Of a stretch of DNA of 64,000 nucleotides, positions 1 to 64,000 are shown piece by piece. The stretch covers positions 1-64,000 of the IMG/VR virus record IMGVR_UViG_3300044712_002706; one strand, given 5' to 3'. The notes under the pieces were generated by a model, which was given only the letters and a program-made list of their open reading frames with translations, was not told the origin of the DNA and made no database searches. Numbering within the stretch: the first letter of the stretch is position 1; each line of letters begins with the position of its first letter. This stretch comes from a virus. Position numbers and translations under genes: made by a program.

Positions 1-666
1 ATGTTATTCAAACCCAAATCAGGATTGTGGTTCGCAGCCAGCACGGACAACGCCACCGGGACGGGCAGCCAAGAACCGGCACCCCAGTCGAACGGCGGAA
101 GCGGTGACCCACAAGCTACCTCACCGGCAACCCCAACAAAGTCGCCGATCACCTTCGAGAGCGAAGACAAACTCTTCGAATACATCGAAGGTAAGACCTG
201 GCTGAAGGAACGCCTGGAGCGCGAACGCCAAAAGGTCACGGAAGCAGCCGAGAAAGCCGCCAAAGCAGCCCGCGAAAAAGCCGAAGCCGATGCCGCAGCC
301 AAAAACGGCGAGTGGCAGAAGCTGGCCGAACAACGCGAAGGCACAATCCGCGAACTGACCCAGCAGCTTGAAAAACTCACGCCCTGGCAGGACAAGGCTG
401 GCAAGTACGAGAAGGCCCTGAAAGCCCATCTCGACACCCAACGCACCGGCCTGCCCGCCCACGTGCTCGTGCTCCTGGACAAACTCGACCCGGTGGAACA
501 GCTCGAATACATCGCCAAGAACCACGACGCCCTGGCTGCACCTGCGCAAAAGCGCAGCAATGGCGTCCCACCCACCCCACCCGCCGGCGACCCGGGCGAA
601 CTGACTGCCGAAGAGCAGCAGCGCGCCCGCGAAGAACAGCGCCGGCACATGCGTTCCAATTTCTAA
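1..666 (+). CDS. phage A scaffold protein
   Basis: 221 residues, beginning at the first base of the window. A low-complexity Gly/Pro/Thr/Ser N-terminus is followed by a Lys/Glu/Ala-rich coiled coil (about residues 55-125) and a helical segment ending in a basic tail (MRSNF). This is the usual build of a phage capsid scaffold, which lines the inside of the procapsid and is later lost. It lies immediately before the decoration and major capsid genes. The protein at 56191-56877 is its counterpart, with the same start and end sequences. Identity rests on coiled-coil character and position. The upstream region lies outside the window. Confidence 0.75.
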   Translation: MLFKPKSGLWFAASTDNATGTGSQEPAPQSNGGSGDPQATSPATPTKSPITFESEDKLFEYIEGKTWLKERLERERQKVTEAAEKAAKAAREKAEADAAAKNGEWQKLAEQREGTIRELTQQLEKLTPWQDKAGKYEKALKAHLDTQRTGLPAHVLVLLDKLDPVEQLEYIAKNHDALAAPAQKRSNGVPPTPPAGDPGELTAEEQQRAREEQRRHMRSNF

Positions 667-678
667 CAGGAGTCTCCC

Positions 679-1479
679 ATGACTGATTTAGCTCTCGTCA
701 CTGCCAACCGCCTGCACATCGTGGAGAGCCTGGAGCAGATGACCCAACCCCTGGGTGAAACCATCACCCTGGGCCAGGCTGCCCGGCTCGATGTGACCAC
801 AGGCAAATTCACCAAGGCCAACGCCACCACAGCGACCGAGAAAAAGGCATACGGCCTGCTGGTCGGCAAGGATGGCGCTGGCGCTGCTGGCACAGCCTTG
901 CGCAAAGGCGTCGTGAGCGGATACGACCTTTCCGCCCTCGACTATGGGGCCAAGGTATATCTCTCCGACGCCGATGGGATGCTGGCCGATACCCCCGGCA
1001 CTATCGAACGCCACGTCGCCACCGTCATCCCAGTCTTTTCGCAGACCCTCGGCAACCCGGCAGACAAACTGCTGCTCGTGGACTTCGGCGAAGGCGAGAA
1101 ATCGCAAACGCTGGTCGTCTCGGCAGAACTGCTCGCTGCCAGTGTGGACAAGTTCGTCTTCATGGCCGACCGCCCATACCAGGTAACGGCCGTGAAGGAA
1201 ATCCACTCGGTGGTCGGTGGGGCCAGCGCAGCCGTGCGCCCACGCAAGATCACCGCTGCAGCCACCGATGCGCCTGGCGCAACTGCCGGCACAACCGTCA
1301 AGGAATTGACCACGGCTGCCATCGACCTGACCGCCACCATCAACACCACCCAAACCCCCGCCCTTTCCGCCACCGCAGCCGACCTGCTTTTGGCGACCGG
1401 CGACAAGCTGGCCCTGGACTTCAGCGGGACGCTGACAGGGCTGGTTGGGGCCATTTTCATCCACCTGAAGGCACTGTAG
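679..1479 (+). CDS. phage A capsid decoration-like protein
   Basis: 266 residues, 12 bp after the scaffold gene, with an AGGAG-type ribosome site before ATG. It is Ala/Thr/Gly-rich with many short beta-prone segments and no Cys. The first third resembles the small head-stabilising proteins that sit between scaffold and capsid genes in siphoviruses. The rest is a second beta domain. Position and composition support a virion role, probably binding the outer capsid surface. The counterpart at 56893-57693 has the same length. No catalytic motif is seen. Confidence 0.65.
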   Translation: MTDLALVTANRLHIVESLEQMTQPLGETITLGQAARLDVTTGKFTKANATTATEKKAYGLLVGKDGAGAAGTALRKGVVSGYDLSALDYGAKVYLSDADGMLADTPGTIERHVATVIPVFSQTLGNPADKLLLVDFGEGEKSQTLVVSAELLAASVDKFVFMADRPYQVTAVKEIHSVVGGASAAVRPRKITAAATDAPGATAGTTVKELTTAAIDLTATINTTQTPALSATAADLLLATGDKLALDFSGTLTGLVGAIFIHLKAL

Positions 1480-1489
1480 GAGGTGCGTC

Positions 1490-2578
1490 ATGGCTAACCA
1501 GGTTCTATACGGCTTTCAAAATCTCAAGAGCCAGTTCGACAACCACCTGTCGACCGTCAGTATCGATGTCATCAATCGGGCCATCCAGGCATCGGTGGAT
1601 GAGCACAACCGCCAGATTGCGGCGGTGATGAAGCTCTTCGTCATGCCAACGACGAAGACCAAAGTGCGCTTCAAGACACCGGTGGCCGCTCGCCTGCAGC
1701 CCCTCGACGAAAATGGCCGCGCTCGCCCGATCCGGGTGGCCGGTCACTACGAAGTGGCCTTTCCCCTGCAAAGCAGCGGCCTGGCCTGGGGCACCAACCG
1801 CGTGACGCGGGAGAAGATGACCATCGAAGACGCCAACAACATCACGGTCACGATGATCGAATCCGACACGCGCTGGATGCGCGACCACGTCCTGGCGGCT
1901 TTGTTCTTGAACTCGCCCTGGGAATACGACGACGCCGACGACGATGTCGGCAAGCTGACGATCAAAGGCCCGGCCAACGGTGACTCGGACGAATACCTGA
2001 TCCAGGCTGGTCACGACCAGGGAGCGACGGACAATCACTTCCTGGCCCAGGCGGACGCCATCTCGGACACCCACAACCCCTTCCCGACGATCTACGAAGA
2101 CATCACCCAGCACCCGGAAAACAGCGGGGAAGTGATCACCTTCGTGCCGACGAACAACAAGAGTTCGGTGGAAGGGTTGGGCGACTTCGTCAAGGCCCGC
2201 CGCTCGAATGACCCGGTGCGGCACAGTTCGGACGAAGACATCCTGGTGGGTGACATCCCCGCCGATGTGCCGGGTAAGCTGTTCGGCTACGCCCACGACC
2301 AGTGGATGGTGCACTGGCCGATCATGCCCACCAACTACCTGATCACGGTCATGACAGGCGGCGAACGACCCCTGGCCATGCGCGAGCACGAGGAAGCAAG
2401 CCTGAAGGGGTTCAAGAAAGTGGCCGAACGCAACGACCACCCCTTCATGGAATCGCAGTGGGAACGGCATGCCGGGTTTGGCGGCTGGAACCGCGTGGCA
2501 GTGGTGGTCACCCGTGTGGGCAACGCCACCTACGAAATCCCCACATCGCCGGTGGATTACCGCAGCCCGATGACCTAA
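1490..2578 (+). CDS. phage A major capsid protein
   Basis: 362 residues, preceded by a strong GGAGG site. It directly follows scaffold and decoration genes and has the size and composition of a major capsid protein. The counterpart at 57704-58795 is highly similar throughout (for example the shared segment around LDENGRARPIRVAGHY). No protease gene lies between scaffold and capsid, so maturation may not need a separate protease, or that gene lies upstream of the window. A hairpin follows the stop codon. Confidence comes from position, size and conservation between the two phages. Confidence 0.8.
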   Translation: MANQVLYGFQNLKSQFDNHLSTVSIDVINRAIQASVDEHNRQIAAVMKLFVMPTTKTKVRFKTPVAARLQPLDENGRARPIRVAGHYEVAFPLQSSGLAWGTNRVTREKMTIEDANNITVTMIESDTRWMRDHVLAALFLNSPWEYDDADDDVGKLTIKGPANGDSDEYLIQAGHDQGATDNHFLAQADAISDTHNPFPTIYEDITQHPENSGEVITFVPTNNKSSVEGLGDFVKARRSNDPVRHSSDEDILVGDIPADVPGKLFGYAHDQWMVHWPIMPTNYLITVMTGGERPLAMREHEEASLKGFKKVAERNDHPFMESQWERHAGFGGWNRVAVVVTRVGNATYEIPTSPVDYRSPMT

Positions 2579-2592
2579 GTCTGCTCAAGTGA

Positions 2593-2624
2593 AGAACCGG
2601 GGTAGTGACTTCTATCCCGGTTCT
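2593..2624 (+). terminator. hairpin after capsid gene (partial terminator)
   Basis: A 9-bp perfect stem (agaaccggg / cccggttct) with a 14-nt loop lies between the capsid gene and the next gene. It is followed by a short, broken T tract (TTCTTTC). Phage B has an unrelated but equally placed hairpin at 58808-58834. A read-through terminator would make more capsid than connector protein, which fits the need for hundreds of capsid copies. Confidence 0.55.
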
Positions 2625-2638
2625 TTCAGGAGACCACC

Positions 2639-2977
2639 ATGCACCCAAGAATCTTAGCCCAAAGAACGGGCATCGCATCCGAGAAGCTGGTGACGGCTGC
2701 CCGACGGCTGGCCCAGGCACTCGACCTGCCGGAAGACCTGGTCAACGCCTTGATGCCATCGAGCAACAACAGCCAGATCAAGCCCATGCTGGTGCTCGAA
2801 GCCTGCGCCAATCTGGTCGAAACGGCGGCTGATAAGCTGGCCCAACCGGTCGAAATCGAGCCAATCCCGCCACTCGTAATCGAAACCCCGGAAGGCGACA
2901 ACATCACCGTGACCGCCGCACTCGATACCGAAAGCGGTGAACCCGAACCCAAGGGCAAACGTGGCCGCACCAAGTAG
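2639..2977 (+). CDS. phage A small head protein
   Basis: 112 residues starting MHPRILAQRTGI. Helical and acidic in the middle, with a basic tail (KGKRGRTK). It lies between the major capsid and the first connector, and its 3' end overlaps the next gene by 17 nt. The counterpart at 58850-59236 is 16 residues longer in the C-terminal linker. A head-assembly or connector role is inferred from position only. I do not recognise a family. Confidence 0.6.
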   Translation: MHPRILAQRTGIASEKLVTAARRLAQALDLPEDLVNALMPSSNNSQIKPMLVLEACANLVETAADKLAQPVEIEPIPPLVIETPEGDNITVTAALDTESGEPEPKGKRGRTK

Positions 2978-3428
2978 CTACACTGAGACCACCCTGGCTG
3001 AATATGCGCTGAGCGTGCTGGGCCAGGTGGCCGCGTCTATCGGCTGGACGAATGCCAGCAAAGCCACCGAAGTCGTCAATGACACCCTGCTCGAACTGGG
3101 CGTGGACGATATCGCCACCGTGAGCGGGTCCGAAAACATCCGCCATCTGCGGGTTGTGGCTCGGTATCACGCCTGGAAGGCGGCAGCCGAACTGACCAGC
3201 GGGAAGTATGACTTCGACACGGGCGATTCGGGCAGCTTCAAACGCAGCCAGCTGCACCAGATGGCAGTGGAAAACGCCGAGAAAGCACGCGCCGAAGCCA
3301 ATGAAGCAGGCCTGGCTGCCGGTGTCGAAGCGTATCCCGGTTACGAAGTGACCACGGTGCAGACGGTCTTCCAAGAACCATACCAGCCCGGTTATTTGAC
3401 CGATGCTGATATCGACGAGGACGAATGA
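2961..3428 (+). CDS. phage A head-tail connector (adaptor-like)
   Basis: 155 residues from a GTG start. The equivalent protein in phage B (59220) also begins at GTG in the same context, which is why this start is preferred over an upstream ATG. All-helical N-terminus, then a segment with GSFKRSQ. The size and position between capsid and head-closure genes fit a head-tail adaptor that docks under the portal ring. It overlaps the next gene by ATGA. Family assignment is positional. Confidence 0.6.
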   Translation: MAAPSSYTETTLAEYALSVLGQVAASIGWTNASKATEVVNDTLLELGVDDIATVSGSENIRHLRVVARYHAWKAAAELTSGKYDFDTGDSGSFKRSQLHQMAVENAEKARAEANEAGLAAGVEAYPGYEVTTVQTVFQEPYQPGYLTDADIDEDE

Positions 3429-3796
3429 GCGCAATCAGCGACGCTGAACTGGCCGACATGCAGGCCGACGCAGTAGACAGCCTGACGGAGAGCTGCACGG
3501 TCTCGCACACGCCCCTGGTAAGCGATGGCGCAGGCGGCCAGACCAATGGCACGGTGGTGGTATATGGCCCATACGCCTGCCGCATCGAGCAGAGCGGACG
3601 CAACGCCGATAACCTGCCGGTCGTCGCCGGTGGGCAATCGCCCCGGCGCTACGTATACATCGTCCTCGAACCGGGCGCACTCGTTTCCCCACAAGACACC
3701 ATCATCATCGGGCTGAAGCGCTACCCGGTAATCGCCGTCCCTGAGCACACGCTTCAAATCTTGCTCCGTGTCCAATGCTGGGAGCCAACCGCGTGA
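3425..3796 (+). CDS. phage A head-closure protein
   Basis: 123 residues, start overlapping the previous stop (ATGA). Mainly beta with repeated short strands (TVVVYGPYACRIEQ, GALVSPQDTIIIG), as expected for the ring protein that plugs the head after packaging (SPP1 gp16-like in general build). It is followed at once by a gp10-like gene, the normal order of siphovirus connector genes. The counterpart is at 59675-60040. Confidence 0.6.
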   Translation: MSAISDAELADMQADAVDSLTESCTVSHTPLVSDGAGGQTNGTVVVYGPYACRIEQSGRNADNLPVVAGGQSPRRYVYIVLEPGALVSPQDTIIIGLKRYPVIAVPEHTLQILLRVQCWEPTA

Positions 3797-4209
3797 TCAA
3801 GCCCTTCGTCCAACTCGTCGAAAACCGTATCCCCCTGTTGACCGGAACCATCCGCCAGCGGGCGGGTGATTTGACGATGAAGACGGCGCTGCAAATCCAG
3901 GGCCGCATTCGCACCGGCATGGCCGATGCCAAGAGCGGTCGGGTGTACCTGCGGCGTGGAATCGCCCACCAGGCCAGCGCCCCCGGCGAGATGCCCGCTG
4001 TCGACACCAGCCACCTGACCAACTCGATCCAGGTCGAACGCATGCCGGATGGAGCCAGCAGCGCGGTCTTCACCAATGCCGAATACGCCGAAGTGCTGGA
4101 GTTCGGCGGCGTGAAAACTGAAGCCAGGCCCTTCATGCAACCGGCAGCCGATGCCGAGACCGCCCCCTTCGAAGCCGAAGCAGCCCGCCTGCTCACCGGA
4201 TGGCAGTGA
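3793..4209 (+). CDS. phage A HK97 gp10-like tail completion protein
   Basis: 138 residues from GTG overlapping the previous stop (GTGA). Phage B has ATGA at the same place, so this start is chosen over an ATG 18 bp upstream. The C-terminal part carries the family look of HK97 gp10 / minor tail proteins: an AEYAEVLEFGG-type strand, then ARPFMQPA near the end. These proteins complete the tail end that joins the head. Confidence 0.7.
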   Translation: MIKPFVQLVENRIPLLTGTIRQRAGDLTMKTALQIQGRIRTGMADAKSGRVYLRRGIAHQASAPGEMPAVDTSHLTNSIQVERMPDGASSAVFTNAEYAEVLEFGGVKTEARPFMQPAADAETAPFEAEAARLLTGWQ

Positions 4210-4604
4210 TGGAAATCATCGACGTCGAAACCCTGATCCACAGCCGCCTGACTGGCGACGCCACCCTGGTAGCCATCGTCGCCGACCGCGTGTACTCGAT
4301 GGACGCCCCGGCTGGTGCAGACCTGCCCTATATCGTCTTTCGCCTGAGAAACGCACCGACGACCAACGGCGTGGGCGGCCAGGTGATCCTGACCCGGGCC
4401 AGCTATTCGGTGGTCGTCTCCGGTGAGACCCGGAGTCTCCTGGCCCTGAAAACGGCTGCCGAACGGGTACTCGCACTCCTTCAGGGCAACTTCGGGGCCA
4501 TCGGCGGCGTGCTGCGCGAGCAGCTGGCATACCCCGAACTCTTCGACGGCACTTCATACCGCCATCTTGGCGGCCTATTCGACTTTTACGCATCGCCCGC
4601 ATAG
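4209..4604 (+). CDS. phage A tail terminator protein
   Basis: 131 residues, start overlapping the previous stop (TGATG). It has the typical tail-terminator layout: a short N-terminal helix (VETLIHSRLTGDATL), the strand ADRVYSMDAPAGADLPYIVF, and a C-terminal strand (FDGTSYRHLGGLFDFYASP). Such proteins cap the growing tail tube and set the join to the head. The counterpart at 60453-60851 is one residue longer. Confidence 0.7.
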   Translation: MEIIDVETLIHSRLTGDATLVAIVADRVYSMDAPAGADLPYIVFRLRNAPTTNGVGGQVILTRASYSVVVSGETRSLLALKTAAERVLALLQGNFGAIGGVLREQLAYPELFDGTSYRHLGGLFDFYASPA

Positions 4605-4622
4605 GGCATGCAGGAGGTTCAC

Positions 4623-5924
4623 ATGCCTGACCGAGCATCCATTTTTCAGAATGCACAAATCGGCGTCGAAATCACCCCCGGCACAGCCGTGCTGGCGACG
4701 AAACAGCTCTCGTCCCTGATGATCAGCATGGGGATGAAGTTCGACGTGAAAAAGTATCGCCCTTCGGGGTATCGCTTCCCCACCATTGTCGTCCCCAACA
4801 AGGAATGGGTGGAGCACAAACTGAGCGGCCCAATCACCTACACCGAAATGGTGTACCTGCTCAGTTCGCTGATCAAGACCGTCACGCCAACGGGGGCAGG
4901 TGCAGAAAAGACCTGGGCCTTTTCGCCCACCACCAAGAAAGAAGACCCGCACAAGACATACACCCTCGAACAGGGCGACATATACCGGGCGCACCGCGTG
5001 ACCAATTTCCTGGTGACGGCGCTGACGCTGAATTTCAGCCGTGATGAATGCACGCTGGACGGTACGGCCATCAGCCGGGCGCTGCAGGATGACATCAACC
5101 TGTCCACCGATGCCAAGTACACCCTGACGGCGGCGGCATCACCGCCCACTGCCGGGACGTTCACGCTGACCGCCGGCGGCCAGACGACAGCCGCCATCCA
5201 ATACAACGCCACCACCGCCCAGGTGCAGTCGGCGCTCGAAGCCTTGAGCACTGTGGGAACCGGCAACGTCATTGTCACCCGCACCACCGGCACTTCCACG
5301 CTGGCCCAGGCCAATGCCGTCTACACGGTCGAATTTGTGGCCGACCTGGGCCAGCAGGCGGTGACGATGACGGGGACGTTCACCGGGCTGACCCCGGCCA
5401 GTTCGATTGCCCTGGCATCATCCCAAACCGGCGCAGCCCCGACCGAGATCAAACCGGTACCGGTGCTGCCGACCCACATCTGCATCTACATGGCCGACAC
5501 CCAGGCCAATCTGGGCGTCGCATCGCCGATGAACCGCGTCATCTCCAGCTCGTTCTCTTTGTCGGATATGTATGCGGCGCTGTGGGCGCTCAACCGCAAT
5601 GTGACATCCTTTGCCGCCACCATCCCTACCGAGCCAACGCTGGGTCTCAAGCTGAAGGTGGAAGCCGATGACGAAGGCATGACCCCGCTGACGACCCTGC
5701 GCGCCGGGCAAACCAGATTCTTCCGCATCGAGGCCATCGGCGACACCATCAGTTCTGCCCCATACAAGCTGAACATCGACTTCGCTGCCAAAGCGGAAGA
5801 GCCATCCGAATTCAGCGACGAAGACGGCGTCTTTGCCCTGGAGTGGTCGTTCACCGGCGTGCACGATGTGACCTGGGGCAAGGCGACCGAGCTGACACTG
5901 GTGACCGATGTGGCAAGTTTGTGA
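4623..5924 (+). CDS. phage A major tail tube protein
   Basis: 433 residues starting MPDRASIFQNAQIGVE after AGGAGGT. Tube fold segments at both ends enclose an extra Thr/Ala-rich beta domain (about residues 165-270) of the immunoglobulin-like kind that decorates tail surfaces. The protein is longer than a plain tube subunit, which fits such an insertion. It sits directly before the tail chaperone genes. The counterpart at 60867-62168 has the same length and the most divergent residues in the inserted domain. Confidence 0.75.
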   Translation: MPDRASIFQNAQIGVEITPGTAVLATKQLSSLMISMGMKFDVKKYRPSGYRFPTIVVPNKEWVEHKLSGPITYTEMVYLLSSLIKTVTPTGAGAEKTWAFSPTTKKEDPHKTYTLEQGDIYRAHRVTNFLVTALTLNFSRDECTLDGTAISRALQDDINLSTDAKYTLTAAASPPTAGTFTLTAGGQTTAAIQYNATTAQVQSALEALSTVGTGNVIVTRTTGTSTLAQANAVYTVEFVADLGQQAVTMTGTFTGLTPASSIALASSQTGAAPTEIKPVPVLPTHICIYMADTQANLGVASPMNRVISSSFSLSDMYAALWALNRNVTSFAATIPTEPTLGLKLKVEADDEGMTPLTTLRAGQTRFFRIEAIGDTISSAPYKLNIDFAAKAEEPSEFSDEDGVFALEWSFTGVHDVTWGKATELTLVTDVASL

Positions 5925-5936
5925 CAAGGAGCTGAT

Positions 5937-6374
5937 ATGCCCATTTCACTGAGTGACCTTGTTTTGGACGAACGCACCCTTCCGGTGGTAGTTGGCAAAG
6001 ACCCGGAAACGGGCGATGACCTGACGGTGATGATCACCTACCGCCCCAGCGGGTTGACGCCGGTGCTGGAGAGCAACTCGGCCAACCTGTCGGCCCGATT
6101 GGGTCTTGGGCCAGGCGTGGCCACCCTGCTTTCGGGCATGCTGACGGAGTGGGACATCATCAATGCCGAAGGCGAGACCATCCCCACCACCTACGAGGGC
6201 ATGAGCATCATCCCCGACAAGGTGCTGTTCAAAATCAGGGACGCCATCATCCTGGACTTGCGCCAGGACAAGGAAACCCTAAAAAACTCAGACGGTGGCT
6301 CGCATCGGAAGGGGAAGTCGGGCAGTGCCCGGAGTGGTACCCGATCATCCGGGCGGCGAAGCTCTCTGGCATAG
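5937..6374 (+). CDS. phage A tail assembly chaperone, short form
   Basis: 145 residues, the unshifted product (lambda gpG-like by position). It lies between tail tube and tape measure, the fixed place for tail chaperones. The C-terminal 28 residues after the slip site are basic and low in complexity (HRKGKSGSARSG), as expected for a tail read only in the zero frame. The short form is normally made in excess and coats the tape measure protein during tail assembly. Confidence 0.75.
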   Translation: MPISLSDLVLDERTLPVVVGKDPETGDDLTVMITYRPSGLTPVLESNSANLSARLGLGPGVATLLSGMLTEWDIINAEGETIPTTYEGMSIIPDKVLFKIRDAIILDLRQDKETLKNSDGGSHRKGKSGSARSGTRSSGRRSSLA

Positions 6375-6529
6375 ACCCATGGGTGTTGGCCGAGAAGTCA
6401 TCTGCCTGGACGTGGATGATTTTGACGGCCTGCAACGCCGAAGTGGGTGCTGAGAACGTGCGGCGGGAGAATGCTCTCGAAGCAGCCGGACGCCCACGGA
6501 TGCGGCCACCGATCAAACGAAGACGATAA
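5937..6529 (+). CDS. phage A tail assembly chaperone, frameshifted long form
   Basis: Predicted product of a -1 shift at 6281-6287: 117 residues in the first frame, then 80 residues in the -1 frame (from 6287 to the stop at 6529), 197 in all. The second part reads WYPIIRAAKLSGIDPWVLAEKS and has the composition of a real protein, unlike the zero-frame tail. It has no start codon or ribosome site of its own at its 5' end. This is the G / GT arrangement known in lambda and most long-tailed phages. Phage B keeps the same layout and length. Confidence 0.8.
6281..6287 (+). other. -1 programmed frameshift site A AAA AAC
   Basis: The heptamer A AAA AAC sits in the correct phase: the zero-frame codons are CTA AAA AAC. 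It fits the X XXY YYZ rule for -1 slippage and is kept in phage B inside the shared stretch CCTAAAAAACTCAG. The new frame is open for another 80 codons. Confidence 0.85.
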
Positions 6530-6542
6530 GCACAAGATATTT

Positions 6543-6613
6543 TCGCCACAGAGACACAGAGAGCACAGAGTTTTCGATTGGTTTTCTCTGTGATCTCCGT
6601 GTCTCTGTGGCGA
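6543..6613. repeat. MITE-like palindromic insertion
   Basis: Two 28-bp arms (6543-6570 and 6586-6613) match at 26 of 28 positions and enclose a 15-bp AT-rich loop. The arms are made of CACAGAG/CTCTGTG blocks, a type of intergenic palindrome common in environmental bacteria (from memory). Phage B has no such element at the same gene boundary, only a short unrelated hairpin at 62790-62824, so it was gained by phage A or lost by B. It lies between the chaperone stop and the tape measure start and encodes nothing. Confidence 0.75.
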
Positions 6614-6635
6614 TTTCATAATAAAGGACAAGACG

Positions 6636-9476
6636 ATGTCGGTCACGCTGGCAAAACTGCTGGTTCTGGTAGGCGCAGACACCAAAGAAGCCGAACAGGG
6701 CCTGGGAGATGTCAACAAGGCGCTGAAAGGCACGCAGTCCATCGGCGAGAACGCCCTGGGCGTGTTTTCGGGCATCCTGTTGGCGAAGGCGGTGCAGGGG
6801 GTGGCTTCGCTGGCAACCGAAGGACTGGAAGCGTACGCGTCCTACGAACGCCTGGGAATGTCGCTCAATGCCCTGTCTGCGCGGGAATTGCTGGTCAGTG
6901 GTGGGGCGCTCAACATGGCCGATGCGATGGAAGCGACCAAAGACCAGGGCAAGCAGCTCCTGGCGACCATCGAGCAGATCGGCATCAAGTCCCCATTCCG
7001 GCAAGAAACCATCGCCACCACGATGCAGACGGCGATGGGATACGGCATGGCCTCGGACATGGCGCTCGATATGACCCAGGCTCTCGTTGACCTTTCTGCT
7101 GCCACCGGGCGCGGTGAGAAAGACCTGCACCTGATGGGCCTGGCACTGGGCCAGGTGTGGGCGAAGGGCAAGCTGACCGGCGAAGAGATGCGCCAGCTGA
7201 CGAATGCTGGCCTTTCGGTGGCCGACGTCTCGCGGGCGATGAAAATCCCCATCAGCGAAGTGGCTGGGGCGATCAGCGACGGCAAGATTGCCGCCAGCGA
7301 GCTGATCCCGGCTTTGATTGACATGATCAACCTGGATTTTGGCGGGGAAGCCGAACGACAGTCCACGAGTTGGGCCGGGCTGATTTCCACCTTCCAGGAT
7401 TTGAAGGATGTCAACCTGCGCGAATTCTTTGCCGGGACACTGGAAGAACTGCAACCGTTGGCCCAGGAACTGGCGACGACCCTGGCCGACCCGGAGTTTC
7501 GGACGCAGGTGCGCGAGACCGGGCAGGCGGTGGGTGACATGGTGGGCCAGATCGTGACATCGGGCCGAGAGCTGATTGATTTCTGGCAGGGCATCCCCGG
7601 CCCGGTGCAGACAGCACTCCTGGCCTTCGGGGGCACGATGCTGGTGGGGCCGCAGGTGGTGGGCGCGTTTGGCTCGATGATGACGGGCGGCGTCAAACTG
7701 CTGCAGGTGCTGCAGCAATTGCAGAGCGGGGTCGGCTTCTTCGCTGTGGCCCAGCAGGGCGCTATCGGCCTGACCGGTGCTCTCCTGCCCGTTGCGGCTG
7801 CGGTAGCGGCGGTCAGCGCGGCGTGGATGGAATGGCAGAAGGTGCAAACCCAGGTTGACCAGGGCAACCAGCAGGTCGAAGCGAGTTGGAGCAGCTTTAT
7901 CAACGAGATGGTCGACAGCGAAGCTTCTGCGGCGCAGGTGACGGAAGCGGTCAACGCCAAGATGGCCGAAACCAAACAGATCATGGACGAGGCTGGCGCA
8001 GCAGGGGTAATCGTTTCCCGCGTCTTCGGTGGTGAAACCGCACCGTCATTGGAGCTGGTCTCTTCGGCATTGCAGAATACCGGGGCAAGTTACGAAGAAT
8101 ATACGGCCGGGATGATGGATTATCTGGCGGTTGCCGGGCAGTTGACGGGAGTGGATCGAGCGGCAGTCGAAGAGATGATCCTGACCGGGGATGCGGCTGA
8201 AGACGTGGCCGGTCAATATGGGCTGATGACCCGCGAAGCCTACGACGCTGCAGCAGCGCAGGCGAAGGTGACCGCAGCAGCTGAAGCCAGCCGCCGGACA
8301 TATACCTACCAGATTGCCTCCTTCGAGTCGTACATGGCTTCGATGAACCAGGCTACCATCACCCAGCAGGCGAACACGGCGGTCGGGCTGGAAGCGGAGC
8401 AGGTGCTCAGACTGGTCTCCGACCTATATAAAGAACTCCCCACCAACATCACCGATGCCAGCGATGCGCAAACCATCCTGACCGATAGCTCGCTATATAT
8501 GCGAGATGCCACGAGCCAGCTCAAAGACGAAGTGACCCTGGCAACCGAAGCGTATTCGTATGGCATCCTTGGCTATGAACGCTACTCCGAAGTCCTCGTC
8601 AACGCCACCAACGGCACACTGACCTTCACCGATGCCCAGCGCCAATCCGTCACCGCGGCTACCGATATGGCGGCAGCCCAGGCAGCGTCGGCACAGGCGG
8701 CGGGAGAGTCGGCGGCAGCCTACTGGGGCCTGGCCGAAAGCCTGAAGGGGGCCAGCCAGGCGGAGATCGCCAAGACGATGATCAGCGACCTGACGGCAGC
8801 CCTGAAAGAAACGGACGACGCAGCCACCCAGAACACCATCAACCAGGCCATCCTGGATATCAGCGACTCCTTCGGCATCACCGACGAGAAGAGCCGGGCG
8901 CTCGCGGCCTCCATGCCCTTGCTGACCCAGGCCTTACTCAGCGGCATCATCCCTTCGCAGAACGCCGATGAAGCGCTCAAGTATCTGAACCAGGATGCCA
9001 AGGACGGCTCGGTAGACTTCGGCAAGCTGATTGAGAAGTTCGGCCAGATACCCGCCAGCCTGAAACCCGGCCAGGATGCGGCAATCGCCATGCAAGATAT
9101 GTGGTCGAACGATGTCAGCGAAGCCTTCATCACCGCCCAAACCGAAGAAGAGAAGTTTTCCGCGTCTATTCAGAAGTTATATGAACTGGCGAAGACGCCG
9201 ATCAACTTCACCATCACCTTCACGAGCACCGGGTACACTGTACCAAGTGGCGGTGGTTCATCGGGGACGCAGACGGGCGGTGGTAGCAGAAACGGCGGTG
9301 GTGGTGGAAGCAACTCTTCCGGCAACGGGACATCTGGGCCAGATGAACAGCAGTATGGCGGCAACACCACCAACGTGTACAACACCCAAAACTACAACTA
9401 CAACGAGGGCGCGGCGGCGACGAATGCAGCACTGGCTGAACAGGCGCGCCGCGAGAACTCGAACATGGGGCCGTAA
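6636..9476 (+). CDS. phage A tape measure protein
   Basis: 946 residues after AAAGGA. Largely helical, Ala/Gln-rich, with a hydrophobic stretch near residues 330-390 that may be the part inserted into the host membrane. The C-terminus is a Gly/Ser-rich linker followed by Asn/Tyr-rich sequence. Its length, helical content and position after the tail chaperones identify it. At roughly 0.15 nm per residue (general rule) it suggests a tail of about 140 nm. The N-terminal 386 residues closely match the truncated gene at 62842. Confidence 0.9.
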   Translation: MSVTLAKLLVLVGADTKEAEQGLGDVNKALKGTQSIGENALGVFSGILLAKAVQGVASLATEGLEAYASYERLGMSLNALSARELLVSGGALNMADAMEATKDQGKQLLATIEQIGIKSPFRQETIATTMQTAMGYGMASDMALDMTQALVDLSAATGRGEKDLHLMGLALGQVWAKGKLTGEEMRQLTNAGLSVADVSRAMKIPISEVAGAISDGKIAASELIPALIDMINLDFGGEAERQSTSWAGLISTFQDLKDVNLREFFAGTLEELQPLAQELATTLADPEFRTQVRETGQAVGDMVGQIVTSGRELIDFWQGIPGPVQTALLAFGGTMLVGPQVVGAFGSMMTGGVKLLQVLQQLQSGVGFFAVAQQGAIGLTGALLPVAAAVAAVSAAWMEWQKVQTQVDQGNQQVEASWSSFINEMVDSEASAAQVTEAVNAKMAETKQIMDEAGAAGVIVSRVFGGETAPSLELVSSALQNTGASYEEYTAGMMDYLAVAGQLTGVDRAAVEEMILTGDAAEDVAGQYGLMTREAYDAAAAQAKVTAAAEASRRTYTYQIASFESYMASMNQATITQQANTAVGLEAEQVLRLVSDLYKELPTNITDASDAQTILTDSSLYMRDATSQLKDEVTLATEAYSYGILGYERYSEVLVNATNGTLTFTDAQRQSVTAATDMAAAQAASAQAAGESAAAYWGLAESLKGASQAEIAKTMISDLTAALKETDDAATQNTINQAILDISDSFGITDEKSRALAASMPLLTQALLSGIIPSQNADEALKYLNQDAKDGSVDFGKLIEKFGQIPASLKPGQDAAIAMQDMWSNDVSEAFITAQTEEEKFSASIQKLYELAKTPINFTITFTSTGYTVPSGGGSSGTQTGGGSRNGGGGGSNSSGNGTSGPDEQQYGGNTTNVYNTQNYNYNEGAAATNAALAEQARRENSNMGP

Positions 9477-9478
9477 AG

Positions 9479-10864
9479 ATGCCACTGACACACAAAGTCA
9501 TCAACCAATATGCGGATGTCGAATACGACTTCACCACCGGCGACCTGATGATCAGCGACACCGGCTGGCGCATCCAGGGGCTGAAGGATGGCAAGGTGAT
9601 CGAGACGATGACCCTCGTCGGGGAAGCGTCGAATGCGGCCGATGTCATCGATGCAGTGAACACGCTCAACGAGCTGGGCCGCATGGCGAGAGAATGGCAT
9701 ACCGAGCCACAAAACCCGGACTCGGTCTGGGTTCACCTGTATGGCGAAAACGAAAACCCCAAGCGGGCACTCGTGTACGACATCACCATCGTCTCGATGC
9801 CAAGCGGGATGAGCAACCCAACCCTGGCCGTTGGGGCAGGCTTGTATACCTTCTCCATCACCCGTTCGGCCACCTGGGAAGATGCCAGCCCCCAAACCCT
9901 GGCGGCGCAAACACTGAATGCCCTGGGTGGGAGTGTGGCCCTGGCCGCCATCGCCGGGGACGAAGACGCACGTCTCGAGCGTTTCACGGCGTTTGGCAAT
10001 TCGAGCGGTGCAACGATGGCTGCTGGTATGACCAAATTGTGGTGGGGGATGGTCAACCTGCACCCCGACTATTCGACCGGCGGCGCATACAACCCCCTGC
10101 AAGAAATCGAAGCCGCAACCATCAACGCGTCTTGCTCTCCCCTGCCCACGGTGCAGGCTGACAGTTCGGCTTCGGGCAGCTCGAAAACTCAGTGGCTGAC
10201 CAGCGCCACCTTCCAGAAGATCTGCGGGCAGGAGTTGAGCGGGTGGTTCACCAACTTCCCCGCAGGCTACTATGGCCGCTACCTGGTGCTCCTGCGCTGC
10301 AAGCTGAGTGCCGCCGGGACGGCGCGGCTGCAAATCCGCTACGGGCAGCTCGGCGGCGAAGTGTCCCTCGGCGACCGCTACATCACCAACACCGACTACC
10401 ACCTGATCGAGATGGGCGAAGCCAGCTTCCGGCCCGGTGCGCTGCGCGAAGCCGCCTATGATTTTGGCTCCGGGCGCAACTCGGCAGGGCTGTATATCTG
10501 GGGCCAGCACATGACCAACCAGGTGACACTCTCGCTGGACTGCCTGGTGCTGATCCCGCTGATGGCGCACGGCTATGCCGGGGATGCCTATGTCGGCTAC
10601 CTGGGCAGCAGTTGGGTGTTTGGCTCGAACTTCTACCAGTTCGAGGACGATGAACGGGCGGCGGTCAACTATTCCAAAAACGGGGCAACGCTGGCTTCGC
10701 TGTTCGGCTCGGTGCAATACAACGGCGAGACCTGGCGCTATCTGCGCCGCGGCGGCATGCTGGTGGTGGCCGGGGAACGGGCTGCCGGGCAGGACAAAGC
10801 CGACACGCTGAAGGTGGAAGCCACCTACTACAGGAGATATCGCACCCATGCCGAATCCAGCTAA
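9479..10864 (+). CDS. phage A distal tail-like protein
   Basis: 461 residues, 2 bp after the tape measure stop. Mostly beta, with a jelly-roll-like C-terminal half rich in Tyr/Gly/Leu. Position directly after the tape measure fits a distal tail (Dit) protein that forms the hub where the baseplate begins. The last 17 nt overlap the next gene. No catalytic motif. Function rests on gene order. Confidence 0.55.
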   Translation: MPLTHKVINQYADVEYDFTTGDLMISDTGWRIQGLKDGKVIETMTLVGEASNAADVIDAVNTLNELGRMAREWHTEPQNPDSVWVHLYGENENPKRALVYDITIVSMPSGMSNPTLAVGAGLYTFSITRSATWEDASPQTLAAQTLNALGGSVALAAIAGDEDARLERFTAFGNSSGATMAAGMTKLWWGMVNLHPDYSTGGAYNPLQEIEAATINASCSPLPTVQADSSASGSSKTQWLTSATFQKICGQELSGWFTNFPAGYYGRYLVLLRCKLSAAGTARLQIRYGQLGGEVSLGDRYITNTDYHLIEMGEASFRPGALREAAYDFGSGRNSAGLYIWGQHMTNQVTLSLDCLVLIPLMAHGYAGDAYVGYLGSSWVFGSNFYQFEDDERAAVNYSKNGATLASLFGSVQYNGETWRYLRRGGMLVVAGERAAGQDKADTLKVEATYYRRYRTHAESS

Positions 10865-11978
10865 AGACTACGCCCTGGATGTCTACGAGAACGTCCTGAA
10901 TGGCGGCACGTGGACGGGGACGATCACGAAGCAGGCCGAAGGCTGGCGGAGAAGCATACGCCGCAAGGGGGGCTTTTGGGATGGGCGCTTCAAACTGCGG
11001 GATGACCGGGGTGTGTTGGAAGATTTCTTCAACACCCAGATGATGGCCCACTTCGAGGAGAAGTGCGGCGGCAGTGTCACCTGGGAAGGCTTCATCGCCG
11101 ACATGGATGCGCCGGTGGAAGACCGGGACGGGTGGTATCTGGACGTGGGCGTTGACGGGTACGTGCACACGCTGGGGTCGGTATATGTGAGCGTGGGCGA
11201 CAATACGACCGGCGATGCCAGCGTGTGGGTCAACGATGTGCTGGGGGCCAGCTGCGAGTATGTGGCAGCCAAGGCCATCAGCACGAACACGCTGCAGGTC
11301 TTGCGCTCGAACGCCAATGCCCCACGCGTGTGGGATGAACTCTCCCGCATTGCCGAATTGGGCGACGGTACGGGTGCGCCGTGGCGCTTCTACATGGACG
11401 TGGGGCGGCGGGCAGTGTATGCGGCGGATAGCACGGCGGTGGCCTACTACGTCAATGGCGGCATCCGGCGGCGGCGCTCGTGGTCAACGATGTGGAATGC
11501 GGTGGGGGGCAGCTACATCGATGATGACGACAAAGTGCAGGCCTTGACGGTGGAGACCAATGCCGAGAGTGTGCGCCGGTTCGGGCGGCGGGAGCAGCGC
11601 ATGTATCGCGATGGCTTGCCGATGGCGGCGGCAGATGCCTTGCGAGATACCTACCTGAAGGAGAACGGCTACCCCTGGCCCAGGCCGGTGGGGACGATTG
11701 GCACAGTTGACCTGTATACCAGCATTGGCGACAAAGTATCGGTGCTTCCGTGGCGGGTGTTGCCGGGCGGGGTGATCCGCGACCTGAGCTACACCGTGGG
11801 TGGCAGCGACTATGGTGGTTGGCTGCAAGACCAGCGTGATTTCATGGTGGACGAAGTGGTGGCTGATGAGAAGGGTGTCAGTTTGCGCACCTGGCTGTTC
11901 AGCGATGCCGATTTGCTCGAAGCGCAGTTGAGCTACGCCAAGAGCACCAAAGAGATGGATTTTGACTTGAGAGATTGA
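10848..11978 (+). CDS. phage A baseplate/tail hub protein
   Basis: 376 residues with an AGGAGA site inside the end of the previous gene. Rich in Trp, Tyr, Gly and Asp, beta-type, with a basic segment (GGIRRRRSW). Lies between the distal tail protein and the fibre, where tail-associated hub proteins are found. I see no lysozyme or peptidase motif. Function is inferred from position. Confidence 0.5.
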   Translation: MPNPAKDYALDVYENVLNGGTWTGTITKQAEGWRRSIRRKGGFWDGRFKLRDDRGVLEDFFNTQMMAHFEEKCGGSVTWEGFIADMDAPVEDRDGWYLDVGVDGYVHTLGSVYVSVGDNTTGDASVWVNDVLGASCEYVAAKAISTNTLQVLRSNANAPRVWDELSRIAELGDGTGAPWRFYMDVGRRAVYAADSTAVAYYVNGGIRRRRSWSTMWNAVGGSYIDDDDKVQALTVETNAESVRRFGRREQRMYRDGLPMAAADALRDTYLKENGYPWPRPVGTIGTVDLYTSIGDKVSVLPWRVLPGGVIRDLSYTVGGSDYGGWLQDQRDFMVDEVVADEKGVSLRTWLFSDADLLEAQLSYAKSTKEMDFDLRD

Positions 11979-11997
11979 TCTCTCACGAGATTGAGTT

Positions 11998-14616
11998 ATG
12001 GCAGAAGACAGACTTGGGCGAGATGGGTTTTCGCGGGATGGAGAAAAGAGCCGGGTATTCAACTACTCGAAACCGGTGCCGGGCGGGGTGACCGACCACG
12101 GCAGCCTGTTCAACTTATCTGGCGACCACCACCTGCAGTATCTGCACCTGAGTGCGGCGAGAACTGTCACCGCCCAACACACCTTCAACCCGCCGATAGC
12201 GGGTGCGCCGTTTCTGCTGGGGGCGAATGCCCAGGGGCAGACGGTCGTCGGTTTGAGAGCCGACCAGCTCAACAAATCGGTATCCACATCGAGCGGCATC
12301 CTGGGCGGCGGTGCGCTCATTGGAGACCTGTCGCTGATACTCGATTGGGGCAGCCCGACCATTACCACCATCCAGCCAGACGACACAGCGAGTGCGGGCA
12401 GCAGTACGAACCCGGCACGCTCCGATCACCGACATGCGATCACCGCGGATGCGCCGGGCAGCATTTCACCGGATGACAGCGCGAACGAAGGCACTGCCGC
12501 AAGTTTCGCTCGTTCTGACCACCGGCACGCCAACGTCACGGCAGCACCGGGGGCGAACAGCGTCAACCTGGCAGCGAGCGCCGAAGGCCTGGCGACATCC
12601 TTTGCGCGTTCAGACCATTCCCACCAACTCGACCAGAGCATCTCGCCCACCTGGACGGGCCAGCATATTTTCCAGGGGAATGTCATCACCCGCCACATCC
12701 GCCCCGAACTGACCGACACCTACGACCTGGGCACGGAAGTGTATTGGTATCGGCAGCAGTTCGTCAGCCAGATCAACGCCACCGTGTTTGCCGAGTCCAC
12801 GGCGCAGCTCTTGGGCGGGTGGTTCATCATCCCCAAGGATGCAGGCAAGCTGGGGGCGGTGGGGAGTGCCACCACCCAGGTGGACTTCGGCAAAGCCATG
12901 ACTAGCGGGCATTTTGTTCTGATCAAAGCCCACGACGCCAGCGGGACGATCAAGACCGAGTACATGCAGGTGGGGTCACTGGTCAGCGGCACGACCTACA
13001 ACGTCACCCGCGACGTGGCCGGGGCACACACAAGCGATCCGGTCTGGTCGGATGGCACACCCTGGATGTTGCTCGGTACGAGCGGCGACGGGCGCATCGA
13101 GCTGAACGCCTACGACACGCCGCGCATCCAGATGGTGGCGCAAGGTGCCGCCTACAACGCCCAATCCGAGCTGCTGCGCATCGGTGACCTGAACGGCAAC
13201 TGGGGCTATACCGGGCAGACGTTTGGCATGGCCATCGGCGAGCGGGCGACGGGCAAGGTCAACCTGACGATGGATGCCACCAACGGCTTCCGGGTCTTCC
13301 TGAACGCCACCCAACTGGGCCAGTGGGATACCGGTGGCAACATTACCGTCGGCCAGGTGGCGATGAATATCGGCAACGTGTATCTCTCGTCCACCGGCTA
13401 CCTGGCGCTGCGTTCGGGCACCAACGGCACAGTCGAACGCCTGCGCCTGAATGCGGACGGCTCAGGCTACCTGGCGAACGCCAACGTCACCTGGAACACC
13501 AGCGGGGTGATGACGATTTCGGGCTGGACGATTGACTCAGCTTCCATCCGCAATTCCGCTTCGACCTTCCAACTCCAATCTGGCGGGTATCTGAAAGCGG
13601 GCACGGGCATCGACGGGGCGTCCTTTTCCGGCATCGACATCAACGCCAGCGGCATCTTCGGCTGGTACAACGGGTCGCGCACCTTCAGTGTGTGGTCGTC
13701 ATCGGCCCTGATTGAAATCTACCCCCTAAAAATCCAGAACAACGTCATCGACGTCGGCTCTGGTTCGCTGCGAGTCGGCGTGACCAGCCCGTCCAATACC
13801 TACCTGAGTACCTATGGCGTTACCGTATCCGGCACATTCCGAACGGACTATTACGCAGCGGGCGTGCTGACGGCGTATCTGGAGTATGCATCGGGTTTCA
13901 ACTTCTGGACGAGTGCCAACTCGGCAGTGACCTTCAGCGTGGGTGGGAGCGGGGCCACGGTCTATGGCAGCTCGCTGAATTTCTACAACGGCTATGGGGG
14001 CAGCGCAACGTGGGTGGGGCAGATTTCGGCCAGCGACACCACCTGGCTCAGAATCAACCAGGATGTTGCCAAGAACATCTACACCCCGCGCATGTTCCGG
14101 GCCGATGGCGGGCTGGCTGCAGGCAACACATCTCCCAACGCCGGTGAAGTTCGAGCCACTTCGCACATTTATACCGATGGCGTGATTGCCAAATCAACCA
14201 CCCTATCAACGTGTGTATACAGGTCAACGGCCCAAACCATCGCAACGGGATCATGGGTAGCAATCTCGTTTGATACGCTTTTGTGGGACGATTATGGCCC
14301 GCACAGTTCGCCCTGGTCGTCTGGAACTCCCACTCGTCTCACTATACGGGTGGCGGGGACATATACCATTTCTGCTCACGTGGATTTTGCATCCAACGCA
14401 ACCGGCGAAAGGGTTGCCGTTATTCGGATCAATGGTGTTCTTGTCGCTCTCAATGGTGGCTCTGGCACTGGGCAATCAAAGTCCGTCTCCACGATGTGGA
14501 AATGCAGTGTGGGTGACTACATCGAATTCGTTGTATTGCAAACCAGCGGAGGAAACCTGAATACGACCGCATCGGCGTATTACTCGGCCCGCCTGGCGAT
14601 AGCCAGGATTGCATGA
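11998..14616 (+). CDS. phage A tail fibre / receptor-binding protein
   Basis: 872 residues. The N-terminal third has repeated ARSDHRH/ARSDHSH motifs (about residues 140-205), a common trimeric fibre feature in which histidines may bind metal along the shaft. The middle is a long Gly/Ser/Thr-rich beta region. The last 130 residues (TLSTCVYRSTAQTIATGSW onward) resemble a C1q/TNF-like jelly-roll tip such as those used for receptor binding. The tip coding sequence is visibly less GC-rich than the shaft, as if exchanged separately. Confidence 0.75.
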   Translation: MAEDRLGRDGFSRDGEKSRVFNYSKPVPGGVTDHGSLFNLSGDHHLQYLHLSAARTVTAQHTFNPPIAGAPFLLGANAQGQTVVGLRADQLNKSVSTSSGILGGGALIGDLSLILDWGSPTITTIQPDDTASAGSSTNPARSDHRHAITADAPGSISPDDSANEGTAASFARSDHRHANVTAAPGANSVNLAASAEGLATSFARSDHSHQLDQSISPTWTGQHIFQGNVITRHIRPELTDTYDLGTEVYWYRQQFVSQINATVFAESTAQLLGGWFIIPKDAGKLGAVGSATTQVDFGKAMTSGHFVLIKAHDASGTIKTEYMQVGSLVSGTTYNVTRDVAGAHTSDPVWSDGTPWMLLGTSGDGRIELNAYDTPRIQMVAQGAAYNAQSELLRIGDLNGNWGYTGQTFGMAIGERATGKVNLTMDATNGFRVFLNATQLGQWDTGGNITVGQVAMNIGNVYLSSTGYLALRSGTNGTVERLRLNADGSGYLANANVTWNTSGVMTISGWTIDSASIRNSASTFQLQSGGYLKAGTGIDGASFSGIDINASGIFGWYNGSRTFSVWSSSALIEIYPLKIQNNVIDVGSGSLRVGVTSPSNTYLSTYGVTVSGTFRTDYYAAGVLTAYLEYASGFNFWTSANSAVTFSVGGSGATVYGSSLNFYNGYGGSATWVGQISASDTTWLRINQDVAKNIYTPRMFRADGGLAAGNTSPNAGEVRATSHIYTDGVIAKSTTLSTCVYRSTAQTIATGSWVAISFDTLLWDDYGPHSSPWSSGTPTRLTIRVAGTYTISAHVDFASNATGERVAVIRINGVLVALNGGSGTGQSKSVSTMWKCSVGDYIEFVVLQTSGGNLNTTASAYYSARLAIARIA

Positions 14617-14676
14617 TAGCCCTTCATAACGCCCAGGACACAATATTGTCAGAAACTCAGTGAAAGGAAAACACAA

Positions 14677-14871
14677 ATGCCACAAATTACCCCCCAACAG
14701 GCCCTCGACATTCTCGACCGGGCCACCCAGCCGAACGTATCGGACAAACTCAACCGCATTGACTACATCAACGTCCAGATGGCCCTGGAGACGCTGGGCC
14801 AGTTCGTGCAGGTGCACTCACAGCCAGCGCAACCGGCGAGTGCAGCTGTCAGCCAAAACGCCAACGCCTGA
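14677..14871 (+). CDS. small protein after tail fibre
   Basis: 64 residues, with GAAAGGAAAA before ATG. Helical (ITPQQALDILDRATQ, YINVQMALETLGQFVQ) with a Pro/Ala/Gln tail. It ends the plus-strand tail operon of phage A. Small acidic helical proteins at this place may be fibre chaperones, but that is a guess. Confidence 0.6.
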   Translation: MPQITPQQALDILDRATQPNVSDKLNRIDYINVQMALETLGQFVQVHSQPAQPASAAVSQNANA

Positions 14872-14915
14872 TGATTTTGAAGGGAAAATATTAAGCTTAA
14901 AATCGTCTGAAGGTA

Positions 14916-14990
14916 TTGCAGTGCGCGAAGGATTTGGTAGAATATTTGTACCAGCGCCCGGGTGCCCCCCTCACTCGGGCGCTGGTGCTT
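14916..14990 (+). ncRNA. promoter plus C-rich-loop hairpin RNA
   Basis: A TTGCAG / 16 bp / TAGAAT promoter (14916-14943) is followed, about 7 nt later, by an 11-bp perfect stem (accagcgcccg at 14950-14960, cgggcgctggt at 14976-14986) whose loop holds TGCCCCCCTCA. The predicted transcript is little more than the hairpin, ending near GCTTT. The same 11-mer occurs in the locus at 43656-43666. It contains no start codon with a reading frame. The rest of 14872-15078 shows nothing else. Confidence 0.5.
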
Positions 14991-15078
14991 TAATGGATGT
15001 TGTGCTGGGTGGATAAGCAATTAATGTATACAGAAAACATCAAATCAATGTGTAGACCTGGAAGTGCGAACGAGGAAA

Positions 15079-16455
15079 TCAATCAATGTCATAGTCATTT
15101 ATATTGAGACGCAAAGTTACCCCATTCCAAAGTGTTGATTCGCCTGATTTTAAGGGTGGCAATACATATCTCTTGCCATCACTTACTAAGGTAATGGTGG
15201 TCTTTCCAGATTCTTTATCGTACCTGGTTACAACAGCTTGATCGATGGGTATAGTTTTTAGTGCACTAGTTCGCTTGGCGAATTTTGTTGTTACCGGTAT
15301 AGATAATAACGCCTCGCCACCCATCACTACATCTATTCGAATAGCAAGCGAAATAGCATCTTTGATAGGATCTTCAAGTCGATTTTGCAGATATTTAGTC
15401 ATCAAGGCAATATAAATGCCCAAAAAAACTGTGAATAAGATGAGTTGTGGGGAAGTTGAGAAAATTGAAGCTTGTGGGTTTTCTACAGTTACACTCAGGA
15501 TGAAATTTTCCAGTGGGTGAGATATTTCCGCTACGGCGCTTTTTTGTGAAATAACCGGAATGGTCAAGTTAAGATTGAGTAACTGATTTCCTTCTTTATT
15601 AGGAGTAACCACCCACAACCATTCAACGGGTAATGAAGAAACCACCACATAGGATTGAGCTTCTGACGGGCTGATTTCGAAGTTGACGCCTTCCAGTTTA
15701 GCAGTCATGACTGGATATATCTGAATACGGCGATTGGTGATTAAGAACGCGTAATTTGGTAAATCCCCTAATGTGCTTGCTTCATGTTCTGCGAGTAAAC
15801 CACCTGGTTCAACATTCGCGTTCAAATATACCTGCGGAACATTCGCAAGCGCGGAATCAGGAATGATTTTGAAGCGAACGTAACCCGATTCGCCCACCTT
15901 CAGTTTTGTTGGGGCTTCTAGATTGACCGTTCCATACTCCAGCGGCTCAATGGAGAGTTGCGCTGTATATACGGTTCGGGAATTAACCCGGTCGTACGAT
16001 TGTTGAATATTCAGATAGGCTATATCTGCAAGGGGAGTGGCCGTTGGGGTTGGTGTTATGGTCGGCGTGGGGGTATTTGTGGTTGTTGGTGTGATAGTGG
16101 GCGTGGATGTGCCAATGATCGCAGTTCTTACAAAGGAACGGGGGGACTTAAAAAACAATAAAACAATGGGAATTACTATCAGCGCAACGATCCCGACGAT
16201 TGCTGGCATTTTGTATTGGGGATATTTATGTTTTGCAGGTAATCCGGGAGCAAGAGGCGGATTTTTAACAACCAGAACAGAAACTAACGCGAAGATAGCA
16301 CCAATAATCAAGACTACGACGATGATGATAATGCCCCTATACCAATTAGCGATGATCAAGAGAACAAAAGATATGAGCGCGGTTATATACACCGTACCAG
16401 TGTTTATTTTGGAAGGAACTTTTCTGAGCCAACCCATCCACTTAGGTTCATTCAT
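15079..16455 (-). CDS. membrane protein with Thr-Pro linker
   Basis: 458 residues. Three or four membrane segments near the N-terminus (about residues 22-62 and 83-102), then a TPTITPTTT linker, an extracytoplasmic beta-rich region (about 145-325), another membrane segment near residue 340, and a cytoplasmic C-terminal domain. Thr-Pro linkers of this kind are common in Chloroflexota surface proteins. It lies 41 bp beyond the end of hsdR on the same strand and could be co-transcribed. By eye its base composition is much richer in AT than hsdR. Function unknown. Confidence 0.7.
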   Translation of the reverse strand: MNEPKWMGWLRKVPSKINTGTVYITALISFVLLIIANWYRGIIIIVVVLIIGAIFALVSVLVVKNPPLAPGLPAKHKYPQYKMPAIVGIVALIVIPIVLLFFKSPRSFVRTAIIGTSTPTITPTTTNTPTPTITPTPTATPLADIAYLNIQQSYDRVNSRTVYTAQLSIEPLEYGTVNLEAPTKLKVGESGYVRFKIIPDSALANVPQVYLNANVEPGGLLAEHEASTLGDLPNYAFLITNRRIQIYPVMTAKLEGVNFEISPSEAQSYVVVSSLPVEWLWVVTPNKEGNQLLNLNLTIPVISQKSAVAEISHPLENFILSVTVENPQASIFSTSPQLILFTVFLGIYIALMTKYLQNRLEDPIKDAISLAIRIDVVMGGEALLSIPVTTKFAKRTSALKTIPIDQAVVTRYDKESGKTTITLVSDGKRYVLPPLKSGESTLWNGVTLRLNINDYDID

Positions 16456-16496
16456 TTACAACGCCTTGTTTTTAGATTCGCTTCCTAATAGCTTGT

Positions 16497-19454
16497 TTAC
16501 GTCCCAGCCATCTCACTCGCCAGCACATCAAACCACTGCCGCTTCAACATCTCATTCACCTTCGGCTCTGTTAGCTTCTTGTACAAATCCAGCTTCGTAT
16601 GCACGAACTCCAGTAACAGCTTGTCGAGCACCTGGTTGAACTTATAGACCTTTGCATCACGCGGATTGTCGGCTTGCAGCACCGCTTGCAAGCTCTCGTC
16701 AGCCACCAGCTTGCTGCGGATGTTTTGGATATCTACGCGGTCTTCTTCGGTGATGTTGACGCCGTAGGTTTCGTTGAGGGTCTTGATGATGTTGGAGAGC
16801 AGGTCTTTCTCATCGGGAGCGCCGGCTTTGCTGCCATTGCTGAAGCCTGGCACGGCTCCATCCTGCTTGATCAGTTCGATTTCGCCACTGAAGGTTTCCT
16901 GCAAGCGGAATGAGTCCAAATCCACCGCATCACGGATTTCATAGGGCAGGCGCTGCCGGCGGCGGGGGAGTTTGCGGTTGAGCGCTTTGGTAAACGCATA
17001 CAGCTTTTCCAGGTCGGGGTCTTCGAAGGTGATGATCTGCGAGACGAAGCCATACAGACGGATGTATTTTTGCAGTGCCGCCCGGAAATCTTCACGTTCT
17101 TCTTCGGGTTTGTAGCCCCATTGCATCACTACCCGATCCAGCACGGGTTGCAGCTTTTCCATCGGGATATTCGGCGTGTAGAAGACCTCGGCGAAGTCTT
17201 CCACATCTGCATGGGTGAAGACTTCGAAGCCCGCCAGTTCGGTTTGCAGGTCGTAGAGTTTGTTGGGGTCGGTTTCTTCTTCGAGGGCGGTGGTCTGGTA
17301 GTAGGGCTGGAAGGCGGCCTGGATGTCATCGGCCTCGTTGACGAAGTCGAGCACGACGGTTTCGGTTTTGGCGGGACGCGTGCGGTTCAGGCGGCTGAGC
17401 GTCTGCACGGCCTGCACCCCGGCCAGCTTTTTGTCCACGTACATGGTGTGCAGCAGGGGTTCGTCGAAGCCGGTCTGGAATTTGTTGGCGACCACCAGGA
17501 TGCGGTATTCGGGGGTCTTGAAGGCATCTTCGATGGCTACCTTGGGCGGCAGATGGTTGAGAGAGTTTTCGGTGTGCTTCAGGCCGGTTTCAGGGTCGGT
17601 CACCTCGCCGGAGAAGGCCACCAGGGGTTTGTAGGCCAGGTGCTTCTCGGCCATGACCTTGGCGAACATCTGGTAGAACTTGACGGCGTGCAGGCGTGAA
17701 CGCGTGACGACCATCGCCCGCCCGCGGCCCTGGATGGCGGTGACGGTTTTCTCGAGGAAGTGGTCGAGCATGATACGCGTCTTTTGCTCGATGGCGTGCG
17801 GCTTCAAATCCACTTCAGACATCAGCAGGCGGACGGCCTTTTTCTTTTCGTATTCGCTGTCGGCGGGGATGGTTTTGACGAGTTTGAAGTAGCGCTGGAA
17901 GGTGGTGTAGTTTTTGAGCACATCGAGAATGAAGTTTTCTTCGATGGCCTGACGCATGGAGTAGATGTGGTGGGCCACGTAATGCCCGTCGGCAGCTTTA
18001 CGCCCGAAGAGTTCCAGGGTCTTGTTCTTGGGCGTGGCGGTGAAGGCGAAATAGGAGATGTGCGCCTGGCGGCCGCGGGCGTGAATCTCCTGGACGATCT
18101 CGTCTTCGAGATCGAATTCGTCCTGGTCTTCAGCTTCCGCCTGTTCCAGATTGACCGAGAGCGCCTTCTTGAGATGCTTGGAGGATTCGCCGGACTGGCT
18201 GGAGTGGGCTTCATCCACAATCACGGCAAAGCGCCGGCCCTTGAGTTTGGTCATGCTCTCGGAGATGACGGGAAATTTTTGCAGCGTGGTGACGATGATG
18301 GCCTTGCCGGTTTCGAGCGCTTCGCGCAGTTGGGCCGAGTCTTTGTCAATCTTCTTGACCACACCTTCGGTCTGCTCGAACTGCTTGATCGTGTTTTGCA
18401 GTTGGCGGTCAAGCACGCGCCGGTCGGTGACGACGATGATCGAATCGAACAGGCGCTCGGTGTCGCCGGGTTTCTGGTAGAAGCCGGCCAGTTGGTGCGC
18501 CAGCCAGGCGATGGAGTTGGATTTGCCCGACCCGGCCGAGTGCTGCACCAGGTAGTTGTGGCCCACGCCGTCGGCGCGCACCTGGGCCAGGATGTGGCGG
18601 ACGACATCCAATTGATGGTAGCGGGGGAAGATGAAGGCTTCGTGGGTTTGTTCGACGACGGCGCCCGCGGCGGGGTCGTAGAGCTTTTCGGGGATGACCT
18701 GAACGTGCAGGTAGTTGGCGAGCAGTTCAAGCAGCGTGTCGCGCTGCCACAGGTCTTCCCACAGATAGTGGGTCTTGTGGCCGTTCGGGTTGACGGGGTT
18801 TTCGGTATCTTTGTTGAAGGGGATGAAGCGGGTTTTGTCGCCCTGCAGGTGGGTGGTCATGCAGGCTTCTTCGTTGCCGATGGCAAAGTGGACGAGGCAG
18901 CGCTTGAAGGCCAGCAGCGGTTCGCCCTGCGGTAGGCGATCTTTCTGGTATTGCTTGAGAGCTTCCCGGACGAACTGGCCGGTGAGCGAATTTTTGAGTT
19001 CGGCAGTCAGCAAGGGGATGCCGTTGAGGAAGATCACCAGGTCAATTTCGTTTTCATTCTTCTTGCTGTACTTAAGCTGGCGGACGACGGCAAAGCGGTT
19101 GCCCTGGTAAAGGGCCTGGTGTTCGGGGTTCATCCCGCTGGCCGGTTTGAAATAGGCCAGGCGGAACTTGGCCCCCCGGTCGGTGACGCCCTTGCGTAGT
19201 ACATCCAACGTGCCGCGCTTGGTGATTTCGCGGGCGATGCGTTCCACCAGCTTTTGGGCGGTTTGGCTGCCGTATTGCAGTTCGAGCTGCTGGAAGGCCT
19301 TGGGCTGGGTGGCCTGGATGAAGGCGATGGTTTCGGCGGGCAGCAGGCAGAGTTCTTTGTCGTAATCACCAGGCGGGCAGGCGTGATAACCGGTAGCCAG
19401 CAGATGGGCCTCGATATGCTCTTCAAAATGGATTTCCAGGTAGTTGGAGGGCAT
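16497..19454 (-). CDS. hsdR: type I restriction enzyme, R subunit
   Basis: 985 residues, full family length. N-terminal PD-(D/E)xK-type nuclease region (IDLVIFLNGIPLLTAELKN, near residue 155), then the translocase: Walker A SAGSGKSN (near 310), DEAH box VIVDEAHSSQ (near 415), motif III FAFTATPKNK, and later helicase motifs around KFQTGFDEPLLHTM and QTLSRLNRTRP. It cuts foreign DNA lacking the HsdM methyl mark after ATP-driven translocation. Ends 2 bp from hsdS. All key motifs look intact. Confidence 0.95.
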   Translation of the reverse strand: MPSNYLEIHFEEHIEAHLLATGYHACPPGDYDKELCLLPAETIAFIQATQPKAFQQLELQYGSQTAQKLVERIAREITKRGTLDVLRKGVTDRGAKFRLAYFKPASGMNPEHQALYQGNRFAVVRQLKYSKKNENEIDLVIFLNGIPLLTAELKNSLTGQFVREALKQYQKDRLPQGEPLLAFKRCLVHFAIGNEEACMTTHLQGDKTRFIPFNKDTENPVNPNGHKTHYLWEDLWQRDTLLELLANYLHVQVIPEKLYDPAAGAVVEQTHEAFIFPRYHQLDVVRHILAQVRADGVGHNYLVQHSAGSGKSNSIAWLAHQLAGFYQKPGDTERLFDSIIVVTDRRVLDRQLQNTIKQFEQTEGVVKKIDKDSAQLREALETGKAIIVTTLQKFPVISESMTKLKGRRFAVIVDEAHSSQSGESSKHLKKALSVNLEQAEAEDQDEFDLEDEIVQEIHARGRQAHISYFAFTATPKNKTLELFGRKAADGHYVAHHIYSMRQAIEENFILDVLKNYTTFQRYFKLVKTIPADSEYEKKKAVRLLMSEVDLKPHAIEQKTRIMLDHFLEKTVTAIQGRGRAMVVTRSRLHAVKFYQMFAKVMAEKHLAYKPLVAFSGEVTDPETGLKHTENSLNHLPPKVAIEDAFKTPEYRILVVANKFQTGFDEPLLHTMYVDKKLAGVQAVQTLSRLNRTRPAKTETVVLDFVNEADDIQAAFQPYYQTTALEEETDPNKLYDLQTELAGFEVFTHADVEDFAEVFYTPNIPMEKLQPVLDRVVMQWGYKPEEEREDFRAALQKYIRLYGFVSQIITFEDPDLEKLYAFTKALNRKLPRRRQRLPYEIRDAVDLDSFRLQETFSGEIELIKQDGAVPGFSNGSKAGAPDEKDLLSNIIKTLNETYGVNITEEDRVDIQNIRSKLVADESLQAVLQADNPRDAKVYKFNQVLDKLLLEFVHTKLDLYKKLTEPKVNEMLKRQWFDVLASEMAGT

Positions 19455-19456
19455 GG

Positions 19457-20764
19457 TTAACCTGCCGTTCTGACGTCAATCTTGCCGGTGACGGCCTCGG
19501 AGATGAGGGCGGTGCGGTATTCTTGCAATAACCCGATTTGTTGATTTATAAAAGCGCTTTGCAACTCAACTTTAGGTTCAAAAGACTCGACTTTAGCGAT
19601 TATTTCTGCGTGTTCTAACGCTGGTGGTATCGGTATTGGCAAGGCCTTTAACTTCTCATTCGTCAAATGTCCAAAGGTCGCCTTATCTGAAAGAATGTCA
19701 ATATAGCCATTCTTGGTTAGAAAATACATCCAGTAATATAGCCATTTTGTGGTTATGTTTTTTAGCGGCCTGGCACGGTTCAATGAGTTTTGAAAGTAGC
19801 ATTCTTCTAGTTCCCCGCTCCAAATTGCAGACCTCCCAAGAGTTACACCACCTTCTGTAACTAATAAATCACCAGGTTGAAGTAAATATCTTTCAAGTTG
19901 GTTTTCAGTGAAACCCATTTTGTTTACACCAACTTCATCTAGAAGGATCTTGTTCCAGTGGATATTTGCTGCTCTCAAGTAAGGTTTTACCAACTCATAT
20001 TCTTCTTGTTTAGAACTATCAAGCATTTTCCCAAGTTTGACATCAAAAAAATACCTTACAGTGGTCATTACCCAATGACTCGGTATCTCCCCCAGCCACT
20101 CAATCCCCGAATCCTTCATTGGCACGTCGGGATTCAGCCCCTTGGTCACCGCCTGGTTGATGAGCGCCGTGCGCTGCTCCTGCAGCAGCTCGATCTGGCG
20201 CTGTTTCTTGGCGATCAGACGGTCAATCTGAGCGGTCTTGCGGTCGAGGAAGCTAGCAATAGCTTGTTGTTCGGGGAGAGGAAAATACGGGAGTTCTAAT
20301 TCTTGAAAAATATTGAAACTGAATGATGATGAGCGTTCTCGAATTCCTTTTGCAAGTGATTGAATGAACCCGTTATATGCCATCATCCTAAGCAAATAAG
20401 CATAATATTTGGTTGATGCTTCTTTTCTTGGGGTACAAACGGTATAAACTGGTGTGCTTTTGCCATCTGAATCAGAAACGCCAATCGCTCCAGCAAAACC
20501 ATCCATTTCGTGGATAACTAAATCACCTTTCCTAATGCCTTGATATCCTATCTCTTTTAGCGCGATTGTAAAACCCTCTACACGTCTATTTGCTCGTAGT
20601 GTTACTTGGCCGTCACGAAATGCTGTGATAATCTCATCTGCTTCTCGTACTGGCCTCTCCATCTTTTTGAAAATAAATTTTGCCCTATTAAATGCCCAAT
20701 GTTCTGGAACTATACCAAGCCAGGAATAACCACTCTTTTTGTACGCTGGATACGGTTTCATCAA
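19457..20764 (-). CDS. hsdS: type I specificity subunit
   Basis: 435 residues with two target-recognition domains (about 10-160 and 215-365) and two conserved helical repeats (around IASFLDRKTAQIDRLIAKKQ and EIIAKVESFEPKVELQ). Each recognition domain reads one half of a split target. Its start overlaps the hsdM stop. By eye, the recognition domains are AT-rich while the central repeat is GC-rich and matches its neighbours, the usual sign of domain exchange. Confidence 0.92.
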   Translation of the reverse strand: MMKPYPAYKKSGYSWLGIVPEHWAFNRAKFIFKKMERPVREADEIITAFRDGQVTLRANRRVEGFTIALKEIGYQGIRKGDLVIHEMDGFAGAIGVSDSDGKSTPVYTVCTPRKEASTKYYAYLLRMMAYNGFIQSLAKGIRERSSSFSFNIFQELELPYFPLPEQQAIASFLDRKTAQIDRLIAKKQRQIELLQEQRTALINQAVTKGLNPDVPMKDSGIEWLGEIPSHWVMTTVRYFFDVKLGKMLDSSKQEEYELVKPYLRAANIHWNKILLDEVGVNKMGFTENQLERYLLQPGDLLVTEGGVTLGRSAIWSGELEECYFQNSLNRARPLKNITTKWLYYWMYFLTKNGYIDILSDKATFGHLTNEKLKALPIPIPPALEHAEIIAKVESFEPKVELQSAFINQQIGLLQEYRTALISEAVTGKIDVRTAG

Positions 20765-22488
20765 TCCAAAATCTCCCCCAACAAACCATCGGTCTCGGCT
20801 TCGAGTGCCAGGATGTCGGCTTTGATCTCGGCCAGCGAGCGCAAAGGCTTGTACTCGTAGAAATACTTGGTGAAGCTGATTTCGTAGCCCACCTTGTCTT
20901 TGCTGCGATCCATCCAGGCATCGGGCACATGCGGCAGCACTTCGCGGGCAAAGTAGGCTTCGATGTCATCCTTGAGCGGAATTTTCTCGGTATCGCGTAG
21001 CGCCGGGTCAGGCTTGGGCTGGCCACCCGCACCTTTCAGCCCTGGTAGACCAGGCTGCTCAGTTTTCAAAGGCCGCTCGACAGTAACTTTGGTGTAACCG
21101 AAATCGGTATTGTCGAAGATTCTGCTGACTTTGCTCTCGGCAAAGGTTGTAAAAATCTCGGTGATTTGACGAATGTGTTCATCCGTAAAAAACTTGCGTT
21201 TACTGCCCAGATTCTTACGCATACTCTCATAAAAATCTATAGCGTTGACGAGCTGCACCTTACCTTGGCGGTGTTTAGGTTTCCGGTTGGTGACGACCCA
21301 GATGTAGGTGGCGATGCCAGTGTTATAAAACAAATCCATAGGCATGGCGACGACGGCTTCGAGCATATCGTTCTCGATAATCCACTTGCGGATGTCACTC
21401 TCGCCAGAACCGGCGTCGCCGGTGAAGAGCGGCGATCCGTTGAAGATGATGGCGATGCGGCTACCGCCGGCCTCCATTTTGGAGATCATGTGCTGCAAGA
21501 AGAGCAGCGCCCCGTCGCTGGAACGCGGCAGCCCGGCGTGGAAGCGCCCGTGGGGGTCATTGGCTTCGTTCTGGATGAAGTTCTCTTCTTTCTTCCAACT
21601 GACACCAAAAGGTGGGTTACTGAGCATAAAGCTGAAGCGCTGGCCCTTGAATTTATCCTGCGTGAAGCTGTTGCCCTGGCGGATGTTCTCGGCGTTTTCG
21701 CCCATAATCAACACGTCCGATTTGGCGATGGCGTAGGTCTGTTCGTTGAGTTCCTGGCCGTACATCACCACTTCGAGATCGGGGTTGATCTCGTCTTCGA
21801 TGTATTCTTTAGCCGTGATCAACATACCGCCGGTGCCAGCCGCCGGGTCAAACACGGTGCGGATGATGCCCTTGCCCTGTAGCTCGGCCCGGTGCTCTGC
21901 AAACAACAGGCTGACCATCAGGCGGATGACTTCACGTGGCGTGTAGTGCTCACCAGCGGTCTCGTTGCTCATTTCCGAAAAGCGGCGCAGCAGCTCCTCG
22001 AAGATATAGCCCATGTCGTGGTTGGTCACGTTGGTGGGGCCGAGATCAACTTCGGTGAATTTGTCCACCAGCAAGAAAAGCAGATCATTCTTGGCGAGTT
22101 TGGCGATGATCTTGTCCAACTGGAAGTTTTCGATGATCTCGCGCACGTTGCGGCTGTAGCCGTTGAGATAGTTACCGAAATTGAGTTCGATGTTCTTGGC
22201 ATCCTGGGCCAGGCGGCGCAGGTCATAGAACGAGTGATTGTAGAAGTTCAGTCCCCCGGCAGCCTGCTGCAAAATGGGGATGATCTGCTCCTCGTTGAGG
22301 GCGGCCTTGAACTGCTCGTGGGCCTTGATGACGGCGTCTTTGTTGGCTTCGAGCACCATGTCCAGGCGACGCAGAACGACGAAGGGCAGGATCACGTCGC
22401 CGTATTCGTGGGCTTTGAAGGCACCGCGCAGGGCGTCGTCGGCGACAGTCCAGATGAAGTTGGCTTTTTCGGAGAAGTTGTTGGGCAT
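20761..22488 (-). CDS. hsdM: type I DNA adenine methyltransferase
   Basis: 575 residues from MPNNFSEKANFIW. The upstream extension is rejected because it runs into the previous gene. Motif I DPAAGTGGML and motif IV NPPFG identify an N6-adenine methyltransferase. The N-terminal helical domain (HsdM_N type) and C-terminal coiled coil are present. It methylates host DNA and, with HsdS and HsdR, forms the restriction complex. It starts about 10 bp after the TPR gene stop, and its stop overlaps the hsdS start. Confidence 0.95.
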   Translation of the reverse strand: MPNNFSEKANFIWTVADDALRGAFKAHEYGDVILPFVVLRRLDMVLEANKDAVIKAHEQFKAALNEEQIIPILQQAAGGLNFYNHSFYDLRRLAQDAKNIELNFGNYLNGYSRNVREIIENFQLDKIIAKLAKNDLLFLLVDKFTEVDLGPTNVTNHDMGYIFEELLRRFSEMSNETAGEHYTPREVIRLMVSLLFAEHRAELQGKGIIRTVFDPAAGTGGMLITAKEYIEDEINPDLEVVMYGQELNEQTYAIAKSDVLIMGENAENIRQGNSFTQDKFKGQRFSFMLSNPPFGVSWKKEENFIQNEANDPHGRFHAGLPRSSDGALLFLQHMISKMEAGGSRIAIIFNGSPLFTGDAGSGESDIRKWIIENDMLEAVVAMPMDLFYNTGIATYIWVVTNRKPKHRQGKVQLVNAIDFYESMRKNLGSKRKFFTDEHIRQITEIFTTFAESKVSRIFDNTDFGYTKVTVERPLKTEQPGLPGLKGAGGQPKPDPALRDTEKIPLKDDIEAYFAREVLPHVPDAWMDRSKDKVGYEISFTKYFYEYKPLRSLAEIKADILALEAETDGLLGEILD

Positions 22489-22498
22489 GGGGAGAAAG

Positions 22499-24487
22499 TT
22501 AGGGCGTAGGGGTAGGTTGTTGAAGGGAGCGAATGTTTTGTTCGATTTCAGAGCGAAGAACAGGACTTGTGGTAATAGTAAGGGCGTGTTGGTAGTCGGC
22601 CAGTGCGAGGTCTGATTGGCCTTGCTTCGTATAAATCTCACCGCGTAATTTATAGGTACAAGGAAGGCAAGCCATTTCTGGAGATGCAATACGAATAACT
22701 TCGTTGAGGTCGGCCATAGCTAGTGAATATTGGCCTTGATCTGCATAGACGAACCCGCGCGCGTAAAAAGCTGTAGCGTTATTGGGATTAAGTTGAATGG
22801 CTCGTGCAAAGTCAGCGAGTGCTGCAGGATAGTTATGGAGCTGACTATAAGTGTTACCGCGATTGAGATATACAAGGGTATTGCTCGGATCAAGTTGAAT
22901 GGCCTTATTGAAATCTGCCATAGCGGAGGGATAATCTGGGATATTGAGATAAACAACACCACGATTGACATAAGCTGCAGTGTAATTGGGATCAAGGTGG
23001 ATTGCTTCGGTAAAGTCGCTGATAGCGGATGTTTGATCCTGGGTGACAACATACATAACACCACGATTGTAAAAAATAGTGGCATCGTTAGGATTGATTT
23101 GGATAGCTTTATCAAAATCACTTATAGCGGCGTCGTAATCTCGAGTGAATGAGTAAATAGTACCGCGTCTGTTGTAAGCATCCGCATTATCAGGATCGAG
23201 TTGAATGGCTTTACTAAAGTCAGCTATCGCAAGAGAGTAATTTTGAATATCGGTGTAAACAATACCCCGGCTAAAGTATGCTGAATAATTCTTGGGGTCG
23301 AGTTGGATAGCCTGATCGAAATCGGAAATAGCAGATTGGTATTCTTTTGTTTCGGCATAGAGTGAGCCGCGGTTTTTGTAAGCTATAACAAGCTTAGAAT
23401 CATATTTGATGGCTTGAGTGAAATCGGCGATTGCGTAAGGATAGTTGTGAGTGCGAAAGTAGGCTACACCGCGATCGTTGTAGGTACAAGCAAGACAAGC
23501 TAAATCCTGTTGAGCAAAGTGAATGGCATCATTAAATGATTCGATAGCTTTGTCCCAATCCTGCATAGCACTCAATGTTGTACCGCGATAGTAAAGAGCT
23601 TCTGAGCGCGTTACAACATCTTCAGCCCATGATGATCGGGAAAGCGCTTGGTCAAAACGTTTCAATGCGGCAGGATAATCACTGGCTTGGTAACGAACAT
23701 AGCCACTGAGAAAGAAAATAAAGGTAGTAAGTTCGTGACCGATATCTTGCTGGAAGGTGAACGAATCAAGTTTTGTGCTGGCGGCTTGGACTTGCAAGGT
23801 TTCGTCCGCATCAAGAATATCTACCTTCTCAGGATGGATATTCTCAATATGAAGAGTTAGGCGCACATCAGTAGTTGTTTTACCGTAATAGCCCCAAATA
23901 ACAATATCAGCATGGTGCTTTTCGCCGATTCCGCGAGCATAAACACTGCCTTGTTCTTCGGCGATTGTTTCAGCAAGGGATATCACTACGGTATCCGTAT
24001 ATACAGCAAGAGAATCTTTAAGCTGAGTGGTCAGTTCTTCTGTAATGCGATAATTCTTTGGATCAGGGCCATCTATTTTAGTAACGATAACGACAATTTT
24101 ATTTTCAAGTTCGGCCTTAAGATGCTGTTCCAGCCAGTAATCGTAGCCGAAGTAAATGCCCCAAGAAATCCACCCCAAGATAACAGCACCGAAGGTTATG
24201 CGGGCGATTTTAAGCCAACTATAAGGGAGTAGTGGTTCCTTTCTTTTTTCTACCAGTTGGGGATGCTTCGTAATAATGGTGGGTTGAATGATCTGGGTAT
24301 GCCAACCAATAGATGCGATAGCCAGAATAACAGTGACCAAACCAAAAGCGATAAGACCGACGATGACAAGGTTTTGCTGGAATAGGGTGACAAACCCCGC
24401 GATAGCAACAACAGCGGTGATGAAGGCAGATACCTTGCCCCAGATGGAGGCTAGAAATTGGCTGAATTGTGGCTTATCGTCAGACAT
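22499..24487 (-). CDS. membrane-anchored TPR protein
   Basis: 662 residues. Two membrane segments at about 15-57 and a third near 95-112, then an alpha/beta domain (about 130-235), then about eleven TPR units of 34 residues (YNRRGTIYSFTRDYDAAISDF type) to the C-terminus. Two units contain a CLxCTY motif. TPR arrays bind partner proteins. It is the first gene of the hsd-direction block and ends about 10 bp before hsdM, so it may be co-transcribed with it. Clearly AT-richer than hsdM by eye. No catalytic motif seen. Confidence 0.8.
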   Translation of the reverse strand: MSDDKPQFSQFLASIWGKVSAFITAVVAIAGFVTLFQQNLVIVGLIAFGLVTVILAIASIGWHTQIIQPTIITKHPQLVEKRKEPLLPYSWLKIARITFGAVILGWISWGIYFGYDYWLEQHLKAELENKIVVIVTKIDGPDPKNYRITEELTTQLKDSLAVYTDTVVISLAETIAEEQGSVYARGIGEKHHADIVIWGYYGKTTTDVRLTLHIENIHPEKVDILDADETLQVQAASTKLDSFTFQQDIGHELTTFIFFLSGYVRYQASDYPAALKRFDQALSRSSWAEDVVTRSEALYYRGTTLSAMQDWDKAIESFNDAIHFAQQDLACLACTYNDRGVAYFRTHNYPYAIADFTQAIKYDSKLVIAYKNRGSLYAETKEYQSAISDFDQAIQLDPKNYSAYFSRGIVYTDIQNYSLAIADFSKAIQLDPDNADAYNRRGTIYSFTRDYDAAISDFDKAIQINPNDATIFYNRGVMYVVTQDQTSAISDFTEAIHLDPNYTAAYVNRGVVYLNIPDYPSAMADFNKAIQLDPSNTLVYLNRGNTYSQLHNYPAALADFARAIQLNPNNATAFYARGFVYADQGQYSLAMADLNEVIRIASPEMACLPCTYKLRGEIYTKQGQSDLALADYQHALTITTSPVLRSEIEQNIRSLQQPTPTP

Positions 24488-24504
24488 GAAAGTGATTGGT
24501 TAAG

Positions 24505-24538
24505 TTATAAAAAGCCCGGCTCCTTGCGGATGCCGGGC
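24505..24538 (-). terminator. rho-independent terminator
   Basis: Stem gcccggc (24514-24520) / gccgggc (24532-24538) with a run of A on its left side, which is a U-run on the minus-strand transcript. It ends transcription from the small gene at 24741-24953 before the TPR gene start. Confidence 0.75.
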
Positions 24539-24684
24539 AACGGGTTTAAAATACTTGCAGCCGATGCGTCCACCCACGCGGAGGCGAATGTCTCGCCAGA
24601 TTGCTGCGGTCACAGCGATTGGCGAGTTTTTTATTGTAGGGTTATTCTATATCAGGTGGGGGATGGCTGCAAGCGAATCAAAAC

Positions 24685-24720
24685 AAAAAGCAGCGATGAG
24701 GAAGATCGTCGCTGCTTTTT
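24685..24720. terminator. bidirectional terminator
   Basis: 12-bp perfect inverted repeat, aaaaagcagcga / tcgctgcttttt, with a 12-nt loop and T-runs on both strands. It lies 21 bp beyond the stop of the minus-strand gene at 24741. The DNA between this and the next terminator shows no convincing gene. Confidence 0.8.
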
Positions 24721-24740
24721 GGGTGATAAGTCAGGTGGGC

Positions 24741-24953
24741 CTACTTCAGTCCAACCTGGGCTACGAAAACCGCCTGGCGTAACTCGTCTGCATGATGATC
24801 GCAGACGACCATGCACTGGATGAAACTGAAAAGGTGAAAACGGATTTCAAAGAGTTTGGTGTTGTGGGCGTGGTCGTTAGGGTCACAGACGTTGCAGTAG
24901 ATGTGGGTCGTGTTTTCGAGTTGGGTAACTTCGATTTTCTGGGTGGTGTTCAT
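24741..24953 (-). CDS. small Cys/His-rich protein
   Basis: 70 residues, with AAAGGAA before ATG. A CNVCDPNDH motif and a later CDHH look like a small metal-binding site, possibly a zinc knuckle (CxxC ... CxHH). It stands alone between two terminators and a 300-bp gap. The strong ribosome site and the paired terminators support a real gene. Function unknown. Confidence 0.65.
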   Translation of the reverse strand: MNTTQKIEVTQLENTTHIYCNVCDPNDHAHNTKLFEIRFHLFSFIQCMVVCDHHADELRQAVFVAQVGLK

Positions 24954-24956
24954 GGT

Positions 24957-25253
24957 GATTTCCTTTCGTGTGGAGTTGTCACCATGTTATGGGGGTGGCG
25001 TAGGAAGTCAAGGAGATGAGCAGCCTTGATTGCTCTGGATGAGTCCAGCCTTCAGGAAGTCATTTTTCTAATACATTGGCAGTACATCGACAGCTATCTA
25101 AAGTTGATCAAATCAAAAGGCGTGATAATTCCCACCAATAATTCATGTATGCTGTATTGTTTCAAGAGAGAATATCGAAAAAGTTCTGTTATTAGTTTAT
25201 CCTTATTCAAGTCCCCGAATAAAAGTGGAGTTCCACTTTATCTGTTACAGTAG
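24957..25253. other. intergenic stretch, no supported gene
   Basis: About 300 AT-rich bases between the small Cys/His gene and the end of the membrane-protein gene. One short plus-strand frame exists (25026-25253), but it lacks a ribosome site and family features. No hairpin-plus-T-run was seen here. Confidence 0.5.
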
Positions 25254-26390
25254 TTATGAAGTAGAAATCATTCCACTCAATAAATCCGCTGTGGTAAAAC
25301 GAGTAGTCATGAAAAAAAACTCCTGTGCACTTTTTAAGCACTTCGGACGGGAAGGGCTAAACTTAATTCCCTTTAGACTAGATAAGGCACGTTGTCTGGC
25401 GGAACCTTCCATAGCCCAAAAATGTGCAACGAGCCCCAGATAAGCTATTGAATGTTCGGTATCCACGGGTTCTTTTCGGCAAATCATTCCCTCAAGCTTA
25501 CTCAAAGTTTCTACCGCAATCAGGAAGTGTTCGTGCTTTAGGGCCGCTGCACCAAGTTCAAATAAAGCCAGTGCAGCTTCTGAGAAAGCGCCATTTGGAG
25601 AGCGGCTGACAAATTCAACGGTTTCTAAAATCTTACGTACCGGACGTTCATTATCCATTGTGATTGCAATTGCCCCTAACCGTTGTAAGGCCCTTAAAAT
25701 TGCTCCTGTATCAGAAGATGAATCAGTTTCGGATTTCAGCCCATGCTCCAGAATATGCTTTAAAGTCAAAACTCCCTGGGTAAAATTTGTTACATCTATA
25801 TCCTTCTGGGTGGCTAGCTCAATGGCTTGGATAATATCTTCCAATCCATTACCACGATAGCATTTATGTGCTTGGATTTTATACGCAAGCTTCTCAAGGA
25901 TTTCAAGGATTCGGATTTTATATCCTCTGACTTTGCCATAATCACCAAGGTAACATATATCATCAAGAACTTGCTTATCAGGGATTCCATCGCGCCGGAT
26001 ACGTCGTTCGCACTTCCCCTTTAAATTATTAAGCAAGCTGTCTATTCGATACCGAAGAGACCAACCTCCTACTAAACCAACAGTAGTCAATGCTATTATC
26101 TCATTTGCCCATTGCTGAACACTAAGCATCGAAGTGATATTTGTAATAAAGCTTGAGTTTTTAGGGTAACAATGCACTACAATCCCTGCAAAAACCAACA
26201 TGATCAGCATCACAAGAACGATAGATGCATATCCCCATTTTAGAAAACGAGAATGACGGCGAACAATACCGCGTAAATCTTCCGAAACGATGGTTTGTAA
26301 AACCAGAGAAGGAATCCCCACTCCGAAAAGTAAGAAGGAAATAGCGACTTGAAAATATGTAAGAGGCCAACCTTGCTCTATATTGCACAT
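25254..26390 (-). CDS. membrane protein of kinase/receiver operon
   Basis: 378 residues. Three predicted membrane segments (about 11-33, 51-73, 93-110) and a basic loop (KGKCERRIRRDG), then an all-helical soluble domain of repeated helix pairs (about 150-370, HEAT/TPR-like in look). Its ATG overlaps the stop of the receiver gene by one base, so translation is coupled. The context suggests an output partner or sensor for the upstream kinase and receiver. I do not recognise a family. Confidence 0.7.
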   Translation of the reverse strand: MCNIEQGWPLTYFQVAISFLLFGVGIPSLVLQTIVSEDLRGIVRRHSRFLKWGYASIVLVMLIMLVFAGIVVHCYPKNSSFITNITSMLSVQQWANEIIALTTVGLVGGWSLRYRIDSLLNNLKGKCERRIRRDGIPDKQVLDDICYLGDYGKVRGYKIRILEILEKLAYKIQAHKCYRGNGLEDIIQAIELATQKDIDVTNFTQGVLTLKHILEHGLKSETDSSSDTGAILRALQRLGAIAITMDNERPVRKILETVEFVSRSPNGAFSEAALALFELGAAALKHEHFLIAVETLSKLEGMICRKEPVDTEHSIAYLGLVAHFWAMEGSARQRALSSLKGIKFSPSRPKCLKSAQEFFFMTTRFTTADLLSGMISTS

Positions 26391-26887
26391 TAACCACCCT
26401 CCTTACTTTGCTCGTATATATCTACAATAAGCTTAAGCAATATTTCTTCCGGCATCTCAACTCGCTTATGGTAATAAACCTTAATCTGAAGTTGTTTCAG
26501 ATGCTCATCTAACTCTAATTGACTCTCGACGGTTAATACTCCTATTTTTGCTGATACGATCCAATCAGGCCGCTTATTCCCTAAGTTTATTTTAGCACTC
26601 TGGTGGCCCAGAACGGTATACAAGAAATCGAGGCCAAGTCGAGCAGAAACCTTGTCAGCTCCGGATTTTTTATGAAGATTGATCCATTCCTTGTCATCCC
26701 CCGGTGGGAGCCGAATATCTACAATAATTACATCAAATACATCACTAAGCAGATAAGCAATGCCAGATGACGCATCTTCTGCGATAACCAGGTCATAATC
26801 CCCATCCATATAAACTGGCGCTGCGATGTTCACCAGATCGTATCGCGCCCCGTCCTCTACCCATAGAACTCTGCATTTTTTTGTCAT
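26390..26887 (-). CDS. response-regulator receiver protein
   Basis: 165 residues. RVLWVEDGAR supplies the acidic pocket near the N-terminus and VIIVDIRLP (near residue 55) the likely phospho-acceptor Asp. No DNA-binding domain follows. The C-terminal half holds an unusual insertion (around GADKVSARLGLDFLYTVLG) and a final helix. It lies 2 bp after the kinase gene and is coupled to the membrane-protein gene. A stand-alone receiver of this type passes the signal to another protein, probably the membrane partner. Confidence 0.75.
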   Translation of the reverse strand: MTKKCRVLWVEDGARYDLVNIAAPVYMDGDYDLVIAEDASSGIAYLLSDVFDVIIVDIRLPPGDDKEWINLHKKSGADKVSARLGLDFLYTVLGHQSAKINLGNKRPDWIVSAKIGVLTVESQLELDEHLKQLQIKVYYHKRVEMPEEILLKLIVDIYEQSKEGG

Positions 26888-26889
26888 AT

Positions 26890-28497
26890 TTATTTTCCTT
26901 TATGGTTGCAAATTGGCAACGAAAGCATTGCTGTCTTTATATGCGGAACAGACAAATCTTCTATGGGCGAATAATGCGTCGCTGGTCGACTTGTTATCCC
27001 TACATCACCACTGTAGCGTTTGGCAGTATCGCGGGCATCTGCCAAGCCTATCCCAGTTCCAATTCGGCCGCGCTGATTAGAAAGTCTCCCTCGCCAGCCC
27101 AATTGAAAAATAAGATCCCCCTCTATTTCATCCTTGGGGATAGGCACCCCATAATCTTCAATTTCGAGACAGACTCGATCTGCATTGATGTAACTGCGAA
27201 TTTCAATCCAGGGTTTTACATTCGAATCGCGTGACCAACTATATTTGATAGCGTTATGTAGCAGGTTATTTATTACGCGTATAATGTCATGCCGGCCAGC
27301 CCACACGCAGACGGCATCTGCGCGATTATCTGACCGAAAACTAACTCCCTTGTAATCAGCGTAATCCGTTAGCCCCTTTATTGCTTCTTTTACCAACTCC
27401 CAGAACTCACAAACTTCCGGTTTCTCGGCCTTCTTGACGCCGGTAATAACACGTTCGCGCAAATCCCGCACCATGTAATCTGTTTCTAGAACACGATCTT
27501 GTACCTGGCGAAGCGCAATCAGGCATGTGATTCGTTCGAGTTGTTCGGCGCTGTGCTTAACTTCTCGGACAAATTCTTGCTTAAAACTGCCTCTCTTTAG
27601 TTTGCCTAAAATATCAATTACTTGGCGCGCTGCTCTGCGTAGAACAGGTACACGCGTTTCGGCAATATTGATCTTCTCCACTTCTTCGATGGTGGATAAC
27701 AGCTTTTCTAGTTCTGTCCAATCATCAGGCGAGAGAGCCTCTCTTTGGATGGGAGTTTCAACGGATACAAGCAACTTACCGAGTGTTGAAATCAGACTCT
27801 TCCTCGGCCCAGTCAATTCTTTCCAAATCTGGTCTGTGGGTGGGAGTGTTTTTCCCTTGAACGGATCGGAGCCCAAAGCATTTAATGTAGGCGTGATTGC
27901 ATATCCAACCTGGTGCAAGGTAGCAGATAATGTGTGAAATGTTCTCCCCACATCCTTTTGTAAATCCTCGATGTTTTCCCGAAGACTCTTTTCTGCTTCA
28001 CGAAGGTGTTTTTCATCAGTAATATCTTTAGAAATGCCAAAGGTACCAATAATTCTATTCTCTTCATCTCGCAAAGGCATCTTAGTGGTGGTAACCCATG
28101 TATCTGGTCGATCTAGCCAAGTTTCTTTTTCCTCTTTTGCCACCAATGATTCCCCTGTTTGCATTATGCGTTGCTCATCCTGATATGCTTGCTCGGCATG
28201 TTCCTTGCTGAAATAGTCAAAATCGCTCTTGCCAATTGCTTCAGATGCATCATTCACTCCAAATGCTTTGGCTTCTGAACTGGAGATTTTGATAAAACGG
28301 GATTTGGTATCTTTAAAGTAGATGTGCTCAGGAAGATTATCCAATAGGGCTTTGAGGAGATGCGAATCGGATGTAACTGAATATTCTTCATTCTCCTGCC
28401 CGATGATCTTGGGTTGTAAAGTTTCATTGGCTACTTGGTTTGTGTTGTGATTGTCTTCCATATACATAAACCCTTTTGCTATGCTCCTGATTTTCAA
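26890..28497 (-). CDS. PAS-domain histidine kinase-like ATPase
   Basis: Up to 535 residues. Two later in-frame ATG codons, 10 and 12 codons downstream, are also possible starts. PAS domain at about 45-165 (LLKALLDNLPEHIYFKDTKS ... GTFGISKDITDEK), a long helical region (165-390), and a C-terminal GHKL ATPase domain with N-box INNLLHNAIKYS, G1 IEDYGVPIP and G2 GTGIGLADA. A classical H-box with HExxP is not obvious, so the phosphorylated His is uncertain. No membrane segment: a cytoplasmic sensor. Forms an operon with the receiver and membrane-protein genes. Confidence 0.85.
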   Translation of the reverse strand: MKIRSIAKGFMYMEDNHNTNQVANETLQPKIIGQENEEYSVTSDSHLLKALLDNLPEHIYFKDTKSRFIKISSSEAKAFGVNDASEAIGKSDFDYFSKEHAEQAYQDEQRIMQTGESLVAKEEKETWLDRPDTWVTTTKMPLRDEENRIIGTFGISKDITDEKHLREAEKSLRENIEDLQKDVGRTFHTLSATLHQVGYAITPTLNALGSDPFKGKTLPPTDQIWKELTGPRKSLISTLGKLLVSVETPIQREALSPDDWTELEKLLSTIEEVEKINIAETRVPVLRRAARQVIDILGKLKRGSFKQEFVREVKHSAEQLERITCLIALRQVQDRVLETDYMVRDLRERVITGVKKAEKPEVCEFWELVKEAIKGLTDYADYKGVSFRSDNRADAVCVWAGRHDIIRVINNLLHNAIKYSWSRDSNVKPWIEIRSYINADRVCLEIEDYGVPIPKDEIEGDLIFQLGWRGRLSNQRGRIGTGIGLADARDTAKRYSGDVGITSRPATHYSPIEDLSVPHIKTAMLSLPICNHKGK

Positions 28498-28552
28498 CCT
28501 GTTTATTTATCTATCAGCCGGGAATAGTTGAATTTGTTTTCATAGTGTGGAG

Positions 28553-28653
28553 AACCCGAGTTTAGACACTATGGTTTTCTGTTCCATAATTCGCGGCCTG
28601 TGCCCGAAGCCAACACAGACGGCGCTAGAACTAATTTTGTCTAAACTTGAGTT
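28553..28653. repeat. imperfect 16-bp inverted repeat pair in gap
   Basis: aacccgagtttagaca (28553-28568) and tgtctaaacttgagtt (28638-28653) are inverted copies matching at 14 of 16 positions around a 69-bp centre. They lie in the 28498-29000 gap between the AT-rich kinase operon and the GC-rich replication operon. They could be the ends of a small decayed insertion or a junction scar. Apart from the terminator at 28904 the gap shows no gene. Confidence 0.4.
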
Positions 28654-28903
28654 ATAGAAAACGTAGGATATTTCCCCGAAGGTTTGTGTATCGGGAAAAT
28701 GCTATCTCATTAAGATTTGGCTTATATAACAAGCATTCTGCACAATGTCATAGCACTATTAACTTCACATGCAGTACCCCCTCACAGGGCTTGATCTTCT
28801 TAACTCCAGGTGACAACCAAAAACAATAAATATATGACATCACCAATAAATACCCCAATGTTTTCTAATATTTATTATAGTTACGTACCAGAAAAAAGCA
28901 ATA

Positions 28904-28932
28904 AAAACTTCCGCTTATTGGGCGGAAGTTTT
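28904..28932. terminator. terminator of replication/translocation operon
   Basis: 11-bp perfect stem aaaacttccgc / gcggaagtttt with a 7-nt loop, with T-rich flanks on both strands. It lies 69 bp beyond the stop of the last gene of the minus-strand operon (29001) and can also block transcription entering from the left. Confidence 0.8.
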
Positions 28933-29000
28933 CTTTTGGTGGAAGTATAGGAAGTCAAGGCTTTGGAGTGCTTGCGTACATGTACTCGCCGCTAGGGCTA

Positions 29001-29762
29001 TTATTCAACCTTGATCTGTTCCAGAGCCACGGCCTTGTAATCGGCTGCTGCAGATTTCTTGACACCGAGTTTGGCCGCTTCGAGTTCGCGCAGCGATACA
29101 CTGGCCGGGTTAGGTGATTTTCGCAGGTAATCGGTCACGGCGAACAGAATGATGGGGTCAAGACTATCCGTCCGGCGTGTCCGGGCTTGTCCGCCGGACA
29201 ATGGTGTTTGTCCAGCGGACACAACCGCCTTGCGGGCCTCGGCATTGGTCAGGAGCTTCTCTGCCCGCAGCTTTTCCGCTTCCGCCTGGGCAATCAGGGC
29301 CTGCGCTTCAGCCTGGGCCTTGATCAGCGAGATTTCGTCCTGCGTCCGCTGGTGTCGGTCGGCCTTGTCTTTTTCGGCTTTGATCTTCCGTTCGTGCATG
29401 TACTCATTAACGGCAATGATCAGGTAGCCAATAATCATGCCGATGGTGGACGTGGCGAGCGACTTGGTCTCTGCGCCGATGTAGACGGCGAAGATGACAA
29501 AGCCGGAGAGCGTGAGCGCCCCCAGTGTAGCAACGATGAAAGGCCCCAGCTCTCGCAAGGCAAACGCCCGGGCGGCGGTCTTGTAGGTCTGGAGTTCGAC
29601 CCAGATCATGCCGCCCATTCCAGCTGCAGCAAGCAGGCCAGGGAAGACCGACCAGAAACTGACATCAGCGATGCCAAGTGCCTGGGCGACGGATTTGTAG
29701 AGTTGGACGGCCAGAATGAATGCCGGCGGCGTGCCGGCGAGAACGGGGGCGATATCTTTCAT
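29001..29762 (-). CDS. membrane / coiled-coil protein of phage A
   Basis: 253 residues. Hydrophobic segments at about 8-25, 36-55, 75-95 and 110-128, then a charged coiled coil (about 135-175, Lys/Ala/Glu/Gln-rich), an S/T/R-rich linker, and a C-terminal helical domain with LRKSPNPASVSLRELEAAKLGV that looks like a small helix-turn-helix. The membrane-coil-HTH order is unusual and could link DNA to the membrane. Last gene of the operon. Function unknown. Confidence 0.65.
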   Translation of the reverse strand: MKDIAPVLAGTPPAFILAVQLYKSVAQALGIADVSFWSVFPGLLAAAGMGGMIWVELQTYKTAARAFALRELGPFIVATLGALTLSGFVIFAVYIGAETKSLATSTIGMIIGYLIIAVNEYMHERKIKAEKDKADRHQRTQDEISLIKAQAEAQALIAQAEAEKLRAEKLLTNAEARKAVVSAGQTPLSGGQARTRRTDSLDPIILFAVTDYLRKSPNPASVSLRELEAAKLGVKKSAAADYKAVALEQIKVE

Positions 29763-29790
29763 GGTTTGTTACCTACACTTTTCAAGTTGG

Positions 29791-29817
29791 GTATCCCTGA
29801 CCGGGGGTCAGGGATAC
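29791..29817. repeat. perfect 12-bp hairpin
   Basis: gtatccctgacc / ggtcagggatac with a GGG loop, between two genes of the minus-strand operon. No T-run follows, so it is more likely an RNA-stability or processing hairpin than a terminator. Confidence 0.6.
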
Positions 29818-29830
29818 AGAGAATTGGCGG

Positions 29831-30148
29831 TCAAAAAGTTTCCCAGGCGTCGAATTCACCAATTAAGTTAACCATTTCAAACAATGCACCACCAGACATG
29901 TTTTGATTGGCATCCTCCGAGACTTGGCCTTCGAATTCGGCTAATTGCCTCTGATAGTCCCTAAAAACCTCTACAAGGGAAGCGAGTCGATGAATGTTCT
30001 TTGGGGCATTATTTTTGAGCCAGTCCAATACCAGTTCCCTACCCAGAAATGCCAGATGCTCGGCTGATTCTGGATGGACGATGGGTTCTGCAAGAACGAC
30101 ACCCTGTTCTTTGGCTTTTTCTTGTGCAGATGTGGATGAAGTAGACAT
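29831..30148 (-). CDS. small helical protein
   Basis: 105 residues starting MSTSSTSAQEK after AGGAGATTG. An in-frame TTG three codons upstream is less likely as a start. Helical, acidic C-terminus. No family recognised. Its place in the operon suggests an accessory role to the ATPase or replication genes. Confidence 0.55.
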   Translation of the reverse strand: MSTSSTSAQEKAKEQGVVLAEPIVHPESAEHLAFLGRELVLDWLKNNAPKNIHRLASLVEVFRDYQRQLAEFEGQVSEDANQNMSGGALFEMVNLIGEFDAWETF

Positions 30149-30257
30149 AATATGCAATCTCCTGTTGTGTATGGAATGGTCTGGCTTGAGTAGCCAGTTT
30201 GGCGCAGCTTGGCTGCGAAGTAACTCATTCTATACACATCGGCAGTGTTGTAGTCAC

Positions 30258-30461
30258 TTACATCCTCATGGCATGAGAAACCGGCTGCCGCCCGTTACCC
30301 AGCGCCTGGCGTTTTTCGGTAGCCAGGGCAATGGCCTGGCTCTTGCTGCTGGCCCAGACGGTCTCGATGACGCCGTCGGTGAACGAGACAGCCCACTGGC
30401 GCAGGGTAGTGGTGGCGTAGGTGGCGAGTGTTTTGGCGGTCTTGGTGGCGGTGGGGTTCAT
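30258..30461 (-). CDS. small phage protein
   Basis: 67 residues from MNPTATKTAKTLATYATTT. Its start overlaps the end of the next upstream gene by ATGA-type coupling, which decides the start. The segment VSFTDGVIETVWASSKSQAIALATEKRQ is a beta-helix type motif seen in small phage proteins of unknown role. Confidence 0.55.
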   Translation of the reverse strand: MNPTATKTAKTLATYATTTLRQWAVSFTDGVIETVWASSKSQAIALATEKRQALGNGRQPVSHAMRM

Positions 30462-30697
30462 GGCTGGTTCTTGATGAGTGGAAAGTAGATGATGGATTCG
30501 GTTGGCAATGGCCCGCCATGCTCGTGGCACGGTTCGGGGTAATCCGGCGACGGCGGAAGGCAGGTGGGTTCGGAAGTCTCGTTCGGGCCGGGGTAGGCAC
30601 GAGAGCCGTTGGGCTGGATGGTGCTGGCCAGCAGTGTCAGGATAATCAGGGCGGCCACCAGGATCAGGCGACCCATGGGGAGTCGGTATGTCTTCAT
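30458..30697 (-). CDS. small secreted or membrane-anchored protein
   Basis: 79 residues from MKTYRLPMGRLILVAALI. One N-terminal hydrophobic segment acting as signal or anchor, then a Pro-rich outer part with two Cys (TCLPPSPDYPEPCHEHGG). Three bases separate it from the upstream gene. Likely faces the cell exterior. Unknown role. Confidence 0.5.
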   Translation of the reverse strand: MKTYRLPMGRLILVAALIILTLLASTIQPNGSRAYPGPNETSEPTCLPPSPDYPEPCHEHGGPLPTESIIYFPLIKNQP

Positions 30698-30699
30698 CG

Positions 30700-30987
30700 C
30701 TACATCGTAGATGCAATCATGGAAACGGCAATAACAAGGGCAATCACGCCAAATATCTTCCACCCCATACTGGGAGTCAGGCGGAAGATGCGCTCGGATT
30801 GGGTGGGCTTCTTTTTATGGTCGCCTTTGCTGAAATAGTTGTCCAGGAGAGAATCGGGGATTTTGTCTCCGCAGTTTGGGCAGTGCATGGCATAGGCCTT
30901 TCGGTTGGTGCGGGCGGTTTTGCGCCGGCGGGAAGATTGGGGGTAGCTGTAGGGATAGGGCTGGTAATAGGGGTATTTGGGGGGCAT
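30700..30987 (-). CDS. zinc-ribbon membrane protein
   Basis: 95 residues. Tyr/Pro-rich N-terminus, basic patch (SRRRKTARTNRK), a CPNCGDKIP half zinc ribbon, and one C-terminal membrane segment (about 75-93). Cytoplasmic zinc ribbon anchored at the membrane. Lies between the ATPase gene and the small secreted protein. Confidence 0.6.
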   Translation of the reverse strand: MPPKYPYYQPYPYSYPQSSRRRKTARTNRKAYAMHCPNCGDKIPDSLLDNYFSKGDHKKKPTQSERIFRLTPSMGWKIFGVIALVIAVSMIASTM

Positions 30988-31021
30988 GATGTTCTCCTTT
31001 TGGGTGCTACTACTGCTTCTG

Positions 31022-31082
31022 AGTGCTACTACTACTGCTTCTAGCCGCCAAAAGCGGGCAAATCCGAAGTAGTAGTAGCACT
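31022..31082. repeat. 15-bp inverted repeat with extra direct copy at ATPase gene end
   Basis: agtgctactactact (31022-31036) and agtagtagtagcact (31068-31082) are perfect inverted copies around the ATPase stop codon. A further direct copy of gtgctactact-gcttct lies just to the left (about 31003-31020). No T-run is attached. The repeated trinucleotide units could be a processing site or a protein-binding cluster. Confidence 0.5.
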
Positions 31083-33068
31083 TTCGAGATATTCAATCGC
31101 CTGGTCAAGCTTGGCACAGAACGAACCGGCATACTCTTTGCCCACCGAGCGGGCCATTTCGCGCTTACTGCCGTCGTTGCGCCAGACTTCCTCGATGTCT
31201 TGTGCCAATTCGATGGTCTCCCGGCTCCAGACCTGACCGATGACAGGTTCGTGCGATGGCTGCGGGGCCACCCGCCACTCAGAGAGCGGCTGGACGGGGC
31301 GAGATTGGACGTAAGCACGCAGCTCATCATCGCTGGGGTGGAAGGCCACGCCACGCGTCATCTCGCCGGTGAGCATGGCCAGGAACTGGTTCTCAGCCAG
31401 GCCCTCGGCCCCACGCGCATCGAACATGGCCTGGCTGGTCGAACCATCGCGCATGCGGAAGGCCACCCGCCCGCAGTTGTCACGAACTGTCAAACCTTCC
31501 TTACCCAGTGTGCGATGGGTGGGGTCGGTGGTTGCTCCGACGAAGGAGATACCCATCTTGCGACCCTTGCTGGTGATGGCAATGGCTGCGGCCCAGATGC
31601 GGCGGCGAAGTTCGGGGGATGCCATCGTAGCCAGGGCGACCAGTTCGTCTATTACGACCATGATCTGAGAATCATCCTTGCCTGCTTCGCGAAGGCTCAG
31701 GCGAGACCAGGTCGAGACCCCGGCAGCTTTCAGGACAGCACTGCGGCGACCTACTTCGGCGGCGACACTTTCCAGGGCATCGGCGATGGCGGCGGGAGTC
31801 TCGTCTACGGTAACCAGGTTAGGGTGGCCCAACAGCGGGGCGAAGTCGCCGCCGGCGTCGTTGAGCAGGATCACCCGTTGGCCGCGGGCAAGCGCGGCAG
31901 CGGTGATCGGGCGCAATCCACACATGGTCTTGCCCGCCCCCGACGTGGCGGCGATCAGCAGGTGTGGGGTCTTGAGCGGGTCCAAAAGCAGCGGGCCGGC
32001 CTTGCCCACGCCGAGTGGGATGGTTTGTCCTTGCCAGGTCTGGAGCAGCTCCCAGGGGGCGATATCCGGGAGTGTGATGGACTCATCATCTTCTTCCACG
32101 GCACTGTCAGCGATCTGCGGCGGCTCCATGTCCTTGCGGATGAGACCCAGGGCGGCAGCGCGCAGCGGGTTCTTGCGGGGCGCACCAACCTGCATCGTAT
32201 TGGCGGCGATGAGCAGTTCGGCAGCCTGGCTGCGGGCGGTGACCTGGGCCTGCAGTGGGACATCCAAAATCCCAGGTTGCGAGACCGCACCACCCGGCAT
32301 CACGGCCAGGGCTGGCCCAAACTGACGGGTGGGGTCGAGAATGACCACCCCACCACCGGCGACGGGGACGGTGACATAGCCTTTGCCATCTGGCCCAAAA
32401 CGCCACAGGCCCAGCCGCACCATGATTGCTACCCGGAACTGCCAGGCAGACTGGACAAGCAGCCCACACGCAACCACGGCCAGGATAGCCAGCAATGACC
32501 AGAAGATGCGATACCCCCAGGTGCGAAACAGGGCGGTTTGTGCTTCGCTGACGCGCTGCTCCTGGATGCGCTCCACTTCGGCATTCGCATTCGCCACAAC
32601 CACGGCGTTTTCGGCTTCTCGGCGCACGGCGTCAGCGGTGGCGGCAGCGTCCAGGCCTGCCTGCACCACAGCGGTCTGGGTGCTCTTGATGGCATTGTCG
32701 GCAGCCTGGGTGGATTGGGCGCTGGCGGTTTCATAGGCCCGCTGGGTTTCCTGGCGAACGCCCTCGGTCTGTTTAGCGGCGTGCTGTTCGGTAGCAGCTG
32801 CAGCGGTCAACTCCAGGCTGACGGCGGTAGCCCGCACACTCAGTTCACTCATTTGTGCCTGGCCGAAAGCGGTGGTGGCCTGCGCCCCGGCGACGGCACT
32901 TTGAGACGTGGCGACAAAAGCTGGGATCAGCGTCTCGGTGGCAACTGGGCCAGGTGTTCCACCGGCGAACGTTGGGATACCCAGGCCAGGGCCACCAGCA
33001 CAAGCGATGGTGCTGGCCAGCATGACGAGAGCGACGATCAGGAGTTTAGCGGCGGTTGAGCGGTTCAT
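31041..33068 (-). CDS. FtsK/HerA-like DNA translocase with lipoprotein-like start
   Basis: 675 residues from MNRSTAAKLL. Residues 9-23 form a signal ending TIAC, close to a lipobox (Cys23). Residues 50-185 are an Ala/Gln/Thr-rich coiled coil and 187-208 a membrane segment. The cytoplasmic FtsK-type domain has Walker A ATSGAGKT (374-381) and Walker B VVIDEL (471-476), with KGRKMGISFVGATTD as the likely sensor motif. FtsK/TraB-like pumps move double-stranded DNA. The outer coiled coil between two N-terminal hydrophobic segments recalls conjugative coupling proteins. Its start overlaps the end of the gene at 33046. Confidence 0.8.
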   Translation of the reverse strand: MNRSTAAKLLIVALVMLASTIACAGGPGLGIPTFAGGTPGPVATETLIPAFVATSQSAVAGAQATTAFGQAQMSELSVRATAVSLELTAAAATEQHAAKQTEGVRQETQRAYETASAQSTQAADNAIKSTQTAVVQAGLDAAATADAVRREAENAVVVANANAEVERIQEQRVSEAQTALFRTWGYRIFWSLLAILAVVACGLLVQSAWQFRVAIMVRLGLWRFGPDGKGYVTVPVAGGGVVILDPTRQFGPALAVMPGGAVSQPGILDVPLQAQVTARSQAAELLIAANTMQVGAPRKNPLRAAALGLIRKDMEPPQIADSAVEEDDESITLPDIAPWELLQTWQGQTIPLGVGKAGPLLLDPLKTPHLLIAATSGAGKTMCGLRPITAAALARGQRVILLNDAGGDFAPLLGHPNLVTVDETPAAIADALESVAAEVGRRSAVLKAAGVSTWSRLSLREAGKDDSQIMVVIDELVALATMASPELRRRIWAAAIAITSKGRKMGISFVGATTDPTHRTLGKEGLTVRDNCGRVAFRMRDGSTSQAMFDARGAEGLAENQFLAMLTGEMTRGVAFHPSDDELRAYVQSRPVQPLSEWRVAPQPSHEPVIGQVWSRETIELAQDIEEVWRNDGSKREMARSVGKEYAGSFCAKLDQAIEYLESATTTSDLPAFGG

Positions 33069-33435
33069 CAGTTTTGCTCCAATCCCGAAGGATGGCGGCG
33101 AGTTGGGTGGTTTCTGGGTCGGGCAGGGCACGGTAAGGGCGGCGACGTGGGAGAGAGTAAGGAATTTCTGAGTTGGGTGTAATGCGGCGAATTTGCGCCT
33201 GGTTGGTGATGCGGTAGACGGTCATCAGGATGGCGATTGGCGTGATGATGACGGCCAGGGCCAGGATGGCAATCACACACTGGCTGGTTTGCAGGGTGGT
33301 GGCCATCACTGTCATGGCGGCAGCGTTGGCAGCGCTGGCGGCGGCGCTCATGGCAGCGGTGCCCAGGGCACAGATGCCGGACAAAATGACAAGGCCGGCA
33401 GCCAGCGAAACCAGCACATTGGGCTTATTCTCCAT
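33046..33435 (-). CDS. membrane protein next to translocase
   Basis: 129 residues. Two hydrophobic segments (about 10-45 and 52-75, Ala-rich) and a basic, Pro/Arg-rich cytoplasmic tail. It overlaps the translocase gene by 23 nt, so the two are probably translated together and may act together. No family recognised. Confidence 0.6.
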   Translation of the reverse strand: MENKPNVLVSLAAGLVILSGICALGTAAMSAAASAANAAAMTVMATTLQTSQCVIAILALAVIITPIAILMTVYRITNQAQIRRITPNSEIPYSLPRRRPYRALPDPETTQLAAILRDWSKTDEPLNRR

Positions 33436-33661
33436 TTTTCAGCCTCGCTGCCCACGCCAGACCAATCCCGCCGAAGAGAACCAACGCAAGGAGAAGTCCG
33501 CCGGCCCACGATTGGGGAATGGTGGCCCTGGTGTCGGGCATGAAAATCCCTACTATTCCCAGGATGGGGAGCTGGACGATACCGGCGATGGCAACACTGC
33601 TAACCAACATGCCAATCACAATGACTTTCAGCGAAATCTTTACTTTGAATTCCGTTTCCAT
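33425..33661 (-). CDS. small two-segment membrane protein
   Basis: 78 residues. Hydrophobic segments at about 8-30 and 48-70. Overlaps the next gene by 11 nt. Member of a run of three small membrane proteins encoded just before the translocase, as seen in transfer or secretion operons. Confidence 0.55.
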   Translation of the reverse strand: METEFKVKISLKVIVIGMLVSSVAIAGIVQLPILGIVGIFMPDTRATIPQSWAGGLLLALVLFGGIGLAWAARLKNGE

Positions 33662-33662
33662 C

Positions 33663-33956
33663 TCAAAATCCTTTCATGACCAGCTTCAGCACCGCCACGA
33701 ACAACAGAGCCACCGGGCCAACGCAGGTGAAGCCGACGATGGCGACGGCAAAGACGGCCGTACCCATACTGATCACGGTGTTGGCGTAGTGGTCTGGGTC
33801 AACCGGCGCACCGCGGTGCTCGTGGATGACGACGATCTGCGGAACCGGCGACGTAGCCATCTGGCTATAAGCCGGGCGTCGGATGGGCGGCAGGTGCGCC
33901 GGTGGGACGAAGACCACCTGGGAGTCATTGTGCAGGGCGATTTGATGCTGGTTCAT
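33663..33956 (-). CDS. small membrane protein
   Basis: 97 residues from MNQHQIALHNDSQ, the ATG that follows the previous stop. An alternative GTG two codons earlier exists. The N-terminal half is hydrophilic and Pro-rich and the C-terminal half has one or two hydrophobic segments (about 60-95). No family recognised. Confidence 0.55.
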   Translation of the reverse strand: MNQHQIALHNDSQVVFVPPAHLPPIRRPAYSQMATSPVPQIVVIHEHRGAPVDPDHYANTVISMGTAVFAVAIVGFTCVGPVALLFVAVLKLVMKGF

Positions 33957-33958
33957 GA

Positions 33959-34483
33959 TCACACCGGCCTTTCATCAGCGGGGTCGCTGGCATTCCAGGC
34001 AGCCCGCAGGTAGGTGCGCACCTGGCCGCCCACGGTGCAGGTGAAGCGCTCCGGGTCGCGGGATGCCAGGGGAACAGAGAAGTATTGGCAGGTGGTGCGC
34101 CACTCCACATCGGACGGGCCGATTGCGTCGGCACGCCAGATTTGCATACGCAGCACGTTGTTGAAGACGATGACATCGATGCCCATCCCGTTTTTGAGCG
34201 GCGGCTGGCGCTGGGCCTGGCCCTGGTGCAGTACGGCGGCGTCATACATCTTCTCCAAAATCGCGGCCAGCCCGCTCTTCCTGGCCTGCTGAACGGTCTG
34301 CTGGTTTTGCATGGCAAGCATCTCCTCGATCACGGCCTGCGGAGCGACAAACTCAAAGCCACAGCCACCTTCCGGCAGTTCACGCGTGCCAGTCACCTGC
34401 AGGCCGCGCTGATCCCATTCGGGCCGCCACAGGGCGATGGGGATTTTGATTACCAGTTCGGTGGCTGTGGTTTGGGTGCTCAT
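33959..34483 (-). CDS. conserved-looking protein of replication operon
   Basis: 174 residues from MSTQTTATELVIKIP. A much longer upstream frame is a shadow of the neighbouring gene. Alpha/beta, with a helical stretch (VIEEMLAMQNQQTVQQARKS) and a Trp-rich second half. No motif recognised. It begins one base after the next upstream gene ends. Confidence 0.55.
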   Translation of the reverse strand: MSTQTTATELVIKIPIALWRPEWDQRGLQVTGTRELPEGGCGFEFVAPQAVIEEMLAMQNQQTVQQARKSGLAAILEKMYDAAVLHQGQAQRQPPLKNGMGIDVIVFNNVLRMQIWRADAIGPSDVEWRTTCQYFSVPLASRDPERFTCTVGGQVRTYLRAAWNASDPADERPV

Positions 34484-34484
34484 C

Positions 34485-34730
34485 TCAGCGTCGGTTCGGT
34501 TCGAGTTCGTATTCGAGCACCCAGGCGGTGCGTTCGCTGCCCAGCAGCTCCACCAGGTAGTTGAAAGTGCGGCCGATGTTGTCCACATCGAGAATGGTGA
34601 CGACCTGGCCCTTGGGCAGGATGGCTCCTTCGACGGGGATGATGTCGTCGGATAGGCGGGCGTCATCGCCTTTGAAATATTTCTGCACGGGAGCGGCTTT
34701 GATTTTCGTGGGGGGTGTGCGGGTAACCAT
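34485..34730 (-). CDS. small acidic protein
   Basis: 81 residues, start MVTRTPPTKIKAAPV. Short beta-type protein with KGDDARLSDDIIPVEGAILPKGQ. Lies 44 bp after the initiator gene. Might be a regulator of the operon, but there is no clear DNA-binding motif. Confidence 0.5.
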   Translation of the reverse strand: MVTRTPPTKIKAAPVQKYFKGDDARLSDDIIPVEGAILPKGQVVTILDVDNIGRTFNYLVELLGSERTAWVLEYELEPNRR

Positions 34731-34774
34731 GGGTTATTCCTTCTGCACTCGATGTTTGTGCGCAAACAGTCAAA

Positions 34775-35857
34775 TCAAATAATCGGGGCGATGAAGCGCA
34801 CATCGATCGGGGCGTTGATGGCTCCCGTCAGGATGCGTTTCACCGTGCTGGTCAGACGGCCCTCCAACCACTGGGCGGTGTAGAGCGAGGGTGCGCCGAC
34901 CAGGAAGATGTTCTCGGCAGCCTGGTAGCCAAGCGCCACGGTGTCGGCGACGAAGTCGGCGAAGGTGCCGCGGGGCATCTCGACCCGCAACTGCTCAGTC
35001 ACCGTCATCCACGCCCATTCGAGCGTTCGCCCGCCAGGAAGTGGGTCTGAACGTCCCGTTCCGGGGTAGTTTGGGTCGGCATTTTCTTCCGCAAGCGCTG
35101 CCTGATGAACCGACTCCGGTTCGGGTTCGAGAACTTCGTCTTCGAGTTCTTCCTTGGGTAGGTTGGCCCGTTCGAGAACGGCGGCGGGGATGTAGCGGCG
35201 ATGGGCTTCGGGCGAATAGTAGGTCGCTTCGGGGTAGTAGCGCTTCTGGATGTGGAGCGGCACCACGGAAGCGGGAAAACGTACCTTGCTTCGTGAGTCA
35301 TAACAATAGGCCACATTAGCCAAAACATCTGAGAGACTGAAACCGACTTGCACCGCCGTCTCAGTGGCACGTTCGGCATCTTTCACCCCCACTGCACGTA
35401 GTAGATCGAGGATCGAGGAGGATGGATTAAAGAGAATCTGATCTTTTAAAGATTCTTGATCCTCCTCCTCATCCAGACTAAACGACAAATTTGTCGTATA
35501 CGCCACTTTTTGAGACAAAGCGACATTTTTGTCGTTTAGTGATTTTCCGGTCAACTTTTCATCGGGGATGGGAAATCGCTCTGGAAAGAGAAAACGAACG
35601 CAGCCGTTTCGGTGGGTCTCTGAACGCAGCCAGGACAACCGTTCCAGGGCTTGCACATAGCGTTGATAGGTGCGCATTTCCAACCCGAGGAAATCCAGCA
35701 GCTCCTTGACGTCCATTTCAGGGGTGAAACGGTACTTGGTGTTCCATGCCAGGCCGTACACGGAGCCAAAGAAGTCCTTCAGAGAGGAGGGCACGGTACG
35801 GGCGTAGACGATGGTGCTGGGGATGGGAATGTAGCGGGGTGGTGTAGTGATGGTCAT
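34775..35857 (-). CDS. replication initiator-like protein (winged helix plus DnaA-N-like domain)
   Basis: 360 residues. An N-terminal winged-helix-like domain (about 20-110: SLKDFFGSVYGLAWNTKYRF ... LEMRTYQRYVQALERLSWL) is joined by an acidic linker (LDEEEDQESLKDQ) to a helical middle. The last 75-80 residues (WAWMTVTEQLRVEM ... FLVGAPSLYTAQWLEGRL) follow the pattern of the DnaA N-terminal domain, which recruits DnaB helicase. A specific DNA-binding head plus a helicase-recruiting tail is what an origin-binding initiator needs. Repeats inside its own coding sequence (35404-35545) look like its origin. Confidence 0.65.
   Translation of the reverse strand: MTITTPPRYIPIPSTIVYARTVPSSLKDFFGSVYGLAWNTKYRFTPEMDVKELLDFLGLEMRTYQRYVQALERLSWLRSETHRNGCVRFLFPERFPIPDEKLTGKSLNDKNVALSQKVAYTTNLSFSLDEEEDQESLKDQILFNPSSSILDLLRAVGVKDAERATETAVQVGFSLSDVLANVAYCYDSRSKVRFPASVVPLHIQKRYYPEATYYSPEAHRRYIPAAVLERANLPKEELEDEVLEPEPESVHQAALAEENADPNYPGTGRSDPLPGGRTLEWAWMTVTEQLRVEMPRGTFADFVADTVALGYQAAENIFLVGAPSLYTAQWLEGRLTSTVKRILTGAINAPIDVRFIAPII
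35404..35545. other. candidate replication origin inside the initiator gene
   Basis: A 16-bp perfect palindrome acgacaaatttgtcgt (35482-35497) and a pair of inverted 20-mers (35477-35496 and 35521-35540, 18 of 20 matching) share the half-site ACGACAAA. They are flanked by AT-rich sequence with further inverted repeats (atctttTaaagat near 35441; GGATCGAGGAGGATGG against CCTCCTCCTCATCC). It overlaps the part of the gene encoding the acidic linker. Lambda likewise has its iterons inside gene O. Function is inferred. Confidence 0.5.
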
Positions 35858-36123
35858 AGCTTCAATGTGAGTTGGACGAGATGGGGTGCGGTGATGCGAA
35901 GATCGGCAGCCAGGTCAACGAGCAGAATCAGCATCTCATCCGCAGCCTGGTCGTGGGCGAGACGCAAGTCCCCGTCTGTTTGGGGGAGGCGTCCCGACAG
36001 GACAGCAGCCATACCACGACCTTTGGGCGTGTTGGACAAGATGATCCACTGGTGACCTGGCTCGATGGTCGGGTCAGCTTCGGTGGTGATTTTGAGTTCT
36101 GGCGTGTCGAGGATGACAGCCAT
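35854..36123 (-). CDS. first gene of the minus-strand replication operon
   Basis: 89 residues, with AGGAGGTTAATC before ATG. Overlaps the initiator gene by four bases (ATGA). Beta-strand N-terminus (ILDTPELKITTEADPTIEPG) and a helical, Leu-rich end. No DNA-binding motif is clear. Its leading place may make it an operon regulator or initiator helper. Confidence 0.55.
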   Translation of the reverse strand: MAVILDTPELKITTEADPTIEPGHQWIILSNTPKGRGMAAVLSGRLPQTDGDLRLAHDQAADEMLILLVDLAADLRITAPHLVQLTLKL

Positions 36124-36142
36124 TGATTAACCTCCTGTGATT

Positions 36143-36241
36143 TGCTACAATAAGTCCGTGAAGGTGAAACTTTTCCAGGGTATGCACCTCCACGGTTTGC
36201 TGTTGGGCCAGACCTATCTTGATAGGATTCTGGCCTTTTTC
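36143..36241 (+). ncRNA. compact promoter-hairpin-terminator RNA before integrase
   Basis: An extended -10 (TGC TACAAT, 36143-36151) is followed by a stem ccgtgaaggtg / cacctccacgg (36156-36166, 36185-36195, one mismatch). A terminator follows: outer stem ggccaga / tctggcc (36206-36212, 36229-36235), inner cctat / atagg, then TTTTT. The predicted RNA is about 85 nt with no reading frame. It lies between the divergent initiator operon and the integrase, 44 bp before the integrase start, so it may be a free RNA or an attenuator of integrase. Confidence 0.6.
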
Positions 36242-36284
36242 TTGCACCCGGTCTGAGTCCTATATCTGACTAAGGAGAACAAAA

Positions 36285-37325
36285 ATGCAAGAACATCAAA
36301 CCCAAACTCAAGCCCATGTTGAGCACATGATGCGCACGCCAACCTTGGCCGATGCCGTAGATACATTTGTGCGTCTGGAGCTTGAACTCAACGACCGACC
36401 GGCGACAACGATCCGTTGGTATAGGATGCGGCTGGATGCAATGTCATCCCATATTGGGCCTGAGATGCCCCCGAATATGGTGATGGACGTTGACCTGCTG
36501 GAGTTCATGTCAGAGCTCAGACGGCGTGAGGTGCGCTATGAAAACGCACCGAGGCCGAAAGAGACTGGCAAGCTTTCCGTGAATACGCTGCGGGGATATG
36601 CCAAGGCGCTACGCCGGTTCTGGGCGTGGATGGAGCGAAAGAAATTCACCGAGGACAATCCTGCCAGTGATTTGCCGGTGCCAGGCAAGAAGAAGGTGGC
36701 AAAACGAGGGATCAGTGATGCCGACCAGGATGCGATGATTGCTGCATCTCGGCCAACCTGGGACGGTGGCCCACTCAGTGACGATGACATTCGCTCGTTC
36801 CGGGATTACGCCATTCTGTGTTTCCTGGACTCGACCGGCTGCCGATTGGGTGGCTTGGCGCACCTGACCCTGCGGGATATCGATCTGGATAACCCGAAGG
36901 AGAAGTTGCGTAAGCGTGCCTATGTTGTGGAGAAGGGGGATAAGGGGCGGTACGTTTTCATGAACGAACGCTGCCAGACGGCGATGAAAGCCTGGTTGCA
37001 GGTTCGCCCCCGGTGCGGCTCATCGAACGTCTTCATTGGCTATGTCAATGGTGCTGAGTCGTGGAAGAAGTTGGCTGAGGCCGGCATTTACACGGTGGTC
37101 AAAAAGTACGCTATTCTCTCTGGCGTAGCTTCAAAGCCCGGAGCCCTGTGGTCTCCCCATCAGTGGCGGCATCGTTTCGGGCGTCGTTGGTTGGAGCGTG
37201 GTGGTGATCTTTCCCGCCTGGCCCAGTTGATGGGCCATTCAACGGTGCAAATCACCAGTGAGCATTATGGTCAACTGGAGATTGACGTGCTCCAGGACGG
37301 CTACGACCAGATCATGGGTCAGTAA
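36285..37325 (+). CDS. tyrosine recombinase (integrase)
   Basis: 346 residues, AGGAG before ATG. N-terminal SAM-like core-binding domain (about 20-130) and C-terminal catalytic domain with Arg187 (STGCRLGGL), Lys in the KGDKGRY hairpin, His292 and Arg295 (HQWR), His318 (LMGHS) and Tyr328 (SEHYGQL). All catalytic residues are present. It carries out integration and excision of the element. It is followed by a strong terminator and then by a truncated tRNA-Leu, the likely att region. Confidence 0.93.
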   Translation: MQEHQTQTQAHVEHMMRTPTLADAVDTFVRLELELNDRPATTIRWYRMRLDAMSSHIGPEMPPNMVMDVDLLEFMSELRRREVRYENAPRPKETGKLSVNTLRGYAKALRRFWAWMERKKFTEDNPASDLPVPGKKKVAKRGISDADQDAMIAASRPTWDGGPLSDDDIRSFRDYAILCFLDSTGCRLGGLAHLTLRDIDLDNPKEKLRKRAYVVEKGDKGRYVFMNERCQTAMKAWLQVRPRCGSSNVFIGYVNGAESWKKLAEAGIYTVVKKYAILSGVASKPGALWSPHQWRHRFGRRWLERGGDLSRLAQLMGHSTVQITSEHYGQLEIDVLQDGYDQIMGQ

Positions 37326-37333
37326 ATCAGGAA

Positions 37334-37370
37334 TTCGCACTCAGGGGACAACGTGTCCCCTGAGTGCGAA
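37334..37370 (+). terminator. 17-bp perfect hairpin after integrase
   Basis: ttcgcactcaggggaca / tgtcccctgagtgcgaa, loop ACG, 8 bp after the integrase stop. No T-run follows, so it may act as a strong block, an RNA-stability element, or an arm-site near the attachment region. Confidence 0.65.
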
Positions 37371-37396
37371 TCTAGCCCTCCGAAGGCCGAATCAGG

Positions 37397-37402
37397 TATA
37401 AT
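37397..37402 (+). promoter_or_regulatory. -10 box of truncated tRNA gene
   Basis: TATAAT 31 bp before the tRNA-Leu-like sequence. No good -35 is seen 16-18 bp upstream. If active, it would now transcribe the tRNA fragment into the gene at 37534. Confidence 0.45.
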
Positions 37403-37433
37403 GTGGGGGCACAATTATGTAAACAAGTCTTTC

Positions 37434-37508
37434 GGGGCCGTGGCGGAATTGGCAGACGCAGGGGACTTAAAATTCTCTGCGTTTAGAATTCGCTAACCCC
37501 CATGCGGT
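37434..37508 (+). tRNA. tRNA-Leu(UAA), 5' part only (pseudo-tRNA / att remnant)
   Basis: Acceptor strand ggggccg (37434-37440), TG, D arm with GGCAGA, and an anticodon arm gggga-cttaaaa-ttctc with anticodon TAA (37468-37470) are all normal for tRNA-Leu. A variable-arm-like hairpin (gcg...cgc) and CATGCGG follow. Then the TTCGA T-loop and the matching acceptor strand (cggcccc) are missing and the sequence changes to AT-rich DNA. So the 3' third is gone, as at a recombination junction in a tRNA gene. It sits right after an integrase. Confidence 0.65.
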
Positions 37509-37533
37509 AGAACTTTTTAATTTAAGGTGCAAG

Positions 37534-37782
37534 ATGACTCTAAGCGATAGTCAGCAACAAAAACTTGATAAGTGGACAGCTATTAACGTGCATGGTTGTC
37601 CGATTTGCGGAAGCATTGATTTCGCTAACGGCGATGTTTTGTCGGGCGTAGTTGTTCAAGAAAGTAGAACAAGCGATATTAGAAGATTATCCTTACCCGT
37701 TGTTCAGGTTACTTGCAAAAACTGCGCTTACGTTATGCACTTTTCTGCTGATCGGATTGGTCTTGTGAGCCGTCCTGGGTAA
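37534..37782 (+). CDS. small zinc-ribbon protein
   Basis: 82 residues, AAGGTG before ATG. CPICG near residue 23 and CKNC near residue 63 form a four-Cys zinc ribbon around a beta region. It starts only 26 bp after the tRNA-Leu fragment, so it may be transcribed from the tRNA promoter. Its last 50 bp overlap the end of the convergent gene at 37733. Confidence 0.7.
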   Translation: MTLSDSQQQKLDKWTAINVHGCPICGSIDFANGDVLSGVVVQESRTSDIRRLSLPVVQVTCKNCAYVMHFSADRIGLVSRPG

Positions 37783-38086
37783 GCTCGACACCAGGATATT
37801 CATTTTCGTACATTCTGATATGTTTTCCGTTGGGCTTCGTGAGCAAACGATAGTTTTCGCCGAATGCGCTCGGCTCTTCAGTCTTTTTATCAAACGTGCT
37901 CTCGCCTACGTGCTCACCGCAGAAATCAGTTGCATCCACGGCGGGCCATCCCCATTCTCCTTGTTCCGGGCGCGGCGCATAGCGATGGCAAAAGCCCCAT
38001 CCCTGATCTTCTTTTCCGTCAGGGAGATATTTCGGTTGATAACATTTGCAGGTTTTACAGCGGGGAAGATCATTTACATTAGCCAT
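37733..38086 (-). CDS. Cys-rich protein near phage B repressor
   Basis: 117 residues from MANVNDLPRCKTCKCYQP. The longer upstream frame lacks a start signal. Cys pairs (CKTCKC, CHRY, CGEH) suggest a metal site. A CKxC ... GxC layout with WGWPAVDATDFCGEH is typical of small phage/plasmid proteins of unknown function. It faces the zinc-ribbon gene and may be co-transcribed with the repressor. Confidence 0.65.
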   Translation of the reverse strand: MANVNDLPRCKTCKCYQPKYLPDGKEDQGWGFCHRYAPRPEQGEWGWPAVDATDFCGEHVGESTFDKKTEEPSAFGENYRLLTKPNGKHIRMYENEYPGVELTQDGSQDQSDQQKSA

Positions 38087-38225
38087 TGCAGCTCCATGTG
38101 AGTTGTTTGGTGCCACCGGCTCGATACTCTTGGCGGGGTTGCGGGCCTGGTGGTTGAAATAGCACAGCGTCTGCTGGAAGTTTCTCGAAAAGTCGTGGCC
38201 GAAAGGCTGCGGCTTTTTGATTCTC

Positions 38226-38504
38226 CTACTCAGCTGCAGACGACTTCGAGACCTCGAATACATCACCAATGCGCAGGTTTAGCGCCTGCTCATCGGTCAA
38301 CCCCAGCCCGCTCGTCAGAATTCCATACAAAATAGACAAATCAACTGAATACATGCCTTCTCGCTTATCTTCGCTCTCGCTTAGATATTTCGATACAGCC
38401 TGCCAGCTATTTCCACTTCGTAGGCTAACCTGATGTACGTTTGGGGTTTTTCCGAGCTTCAGGATGTCGCCGCGGCTTTTCAGTCGAAACTTTCCAGCCG
38501 ACAT
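38226..38504 (-). CDS. phage B helix-turn-helix repressor
   Basis: 92 residues from MSAGKFRLKSRGDILKL, chosen for its AGGAG. An in-frame ATG 33 bp upstream also has a possible site. The core NVHQVSLRSGNSWQAVSKYLSES has the form of an XRE-type helix-turn-helix, followed by helices as in Cro/C1 proteins (LSILYGILTSGLGL). It is read away from the early operon across a pair of back-to-back promoters, the standard place for a lysogeny repressor. Confidence 0.7.
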   Translation of the reverse strand: MSAGKFRLKSRGDILKLGKTPNVHQVSLRSGNSWQAVSKYLSESEDKREGMYSVDLSILYGILTSGLGLTDEQALNLRIGDVFEVSKSSAAE

Positions 38505-38559
38505 GTTTTCTCCTGGTTGAATAAATCTTGTCAACATTCGTTTACATCTCCTAAAAAGT

Positions 38560-38649
38560 ATTATAAACCAGGCTTCGCAGAATGTCAACATACGAGTATA
38601 CCGACGCTCCTATAATCCTATTGACATAATATCATCATAGGCGTATAAT
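38560..38649. promoter_or_regulatory. back-to-back promoters of the lysogeny switch
   Basis: Minus strand: TTGACA (38583-38588) / 17 bp / TATAAT (38560-38565), reading to the repressor. Plus strand: TTGACA (38621-38626) / 17 bp / TATAAT (38644-38649), reading to the early operon. Both are full consensus. The 32 bp between the -35 boxes contain atacgagtat and a CGTATA motif that recurs at the plus -10, possible operator half-sites. An unusually strong pair that must need tight repression. Confidence 0.85.
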
Positions 38650-38777
38650 TTCAATCAGATAGTACATGAAATCTCACGCAGTAAATTCCAGGTCTCGACC
38701 GGGTAAACTCGGCAGACGGGTGATAAGACGTGAGCGGCGCTGAAGAACAGCGCACATTTCCCGAAAGGAGCGTTCGA

Positions 38778-38933
38778 ATGGAGTTTCTCAATATCTTGAA
38801 GGACATTGTTGGGGGGGGGCTTCCGGCGTCGGAAATCCCCGGGTTCCTGGCCTGGTTGATGGGCCGGAGTTTCTGGTTCTGGTTCGCCCTGGTGATGGGG
38901 ATCGTGGTGGGGGTGATCGTATGCAACCTGTAA
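38778..38933 (+). CDS. small membrane protein, first early gene
   Basis: 51 residues from MEFLNILKD after AAAGGAG. One membrane segment at the end (about 28-50, SFWFWFALVMGIVVGVIV). A leader of about 120 nt with a 6-bp hairpin (gcgctg / cagcgc) lies between the promoter and this gene. Its end overlaps the next gene by 13 bp. Unknown role. Confidence 0.6.
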   Translation: MEFLNILKDIVGGGLPASEIPGFLAWLMGRSFWFWFALVMGIVVGVIVCNL

Positions 38934-39844
38934 CTTACCCCCCACAAACGATTGAGCGGAAAGCGCCGCCAGCGCCCTCCGCTCGGTTGGTCAGCACCGA
39001 GAAGCGCAGAACCACTATCATTGTAGCAGAAAGCTACCCAGGTTGTATGCCCGATTTATCTGAAACCGCCTACATCCCCGCTGACATGAACTGGCGTGTG
39101 TTGACGCCCAGCCAGGCAGCCCGCACGATTGCGGCAGCCAACGAGCATCTCAGCCCGGCGTTGATCGTGGTGCGCAGCTGGACGCCGAAGGGCAGCGAAG
39201 GCCGGCGTGGGTGGGGCTACCGCCACAATACGTTTGTGATGGTGGGCGGGAAGGCCAACCCGTTGAAGTTTCGCCGGTCTTATGGCGCTGGTGCTCCTGG
39301 GGAGCGGGTGGAAATCCGCCACAACGGGGGCTGCCAGGTGTGTGGTGAAATCCACGCCGATTATGCGCTGACCTGGGCGCAGGCCCCGGACGGCTGGGTG
39401 CTGGCTTGCGGTGCTTGCGCGCAAGCAAACCTGCTGCACGTGCAGAACGTGGTCAGCCCGTTTTACTGGCAGGGCGTTGGGAAAAGCGGGATATCGTCGC
39501 TGTGCGAATATGCGGAACCAGCCTATGCCTACCGCATTTTTGTAGATTTGACCACCGGCGGCGACGTGGAAGTGGCCGGGTACGCTGAAACGCTCGAAGC
39601 GCAGGAAGCCATCGAAGACGGCATCACTGCGCTTCGAGCCTGGGTGCGGGAGCATTCACGGATGCCATCGCTGGAGGAAGCGGCGGTCACGCTGGCCTTC
39701 GACAGTGGGGATCAGCACCCGGCGGCGGTGCTGCGCAGCGAAAAGAGACGGATAGGAAACGTCCTTTCACGCCTGGGGGAATTCGAGACGTTCAACGGCC
39801 TGATGGCATTTGTACGCCAGACGAAAAACGGGGGTGAGCGATGA
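38921..39844 (+). CDS. early protein with two CxxC pairs
   Basis: 307 residues. The middle holds CQVCGEIHADY and, 25 residues on, CGACAQANLLH, together a zinc-finger-like site. The C-terminal part is helical (AQEAIEDGITALRAW ... LEEAAVTLAFD). It contains a copy of the recurring palindrome tgcttgcgcgcaagca in its coding sequence (39412-39427). Possible DNA- or RNA-binding early protein. No family recognised. Confidence 0.6.
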   Translation: MQPVTYPPQTIERKAPPAPSARLVSTEKRRTTIIVAESYPGCMPDLSETAYIPADMNWRVLTPSQAARTIAAANEHLSPALIVVRSWTPKGSEGRRGWGYRHNTFVMVGGKANPLKFRRSYGAGAPGERVEIRHNGGCQVCGEIHADYALTWAQAPDGWVLACGACAQANLLHVQNVVSPFYWQGVGKSGISSLCEYAEPAYAYRIFVDLTTGGDVEVAGYAETLEAQEAIEDGITALRAWVREHSRMPSLEEAAVTLAFDSGDQHPAAVLRSEKRRIGNVLSRLGEFETFNGLMAFVRQTKNGGER

Positions 39845-40056
39845 AGGACGATTTCAAACCGGTTGCTACGCTGCTGGCGTTTGTTGCCATCATCCTGATT
39901 GTGGCGATGATGCTCTCCTATGTCACACACATCCAGTCTGACAAAGGGTTTGTGACGGTTACGGTGATGGTCGGCCAGCGTGTGGTTGGCGTCAAAAGCA
40001 TTTGCCTGCCTGGGTGCGAACGTCCAACGGTGCCAGCGCGGGGGGTGGAGCGATGA
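39841..40056 (+). CDS. small single-pass membrane protein
   Basis: 71 residues, ATGA overlap with both neighbours. Membrane segment at about 9-30, then a beta-type outer part with two Cys (ICLPGCERP). Unknown role. Confidence 0.55.
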   Translation: MKDDFKPVATLLAFVAIILIVAMMLSYVTHIQSDKGFVTVTVMVGQRVVGVKSICLPGCERPTVPARGVER

Positions 40057-40460
40057 ACGGCCAGCCCAAGAAAATCACCCGTATTGACCTGGTGAACTTA
40101 CCCCACAAACAGGGCACGTTGGTCGAGAAATTCCAGGACGGCTGGACGGCCAGTAGCCGGGCGGTGATCACCACCACCAACAAAGAGATGACCTTTGCCG
40201 AAATCGTCGAGTGGTTGAAGGCCAACGAATGGCTGGTCTACGAATGGCCGGCCTGCCCGGAACTTGGCATCGAGCAAGGGGCGCGGGCATTCCGTGGCAA
40301 GCCCTTGCCGGTGCGTACCAAGAACACGCTGATTTGGTATCGTAATTTACTTGGAGAGCGTTTCGACCGGGCGATGAAAGACCGCCGCGACCCCTACACG
40401 GGCCAACTCATCCCGCTGCCAATCAATCTCTCAACGATTGACCTGGCGTTATATTTGTAA
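40053..40460 (+). CDS. early protein of unknown function
   Basis: 135 residues from MNGQPKKITRIDLVNL, start coupled by ATGA to the previous gene. Alpha/beta, Trp-rich (WLKANEWLVYEWP). A basic helix RNLLGERFDRAMKDRRDP lies near the end. No motif recognised. Confidence 0.55.
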   Translation: MNGQPKKITRIDLVNLPHKQGTLVEKFQDGWTASSRAVITTTNKEMTFAEIVEWLKANEWLVYEWPACPELGIEQGARAFRGKPLPVRTKNTLIWYRNLLGERFDRAMKDRRDPYTGQLIPLPINLSTIDLALYL

Positions 40461-40467
40461 AGTTTTA

Positions 40468-40509
40468 TGCCGGTGGCATCCTGGCAAGGCCGCCAGGATG
40501 CCACCGGCA
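40468..40509. repeat. 18-bp perfect hairpin next to a ribosome site
   Basis: tgccggtggcatcctggc / gccaggatgccaccggca with a 6-nt loop fills the 60-bp gap between two early genes. The 3' arm touches the AGGAGG of the next gene (start 40521). In RNA it could block ribosome access or mark an mRNA end. It is the longest perfect hairpin in the early operon. Confidence 0.7.
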
Positions 40510-40520
40510 GGAGGAACATC

Positions 40521-41327
40521 ATGGACGAAAAGTTGTTAGCTGAAATTCTGGCGCAGATGGTGCGGATTGCCGACTCGCTCGACATCATCGCCCGGGCTGG
40601 TGCTCCGCAAGAGCCGAACTACATCAAGCCGATTGGCGAGTATGTTGGGTTCGATTGGGCGACGATTGGGGCCACGGTGGTGAACAGCGACAATGACGGC
40701 CCGACGCACCTGGAATGGGGTGGGTTCATTTGGACCCGCCGAAGCCCGTCGAACAAGTTTGCTCCGGCCATCTGGTACAGCCGGGCGAGCGGGAAGGATG
40801 AAGAAGGGAACAACAACTACCTGAAGCTGATCACCTTTAAGACGATCAACGACGCCGACCCTATCCCTGGCAAAGTGGCGGCGGCCATTCCGCCGGCAGC
40901 AGCTCCGAAATTGCCGGTAGGGGGCCTTTCTCAGCCTGTTGGCGATGGTGCTGATAAAAAACCTTATCGAAACCATGAAAACACTACTTCAGCCAAGCCC
41001 CCCTCCCCCACCGGCCAGACGCCGCCATCAAATGGAAATGGCGAACCCAAGGCGGGTGAATTTGTGGGAACGCAAACCTACTACACGCTTGGAAGTGGTC
41101 GAAAGTGGAACCTTTCGCGTGAGTGGCTGGTTGAGATCGCTACCCTGGCTGGTATCAACACGCGTGTCGCCAAGCCGGATTTTTCAAAAGCATTTGCCTG
41201 GCTGCCCTACTTTGCTGAGGGGAAAGCGGGCGGCAAAGGACTGGCAGATTTGAAGGCGATTTTACAGCAGTGCAACATGGACGTGCATCAGGCTATCTCG
41301 ATGATGCGTGAGCAGGTGCGGCCATGA
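40521..41327 (+). CDS. early protein, two domains with Pro-rich linker
   Basis: 268 residues from MDEKLLAEILAQMVR, AGGAGG before ATG. Short N-terminal helix, a beta domain (about 35-110, EYVGFDWATIGATVV ... NYLKLITFK), a Pro/Ser/Asn linker, then a helical C-terminal domain (KWNLSREWLVEIATLAGIN ... ILQQCNMDVHQAI). The small beta domain with aromatic residues and flexible linker is reminiscent of single-strand DNA handling proteins, but I see no proof. Confidence 0.6.
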   Translation: MDEKLLAEILAQMVRIADSLDIIARAGAPQEPNYIKPIGEYVGFDWATIGATVVNSDNDGPTHLEWGGFIWTRRSPSNKFAPAIWYSRASGKDEEGNNNYLKLITFKTINDADPIPGKVAAAIPPAAAPKLPVGGLSQPVGDGADKKPYRNHENTTSAKPPSPTGQTPPSNGNGEPKAGEFVGTQTYYTLGSGRKWNLSREWLVEIATLAGINTRVAKPDFSKAFAWLPYFAEGKAGGKGLADLKAILQQCNMDVHQAISMMREQVRP

Positions 41328-42034
41328 AGTTCCCAGGCGAATCCCCCGCCCTCCGCCACCAGGCGGAGGGCTACCCGGCGCAGTGGGCCGGGCGTGTGCC
41401 CTTGCGGGTGCGGATGGTCAAAACAGCAACGGCGTGTTATCCATTCGGCATCCTCGACCGGGCTGAAGCATTGAAAGGCAAAGAATACGACGTGTACGTC
41501 AACAGCTACGGGGCTGCCAGCGCCATCGTCGGGCCTGATTCGCTGCTGGGCATCAAGCCGGATGAGTTCGAGATCGTTGCCTGGCATGAGCACATCCCCG
41601 ATGATGACCACGGCATGACGGCGGAGGAGTTCAACGCCCGCTACCCGGTCGGCACGCCGGTGCGTTATTTTCCGGTGTTTGGCGAGCCATTCAACGAAAT
41701 GACGAGAACCCGCACGCCGGCGTGGGTGCTTGGTAATGGTTCGCCGGTGGTGAGTTTGTGTGGGCGAGCTGGCGGGGTTGCGCTGCGCAACCTGGACGTG
41801 ATCCAGGGGGAAGAACCGGCGCTGGCCGTGATGAGCAAGGATGACCAGATCGCCAACCTGGTGGACGTGCTTTTCGAGACGATCAGCCAGGCGTGCGAGA
41901 TTGAAAACGGTGGCCTATTCGACAGCATGGCGCTCAGCGCTTACGCATCGGCGATGCGCCTACTGGCCGATTATGGCAAGATGGAAATCGTCGAGGAAGC
42001 TGGCCGGCGGGTTGTGGCACGGAGGACGAAATGA
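41324..42034 (+). CDS. early protein with two small beta domains
   Basis: 236 residues, ATGA coupled. First half: VRMVKTATACYPFGILDRAEAL and DVYVNSYGAASAIVG. Middle: YPVGTPVRYFPVFGEPFNEMTRTRTPAWVL, a strand set like a small SH3-type barrel. End: helical (DQIANLVDVLFETISQACEIE). Unknown function. Confidence 0.55.
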   Translation: MKFPGESPALRHQAEGYPAQWAGRVPLRVRMVKTATACYPFGILDRAEALKGKEYDVYVNSYGAASAIVGPDSLLGIKPDEFEIVAWHEHIPDDDHGMTAEEFNARYPVGTPVRYFPVFGEPFNEMTRTRTPAWVLGNGSPVVSLCGRAGGVALRNLDVIQGEEPALAVMSKDDQIANLVDVLFETISQACEIENGGLFDSMALSAYASAMRLLADYGKMEIVEEAGRRVVARRTK

Positions 42035-42294
42035 GCGAATTGCGTGAAACCTACTCCATTCCGACTCGAGCGAAGAGCGCCCACCCGAAGCGGGTTGTCA
42101 TTCGCCCATGCAGATACCCAAACCCTGACAGCTACTACGTCATCAATATTAATCGCCCGCACCGCAAGGACTACCGCTGCGAGTATCACCGGCAAGATCG
42201 CCAGGTCAATCGGATCATTGACCTGGTGGGGCGTGAAAAGTTCTTTTTTGAGTTAGACGGTGGAGAAATCGAACTGTCTACACTGGAGTTGTAA
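42031..42294 (+). CDS. small basic early protein
   Basis: 87 residues, ATGA coupled to the previous gene, and its TAA shares a base with the next ATG. Rich in Arg/His/Tyr in the first half (RPHRKDYRCEYHRQDRQVNR). Unknown. Confidence 0.5.
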   Translation: MSELRETYSIPTRAKSAHPKRVVIRPCRYPNPDSYYVININRPHRKDYRCEYHRQDRQVNRIIDLVGREKFFFELDGGEIELSTLEL

Positions 42295-43007
42295 TGACTA
42301 TCAAACGTTTATTTTTCGACATTGAGACGGTCGCCAACCCGGAGATGGTAGCGCTGCTGCCAGAGCCGAAGGCCCCGGCGACCTACAAAGACCCCGAAAA
42401 GATCGCCGCTTACGTGGCCGAGAAGAAAGCCCAGCAGCTGGCCGAAGCCGCCCTCGACCCGGATACGGGAAGCGTGGCGGCCATCGGTTGGATGGAGATG
42501 GGCGGCGAAGACGGGCTGGAATCGCCAAAGAGTCTGAACCGCAAGGCCCCGCGGCGGAAGGTCGAGCCGCAGGCCGAGATCATCCTGCCGGCCAGTGATG
42601 CGAAACTTTCTCCGGTGAACGATGAACGCTGTGTGCTCAGCCGCTTTTGGGATCGCTTTTCTGATAATAACGGCAACGTGATCGGCTACAACCTGCTGGG
42701 CTTCGACATCCCCTACCTGATGCGGCGCTCGATGGCGCTGGGGCTGAAGCTGCCGATGATCCCCTTCATGTCCCGCTACCGGGTGGAGCCGGTGACTGAC
42801 TTGTACGCCATTCTGTACAACTGGGGGCCAGGCAAGGGGCTGAAGACGGTGTGCAAGATGTACGGCATCCCAAACCCGCTGCCGGAAGTGGATGGCAGCC
42901 AGGTGGCCGGGATGGACGCGGCGATGCTGCGCCAGTACGTGTGCAGCGACGTGCTGCTGACGGCGGCGCTGTTCAGCAAGATGAACGGGATTTACTTCTC
43001 GCTCTAA
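42294..43007 (+). CDS. PolB-type 3'-5' exonuclease
   Basis: 237 residues. RNase H-fold exonuclease motifs: LFFDIET (Asp, Glu; residues 6-12), IGYNLLGFDIPYLMRRS (motif II Asp), and DAAMLRQYVCSDVLLTAAL (motif III Asp). This is the stand-alone exonuclease related to family B polymerase editing domains. Acts on DNA ends in replication or recombination. Last but one gene of the early operon, fitting DNA metabolism. Confidence 0.8.
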   Translation: MTIKRLFFDIETVANPEMVALLPEPKAPATYKDPEKIAAYVAEKKAQQLAEAALDPDTGSVAAIGWMEMGGEDGLESPKSLNRKAPRRKVEPQAEIILPASDAKLSPVNDERCVLSRFWDRFSDNNGNVIGYNLLGFDIPYLMRRSMALGLKLPMIPFMSRYRVEPVTDLYAILYNWGPGKGLKTVCKMYGIPNPLPEVDGSQVAGMDAAMLRQYVCSDVLLTAALFSKMNGIYFSL

Positions 43008-43032
43008 AAACAAATTTTGTTGGGAGGTTTGT

Positions 43033-43494
43033 ATGGATCAGAATCAGAATGCAGTTTTGTTTGTTGGATATCTCACGCTCGAGGAGTGGCTTCGGGCAGT
43101 GGATAAGAAGCGCCCGGTGTTTGCCGTGATGACGGCAACCGATGAAACGATGAGCTACATCGTGCGACGTGAGATAGTCATTGAAGTGGCGCAACCGGAG
43201 AACGTCCAGGCTATGGTGCATTACTGCCGCATTCTTGCCGGGCGCATGTCGTTTATGGGCGACTCCCCCGTCGAGAGCGATCACCCTGTGCGCACCGAGC
43301 GAGCACAGGGTTTGATGCGCATCATCGAGACCTGGCTGGAAGAGAAGGGGTTGACGGTGCTGCACGGGGCAATTGCCACGCCAATTGGGATGCAGTTCGT
43401 GAAAGGTTGGGCGGATTTCGTAACACTCGACAAGGCCACGCAAATGTTTGTATGGCCGGCGCATGATGCGCAGGAGGCTCTTGACAAATCATAG
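43033..43494 (+). CDS. early protein of unknown function
   Basis: 153 residues, with a GGAGG site spaced 7 bp from ATG. Alpha/beta (LFVGYLTLEEWLRAVDKKRPV; EKGLTVLHGAIATPIG). Ends the early operon. The -35 box of the following RNA promoter lies inside its last codons. No motif recognised. Confidence 0.55.
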   Translation: MDQNQNAVLFVGYLTLEEWLRAVDKKRPVFAVMTATDETMSYIVRREIVIEVAQPENVQAMVHYCRILAGRMSFMGDSPVESDHPVRTERAQGLMRIIETWLEEKGLTVLHGAIATPIGMQFVKGWADFVTLDKATQMFVWPAHDAQEALDKS

Positions 43495-43593
43495 ACCGTT
43501 TGTGCTATAATGACAGCGGCGACATGTTCTCCCTGTTTTCCACTTGTTCTCCCTCCTTAGAAGACTTTCCCCGGTTCCCCTCGCCGGGGAAAG
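43481..43593 (+). ncRNA. candidate small RNA 1: pyrimidine-rich leader plus C-rich loop
   Basis: TTGACA (43481-43486), 19 bp, extended -10 TGC TATAAT (43506-43511). The predicted RNA holds two copies of TGTTCTCCCT as single-stranded pyrimidine blocks and a 10-bp perfect hairpin ctttccccgg / ccggggaaag (43565-43574, 43584-43593) with loop TTCCCCTCG. There is no clear T-run. No reading frame. CUCCCU and CCCCUC could pair with ribosome sites. Confidence 0.5.
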
Positions 43594-43614
43594 CGCTTTA
43601 AGACAGCTTTATAA

Positions 43615-43743
43615 GTAGACCGAGTGTGCTATAATATGCGTGCCCGTTGGCAGGTTGCCCCCCTCAATCTGCGACGGGCCTCCCTTCAATACCCATATTT
43701 TAAAATTTTATTGGTAAACCCGGCCCGCTGACGAGCGGGCCGG
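43615..43743 (+). ncRNA. candidate small RNA 2: C-rich loop TGCCCCCCTCA
   Basis: A second copy of the promoter motif (21-bp block tagaccgNNtgtgctataat type, here 43615-43635) is followed by a hairpin gcccgt / acgggc (43642-43647, 43674-43679) whose inner part contains TGCCCCCCTCA. A 10-bp stem ccggcccgct / agcgggccgg (43720-43729, 43734-43743, loop GACG) comes last and may end transcripts from both sides. No reading frame in it. Confidence 0.5.
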
Positions 43744-43756
43744 TGCGGTTTATGAA

Positions 43757-44197
43757 CTATGGACAAAGTTTATACTCGTTCCATTCGAGTTTCTTGATAG
43801 CGGGGTCGTCAGAAAGAACATAAAAAGTTCCAGAAGATACAATAGAATCCCGATCTTTCCACCCTGTTGTTCCGTCTGGGTACTTCACCTTTAAGCCTTT
43901 TCCGCTGGGCATGGATGGGCAGTCGCTGGAGCCGCCCAATATCTCGAAAGCGTAGGTTTTTTCTTCTCCTCCCCCATAGTAAATCTTTACGCCAGCGTAG
44001 ACTTTCGCAAGTGGAGATGAGTATTTTTCCGCCGTTTTTGTTGCTTCTTCTGTTGGGTGTGGCGATGATGGTGCAGAAGAGTCCCGTGGCTGAAGTACAA
44101 AATAAGCAATGATGATCGCCGCAATCGAAGCGAAAAAAGTGTACTTGAGACACGAGTTTCCCTGTCGTCTCTGTTGGTGTTCTCCGAACGTTGTCAT
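43757..44197 (-). CDS. membrane-anchored protein with outer beta domain
   Basis: 146 residues from MTTFGEHQQRRQG, AAGGAG before ATG. One membrane segment (about 20-38), a Ser/Pro/Thr linker, then a beta domain (VYAGVKIYYGGGEEKTYAFEILGG ... GKGLKVKYPDGTTGWKDRDSI) of SH3-like look with one Cys pair possible. Only minus-strand gene in the early/late gap, so it may be expressed in the lysogen (a moron) and act at the cell surface, for example in superinfection exclusion. The function is a guess. Confidence 0.6.
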   Translation of the reverse strand: MTTFGEHQQRRQGNSCLKYTFFASIAAIIIAYFVLQPRDSSAPSSPHPTEEATKTAEKYSSPLAKVYAGVKIYYGGGEEKTYAFEILGGSSDCPSMPSGKGLKVKYPDGTTGWKDRDSIVSSGTFYVLSDDPAIKKLEWNEYKLCP

Positions 44198-44245
44198 GAT
44201 TGGCTCCTTTTTGATAGATATATGGATATGTTGTCCCATGTGTAA

Positions 44246-44277
44246 ATTATATCCCCGAGTGCTTGCGCGCAAGCACT
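44246..44277. promoter_or_regulatory. divergent control region with 20-bp palindrome
   Basis: agtgcttgcgcgcaagcact (44258-44277) is a perfect 20-bp palindrome between the divergent genes at 44197 and 44322. A minus-strand TATAAT (44246-44251) lies so that the palindrome covers its -35 region, as an operator would. The 14-bp core gcttgcgcgcaagc recurs at 39413-39426 and 48606-48619. Confidence 0.6.
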
Positions 44278-44321
44278 ACCAGCAAATATGCAGTACAATT
44301 GTTCTGCAAAGGGTCTGATGT

Positions 44322-44531
44322 ATGACAAACAGTCCGGCTGCGGAACAATTGAGCGAGCGGGAAATGATACAGGTTGCGAATAGCCTCGTGGCGCACATCG
44401 GCACGAAGCGGTTTATCTTACTGGCCCAACTATTAGAAGACGTGAAGAAAGATACCCGGTATGGCCACATTTCTATTGTGGTGGTAGACGGCCGGGTGCG
44501 GGGGATGAAGGCGGAGAAGAGCTATGAATAG
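44322..44531 (+). CDS. small regulator-like protein before lysis cassette
   Basis: 69 residues, AAAGGG before ATG, TACAAT box at 44294-44299. Helical N-terminus (LSEREMIQVANSLVAHIG ... RFILLAQLLEDVKKD) and a basic strand (SIVVVDGRVRGMKAEK). It lies between the palindrome and the first copy of the twin RNA element. Could be a late-gene regulator. Family unknown. Confidence 0.6.
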   Translation: MTNSPAAEQLSEREMIQVANSLVAHIGTKRFILLAQLLEDVKKDTRYGHISIVVVDGRVRGMKAEKSYE

Positions 44532-44544
44532 TACCAAAATCCTG

Positions 44545-44643
44545 TATAATTAATTTAAGCCTACGCCGTAGGCCTTGACCCTAGAGCACTGGGTATCCAG
44601 CGGGGTCGTTTGCAGTTTATTCTGCAAACGACCCCGCTTTTTT
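44545..44643 (+). ncRNA. twin structured RNA, copy 1 (before lysis genes)
   Basis: TATAAT (44545-44550), then hairpin gcctac-GCC-gtaggc (44559-44573). A 32-nt core identical to copy 2 follows (from 44576). It runs into a 17-bp perfect stem (44599-44615 / 44622-44638, loop TTTATT) followed by six T. The predicted RNA is about 85-90 nt without a reading frame and ends 20 bp before the holin-like gene. GACCC in the core can also pair with GGGGTC of the terminator stem, an antiterminator-like choice. Compared with copy 2 the terminator stem shows three compensatory pair changes. Confidence 0.75.
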
Positions 44644-44665
44644 GTTGTTTTGCTTAGGAGGCAAT

Positions 44666-45133
44666 ATGAAAAACAATCGTGTGATCAACCTGGTTTTATC
44701 GGCCCTGATGCTGGTGGCGCTGATTTTCGTGTCTGCGCACCCGGCCAGTGCCCAAGCTCAAACACCACCGGCGTCTGTGGATGCGTGGCTTGCGTTCGGC
44801 AAGGAAATTGCCACGCGGGGGGCGTGGTTGGGCCTGATCATCCTGCTCGACCTGATCTTGGGCGTCACCGTGGCGGTCAAGAATAAGACATTTCAATGGC
44901 AGAAGCTGGCGGACTTCCTCGGCGATTATGGGCCGAAGGTGGTGGGCTGGCTGTGTCTGGAAGTGTTACGGATGCTGCCGACGGATGTTGCTGCCGTCGC
45001 CGGCGTCGTGGGTACATTGGGCGTTGGCGCGTATGCCATCATTGTAGTAGCGGCTGTGGGCAGCGTGCTCAGCAGTGCCCAGGGCCTGGGGATAGTTCCG
45101 GCCAATGCGCCGGGGGTTTCGGCGAAGGGCTAA
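44666..45133 (+). CDS. holin-like membrane protein
   Basis: 155 residues from MKNNRVINLVLSALML, AGGAGG before ATG. A signal-like N-terminus ending ASAQA, a membrane segment (about 43-62, AWLGLIILLDLILGVTVAV), an amphipathic middle, and another membrane segment (about 112-133). It resembles small phage holin families that pair with a following endolysin gene. First gene after the twin RNA copy 1. Confidence 0.65.
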   Translation: MKNNRVINLVLSALMLVALIFVSAHPASAQAQTPPASVDAWLAFGKEIATRGAWLGLIILLDLILGVTVAVKNKTFQWQKLADFLGDYGPKVVGWLCLEVLRMLPTDVAAVAGVVGTLGVGAYAIIVVAAVGSVLSSAQGLGIVPANAPGVSAKG

Positions 45134-45165
45134 TATCTTCTCGGACAAATGCAAGATAGCACAAC

Positions 45166-45630
45166 ATGGAAGCACTGTACACCTTCGCACTCGCCCTAAT
45201 CCCCGCCCTGATTGCCTATCTCGCCAGTCGAGCCAGGAACCGTTCTGACGCCGCCGAAATCATCACCCGGGCGGCGGCGCAGGCGGTGAAACTGACCGAG
45301 GAGCTGCTCGAGGATGCTAACCAAACGATAGAAAAGCTAAAGACGGATTACGGTAAATTGCAGGAGGATTACAGCGAGCTGAAGTGCCTGTATCACCAGC
45401 AAGTGGACGTAAACCGAGACCTGCGTGAGCGCGATGCCCAGCGAGAACTCGAACTCGCCAAACTGAAAGAGCAATACGAGAGCCAGATATTTGTCAATCA
45501 CGAACTATCCAAGCGCAACAAGGCGAACGAGCGCGAACTCTCGCAGCTGAGGCAGAAGATATTCGACATCGAGAGAAAGACCGGCCCCTTGAGCGATAGA
45601 GAGAAAGGGAGACAAGCCGTAAGTCAGTAA
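45166..45630 (+). CDS. membrane-anchored coiled-coil lysis-cassette protein
   Basis: 154 residues. N-terminal membrane segment (about 4-20) and a long charged coiled coil (about 30-145, Glu/Lys/Arg/Gln). Lies between the holin-like and endolysin-like genes. Could be a second holin (LLH type) or a spanin-like protein. The coiled coil is longer than in most holins. Confidence 0.6.
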   Translation: MEALYTFALALIPALIAYLASRARNRSDAAEIITRAAAQAVKLTEELLEDANQTIEKLKTDYGKLQEDYSELKCLYHQQVDVNRDLRERDAQRELELAKLKEQYESQIFVNHELSKRNKANERELSQLRQKIFDIERKTGPLSDREKGRQAVSQ

Positions 45631-45641
45631 CGGCGGAAATC

Positions 45642-46745
45642 ATGATCAACGGCAAAGGCATATACATCTGGTATCTCAACCGCGGCGACGGAAACGGCTG
45701 CATTGCCGGCAATCTGCGCCTGTTGGTGTGGCTGCTGAAGGTAAACGGCTTCGGCCACATCCTGGTCAAGATCGCCGACGGCAGCGCCGTCATTCCTGGC
45801 GATGTTGGCCAACTGGTGCATCTCTGCCGGCAGGAAGGCATCCAGGTCTTCGGCTGGCAATACATCTACACCGGGTCCAACAACGAGGCCGATGTCGCCA
45901 TTCGCTTGTGCTTCGAGTACGGGCTGGATGGCTTCATCGTCAACGCCGAACGCCAGTTTGACCGGGTTGGTATGGATTCCGCAGCCGCTAACTATATGGG
46001 CCGGCTGCGTTCCGCCCTGGGAGATGATTTCCCCATCGGCCTGAGTTCGTACCGTTATCCGTCCGTCCATGCCGAGTTCCCTTGGCTGGCCTTCCTGGAA
46101 AAGTGCGACCTGGTCATGCCGCAGGTGTATTGGATGCAAGATAATGCACCCAACGCCCCGCTATACAACCTGGCCGCCACTTTCCGCGAACACAAGCAGT
46201 TGTATGGTGCGCTCGGCTTCGAGCGGCCCATCGTCTTCACCGGCGCATCGTTCAGTGAGCATGGCTGGGTGGCGACGCCTGAGCAAGTGCGTGTGTTTCT
46301 GGATGCCGTATCAACGATGGCACGCAGCGATAACCTGGTCGTGGATGCGTGCAACACCTGGGAGATGTGGGAGGCGCTCACTGAGAACGCCGAGCTGTGG
46401 CCCGTCATCGCCCAATACCCCTGGAGGTACACCCCGATGAGCACATTCGACGAATGGGCCGATATTGTTACCGACTCCCTGCGTTCGCAGGGCTTTCAAA
46501 TCCCCAACCCGCCGGTGACACAGGTCGAGCCGCCCGGCACGTTCCGGGTGCGCTTCGACGGCACCGTCAACCTGCGCAAGACACCCGGTGGAACCGACAT
46601 CGGCGACGTGAAGGGCGTGGTGACCGTTTCTGAACTGACCCAGCAGGCCCTGTATGGTGGTCGCTGGTATGAGTGGGGGCAGGTTACCGAGCCGGAGCAG
46701 TGGAAAGATGGCTGGGTGGCGATTGATAACGGGGTGCGGTTATAG
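45642..46745 (+). CDS. endolysin-like TIM-barrel protein with SH3 domain
   Basis: 367 residues. The N-terminal 260 residues read as a glycosidase-type barrel: FGHILVKIADGS, GIQVFGWQYIY, DGFIVNAERQFD (acidic residues of the likely active site), PIGLSSYRYPS, DLVMPQVYWMQ. The C-terminal 65 residues form an SH3-type wall-binding domain (FDGTVNLRKTPGG ... WYEWGQV ... WVAIDNG). No signal peptide, so it needs the holin to reach the wall. Likely the lysis enzyme of phage B. The exact glycosidase family is not certain. Confidence 0.7.
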   Translation: MINGKGIYIWYLNRGDGNGCIAGNLRLLVWLLKVNGFGHILVKIADGSAVIPGDVGQLVHLCRQEGIQVFGWQYIYTGSNNEADVAIRLCFEYGLDGFIVNAERQFDRVGMDSAAANYMGRLRSALGDDFPIGLSSYRYPSVHAEFPWLAFLEKCDLVMPQVYWMQDNAPNAPLYNLAATFREHKQLYGALGFERPIVFTGASFSEHGWVATPEQVRVFLDAVSTMARSDNLVVDACNTWEMWEALTENAELWPVIAQYPWRYTPMSTFDEWADIVTDSLRSQGFQIPNPPVTQVEPPGTFRVRFDGTVNLRKTPGGTDIGDVKGVVTVSELTQQALYGGRWYEWGQVTEPEQWKDGWVAIDNGVRL

Positions 46746-46750
46746 GTGAT

Positions 46751-47449
46751 ATGCACGATACGCAACCCTGGGAGCGATTACCCGATGAGCCTGGCCCGTG
46801 GTTTCAGCGGTTCGAGCGGTTTCGGATTATGGCCGACCGCTCTGTTTTGGCCGCCTTCAATCAGTGGCGTCTCGCGAAGTCTCGCGGAGTCTCGCGCTCT
46901 GCGCCGAGATCGTGGAGAAGTGCGGCGGCCCGCTGGAGATGGTACGAACGGGCCGAAGCGTGGGATCAGCACGTGGCCGAAGAAGCGGCGCTGCGGGCCG
47001 AGGCCGAACGGATGGCAATCTATCAGAGCGGATATGCCCAGCGGCATGAGCGTGTGCGCAAGCTCAATGCCCTGGCCGAACTTCTTTTTACGGAAGTTGA
47101 AGACGAAACCAAGCGCTGGCTTGACGATGTCAAATCCATTGGACGGGGCGATTTTGCGCACGAAGTTGACATTGTGCGCTTCAATGCGCCACTTATTGAG
47201 CAAGCCCGTAAGACCCTCGACGACCTGGCGCGGGAGATGGGCGACCGGGTTCAGCGTCAGGAGCATTCCGGCCAAATCTCCGTGCCCGTGTTGGGCGGCG
47301 GTGATGTGAGCGCGATGGATGACGGCCAATTACGCGGTGCGCTCGGTACTATCAGCCGGATCGCCGGGGCGCTTGCGGCAGGAACGAGCCTACCAGCAGG
47401 CGATCCAGGTGATTCGGAAAGCGATCCAACAGGCGAAGACGAGGAATGA
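46751..47449 (+). CDS. small terminase subunit
   Basis: 232 residues, 5 bp after the endolysin gene. RWRWYERAEAWDQHV in the first third is the hallmark of phage terminase small subunits. The rest is helical (AERMAIYQSGYAQRH ... FNAPLIEQARKTLDDLAREM) with an acidic tail. It recognises the DNA packaging site. The stretch before the motif is odd: a triple tctcgcg repeat (46871-46902), and a neighbouring frame reads more like a normal N-terminal domain there. Overlaps the large subunit by 131 bp. Confidence 0.75.
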   Translation: MHDTQPWERLPDEPGPWFQRFERFRIMADRSVLAAFNQWRLAKSRGVSRSAPRSWRSAAARWRWYERAEAWDQHVAEEAALRAEAERMAIYQSGYAQRHERVRKLNALAELLFTEVEDETKRWLDDVKSIGRGDFAHEVDIVRFNAPLIEQARKTLDDLAREMGDRVQRQEHSGQISVPVLGGGDVSAMDDGQLRGALGTISRIAGALAAGTSLPAGDPGDSESDPTGEDEE

Positions 47450-48224
47450 GCTAACGCCTGAGATTGTAGCGGCGTATGCCGCCCTGCACCTTACCACAGA
47501 CGACAACGTACCCATCGAGCCGGCAGCGCACCACATTTTGTGGCTGCGCCTGTTGTGTGACGAACGCATCAAGAAGCTGCTGATTATTGCCCCGCCAGAA
47601 AGCGCCAAAACGACCTGGTTGCAGGCTTATCTGGGCTGCCGGTTGGGGTTCTGGCCTGAGCAGAGCATCATCATCGGTTCGGTGAGTGGGCCGGTGGCTG
47701 AAAAACGCTCGCTGAGCTTGCGGGCTATGGTAGACAATGCCACCTGGCAGGCGACCTTTCCGGGCATCCTGCCGGTGAAAGCGGCAGAGGGCCTGACCTG
47801 GGCAACGACTGAATGGAGCATGGCCCCCGGGGGCCGCCCGAGGTCGGGGCGCATCCACCCCAGCATTGCCAGTTATGGCACGGGTGGCAGCGTGATCGGC
47901 AGCCGTGCCGACTTCGTTCTGGGTGACGATTTGCTCGATATGCGAAACAGCCGCACTGCCCACCAGCGCGGACTGGTTGAAACCTGGTTTCACAGCTCGT
48001 TGCTGAGCCGACGCAAGAGCCGGGTTGGGCGGTCTGTGCTGATTGGAACGATGTGGCACCACGACGACCTGTACGCCAAAGCGCGGCGGGATGGTTCGTG
48101 GGTGGTGTGCCACGTGCCGCTTTTATCAGATGGGCCGGACGTGTATGCAGAGTTGAGCTACCCAGATAGCTGGCGTTATGAGCGCCTGGGTGAGCCGATT
48201 TCTCGGGCGGTGTTGGATGGCTGA
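47319..48224 (+). CDS. large terminase, ATPase half
   Basis: 301 residues. Walker A-like APPESAKTT (91-99), Walker B VLGDDLLD (acidic pair 203-204), and GTMWHHDD (243-250), the motif III/C of viral packaging ATPases. It ends at a stop 8 nt into the second half. The first 30-40 residues overlap the small subunit, so the true start may be an internal GTG or ATG. It powers DNA packaging at the portal. All ATPase motifs are present but the nuclease domain is in the next frame. Confidence 0.85.
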   Translation: MTANYAVRSVLSAGSPGRLRQERAYQQAIQVIRKAIQQAKTRNELTPEIVAAYAALHLTTDDNVPIEPAAHHILWLRLLCDERIKKLLIIAPPESAKTTWLQAYLGCRLGFWPEQSIIIGSVSGPVAEKRSLSLRAMVDNATWQATFPGILPVKAAEGLTWATTEWSMAPGGRPRSGRIHPSIASYGTGGSVIGSRADFVLGDDLLDMRNSRTAHQRGLVETWFHSSLLSRRKSRVGRSVLIGTMWHHDDLYAKARRDGSWVVCHVPLLSDGPDVYAELSYPDSWRYERLGEPISRAVLDG

Positions 48225-48975
48225 GACACGCCGCTTATTACTGCACCGGAACGGGCCGGCCTTATGGCCTGAGCACAAGCCCCTCCACGAAGTGCTTGGC
48301 CTGATGAGTGAAACCCCGGAGACGGTCTGGGAAACCACCTACCAGGGAAACCCGACTCCGCCCGCGGGCACTGTCTTTCGCCGGGAGTGGTGGCGAGAGT
48401 CCAACCGCTACGACGCGGCGGATCGGTCGCATCTTGCGCAGTGTGTGGCCCGCTGGATTTCGTGGGACACCGGTCTGAAGGACGCCGACGGCAACGCTTA
48501 TACGGCTGGCGTGGTGGGCGAGTTGTGGCCCGATTACCGGATGGCCGTGCGTGAGATTTACCGGGAGCGTTTGCAGTTCCCGGATTTGCCGCCCAAGATT
48601 GAATGGCTTGCGCGCAAGCACAATGCCGATGGAAAACTGCGGGGAGTGATCATCGAAGACAAGGCGAGCGGCATCAGCGCTTATCAAACGCTGCGGGCAA
48701 GCGCAAATGACTGGCTGGCCGACATCTTGATCGCCTTCGAGCCAAACGGCGACAAGATTGTGCGGGCCAACCAGGCGGCGGTGTGGTGTAAGAATGGATG
48801 TGTTCTTTTACCCTGGCCGGGCATGAGCGTGCCCTGGCTGGTGGACTTTGAAGACGAGCTGTTCAACTTTCCGGGCAGTTCGTTCATGGATCAGGTGGAT
48901 GCCTTTGATCAACTGATCCTGTATACCGAGAACCTGCTGGCCGAGGGCTGGCGGGCAAGAAAAGGCAGTAACTAG
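48217..48975 (+). CDS. large terminase, nuclease half
   Basis: 252 residues from MAETRRLLLH, in the +1 frame relative to the ATPase half and overlapping it by 8 nt. Begins exactly where the linker between domains lies (ALWPEHKPLHEVL ... TTYQGNPTPPAGTVFRREWW). Nuclease acidic residues are present: Asp84 (SWDTGLKD), Glu147-Asp148 (GVIIEDKASG), Asp225/Asp228 (SSFMDQVDAFDQ). It cuts concatemeric DNA. No A-rich slip site is seen at the overlap. GGGCGGTG upstream of ATG may serve as its ribosome site. Confidence 0.85.
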   Translation: MAETRRLLLHRNGPALWPEHKPLHEVLGLMSETPETVWETTYQGNPTPPAGTVFRREWWRESNRYDAADRSHLAQCVARWISWDTGLKDADGNAYTAGVVGELWPDYRMAVREIYRERLQFPDLPPKIEWLARKHNADGKLRGVIIEDKASGISAYQTLRASANDWLADILIAFEPNGDKIVRANQAAVWCKNGCVLLPWPGMSVPWLVDFEDELFNFPGSSFMDQVDAFDQLILYTENLLAEGWRARKGSN

Positions 48976-48984
48976 GAGGCCGAT

Positions 48985-49356
48985 ATGGCAAAGACTGTAC
49001 ATGACGATGTTTTGGATGGTGCCCTGGCAATCATCCGCGGCAACTGTAACCTGATGGTGGCGTGCAGCGCACAACCTACCACGCGGGCCGAGGCCGTGAC
49101 GACCTACGCCCTGGCCGACGTGGCGATGACGCCGACCACGGATTTCACAATCTCGGACGGCGACGTGAGCGGGCGCAAGGTACGAACGGCGGCCAAGAGC
49201 GGTGTGACCGTGGATGCCAACGGCACGGCCACCTACATTGCGCTGGTCGATGGTACGCGCCTGCTGGCCGTGACCACCTGCACCAGCCAGGTGCTGACGG
49301 CTGGCAATACGGTGGATTTCCCGGCCTTCGATTTCGAGATCGCAGACCCAACCTAA
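48985..49356 (+). CDS. virion-associated beta protein
   Basis: 123 residues, AGGAGGC before ATG. Short N-terminal helix then regular beta strands rich in Thr/Ala/Val (TDFTISDGDVSGRKVRTAAKSGVTVD). This is the look of small phage decoration or fibre-base proteins. First gene of the block between terminase and portal. Confidence 0.6.
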   Translation: MAKTVHDDVLDGALAIIRGNCNLMVACSAQPTTRAEAVTTYALADVAMTPTTDFTISDGDVSGRKVRTAAKSGVTVDANGTATYIALVDGTRLLAVTTCTSQVLTAGNTVDFPAFDFEIADPT

Positions 49357-49368
49357 CAGGAGGCTGAT

Positions 49369-49656
49369 ATGGCCGCATTACCGACTGCATCACGCGTGCA
49401 AATCTGGCGCGGTCTGATGCGCTTTTGGTCTGAGTTACGGGAGACCGTGACTACCGTCACGAAGTCCGATCTGCAAGCTGCCGTGAACGCTGCCGATGAC
49501 TGGGTAGATGCCAATGCGGCTAGCTTCAACACGGCGCTGCCGGCCACGTTTCGCGCCAACGCCAGCACGTCACAAAAGTCTCTGCTATTGGTCGCTGTGG
49601 TGTTGATGCGCTTCAACGTCGAATTGCTCAAACGAGTGTTCGGGGAGGTGGACTGA
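49369..49656 (+). CDS. small helical virion-block protein
   Basis: 95 residues, AGGAGGC before ATG. All helical (SRVQIWRGLMRFWSELRETV ... SLLLVAVVLMRFNVELLKRVF). Its stop overlaps the next start (TGATG). Possibly a fibre assembly factor. Unknown. Confidence 0.55.
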   Translation: MAALPTASRVQIWRGLMRFWSELRETVTTVTKSDLQAAVNAADDWVDANAASFNTALPATFRANASTSQKSLLLVAVVLMRFNVELLKRVFGEVD

Positions 49657-50147
49657 TGGCCAATACACGCGCTGTATTTTCCGCATTGGCTGCTGTTTTC
49701 CCGGCGGCTAACTTTCCGCAGTTGCTGCTGGTCAATCGCCGTCCTGTGCTTGCCTTCGACGCTGGCACGGCGGAGACGTGCTATTTTGAGACCGTTGCCC
49801 CGCAAGGGCTAAACGGCACTCAAAATATGATCGTGCACTATTTTATGGCAAGCGCTACCAGTGGAAAAATTGACTTCGAAGTCGCCGTGGAATCGGTGAC
49901 GCCTGGTGATGCGCTCGACCTGGACGCGGCCGAATCGTTCGATACGGCGAATGGAATCACAGCCCCGACTGTGCCAGGCACAGCCGGGTACGAGTCGTCA
50001 TTCACATGCACGCTTACCAACGTGGATGGCATGGCGGCTGGAGACCACGTTCGTTTCTCGCTCAAACGAGATGCAACTGACGGCACGAACGACACAGCCA
50101 CCGGCGACTGCTACGTTTACAAGGTCGAGTGGAGAGACGCTGTATAA
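49656..50147 (+). CDS. beta-sandwich virion protein
   Basis: 163 residues. A jelly-roll-like beta protein (YFETVAPQGLNGTQNMIVHYFMAS ... FTCTLTNVDGMAAGDHVRFSLKRDA), a form common in phage head fibres and tail spikes. Coupled to both neighbours. Confidence 0.6.
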   Translation: MANTRAVFSALAAVFPAANFPQLLLVNRRPVLAFDAGTAETCYFETVAPQGLNGTQNMIVHYFMASATSGKIDFEVAVESVTPGDALDLDAAESFDTANGITAPTVPGTAGYESSFTCTLTNVDGMAAGDHVRFSLKRDATDGTNDTATGDCYVYKVEWRDAV

Positions 50148-51950
50148 ATGGCAATTCGGTTTGACGCTCTAGCCGACTATATATACAGGACTACCAGCCT
50201 GCCATCGCTCACAACACATACCTGGATGGCCTGGGTCTATATTGCCGTAGACCAGAACGCCGCCAGCGATATGTGGTTGTTCCTGGATGGCGCAGGAGGG
50301 TATTTCACGCTCGGAACAGCGTCGGATGGAACCACATTACGAGTTGTCAGTTCGACGGTGTCGGAAACTACTGGAACTAACCTGTCAACCGGCACCTGGT
50401 ATCACATCGCCCTTGTAAAGAGCGGATCAAGTGTGTCGGTGTATGTAGACGGCAATCTTGACATCGGCAGAACGGAATCGGTGTCTTTTACGCCGGCTTA
50501 CATCGTCATGGGGTCAAACTCTGTCAGTCAATATCTCAACGGTCGAGTTGACGATGTAAAAATCTGGTCTGGTGTTGCACTGACCCAGGCTGAGATACAG
50601 CAGGAAATGGTTATTAAGCGGCTGGTGCGCACGGATGGCATCAACGGTTTTTATCCAACATTTCCCGGCGCAAGTGAACGCCTGCTGGATTACAGTGGTT
50701 TAGGTCGAAACTGGTCGGCAGGCGGCACGCTGACCGACGAAGACCCGCCACCAGTTAGTTGGGGAAGCCCTGACCCGATTGTACTTGTGGCCGTGGCGAC
50801 ATTGGTTGTCCAGGATGCAGCCAGCGCCAGCACGCTCGATAATGCCGCGCTGACCCAACACCATGCCCTGGCTATCGCCGACGGCGCAAGTGCATCGGCT
50901 CTGGACAATGCTGCACTGACACAGCACCACCATCTGGCTGTGGCGGATGCGGCCAGTGGTGCAGCCCTCGATGGTGTTGCTTTGACCCAACACCACGTGC
51001 TGACGATTGGTGATGCTGCCAGCGGGACGGCGCTCGATAATGCCGCCCTGACCCAGCACCACCGATTGGCGATCAACGACGCAGCCAGCGCCAGCACGTT
51101 GGATAATGCGGCGCTGACCCAGCATCATCAGATTGCTATTCAGGATGCCAGTAGCAGCACGACCCTGGATCAGGTCAGCCTTACCCAGCATCACCAATTA
51201 GCTGCCCAGGATGCGGGCAGCGCCAGTGCCCTCGATGGCGTAACGCTGGCCCAACACCATGTGCTGGCCGTCGCAGACGAAACCAGCGCGACGGCGTTGG
51301 ATAATGCCGATCTGACGCAGCACCACCATCTGACCGTAGCAGATGCGGAATGTCCATCAGCGTTGGATGGCGTATCCCTGGCCCAGCACCACGTGTTGGC
51401 GGTCGGAGATGCGACTTGCGGCACGGCCCTGGATAATGTCACCCTGGTGATTGCAGGGCAGCTTGTGGTGGATGATCTGACGGCTGCCACGGCCCTGGAG
51501 CCGGTCTCGCTAACTCAGCATCACACGTTGGCAATTAGCGATGCCGTAAGTGGCGCATCCCTGGACAATGTTACCCTGGCGGTCGCAGGCCATCTTGACG
51601 TAGACGAACTGGTATCTGCAACATCCCTGGACACAGTGACGCTCGCTCAGCAGCACCGGCTTGTGACCCAGGATATGGCGAGCGCATCCACCCTGGATAA
51701 TGTCACGCTCCTGGGCACCACCACCACCCTGGCGATTGATGATGCGGACTGTGCCACGACGCTCGAAACGGTTACGTTTGAGATAACGGTCATCGTCACG
51801 CTGTACGCTCGTGACCTGGCCGTGACGCTCGAAGAGCGCAACCTGGCCGCCACCTTTTACGCTCGCAACCTGGCTGAGACACTCGACGAGCGCAACCTGG
51901 ATGTCGATCTGCCGGGCCGACGCCTGGCATTCACACTGGAGGAACGATGA
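50148..51950 (+). CDS. fibre-like protein: LamG domain plus fifteen 22-residue His repeats
   Basis: 600 residues. N-terminal LamG/concanavalin-like domain (about 1-190: TWMAWVYIAVD, TGTWYHIALVKSGSSVSVYVDG, LNGRVDDVKIWSGVALTQAEIQ). Then about fifteen tandem 22-residue units of the form LxVxDAxSxxxLDxxxLTQHH (about 222-550), and a last set of 9-10-residue units (TLYARDLAVTLEERNL). Predicted beta-solenoid or trimeric fibre whose repeated QHH turns could bind metal. The LamG end may bind sugars on the host surface. Confidence 0.75.
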   Translation: MAIRFDALADYIYRTTSLPSLTTHTWMAWVYIAVDQNAASDMWLFLDGAGGYFTLGTASDGTTLRVVSSTVSETTGTNLSTGTWYHIALVKSGSSVSVYVDGNLDIGRTESVSFTPAYIVMGSNSVSQYLNGRVDDVKIWSGVALTQAEIQQEMVIKRLVRTDGINGFYPTFPGASERLLDYSGLGRNWSAGGTLTDEDPPPVSWGSPDPIVLVAVATLVVQDAASASTLDNAALTQHHALAIADGASASALDNAALTQHHHLAVADAASGAALDGVALTQHHVLTIGDAASGTALDNAALTQHHRLAINDAASASTLDNAALTQHHQIAIQDASSSTTLDQVSLTQHHQLAAQDAGSASALDGVTLAQHHVLAVADETSATALDNADLTQHHHLTVADAECPSALDGVSLAQHHVLAVGDATCGTALDNVTLVIAGQLVVDDLTAATALEPVSLTQHHTLAISDAVSGASLDNVTLAVAGHLDVDELVSATSLDTVTLAQQHRLVTQDMASASTLDNVTLLGTTTTLAIDDADCATTLETVTFEITVIVTLYARDLAVTLEERNLAATFYARNLAETLDERNLDVDLPGRRLAFTLEER

Positions 51951-52261
51951 TAAATCAACGGGCGATTACGCAAGGCGAACTGGATCAAGGCGTATTAGAA
52001 CGCGTGGTCTATACCTGCACCGTCCCGGCGACCTGGGGAACGCCTGTCACTGCGACGTTTACGGCGTATGACATCACCACAGGCGACCCGGTCAACGTTA
52101 GCCAGGCTATTCTGGCTGGGGCCGGTACGGCGGTGGGCAGCGAAATTACCACGCCGGCGGTGCATAGCCTGACGCTGAACCACAAATACGAGCTGCATTG
52201 CACGTTTACCACGGCGACCAGCACACTCGATTTCATCATCCCGATCAAGGCGACGAGGTAG
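51947..52261 (+). CDS. small beta protein after fibre
   Basis: 104 residues, ATGA coupled to the fibre gene. Beta type (LERVVYTCTVPATWGTPVTATFTAYD ... KYELHCTFTTATSTLDFIIPI), the pattern of small phage head-fibre partner proteins. Probably assembles with the fibre. Confidence 0.6.
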   Translation: MINQRAITQGELDQGVLERVVYTCTVPATWGTPVTATFTAYDITTGDPVNVSQAILAGAGTAVGSEITTPAVHSLTLNHKYELHCTFTTATSTLDFIIPIKATR

Positions 52262-52263
52262 AT

Positions 52264-53076
52264 ATGCGTCATCTTTCTGAAAATATCTGGTTCAGTTGGC
52301 AGAACTTGAGCGAAAAGAAGCCAAAGCAGCCATTGTGGAAAAATGGCCGGGCATGGTTGCACATCGCCGAGAAGTGCGTCACGATTGAATGGAATGTTGG
52401 TAAAGGTTGGCCGTTGGCCCACATTAATATTGGCGGCGGAGATGGAGATAACAAAATCTCTTTATCTCTATCATTCCCGTTTATCGGTTTTTACCACATT
52501 GCCTTCGAAGGCTTTGTTCCGCGTAAATACTTCCCGAAGGTATACCGCAAAAACTACGCACACCCGGGCGAGATGTGGAACGCTCCGGTCGAACGCCAGA
52601 TCGGTATTTCTATCAATGACGGTTATGTGTTCATTTCGTTGTGGGAAAACCCCGATGAGTGGAATAAGACAGATCCGTGGTGGTGGAAATTCTCGTTCAA
52701 TCCGGCTGATATCATCCTGGGCCACCAGAAATACAGCGAGAAAGAGCTTCTGACAACAACGGAGATGATTCCGCTTCCAGAAGCGTCGTATGCTGCCACA
52801 GTACGTATCGTGGAGTCAAAGTGGAAACGACCTCGCTGGCCGTGGCCAATGCGCATGCTGCGGGCCAAGATTACGCCATCCAACCCAATCCCAACCCACG
52901 CAGGAAAAGGGGAGAATTCCTGGGATTTGGACGACGATTACCTATATGACATGACCTGCCAAGCGAACACGCCCAAAGAAGCTGCTCAAAAGGTCGCCGA
53001 CTCAGTTATGCGAGAGCGACGTCGGTATGGTTTACCAGATTGTCTGGAAGGAATTGGGTATGCGCCAAGTTTCTGA
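52264..53076 (+). CDS. conserved-looking protein before portal
   Basis: 270 residues from MRHLSENIWFSWQNL. Aromatic- and Trp-rich alpha/beta protein (IGISINDGYVFISLWENPDEW, WKRPRWPWPMRMLRAK) with a helical end (TPKEAAQKVADSVMRERRRYG). No motif recognised. It overlaps the next gene by 17 nt. The position suggests a packaging or head role. Confidence 0.6.
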   Translation: MRHLSENIWFSWQNLSEKKPKQPLWKNGRAWLHIAEKCVTIEWNVGKGWPLAHINIGGGDGDNKISLSLSFPFIGFYHIAFEGFVPRKYFPKVYRKNYAHPGEMWNAPVERQIGISINDGYVFISLWENPDEWNKTDPWWWKFSFNPADIILGHQKYSEKELLTTTEMIPLPEASYAATVRIVESKWKRPRWPWPMRMLRAKITPSNPIPTHAGKGENSWDLDDDYLYDMTCQANTPKEAAQKVADSVMRERRRYGLPDCLEGIGYAPSF

Positions 53077-53461
53077 TTGGATGCTCAAACACATACAAGA
53101 TGCCCGCTCTTTATTTGGCGTAGGCGGTGCCGAGTGGCACATCACGGCCAAGCTGACCGATAAGCCACTGGGCACCGATGAGTGCAACGGAAGCGTGACC
53201 GTAGATGCCACCTACCTGAACGCTACCATCGAGCTGCACGAAGACCTGGAAGACAACGATGTCGCCAGAGATTCTGTCTACCATGAGGTGCTGCACATCC
53301 CGCACGAGGAGATCGATCACCTGGTGGCCGGCATCATTGGCGAGCTGCCTGCCGATGTTCGGGATCGGTATGACACGCTTTATCACGAGACGGTGGAACG
53401 CTTCGTTCAGCGCGTGAGCCGTAGCATTTGCGCAGGATTGCGCAAGGAGTCCGACGAATGA
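53060..53461 (+). CDS. zincin-like protein with HEVLH motif
   Basis: 133 residues from MRQVSDWMLKHIQD, AAGGAA before ATG. YHEVLHIPHEEIDHL contains HExxH, the zinc-binding helix of metallopeptidases, with further His/Glu residues next to it. Upstream strands (NGSVTVDATYLNATIEL) fit a small zincin fold. Coupled by ATGA to the portal gene. It could process head proteins, or be a folded but inactive relative. Confidence 0.6.
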   Translation: MRQVSDWMLKHIQDARSLFGVGGAEWHITAKLTDKPLGTDECNGSVTVDATYLNATIELHEDLEDNDVARDSVYHEVLHIPHEEIDHLVAGIIGELPADVRDRYDTLYHETVERFVQRVSRSICAGLRKESDE

Positions 53462-55065
53462 ACCTGTGGACACAGAACGCAAACACAACCTGGATTGCTG
53501 CCGAACTGGCCCGCCAGTCGGCCTACCAGCCCACGCCGGCGGCAATGTACATGATGCTGGAAATGTACTACAACAACAACGGCCTGTATGACGCCATCCA
53601 GCAAGAGCTGTATGCACAGGCCATCTGGACGCCCGGCATGAAGGGGCTGCGCAACCCGGCCCATCGGATTGTCGAGTTTTACCCGTCCAAAATCTGGCCG
53701 GGCACACTACCCGATGCGCTGCCCATCCTGACCGATAACCCGGAGATTGTCGAACCCATCCAGCAGGGCTGGACATGGTCGAACTTCGGGGCCAAGAAGC
53801 AATTGGCGGCCAGGTGGTTCTCGATGTTCGGGGATTGGTTCGTCAAAGTGCCAACGCATAGCGATTCCAATGGTGTGGTAGATCGGGTGTACCAGCAGCA
53901 AATCAAGCCTGAATACGTGACCGACTTCGACGAAGACGAGCGCGGCTTTATCAACTATATTCGCATCGACATTCCGATGTCGGAACGCGATGAAGCTGGT
54001 CAGACCGTTGTTTATACCCATACCGAAGTGTGGGATAAAGCGGCGGGAACTTACCGAACCTGGAAGAACGAGCAAGGGGCGTCGGCCAGCGTTGACCAGC
54101 TCGGCACTCCGGCGGTGTCGCGGGAGATCGCCGAGTTCGGCATTGATTTCGTGCCGTTTGTGCATGCGATGTTCCAGGACGTGGGAGACAAGCGCGGCGT
54201 TGGGGCCTTCGTGCATTCACTCGACAAGATCGACGAAGTGAACCGCCAGGCGACCCGGCTGCACCAGCTTATCTTCCGCTACAACAAAGCCACCTTGGTG
54301 GCATCGGCCAACGATAAGGACGCCCAGGGACGACCATTGCCAGCTCCTAAAATTGGCGATAGCGCCGGGAAGTTGGCGCTGGGCGACGATGATATCCTGC
54401 TGATGCCTGGCATGAGCAAGCTCGATAGCATGGTGCCGCCGATCAACTACGAAGCCCACCTGAAGGCCATCGATGCCCAGCTCGGTGAGCTGGAGACCGA
54501 CCAGCCCGAGCTGCTCTACTACCGCCTGAAGGAGATAGGCAGCGGTGACATATCTGGGCGGGCGCTGCGCACGCTGCTTTCGGCGGCCAATGATAAGGTG
54601 CTGGAAGCACGCGGCAACATGGAGACGGCGCTGATTCGGGCCGATCAGATGATGCTGACCATCGGCGTCAATGCTGGCCTGTTCCCGGCCAACATTGGCA
54701 AATACGAGAATGGCGACTTCGATCACCGCTTTGCCAATCGGGATGTGTTCCCGCTTTCAGATATTGACGTGGCCGAAGTGGTCAAGGCGGACGTGGACGC
54801 CGGCATCCCGCTGGTGACGTCATTGCGCAAGCGTGGCTGGAGCGAAGCCGATATCAAAGAGATGGAGAAAGATAAGGCAAAGGAAAAGAAAGCGAATGCG
54901 GCAAGCCTTGGCCAGGCGCTGCTGAATGCGCAGCGCAACTTCGACGCCGGCGGACAATCTTTGGATGACCCCGCAACAGGGAACCCTGCGGCGGGTAACG
55001 CTGCACGAGACGTAAACAGCACGGTAGGAAACGGCATCGTAGACGAGGCCGAAAACCATGCCTGA
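53458..55065 (+). CDS. phage B portal protein
   Basis: 535 residues from MNLWTQNANTTWIAAEL (ATGA overlap). Typical portal layout: helical wing start, beta-rich wing (VVYTHTEVWDKAAGTYRTWKNEQG), the long stem helices (SLDKIDEVNRQATRLHQLIF), and a helical C-terminal crown (EADIKEMEKDKAKEKKANAASL). It forms the 12-fold DNA gate at one capsid vertex and docks the terminase. Overlaps the MuF gene by 8 nt. Confidence 0.85.
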   Translation: MNLWTQNANTTWIAAELARQSAYQPTPAAMYMMLEMYYNNNGLYDAIQQELYAQAIWTPGMKGLRNPAHRIVEFYPSKIWPGTLPDALPILTDNPEIVEPIQQGWTWSNFGAKKQLAARWFSMFGDWFVKVPTHSDSNGVVDRVYQQQIKPEYVTDFDEDERGFINYIRIDIPMSERDEAGQTVVYTHTEVWDKAAGTYRTWKNEQGASASVDQLGTPAVSREIAEFGIDFVPFVHAMFQDVGDKRGVGAFVHSLDKIDEVNRQATRLHQLIFRYNKATLVASANDKDAQGRPLPAPKIGDSAGKLALGDDDILLMPGMSKLDSMVPPINYEAHLKAIDAQLGELETDQPELLYYRLKEIGSGDISGRALRTLLSAANDKVLEARGNMETALIRADQMMLTIGVNAGLFPANIGKYENGDFDHRFANRDVFPLSDIDVAEVVKADVDAGIPLVTSLRKRGWSEADIKEMEKDKAKEKKANAASLGQALLNAQRNFDAGGQSLDDPATGNPAAGNAARDVNSTVGNGIVDEAENHA

Positions 55066-56029
55066 CCCCCTGGTGGTAAGCATGGCTCAACAGTTTCGAG
55101 ACGCCCTCCTGCGCCGCGAGGCCGTCCAGATGCAGGAGATGGCGACGCGCTGGCTGCAGGTGGAGCGGGTTCTCGACCTGGCGTTTACAGCGCTGGCCTT
55201 CGAAGCCCAGACGAGCGGCCCGCTGAGCGAGGCGAAGCTGGCGAAGATGGAACGCTACCAGGCCATGTTGGCCCAGGTGCAAAGCGAACTGGCCCGCTAC
55301 AACCAGTATGCGGCCACGACGATGACGGCTGAGCAAGGAATGAACCTGACCCAAGGCATCGAGGACGGTAACGCTTTGCTGGCTGCTGCTGGGGCGACGC
55401 CTGGCTATCGGATTTCAATGGCGGCGGTGGAGTACGCTGCCGGCTTCGCCGGCGATGGCACGCCGCTGTATAAGCTCTTGCAGGACGGTTACGGGGAGAC
55501 GGCAGCGGCGATCACGCAGCAGCTCATCACGGGCGTGGCGATGGGGATCAACCCAATCGCCAACGCCCGCAGGATGCGGGATGCCTTCGGGATGTCTTTT
55601 GACCGCAGCTTGTTAATTGCCCGCACCGAGCAGATCAGGCCATACCGCATGGCGAGCCTGGGGCAATACAAGGAGAGCGGCGTAGTGGCCGGATATCGGC
55701 GGGTAGCAGCGAAAAGCCTGCGCACGTGCATCGCTTGCCTGATTGCCGATGGGCGGTTCTACCCGCTGGACGTTCCCTTCGAAGAGCATCCGCAAGGAAG
55801 ATGCACGCCGATCCCGGTAGTGATTGGGATGCCAGAGATTAAATACGAGACCGGCAAGACGTGGTTTTTGAAACAGGGCGATAACGTACAACGCCAACTG
55901 ATGGGTGCGGGGAAATTCTCCGCATGGAAGGATGGCAAATTCGACCTGGAGCAGATTGTCAAACTGCACGAGGATGAGACGTGGGGCAATAGCCTGGTGC
56001 CCACGCCGCTTGCCGATTTACTAGAATAA
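55058..56029 (+). CDS. phage B MuF-type head morphogenesis protein
   Basis: 323 residues. Helical N-terminal half, then the MuF core: GVAMGINPIANARRMRDAFG, LLIARTEQIRPYRMASLGQYKESG, and the Cys pair CIACLIADGRFY with a later EEHPQGRCTPIPV, the usual Cys/His signature of this family. Such proteins bind the portal and enter the procapsid. It stands directly after the portal gene as expected. Confidence 0.85.
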   Translation: MPDPLVVSMAQQFRDALLRREAVQMQEMATRWLQVERVLDLAFTALAFEAQTSGPLSEAKLAKMERYQAMLAQVQSELARYNQYAATTMTAEQGMNLTQGIEDGNALLAAAGATPGYRISMAAVEYAAGFAGDGTPLYKLLQDGYGETAAAITQQLITGVAMGINPIANARRMRDAFGMSFDRSLLIARTEQIRPYRMASLGQYKESGVVAGYRRVAAKSLRTCIACLIADGRFYPLDVPFEEHPQGRCTPIPVVIGMPEIKYETGKTWFLKQGDNVQRQLMGAGKFSAWKDGKFDLEQIVKLHEDETWGNSLVPTPLADLLE

Positions 56030-56038
56030 ATAATCTGC

Positions 56039-56141
56039 TATAATCAATTTAAGCCTACTATGCGTAGGCATTCGACCCTAGAGCACTGGGTATCCAGCGG
56101 GGTCGCTCACAGTTTATTCTGTGAGCGACCCCGCTTTTTTT
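56039..56141 (+). ncRNA. twin structured RNA, copy 2 (before capsid operon)
   Basis: Extended -10 TGC TATAAT (56036-56044), hairpin gcctac-TATGC-gtaggc (56053-56069), the same 32-nt invariant core as copy 1, and a 17-bp perfect terminator stem (56096-56112 / 56119-56135, loop TTTATT) with seven T. The stem differs from copy 1 at three positions on each arm and all three are compensated (T-A to C-G twice, G-C to A-T once). The unit starts 10 bp after the MuF stop and ends 49 bp before the scaffold gene. Confidence 0.75.
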
Positions 56142-56190
56142 GTGCCCATTACGCCCCCGGGAGCGGCAATCTCGGAAAGGAAAATAGACG

Positions 56191-56877
56191 ATGTTGTTCA
56201 AGCCCAAATCAGGATTGTGGTTCGCACCCAGCACGGACAACGCCACCGGGACATCACCCGTTCAGACACCGGATACAACGCCGCCGGCTGAGCCAGGTGG
56301 GTCGAACGGCGGAGCAACTGGGCCACAAGCTACCGCGCCGGCGTCACCGGCGGCGACCGCCAAGCCGCTGACGTTTGAGAGCGAAGAGAAGCTGGAGAGA
56401 TACATCGAGGATGCTCTGAAAGAGCGCTTGGAGCGTGCACAGAAGAAGGCCGATAAACTGGCCGCAGAAGCCCGCGAGAAGGCCGAAGCCGATGCTGCCG
56501 TCAAAAACGGCGAGTGGCAGAAGTTGGCCGAAACACGCGAGAGCAAGCTCAAAGAACTTTCGGCGCAGCTCGAAACCATCCCCGGATTACAGACCAAAGC
56601 TGAGCGTTACGAGAAGGCACTCAACGCCTACCTGGCGACGCAGCGCTCTGGACTGCCAGCACACGTGACCGTGCTGCTGGATAAGCTCGACCCGGTGGAT
56701 CAGCTCGAATACATCGCCAAAAACCGTGAAGCGCTCAGCCAAAACGTGAGCATTGCGAACGCTGGCAGCGCCCACATCCCACCCACGCCCACTGCGGGAA
56801 ACCCAGGCCAGATCACATCTGAACAGATGAACCAGGCCCGGCAAGCGCAGCTGGCGCGGACAAAGAGTAATTTTTAG
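56191..56877 (+). CDS. phage B scaffold protein
   Basis: 228 residues, counterpart of 1-666: the same MLFKPKSGLWFA start, a variable Gly/Pro/Thr segment, the coiled coil (EKLERYIEDALKERLERAQKKADK) and the basic KSNF end. The variable segment is 7-8 residues longer. First gene of the capsid operon after the twin RNA copy 2. Confidence 0.75.
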   Translation: MLFKPKSGLWFAPSTDNATGTSPVQTPDTTPPAEPGGSNGGATGPQATAPASPAATAKPLTFESEEKLERYIEDALKERLERAQKKADKLAAEAREKAEADAAVKNGEWQKLAETRESKLKELSAQLETIPGLQTKAERYEKALNAYLATQRSGLPAHVTVLLDKLDPVDQLEYIAKNREALSQNVSIANAGSAHIPPTPTAGNPGQITSEQMNQARQAQLARTKSNF

Positions 56878-56892
56878 TAACAGGAGTATTCC

Positions 56893-57693
56893 ATGACTGA
56901 TTTAGCGTTAGTCACTGCAAACCGCCTGTATCTGGTTGAAAGTCTGGAGCAGATGACCCTGCCCGCTGTGGAAGCGATTGTGGCGGGCCAGTCTGTTCGG
57001 ATCGACACCAGCACAGGCAAGTTCACCAAAGCCAATGGCACCACGGCCGCAGAAAAGCGGGCGTATGGCATGGCACTCAAGACCGTGGCCGCCGGGCAGC
57101 CGGTGACGGCGGTTCGTAAGGGTGTGGTAGATGGGTACGATTTATCGGGCCTGGCCTACGACGCCGATGTATATTTGTCGGATACCGATGGAATGCCGGC
57201 GGACGCCGCAGGCACCGTCGAGCGGAAAATCGCCAAGGTTATCCCAGCCTTTGCCACCACCCTGGGAACGGCGGCAGATAAACTGCTGCGCGTGGATTAC
57301 AACGAAGGCGAGCAATCGCAGGTATTGGTTGTCACCAGTGAATTACTGGCAGCCAGCGTGGATAAGTGGATGTTCGTAGCCGACCGCCCTTACCAGGTGA
57401 CCGGCGTCCGTGAAATCCATAGCGTTGTTGGCGGGTCCGGCGCAGTGGTACGCCCTCGCAAGGTGACCGCTGCCGGAACCGACGCCCCCGGTGCTGCAGC
57501 TGGCACGACCGTGAAGGAATTGACCGCCGCCGACATCGGCCTGGAAACCACCATCAACACCACCCAAAGCCCGGCGCTTTCGGCCACCGCTGCCGACCTG
57601 CTGTTGGCCGCCGGTGACAAAATCGGCCTGAACCTGGGCGGCACATTGACCGGCTTGGTGGGGAGCATCTCCATCATCCTGAAGGCGCTGTAG
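56893..57693 (+). CDS. phage B capsid decoration-like protein
   Basis: 266 residues, the same length as 679-1479 and alike throughout (shared start MTDLALVTANRL, shared KEIHSVVGG/REIHSVVGG region). The best conserved parts are the first 100 residues and the last 80. Ribosome site AGGAGT. Role as for the phage A copy. Confidence 0.65.
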   Translation: MTDLALVTANRLYLVESLEQMTLPAVEAIVAGQSVRIDTSTGKFTKANGTTAAEKRAYGMALKTVAAGQPVTAVRKGVVDGYDLSGLAYDADVYLSDTDGMPADAAGTVERKIAKVIPAFATTLGTAADKLLRVDYNEGEQSQVLVVTSELLAASVDKWMFVADRPYQVTGVREIHSVVGGSGAVVRPRKVTAAGTDAPGAAAGTTVKELTAADIGLETTINTTQSPALSATAADLLLAAGDKIGLNLGGTLTGLVGSISIILKAL

Positions 57694-57703
57694 GAGGCAC
57701 ATC

Positions 57704-58795
57704 ATGGCTAACCAAGTTCTTATGGGATTTCTGAACCTTCAGGGTATGTTCGACCAGCGCGTAAGCTCTGTCAACATTGACCTGATCAACACTGCTATTC
57801 AGCAGAGCGTGGATGAGCACAACCGGCAGGTTGCGGCAGTGATGTCGTTATTCGTCGCCAAAAATCCGCGCTTCAACCAATCGCCAACAGTCCGTTTCAA
57901 AACCCCTGTTGCGGTTCGTAATCAACCCCTCGATGAAAATGGCCGCGCTCGCCCGATTCGTGTAGCGGGTCATTATGACGTGGCGTTCCCCCTGCAAGGC
58001 AGCGGTAACGCCTGGGGTGCGAATTTCGTGGCCCGCGAGAAGATGACGGTGGAAGATGCCAACAACATCACTGCCACCCTCATCGATGGCGACACGCGTT
58101 GGATGCGTGACCACGTACTGGCGGGCTTGTTCACCAACGTCAGTTGGACGTATACCGACGATGATGACGATGTGGGCAGCCTGACCATCAAAGGCCCGGC
58201 CAACGGCAACACCGACACCTATCTGGTGCAAGGTGGTGCAGATGCGGGTGCGACCGATACCCACTTCCTGGCGCAGTCTGATGCTATCGCCACTGCCCAC
58301 AACCCATTCCCGACCATGTATCAGGAACTCATGGAGCACCCTGAGAACGGCGGGGAAGCGGTATGCTTCGTGCCGACATCCAATAAGGCTGCCGTCGAAG
58401 GCGTCAGCGGGTTTGTGGTAGCACGCCGACCGAACGACCCCGTTCAACCGGGTTCAAGCACCGACGTGCTGGTAGGCGACCTGCCGGCCAGCGTTCCGGG
58501 CAAGCTCTTTGGGTATCTCAACGATACATGGATGGTTCACTGGCCGACCCTGCCGACGGATTACCTGATCGAAGTCGCCACCCAGGGCGAGCGAGCTTTG
58601 GGGATGCGCGAGCACCCCGAAGCCAGCTTACAGGGCTTCAAACGGGTGGCCGAACGCAATGACCATCCCTTCATGGAAGCGCAGTACCTTCGCTTCGCCG
58701 GGTTCGGCGCATGGAACCGGGTGGGCGTGGTCGTGCAGCGCGTGGGCAATGGCAGCTATGCCATCCCCACCAACTTCACCAGCCCGATGCCCTAA
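57704..58795 (+). CDS. phage B major capsid protein
   Basis: 363 residues, strongly similar to 1490-2578. Differences: a few inserted residues near position 52 (KNPRFNQSP) and a shorter C-terminus (TSPMP). The central segments DTRWMRDHVLA, TIKGPANG and VPGKLFGY are shared. The pair shows that both phages build the same type of head. Confidence 0.82.
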   Translation: MANQVLMGFLNLQGMFDQRVSSVNIDLINTAIQQSVDEHNRQVAAVMSLFVAKNPRFNQSPTVRFKTPVAVRNQPLDENGRARPIRVAGHYDVAFPLQGSGNAWGANFVAREKMTVEDANNITATLIDGDTRWMRDHVLAGLFTNVSWTYTDDDDDVGSLTIKGPANGNTDTYLVQGGADAGATDTHFLAQSDAIATAHNPFPTMYQELMEHPENGGEAVCFVPTSNKAAVEGVSGFVVARRPNDPVQPGSSTDVLVGDLPASVPGKLFGYLNDTWMVHWPTLPTDYLIEVATQGERALGMREHPEASLQGFKRVAERNDHPFMEAQYLRFAGFGAWNRVGVVVQRVGNGSYAIPTNFTSPMP

Positions 58796-58807
58796 GCCTG
58801 TTTTGAT

Positions 58808-58838
58808 AGCGGGGGCAGCCTGGCTGCCCCCGCTCTTT
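58808..58838 (+). terminator. terminator-like hairpin after capsid gene
   Basis: 11-bp perfect stem agcgggggcag / ctgcccccgct, loop CCTGG, followed by CTTTT. It takes the same place as the unrelated hairpin of phage A (2593-2624). Probably lowers connector expression relative to capsid. Confidence 0.7.
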
Positions 58839-58849
58839 TAGGAGCTTAC

Positions 58850-59236
58850 ATGCACCCACGAATTCTAGCCGAACGCACTGCTCTGGCCGCTGAGCGTCTG
58901 ACCGAGGACGCCCGACGGCTGGCCCAGGCACTCGACCTACCAGAAGACCTGGTCAAAGACCTGACCCCAGACGAAAACAATGTACAGGTCAGGCCGATGC
59001 TGGTGCTGGAAGCCTGCGCCAACCTGGTGAAAGCGGCTGCCGATAAGTTGGCTCAGCCAGTCGAGATTGAGCCGATCCCCCCATTCGTAATCGAAACCCA
59101 GGAAGGCAACATCACTCTGGAGCTTTCTGCAATATCGCCGGCACCTATCGCCGAAACCGGCGATGGTGTGGCCAACACCGCCATTTCCGACGGTACTGAA
59201 GCAAAAACGAAGGTGAAGCGTGGCGGCTCCAAGTAG
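58850..59236 (+). CDS. phage B small head protein
   Basis: 128 residues, counterpart of 2639-2977 (MHPRILAERTAL). The helical first 85 residues match and the C-terminal linker is longer and differs, while the basic end (KVKRGGSK) is kept. Overlaps the next GTG start. Confidence 0.6.
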   Translation: MHPRILAERTALAAERLTEDARRLAQALDLPEDLVKDLTPDENNVQVRPMLVLEACANLVKAAADKLAQPVEIEPIPPFVIETQEGNITLELSAISPAPIAETGDGVANTAISDGTEAKTKVKRGGSK

Positions 59237-59678
59237 CTACACCGAGATCACCCTCGGCCAGTACGTGCTGAACGTGCTGGGCCAAATGGCCGCGTATATC
59301 GGATGGACGGACGCCGCGCATGCCGGCGAAGTGGTCAACGACATCCTGCTCGAACTGGGCGTGGACGATATCAGCACGATCAGCGGGTCCGAAAACATCC
59401 GCCACCTGCGGGCTGTGGCTCGATATCACGCCTGGAAGACGGCGGCAGAGTTGACCAGCGGGAAGTATGACTTCTCGACCGGCGACTCAGGCAGCTTCAA
59501 GCGCAGCCAGATGCACACGATGGCCCAGGAAAACGCCGAGAAAGCACGAGCAGAAGCCAACGAGGCGGCGCTCGCTGCTGGCAGCGAAGCCTACCCGGGC
59601 TACGAAGTGACCACGGTGCAGGCGGTCTACCAAGAACCCTACCAGGCCAGCTATCTGCTTGACGAGGACGACCTGTGA
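59220..59678 (+). CDS. phage B head-tail connector (adaptor-like)
   Basis: 152 residues from GTG. Close counterpart of 2961-3428 (shared ENIRHLR, TSGKYDF, GSFKRSQ). The shared GTG supports this start in both phages. ATGA-type overlap with the next gene. Confidence 0.62.
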   Translation: MAAPSSYTEITLGQYVLNVLGQMAAYIGWTDAAHAGEVVNDILLELGVDDISTISGSENIRHLRAVARYHAWKTAAELTSGKYDFSTGDSGSFKRSQMHTMAQENAEKARAEANEAALAAGSEAYPGYEVTTVQAVYQEPYQASYLLDEDDL

Positions 59679-60040
59679 TCGAAGAAGCCGAACTGGCCGA
59701 CTTGCAGACCGACGCCGTGGAGAGTTTGACCACGGCGTGCTACGTTTCGCACACGCCACTTGTCAGCGACGGCGCTGGCGGCCAGGTGAACGGCTCCACC
59801 GTTCTCTACGGGCCGTATCTGTGCCGGGTGGAGCAGAGCGGTCGCAATGCCGACAGTATCCCCGTCGTCGCCGGCGGGCAATCGCCCAGGCGCTATGTAT
59901 ACATCGTCCTCGAACCCGGTGCACTCGTTTCCCCGCAGGACACAATCGTCGTCGGGTTGAAACGCTACCCGGTGATCTCCGTCCCCGACCGCACGCTGAG
60001 CATTCTACTGCGAGTGCAGTGCTGGGAGTCGCTTTCATGA
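59675..60040 (+). CDS. phage B head-closure protein
   Basis: 121 residues beginning at GTG/ATC (VIEEAELADLQTDAV) and overlapping the previous stop. Counterpart of 3425-3796 with the shared beta core (LVSDGAGGQVNGSTVLYGPY, GQSPRRYVYIVLEPGALVSP). Confidence 0.6.
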   Translation: MIEEAELADLQTDAVESLTTACYVSHTPLVSDGAGGQVNGSTVLYGPYLCRVEQSGRNADSIPVVAGGQSPRRYVYIVLEPGALVSPQDTIVVGLKRYPVISVPDRTLSILLRVQCWESLS

Positions 60041-60450
60041 TCACGCCAGTCGTCAAAATCGTTGAGAACCGCATCCCCTTGCTGACGGATACCGTCCGCC
60101 AGCGAGCGAGTGATTTGACGATGAAGACGGCGCTGCGCATCCAGGGCCGCATTCGCACCGGCATGGCTGATGCCAAGACCGGACGGGTGTATCTGCGGCG
60201 TGGAATCGCCCACCGGGCCAGCGCCCCGGGCGAGATGCCGGCAGTAGATACCAGCCACCTTTCCAACTCAATCCAGGTGGAACGCATGCCCGATGGCGTA
60301 AGTGCGGCGGTCTTCACCAACGCCGAATACGCTGAAGTGCTGGAGTTTGGCGGAGCGAGAACTGAAGCCAGGCCTTTCATGCAGCCGGCAGCGGATGACG
60401 AGATACCCGGCTTCGAAGCCGAAGTAAATCGCCTTCTAGCAGGACTATAA
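60037..60450 (+). CDS. phage B HK97 gp10-like tail completion protein
   Basis: 137 residues from the ATG overlapping the previous stop (ATGA). A longer upstream frame is a shadow of the head-closure gene. Counterpart of 3793-4209, sharing the segment VYLRRGIAH and the end ARPFMQPAAD. Confidence 0.7.
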   Translation: MITPVVKIVENRIPLLTDTVRQRASDLTMKTALRIQGRIRTGMADAKTGRVYLRRGIAHRASAPGEMPAVDTSHLSNSIQVERMPDGVSAAVFTNAEYAEVLEFGGARTEARPFMQPAADDEIPGFEAEVNRLLAGL

Positions 60451-60452
60451 CG

Positions 60453-60851
60453 ATGGAGCTGATCGACGTTGAGAACCTGATCCATGACCGGTTGACCGCA
60501 GACGGCGCACTGGCGGCTATCGTAGGCGACCGCGTGTACTCGATGGATGCTCCAAAGGGTGCTGCGATGCCCTACGTGGTCTACAAGCTGAGCAGCGCAC
60601 CGGTGACCAACGGCGTAGGCGGTGTGGTGATCCTGGCCAGGCCCAGCTACCTTATCGTCGTATCTGGACAAACTCGTTCGCTGTCGTCTCTCGAAGCGGC
60701 CGCAGAGCGAGTGCTGGCACTTTTGCAGGGCAACTTCGGGGCCATTGGCGGCGTGCTGCGCGAGCAGGTGGCCTACCCTGAACTCTTCGATGGCATTTCC
60801 TACCGCCATCTTGGCGGCCTATTTGACTTTTATGCTTCGCCCACTTCATAG
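60453..60851 (+). CDS. phage B tail terminator protein
   Basis: 132 residues, 2 bp after the previous stop. Counterpart of 4209-4604, sharing DRVYSMDAP, LQGNFGAIGGVLREQ and YRHLGGLFDFYASP. Confidence 0.7.
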   Translation: MELIDVENLIHDRLTADGALAAIVGDRVYSMDAPKGAAMPYVVYKLSSAPVTNGVGGVVILARPSYLIVVSGQTRSLSSLEAAAERVLALLQGNFGAIGGVLREQVAYPELFDGISYRHLGGLFDFYASPTS

Positions 60852-60866
60852 GGCGTGGAGGTAATT

Positions 60867-62168
60867 ATGACAGAACGTGCTTCGATTTTCCAGAATGCAC
60901 AAATCGGCGTCGAAACTGTCCCCGGTACAGCTGTGCTGGCGACAAAACAGCTTTCATCCCTGATGATCAGCATGGGGATGAAGTTCGACGTGAAAAAGTA
61001 TCGCCCTTCTGGGTATCGCTTCCCCACGATTGTTGTCCCTAACAAAGAATGGGTGGAGCACAAACTGAGCGGGCCGGTCACCTATAACGAGATGGTGTAT
61101 CTGCTCAGTTCTCTAATCAAGACCGTAACGCCGACAGGCGGTGGTACGGAAAAAACATGGACTTTCTCCCCCACCACCAAGAAAGAAGACGCCCACAAGA
61201 CGTTTACCCTCGAGCAGGGTGACATATATCGGGCGCACCGCGTGACCAATTTCCTGGTGACGGCGCTGACGCTGAACTTCAGCCGGGATGAATGCACGCT
61301 GGACGGCACAGCGATCAGCAAGGCGCTTGAAGACGACATCCATGTTTCGACGGATGCCAAATACACCCTGACGGCCAACGCCACCCCTCCCACGTCTGGT
61401 ACGTTCACGCTGACGATGGGCGGGCAGACGACATCTGGCATTCAATACAACGCCACAGCGGCGGCTGTTCAAACGGCGCTCGAGGCCTTGAGCACCATTG
61501 GGGCTGGCAATGTCATCGTCACCCGCACCACGGGCACTTCCACGCTGGCCCAGGCGAATGCCGTCTACACCATCGAATTCGTGGCCGACCTCGGCCAGCA
61601 GGCTATCACCTTGACCGGTGTATTCACCAGCCTGACCGCATCGGGAAGCATTGCCCTTGCTTCGAGCCAGGTCGGCGCAGCTCCGACCGAGATCGCACCG
61701 AAACCAGTGCTACCGACCCACATCTGCGTTTACATGGCTGACACGCAGGCGGGCCTTGACGTAGCCAATGCCATGACGCGCGTACTCTCTGCGTCGTTTT
61801 CTCTGGCCGATATGTACGCGGCGCTGTGGGCACTCAACCGCAACGTGACATCTTTTGCCGCTACCGTCCCTACCGAACCAACGCTGGGTCTCAAGCTGAA
61901 GGTGGAAGCGGACGACGAAGGCATGACCCCGCTGACGACCCTGCGGGCCGGGCAAACCAAGTTTTTCCGCATCGAAGCCATCGGCGACACCATCAGCTCG
62001 GCTCCATACGAGCTGGGCATCGACTTCGCTGCCAAAGCGGAAGCGCCATCTGAATTCAGCGACGAAGACGGCGTTTTTGCCTTGGAGTGGTCGTTCACCG
62101 GTGTGCATGATGCCACCTGGGGCAAGGCCACCGAGCTGACCGTCGTCACCGATGTGACGAGCCTGTAA
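60867..62168 (+). CDS. phage B major tail tube protein
   Basis: 433 residues from MTERASIFQNAQIGVE, GGAGGT before ATG. Same length as the phage A protein. The tube parts are nearly identical and the extra beta domain (about 165-270) is the most variable segment, as expected for a surface-exposed decoration. Confidence 0.75.
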   Translation: MTERASIFQNAQIGVETVPGTAVLATKQLSSLMISMGMKFDVKKYRPSGYRFPTIVVPNKEWVEHKLSGPVTYNEMVYLLSSLIKTVTPTGGGTEKTWTFSPTTKKEDAHKTFTLEQGDIYRAHRVTNFLVTALTLNFSRDECTLDGTAISKALEDDIHVSTDAKYTLTANATPPTSGTFTLTMGGQTTSGIQYNATAAAVQTALEALSTIGAGNVIVTRTTGTSTLAQANAVYTIEFVADLGQQAITLTGVFTSLTASGSIALASSQVGAAPTEIAPKPVLPTHICVYMADTQAGLDVANAMTRVLSASFSLADMYAALWALNRNVTSFAATVPTEPTLGLKLKVEADDEGMTPLTTLRAGQTKFFRIEAIGDTISSAPYELGIDFAAKAEAPSEFSDEDGVFALEWSFTGVHDATWGKATELTVVTDVTSL

Positions 62169-62193
62169 TCTGTAGTGTTGACGAAGGAGCGAT

Positions 62194-62786
62194 ATGTCTA
62201 TTTTGCTGAGTAACCTTGTTTTGGATGAACGCACCATTCCGGTGGTAGTTGGCAAAGACCAGGAAACGGGCGAAGATATGACGGTGATGATCACCTACCG
62301 CCCCAGCGGGTTGACGCCGGTGCTGGAGAGCAATTCTGCAAACCTGTCGGCCCGATTGGGGCTTGGGCCAGGCGTGGCCACCCTGCTTTCGGGCATGCTG
62401 ACGGATTGGGACATCGTCAACGACGAAGGCGAAACCATCCCAACCACCTACGAAGGCATGAGCATCATCCCCGACAAAGTGTTGTTCAAGATCAGGGATG
62501 CCATCATCGTGGACTTGCGCCAGGATAAGGAAGACCTAAAAAACTCAGGCGGTGGCTCGCATCGGAAGGGGAAGTCGGGGAATGCCCGGACTGGTACCCA
62601 GTCATCCGGGCGGCGCGGCTCGCTGGCGTAGCGCCGTGGGAGCTGGCCGAGAAATCATCTGCCTGGACGCAGATGATTTTGACAGCCCAAAATGCCGAAG
62701 TGGGTGCTGAGAACGTGCGGCGCGAGAATGATGCACAAAGAGCACAGCACCTACGGGTGCGGCCACCGATTAGACGAAGACGATAA
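62194..62786 (+). CDS. phage B tail assembly chaperones, short and -1 frameshifted forms
   Basis: The zero frame runs 62194-62631 (145 residues). The -1 shift at 62538-62544 joins 117 residues to 80 more ending at 62786, exactly as in phage A. The shifted part reads WYPVIRAARLAGVAPWELAEKS. Both layouts and all lengths are conserved while the DNA has diverged, which supports the frameshift as functional. Confidence 0.8.
62538..62544 (+). other. -1 programmed frameshift site A AAA AAC
   Basis: Same heptamer and same phase (CTA AAA AAC) as at 6281-6287 in phage A. The surrounding CCTAAAAAACTCAG is identical while nearby bases differ. Confidence 0.85.
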
Positions 62787-62789
62787 GTG

Positions 62790-62824
62790 AAAACGGGCGG
62801 GTGAGTGTATCGCCTGCCCGTTTT
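62790..62824 (+). repeat. short hairpin before tape measure gene
   Basis: aaaacgggc / gcccgtttt, a 9-bp perfect stem with a 17-nt loop, T-run on the plus strand. It takes the place where phage A has the larger palindromic element. May act as a weak terminator between chaperone and tape measure genes. Confidence 0.6.
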
Positions 62825-62841
62825 GGTAAAAGGACAAAGAT

Positions 62842-64000
62842 ATGTCCATTACGCTGGCAAAACTTCTGGTGCTGGTTGGTGCAGACACCAAAGAAGCCGA
62901 ACAGGGCCTGGGAGATGTCAACAAGGCGCTGAAAGGCACGCAGTCCATTGGCGAGAATGCCCTGGGCGTGTTTTCGGGCGTCTTGATGGCGAAGGCCGTG
63001 CAGGGGGTGGCTTCGCTGGCGGCTGAAGGGCTGGAAGCCTACGCCAGCTACGAACGCCTGGGGATGTCGCTGAATGCCCTGTCTGCGCGTGAGCTGCTGG
63101 TTAGCGGCGGGGCGACGACGATGGCCGACGCAATGGAAGCGACCAAAGACCAGGGGCAGCAGCTCCTGGCGACCATCGAGCAGATCGGAATCAAGTCTCC
63201 GTTCCGCCAGGAGACCATCGCAGCCACCATGCAGACGGCGATGGGATACGGCATGGCATCGGACTTGGCTTTGGAGATGACGCAAAGCCTGGTGGATTTG
63301 TCGGCGGCGACCGGGCGGGGTGAGAAGGACCTGAACATGATGGGCCTGGCGCTGGGCCAGGTGTGGGCGAAGGGTAAGCTGACCGGCGAAGAGATGCGCC
63401 AGCTGACGAATGCGGGCCTTTCGGTGGCCGACGTCTCGCGGGCGATGAAGATCCCAATCGAAGACGTGGCCGGGGCGATCAGCGACGGGGCCATCAAGGC
63501 CAAAGAACTGATCCCGGCCTTGATTGACATGATCAACCTGGATTTTGGCGGGGAAGCGGAGAGACAATCCACCAGCTGGGCCGGGTTGATTTCCACCTTC
63601 GAAGACCTAAAAGAAGTCAATCTGCGTGAGTTCTTTGCCGGAACGCTTCAAGAGCTACAGCCATTGGCTGAAGAATTAGCGACTGCCCTGGCAGACCCAG
63701 AGTTCAGAGCACAGGTGCGCGAGACCGGGCAGGCGGTTGGCGACATGGTGGGCCAGATCGTGACATCGGGCCGAGAGCTGATTGATTTCTGGCAGGGCAT
63801 TCCCGGCCCAGTGCAGACGGCGCTTTTGGCCTTCGGGGGCACGATGCTGGTGGGGCCGCAGGTGGTTGGCGCATTCGGCTCGATGATGACGGGCGGCGTC
63901 AAACTGCTGCAAGTGATGCAGCAATTACAAAACGGCGTGGGCTTCTTCGCCGTGGCCCAGCAGGGCGCTATCGGCCTGACCGGAGCACTCCTGCCCGTTG
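62842..64000 (+). CDS. phage B tape measure protein (cut by window end)
   Basis: The first 386 residues are visible and the frame is open to the last base. Very similar to the N-terminus of the phage A tape measure (MSITLAKLLVLVGADTKEAE), including the shared GELISFWQGIPGPVQ-like hydrophobic region start. AAAGGA before ATG. Its length, and so the tail length of phage B, cannot be read here. Confidence 0.88.
   Translation, partial: MSITLAKLLVLVGADTKEAEQGLGDVNKALKGTQSIGENALGVFSGVLMAKAVQGVASLAAEGLEAYASYERLGMSLNALSARELLVSGGATTMADAMEATKDQGQQLLATIEQIGIKSPFRQETIAATMQTAMGYGMASDLALEMTQSLVDLSAATGRGEKDLNMMGLALGQVWAKGKLTGEEMRQLTNAGLSVADVSRAMKIPIEDVAGAISDGAIKAKELIPALIDMINLDFGGEAERQSTSWAGLISTFEDLKEVNLREFFAGTLQELQPLAEELATALADPEFRAQVRETGQAVGDMVGQIVTSGRELIDFWQGIPGPVQTALLAFGGTMLVGPQVVGAFGSMMTGGVKLLQVMQQLQNGVGFFAVAQQGAIGLTGALLPV

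What the first reader, a model, noticed from the sequence alone, without database searches (positions are those of the whole stretch)
44545..44643. Twin small structured RNA with compensatory base changes (copy 1, before lysis genes)
Two elements, here and at 56039-56141, share a -10 box, a 5' hairpin with identical stem but different loop, a 32-nt invariant core and a 17-bp terminator stem. The stems differ at three positions, and each change is matched on the other arm so that pairing is kept. Such covariation in only two copies is strong evidence for selection on RNA structure. The invariant core suggests a bound partner or target. I know no described phage RNA with this build.
Basis: partly seen in the sequence, partly recalled or inferred. 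Interest (0 to 1): 0.85.

Follow-up and report, generated by a model that had tools for sequence, protein, structure and literature searches.

The report
Twin late-operon promoter-leader-terminator gates
A bacterial prophage carries two near-identical start-then-stop RNA switches, one before its lysis and packaging genes and one before its capsid genes, which probably keep both late operons off until the polymerase is allowed past the stop; the layout recalls phage lambda's late switch, but the RNA sequence matches nothing known.

Summary
Two units (44538-44643 and 56032-56140) share a -10 box, a 6-bp 5' hairpin with different loops, an identical 32-nt core and a 17-bp intrinsic terminator whose three changed pairs are all compensated. 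Flanks are unrelated. The predicted RNAs (87-91 nt) fold far better than shuffles (z -8 to -9). The covariation lies only in the terminator stem, so it shows selection for a terminator and nothing more exotic. The overlooked feature is position: each unit is the last thing before a late operon (lysis/terminase; scaffold/capsid), with 22-50 bp and no promoter between terminator and first gene, so element-started RNA reaches those genes only by reading through. Five of eight relatives also have a strong terminator just before the scaffold gene (background 2.7%), with unrelated sequence. Best explanation: twin late-operon gates, lambda PR'-tR'-like in logic, probably opened by antitermination acting on the conserved transcribed leader. 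Lambda-Q hallmarks (conserved spacer, -10-like pause, Q homologue) were not found, nor any Rfam match. No third copy was found in viral contigs, phage records or 396 genomes of one phylum; the sister prophage's copy is cut off. The regulator, and the reading of the RNA, are inferred.

The parts
44545..44550 (+). element 1, -10 box TATAAT (weak -35: ATGAAT, spacer 15, at 44524)
44538..44643 (+). element 1, whole conserved unit
   Evidence: alignment with copy 2, unrelated flanks
44557..44643 (+). element 1, predicted terminated leader RNA, 87 nt (start inferred from -10)
   Evidence: fold z -8.3; transcript not shown
44559..44573 (+). element 1, 5' hairpin GCCTAC-GCC-GTAGGC
44577..44608 (+). 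element 1, invariant 32-nt core; 44577-44607 can form a bulged hairpin that takes the 5' arm of the terminator
   Evidence: identity, prefix folding
44599..44643 (+). element 1, intrinsic terminator, 17-bp stem plus T-run
56017..56044 (+). element 2, promoter TTTACT-16-TATAAT with extended -10 TGC
56032..56140 (+). element 2, whole conserved unit
56051..56141 (+). element 2, predicted terminated leader RNA, 91 nt (start inferred)
   Evidence: fold z -9.1
56053..56069 (+). element 2, 5' hairpin GCCTAC-TATGC-GTAGGC
56074..56105 (+). element 2, invariant 32-nt core
56096..56141 (+). element 2, intrinsic terminator, 17-bp stem plus T-run
44666..56029 (+). late operon I behind element 1: small membrane (holin-like by position) protein, coiled coil with weak Rz-like hit, lysin-like ORF 45642, terminase small (46751) and large (47319) subunits, structural genes, minor head protein (55058)
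56191..64000 (+). late operon II behind element 2 (continues beyond the window to about 70.1 kb): scaffold-like 56191, major head protein 57704, tape-measure-like 62842
43033..43494 (+). last gene of the early operon, 153-aa orphan at the position lambda Q has; candidate regulator by position only

Best explanation
Each element is the control leader of a late operon. A host-type promoter starts a short RNA that by default ends about 90 nt later at a very strong intrinsic terminator, so that in the lysogen and early in infection only the short RNA is made. Late genes behind it (lysis and packaging behind element 1, scaffold and capsid behind element 2) are expressed when polymerase starting at the element, or arriving from upstream, is made to read through the terminator. 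The signal that permits reading through most likely lies in the transcribed leader (5' hairpin plus 32-nt core), which is what the two copies share; the core can pair with the terminator's 5' arm, giving a possible terminator/antiterminator choice. Having the same leader at both operons lets one regulator switch both together. Shown: the elements, their positions, absence of a promoter directly behind them, the recurring terminator position in relatives. Inferred: transcription start, default termination, regulated readthrough, and the identity of the regulator.
For: Position: terminator stem and T-run end 22 and 50 bp before the first gene, no promoter fits between; on the + strand of 43.4-70.3 kb the best promoter scores are 43481, 56017 (element 2) and 43608, and element 1 has a perfect -10. 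The two terminators are by far the strongest on the + strand of 36-64 kb. Each lies exactly at a late-operon start. The conserved unit runs from just before the -10 to the T-run and nothing beyond. In 5 of 8 relatives a terminator of -18 kcal/mol or better lies within 200 nt before the scaffold gene, background 2.7%; in L015 a TTGACG-17-TAAGAT promoter precedes it by 30 nt with no room for another behind. Growing RNA prefixes form the core hairpin with the terminator's 5' arm before the terminator can form. Gene order (early operon, element 1, lysis genes, terminase) matches that of lambda around PR'-tR' (own knowledge; for PR', tR' and Q see PMC6606751).
Against: No antiterminator gene recognised; the 153-aa gene at the Q position is an orphan and its model is useless (pLDDT 39). 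The antiterminator pairing is not much better than chance (46/1000 and 103/1000 shuffles as stable). Element 1 has a weak -35. Two strong promoters at 43481 and 43608 could feed operon I. No transcript data. In L009, L010, L012 and L017 no convincing promoter precedes the terminator, so there it could be a plain boundary terminator.
Confidence: 0.55

Rival explanations
1. Trans-acting small RNA: the short terminated RNA is the product, made from two loci in the lysogen, and the core pairs with host or phage mRNAs, as StxS made from PR'-tR' of Stx phages does.
For: Stable 5' hairpin and terminator flank an invariant core; StxS is a precedent (PMC7873438). Not exclusive with the gate.
Against: No phage gene start pairs with the core better than with shuffled cores (60% of shuffles as good). 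Host not known, so host targets untested. Does not explain why both copies sit directly before late operons.
Confidence: 0.15
2. Plain boundary terminators: the elements end the preceding operon (a long 17-bp stem may even withstand antitermination), with an incidental promoter, and late genes are expressed by leakage or from the 43.5-43.6 kb promoters; the repeat is a recombination linker.
For: Terminators at the same place in relatives often lack a convincing promoter in front. Strong promoters exist at 43481 and 43608.
Against: The conserved unit includes the -10, discriminator, 5' hairpin and core, not only the terminator; element 2's promoter is among the three best of the late region and points into the terminator. 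Operon II would have to be fed through two strong terminators.
Confidence: 0.17
3. Lambda-Q-type gate read at the DNA level: a Q-like protein binds the promoter and loads at a sigma-dependent pause; the leader sequence itself is not read.
For: Same promoter-terminator-late operon logic and gene order; Q proteins are very diverse and could be missed.
Against: The -35 to -10 region (QBE place, PMC6606751) is not conserved between the copies beyond a few nt next to the -10; a NANNAT pause motif is present early in copy 2 only; no Q family hit among the early genes scanned.
Confidence: 0.08
4. Recent duplication of a promoter-terminator cassette without special function; similarity is descent, and the compensated changes come from copying within the palindrome.
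For: Only two copies known; two rows cannot prove constraint.
Against: 17 differing columns avoid the 32-nt core (P about 0.003 if independent, 0.06 if only 8 events); all stem changes keep pairing; both copies at late-operon starts.
Confidence: 0.05

Closest known systems
Lambda/phage 21 PR'-tR' late leader with Q antitermination
   Same: Promoter, short leader, intrinsic terminator directly before the lysis-packaging-head genes; default short RNA; placed after the early operon.
   Different: Conservation lies in the transcribed leader, not in the QBE/spacer; no conserved -10-like pause; no Q homologue seen; two copies for two late operons; leader of only about 42-45 nt before the terminator.
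HK022 put RNA
   Same: Promoter-proximal RNA that can form two hairpins (5' hairpin and bulged core hairpin); two copies in one phage; phage uses host polymerase.
   Different: put is about 70 nt, follows the early promoters and is not fused to a terminator; its second hairpin does not consist of a terminator arm; no sequence relation seen.
StxS sRNA (PR'-tR' by-product of Stx phages)
   Same: Short terminated RNA from a late promoter leader.
   Different: StxS is processed by RNase E and binds Hfq; no sequence relation seen; trans targets of the present RNA not found in the phage.
LoaP/dfn leader hairpin (NusG-paralogue antitermination)
   Same: Leader hairpin followed by an intrinsic terminator before a long operon.
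   Different: No NusG-like gene seen in the early genes scanned; the dfn leader is long (417-nt template) with a UNCG hairpin; not phage late operons.

Membership tests
Lambdoid Q / PR'-tR' late antitermination | promoter followed by leader and intrinsic terminator immediately before late genes | tested here: met
Lambdoid Q / PR'-tR' late antitermination | conserved Q-binding element between -35 and -10 | tested here: not met
   only AATC next to the -10 shared; further upstream 12/40 identity
Lambdoid Q / PR'-tR' late antitermination | -10-like pause sequence in the initial transcribed region | tested here: not met
   present in copy 2 only
Lambdoid Q / PR'-tR' late antitermination | Q protein gene upstream | tested here: inconclusive
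   no Pfam or PHROGs Q hit in the early genes scanned; 153-aa orphan at the position
HK022 put RNA | two-hairpin nascent RNA that binds the beta' zinc-binding domain of RNA polymerase | not testable with these tools
   two hairpins possible in prefixes; binding needs experiment
HK022 put RNA | element separate from the terminator, acts on distant terminators | tested here: not met
   core overlaps the terminator arm
Any Rfam 15 RNA family | match above gathering score | tested here: not met
   none in window; lax search gives only hairpin matches far below threshold
Intrinsic terminator | GC-rich stem followed by T-run, pairing maintained | tested here: met

The most novel reading that the evidence does not exclude
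A new cis-acting antitermination RNA: the nascent 5' hairpin and core hairpin bind host RNA polymerase or a phage factor and, by holding the 5' arm of the terminator, open two late operons in concert; an RNA-read counterpart of the lambda late switch in phages of little-studied bacteria.
Probability: 0.2. Interest if true: 0.75.

Novelty: new variant of a known kind. Interest (0 to 1): 0.5.

Why it matters
Late-gene control by antitermination is known in depth mainly from lambdoid phages. A twin leader with an invariant RNA core, placed before both late operons of an uncultured prophage, would be a compact, easily tested case of late control read from RNA, and the recurring terminator before the scaffold gene in relatives suggests that late antitermination may be common in this phage group even though leader sequences turn over quickly.

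Tried and rejected
Exact core and a relaxed core pattern in viral contigs: none. Element against phage records: one chance hit. Covariance model of core plus terminator against 23 sources and 396 genomes of one phylum: only the two copies; the single other hit (26.6 bits, L032) is a terminator-like hairpin without the core. Core as a repeated DNA operator: its half-motif CTGGGTATCCAG has no other exact site in the window. Core as antisense seed for phage gene starts: no better than shuffles. Relatives by other proteins (600-aa gene, terminase, tape measure): few or none, none with the element. A second copy of L009's own leader in its 59.7-kb contig: none. Structure of the 153-aa gene without an alignment: unusable. 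CRISPR-repeat mimic and packaging (cos/pac) site were considered and dropped, on inspection of sequence and position only. Host assignment by plasmid comparison: uninformative. Chloroflexota genomes could not be reached as a search centre.

Full report
Setting. The window is the first 64 kb of a 76,662-bp virus record. Its genes show a tandem arrangement: window 1-14.6 kb is a 73-87% identical second copy of the late genes at 56.2-70.1 kb, and position 1 is exactly the start of the scaffold-like gene, so that any element in front of that copy is cut off. The prophage under study runs from an integrase (36285-37325) through a pair of divergent perfect promoters (38560-38649) and an early operon (DdrB-like protein, PolB-type exonuclease, a 153-aa orphan) to the late genes.

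Observation. The two units were aligned by hand and located in the window: 92 of 109 columns are identical from about 7 nt before the -10 to the T-run, while the flanks match at chance level. They contain a -10 TATAAT, the discriminator AATTT, a 6-bp 5' hairpin with loops GCC or TATGC, a 32-nt identical core and a 17-bp terminator with the identical loop TTTATT. The predicted transcripts of 87 and 91 nt fold with z -8.3 and -9.1, most of it from the terminator (-34 and -37 kcal/mol alone). The differences in the terminator are three pairs, changed on both sides. If six changed sites fell at random in the stem, three complete and complementary pairs would come about with probability near 2e-5. 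But terminators need their stem, and copying within a palindrome can change both arms at once, so this does not show a special RNA. The core and 5' stem do not vary, so there is no covariation evidence for them. That all 17 differing columns avoid the core has probability about 0.003 if the columns are independent and 0.06 if they are only eight events.

Context. Element 1 lies 22 bp before the gene of a small membrane protein (holin-like by position), followed by a coiled-coil gene with a weak Rz-like hit, a lysin-like ORF, small and large terminase genes and head genes. Element 2 lies 50 bp before a scaffold-like gene and the major head protein (phrog_3990, E 5e-20). No promoter fits between terminator and first gene. 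Over 27 kb of the + strand the best promoter scores are at 43481, 56017 (element 2) and 43608; element 1 has a perfect -10 and a weak -35. Transcripts started at the elements can reach the late genes only by reading through a 17-bp terminator.

Relatives. Profile searches with the major head protein gave nine viral contigs and one contig of an Acidobacteriota MAG at 44-58% identity, and a second genome of that phylum. None has this sequence. In five of eight independent relatives with a readable scaffold start, a terminator of -18 kcal/mol or better lies within 200 nt before that gene, against 2.7% of random stretches of the same contigs; random stretches are mostly coding, which makes this background low. 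In L015 a good promoter (TTGACG-17-TAAGAT) precedes it by 30 nt with no room for another behind. In the other four the promoter is not convincing. So the terminator position recurs, the full promoter-leader-terminator build is seen clearly in one relative, and the sequence is not conserved.

Mechanism. The logic of a default-terminated late leader is that of lambda PR'-tR' (PMC6606751). The Q-specific marks fail: no conserved spacer between -35 and -10, a -10-like sequence in the initial transcribed region only in copy 2, and no Q family match in the early genes scanned. What is conserved is the transcribed part. In folding of growing prefixes the core's GACCC pairs with GGGTC of the terminator's 5' arm before the terminator can form, with pairing probability above 0.99 in that prefix; the completed terminator is then much more stable. 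This is a possible antiterminator, but 5-10% of shuffled cores do as well, so it is a hypothesis. put RNA of HK022 shows that a nascent two-hairpin RNA can itself make polymerase resistant (PMC9378689), and LoaP shows a protein that reads a leader hairpin and relieves a leader terminator (PMC12691694). StxS shows that the short RNA of a late leader can have a second job in trans (PMC7873438); no target among the phage's own gene starts stood out.

Verdict. The two elements are real, non-random and best read as twin gates of the two late operons. What makes the polymerase pass is not known; recognition of the leader RNA, by a phage factor or by polymerase itself, is preferred over a DNA-bound Q. 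The case is a new variant of a known kind, resting on two copies and one clear relative of the same build.

Noticed in passing
window 1-14620 and 56191-64000 (to about 70.1 kb in L003): Late genes occur twice, 73-87% identical, in tandem; further short repeats 14662-14830/70.2 kb, 24739-25013/70.9 kb and 30322-30447/76.5 kb suggest two tandem related prophages.
   Followed up: partly
43481-43511 and 43608-43635: Two strong promoters share AGACCGnnTGTGCTATAAT just after the early operon; the stretch behind the first holds a GC-rich hairpin (about 43566-43594).
   Followed up: partly
37437-37510: A stretch resembling the 5' part of a leucine tRNA lies just behind the integrase gene; ARAGORN calls no tRNA there. 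Possibly an attachment-site remnant.
   Followed up: no
L003 15121-16590 (record 75120-76589), window 31041-33131, 34775-35857: ParM-like partition gene, FtsK-like gene and a gene with a weak DnaA N-terminal match next to an integrase: the element may be a phage-plasmid or have acquired plasmid functions.
   Followed up: partly
50801-51656: Internal repeats (63-72% identity) in a 600-aa gene of late operon I.
   Followed up: no
6543-6613: Imperfect 71-bp palindrome before the tape-measure-like gene of the left copy; the right copy has a different hairpin there (about 62792-62824).
   Followed up: no
47319-48975: Large terminase gene is split into two overlapping frames (47319-48224 and 48178-48975): frameshift, intron remnant or sequencing error.
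   Followed up: no
16497-22689: Type I restriction-modification locus (HsdR, HsdS, HsdM) between the two prophage parts.
   Followed up: no
L012 2380-2612: About 200 nt with several hairpins between a TATAAT and the terminator before the scaffold gene of a relative; a possible longer leader RNA.
   Followed up: no

What the first reader, a model, noticed from the sequence alone, without database searches (positions are those of the whole stretch)
56039..56141. Copy 2 sits before the capsid operon: possible common switch for two late operons
Each copy lies directly upstream of a late gene block, one before holin/endolysin and one before scaffold/capsid. GACCC in the core can pair with GGGGTC of the terminator 5' arm, so an antiterminator and a terminator are mutually exclusive. 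This could be a leader attenuator released by a phage antitermination factor, in the manner of put sites in HK022 (known RNA antiterminators). Alternatively each is a free small RNA.
Basis: partly seen in the sequence, partly recalled or inferred. Interest (0 to 1): 0.72.

Follow-up and report, generated by a model that had tools for sequence, protein, structure and literature searches.

The report
Twin terminator switches before late operons
A bacterial virus carries two near-identical promoter, short RNA leader and stop-signal units, one in front of its lysis genes and one in front of its capsid genes, which probably hold both gene sets off until something lets RNA polymerase read through.

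Summary
Copy 2 (56039-56141) and copy 1 (44545-44644) are the only two copies of a ~100-nt element in the 76.7-kb record. Each has an exact TATAAT, a leader with a 5' hairpin, an invariant 32-nt block and a 17-bp intrinsic terminator. All six substitutions in the terminator hairpin fall in three compensated base pairs. One copy precedes a holin-like/lysis block, the other scaffold/capsid.

The sequence matches no Rfam, phage, plasmid or IMG/VR entry. No Q or CAT_RBD domain is encoded in the record.

New evidence is positional. A strong terminator lies within 200 nt upstream of the scaffold gene in 8 of 12 records (phage B and 11 relatives), with unrelated sequences and often below a sigma70-like promoter. 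G001 also has a second terminator at an early/late junction.

Best reading: a promoter-leader-terminator attenuator at each late block, released by an unidentified factor. put membership is not supported. Free-sRNA and insulator readings remain open. A third copy before the phage A scaffold cannot be tested: the contig starts at its ATG.

The parts
44545..44550 (+). copy 1: -10 element TATAAT (no good -35; TG directly before it, not an exact TGn)
44559..44573 (+). copy 1: 5' hairpin GCCTAC-GCC-GTAGGC
44577..44608 (+). copy 1: invariant 32-nt block GACCC...GGGGTCG; candidate antiterminator hairpin (GACCC with GGGTC)
44599..44643 (+). copy 1: intrinsic terminator, 17-bp stem, TTTATT loop, T-run
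44666..45133 (+). first gene below copy 1: 155-aa membrane protein, holin-like by position and hydrophobicity (no family match)
56036..56044 (+). copy 2: extended -10 TGCTATAAT; TTTACT 16 nt upstream of TATAAT as -35
56053..56069 (+). copy 2: 5' hairpin GCCTAC-TATGC-GTAGGC
56074..56105 (+). copy 2: invariant 32-nt block; candidate antiterminator hairpin
56096..56141 (+). copy 2: intrinsic terminator, 17-bp stem, TTTATT loop, T-run
56191..58795 (+). genes below copy 2: scaffold-like (56191-56877), 56893-57693, major capsid (57704-58795)

Best explanation
Each copy is a promoter-leader-terminator attenuator at the head of one of phage B's two late blocks. RNA polymerase starts just below TATAAT and by default ends a ~90-nt RNA at the terminator, keeping lysis and head genes silent. 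During lytic growth a phage or host factor lets polymerase pass, and because both copies share the invariant 32-nt leader block, one factor can open both blocks. I think it more likely that the factor recognises the nascent RNA block (working like a RAT/BglG antiterminator) than a DNA site in the promoter, because the -35 to -10 spacer differs between copies while the transcribed leader is kept. Shown: the anatomy, the compensated terminator stems, the alternative fold, and the recurrence of a terminator at this position in relatives. Inferred: transcription from the -10, default termination, the existence of the factor, and RNA recognition. Confidence is for the attenuator reading as a whole; RNA recognition in particular is about 0.3.
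For: Only two copies, both at late-block heads, with conserved -10 and 32-nt block and unrelated flanks. Terminator kept by three compensated pairs. Strong terminator within 200 nt upstream of scaffold in 8 of 12 records, each in the top 0.6-5% of windows of its own record. Promoter-like sites above these terminators exceed expectation (combined p about 1e-4), clearest in copy 2, L007, L008 and L011. L008 has a second such unit. G001 has a second strong terminator at the junction before another late block. The alternative hairpin forms first in folds of growing transcripts.
Against: Leader-to-arm pairing is no better than in shuffled leaders. Copy 1 has no good -35 (promoter score p = 0.10). 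No Q or CAT_RBD domain found in the record and no factor identified. Four of 12 records lack a terminator there. The promoter is weak or missing in G001, L013 and L020. Only two sequences of the element exist.
Confidence: 0.55

Rival explanations
1. Q-like processive antitermination: a phage protein binds DNA at or near the promoter, loads on paused RNA polymerase and carries it through this and later terminators. The leader RNA itself is not recognised.
For: Same layout as lambda pR' or the AlpA target: promoter, short leader, terminator (PMC7171158, PMC9371919). GafZ does this at a capsid-type cluster (PMC11150451). TATAATYAATTTAAGCC is conserved as DNA. A processive mechanism explains how a transcript opened at copy 1 could pass copy 2.
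Against: No Q21 or lambda-Q domain in the record. The -35 to -10 spacer, where the lambda Q, AlpA and GafZ sites lie, is not conserved between copies. It does not explain a 32-nt invariant block well inside the transcript.
Confidence: 0.2
2. Two free small RNAs of about 90 nt that act in trans on phage or host targets; the terminator is simply their 3' end and the position before late genes is incidental.
For: Anatomy of a typical terminated sRNA: promoter, 5' hairpin, conserved block, terminator with T-run. The shared block could be a seed region. Two other short ORF-less units lie at 43.5-43.75 kb.
Against: Both copies sit exactly at late-block heads, and a terminator recurs at this position in relatives with unrelated sequence, which fits a cis role better than a conserved trans RNA. 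No target found.
Confidence: 0.15
3. A plain insulator: a strong terminator that ends the upstream transcript or blocks read-through into late genes in the prophage, with no regulated release.
For: In L011, L013 and G001 a terminator follows the upstream gene without a convincing promoter. Terminators after genes are common.
Against: It does not explain an exact TATAAT at nearly the same distance and an identical 32-nt block in both copies, nor the promoters above the terminators in L007, L008 and L017.
Confidence: 0.15

Closest known systems
BglG/SacY RAT leader
   Same: A short conserved RNA hairpin overlaps the 5' arm of an intrinsic terminator, so the two forms exclude each other (PMC9981650, PMC3369936).
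   Different: No CAT_RBD protein in the record; no RAT sequence match claimed; genes are phage late genes, and the pairing is not better than in shuffles.
ANTAR (AmiR/NasR/EutV) leaders
   Same: Two upstream hairpins followed by a terminator, with several leaders sharing one regulator in one cluster (PMC3369936).
   Different: The loops here are 3 or 5 nt (hairpin 1) and 4 nt (block hairpin), without the two loops that carry A1 and G4.
Lambda pR'-tR' with Q; AlpA; GafZ
   Same: Promoter, short leader, terminator, then late or lysis genes (PMC7171158, PMC9371919, PMC11150451).
   Different: No known Q domain found; the conserved part is the leader, not the promoter spacer; two copies per phage with the same leader.
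HK022 put RNA
   Same: Two hairpins near the promoter, in two copies per phage (PMC9378689).
   Different: No sequence match; late rather than early operons; joined directly to a strong terminator that put would always suppress.

Membership tests
HK022 put RNA | Sequence similarity to putL/putR | tested here: not met
   blastn of copy 2 against 50,697 phage records gave no match at E up to 1; I did not confirm that the HK022 record is in that collection
HK022 put RNA | Two stem-loops in ~70 nt of early transcript | tested here: inconclusive
   Two small hairpins precede the terminator, but in late-gene leaders and with different sizes
HK022 put RNA | Factor-independent antitermination through contact with RNA polymerase | not testable with these tools
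   Needs transcription assays
BglG/SacY RAT | Antiterminator hairpin overlapping the terminator 5' arm | tested here: inconclusive
   Present and transiently favoured, but no better than in shuffled leaders
BglG/SacY RAT | CAT_RBD protein in the same element | tested here: not met
   PF03123 not found in the record; control genomes rang. A host copy elsewhere is not excluded
ANTAR leader | P1 and P2 loops with A1 and G4 | tested here: not met
   Loops read from the folds against the description in PMC3369936
ANTAR leader | ANTAR-domain protein | tested here: inconclusive
   PF03861 not found, but the control was silent
Q-type antitermination | Promoter, short leader and terminator before late genes | tested here: met
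   by sequence only
Q-type antitermination | Q-family protein (PF06530, PF03589) | tested here: not met
   PF06323 was not searched, and the prophage's left border is uncertain
Q-type antitermination | Conserved protein-binding element in the promoter spacer and a sigma-dependent pause site | tested here: inconclusive
   Spacers differ between the copies; pause not testable
Any Rfam family | Covariance-model score above the gathering threshold | tested here: not met
   best sub-threshold match ctRNA_pGA1, 26.1 of 45 bits, copy 2 only

The most novel reading that the evidence does not exclude
One small trans-acting factor recognises the same 32-nt nascent RNA in two leaders and opens the lysis and capsid blocks together by local, leader-specific antitermination, a late switch unlike Q, put or N. 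The promoter-leader-terminator layout would then be a common late-control device of this phage group, with the RNA sequence replaced from phage to phage.
Probability: 0.25. Interest if true: 0.7.

Novelty: new variant of a known kind. Interest (0 to 1): 0.45.

Why it matters
Late-gene control is known in detail for few phages, mostly lambdoid (my knowledge). A duplicated leader with compensated stems and a fixed core, in an uncultivated phage whose relatives often keep a terminator in the same spot, gives a concrete and testable switch for timing lysis and capsid synthesis together. It also warns that a sound-looking antiterminator fold can be a by-product of a GC-rich terminator arm.

Tried and rejected
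Searches for the element elsewhere: the exact 31-mer, a relaxed core and a gapped three-arm pattern in IMG/VR gave no true hit; the six matches are GACCC-rich repeats or chance. Phages and plasmids gave none. Homology of the L010 and L013 leaders to the element, suggested by eye, did not survive alignment. A trans-acting RNA from the 43.5-43.75 kb promoters pairing with the core was not better than shuffles. The 69-aa Cys-rich ORF 44109-44318 as regulator was dropped because it is antisense to a likely minus-strand gene. A leader peptide was considered: the frame is open through the terminator, but there is no visible ribosome-binding site and the changes between copies are non-synonymous, so I rejected it. 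The DUF2292-like 69-aa protein 44322-44531 as the factor: only its position supports it; family matches are below cut-off or absent.

Full report
Observation. The window is bases 1-64000 of a 76,662-base virus record. It holds the late region of one prophage ("phage A", 1 to ~15 kb), host-like genes including a type I restriction system, and a second prophage ("phage B") from an integrase at 36.3 kb. The element of the finding occurs exactly twice in the record, at 44545-44644 and 56039-56141 on the + strand. The flanks are unrelated. From 5' to 3', each copy has TATAAT (extended to TGCTATAAT in copy 2), YAATTTAA, a hairpin whose 6-bp stem is the same in both but whose loop differs (3 or 5 nt), a 32-nt identical block, and a 17-bp terminator stem that overlaps the end of that block, with a TTTATT loop and a T-run. 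Both fold far better than shuffles.

Selection on structure. Within the 67 nt from GACCC through the T-run, the two copies differ at six positions. All six are the two sides of three base pairs in the upper terminator stem. Placing six changes at random in 67 nt so that they make up three whole pairs of the 17 has odds near 7 in a million (680 ways of about 1e8; my arithmetic), before asking that each pair stay complementary. The tool's own shuffle control is weak with two sequences (47 of 500 reach the observed value), because it only redeals two letters per pair. I take the terminator to be real and maintained.

The claimed antiterminator. GACCC can pair with GGGTC of the terminator's 5' arm, enclosing CTGG-GTAT-CCAG or a close variant. 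Folding growing transcripts shows this hairpin as the minimum-energy form from about 56 to 80 nt; once the 3' arm is made the terminator wins by about 16 kcal/mol. But leaders shuffled with dinucleotides kept pair with the same arm as well or better in 264 of 500 (copy 1) and 164 of 500 (copy 2) cases, and the same test on seven leaders of relatives is unremarkable overall. Only the total folding energy of copy 2 stands out (11 of 500). The fold is possible, not demonstrated. The remaining argument is that this block is invariant while the upper stem drifts, and that rests on two sequences.

Relatives. No other copy was found in IMG/VR, INPHARED, PLSDB or Rfam at the sensitivities used. Capsid and MuF searches brought in 11 further records with a readable scaffold start, with capsids 51-58% identical where the capsid was the query. 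I scored the best terminator in the 200 nt before each scaffold gene. It is strong in 8 of 12 records: phage B -37.5, G001/L010 -34.2, L017 -31.0, L013 -25.9, L011 -24.9, L008 -23.5, L007 -21.9 and L020 -19.1 kcal/mol. Each is in the top 0.6-5% of windows of its own record. It is absent in L005, L006, L014 and L019. The sequences are unrelated to the element. Promoter-like sites lie just upstream more often than expected (combined p about 1e-4). Taken singly they are clear for copy 2, L007, L008 and L011, borderline for L017 and G001, and absent for L013 and L020 (sequences). L008 has a second promoter-leader-terminator before a later structural gene (17231-17274). G001 has a second canonical terminator at 47244-47293, at the junction before another late-looking block, in a place comparable to copy 1. 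What recurs is the layout, not the sequence.

Mechanism. The simplest reading is a short attenuated transcript at the head of each late block, released in lytic growth. Copy 2 lies downstream of copy 1 in the same direction, so a transcript opened at copy 1 would meet copy 2's terminator; a shared factor or processive antitermination would resolve this. I favour recognition of the nascent RNA, since the conserved part is transcribed and the promoter spacer is not conserved. A Q-like protein loading at the conserved TATAATYAATTTAAGCC remains a serious rival. No Q21, lambda-Q or CAT_RBD domain was found in the record; the ANTAR search is uninformative because its control was silent.

Comparison. 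It could work like attenuators such as RAT or ANTAR leaders (PMC3369936, PMC9981650) or like the promoter-terminator arrangement of Q, AlpA and GafZ (PMC7171158, PMC9371919, PMC11150451). It is not shown to belong to any of them. put RNA (PMC9378689) acts without a trans-acting protein, and no sequence match was found.

Limits. There are no transcript data, and there are only two sequences of the element. The promoter of copy 1 lacks a good -35. Transcription starts are placed by convention about 7 nt below the -10; the leader of copy 1 was taken about 5 nt too long, which does not change the result. Relatives were chosen by search success, not by a designed sample; L011 and L012 are near-duplicates and were counted once. 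The terminator test used one energy model and one set of thresholds set by me, after I had seen some of the terminators. The output was cut; the values used come.

Noticed in passing
window 43492-43757: Two tandem TGCTATAAT promoters inside a 20-nt repeat (43492-43511, 43616-43635), each followed by about 90-115 nt without an evident gene and with strong hairpins; possible small RNAs or leaders. No significant pairing with the element's block.
   Followed up: partly
window 47319-48975: The large terminase subunit of phage B is split over two overlapping frames (47319-48224 and 48178-48975): a frameshift, a real split or a sequence error.
   Followed up: no
window 43757-44272, - strand: A likely minus-strand gene with an N-terminal hydrophobic stretch inside the otherwise + strand phage B, just upstream of copy 1; no Pfam match.
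   Followed up: no
window 50148-51950: Array of degenerate 66-bp repeats (LTQHHxLAxxDAxSxxALDNAA-like) in a 600-aa protein of the late block.
   Followed up: no
window 58808-58834 and 2594-2623: Strong hairpins directly after both capsid genes, with different sequences, followed by short T-rich stretches.
   Followed up: no
window 36146-36236: The integrase gene (36285) is also preceded by a promoter-like site (TTGATT-17-TACAAT with TG) and a terminator-like hairpin, the same order of parts with another sequence.
   Followed up: partly
L008 17231-17274: Second promoter-leader-terminator (TTGACA-18-TAGACT) in the same relative, before another structural gene.
   Followed up: partly
G001 (record of L010) 47244-47293: Second strong terminator with T6 at the junction before another late-looking block.
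   Followed up: partly
window 1-14600 and record 56191-70141: The late regions of the two prophages are 59-90% identical by protein, highest in the tape measure gene (90%), while no early region of phage A was recognised in 1-36 kb.
   Followed up: partly
window 16497-22689: Type I restriction-modification genes (R, S, M) on the - strand between the two prophages.
   Followed up: no
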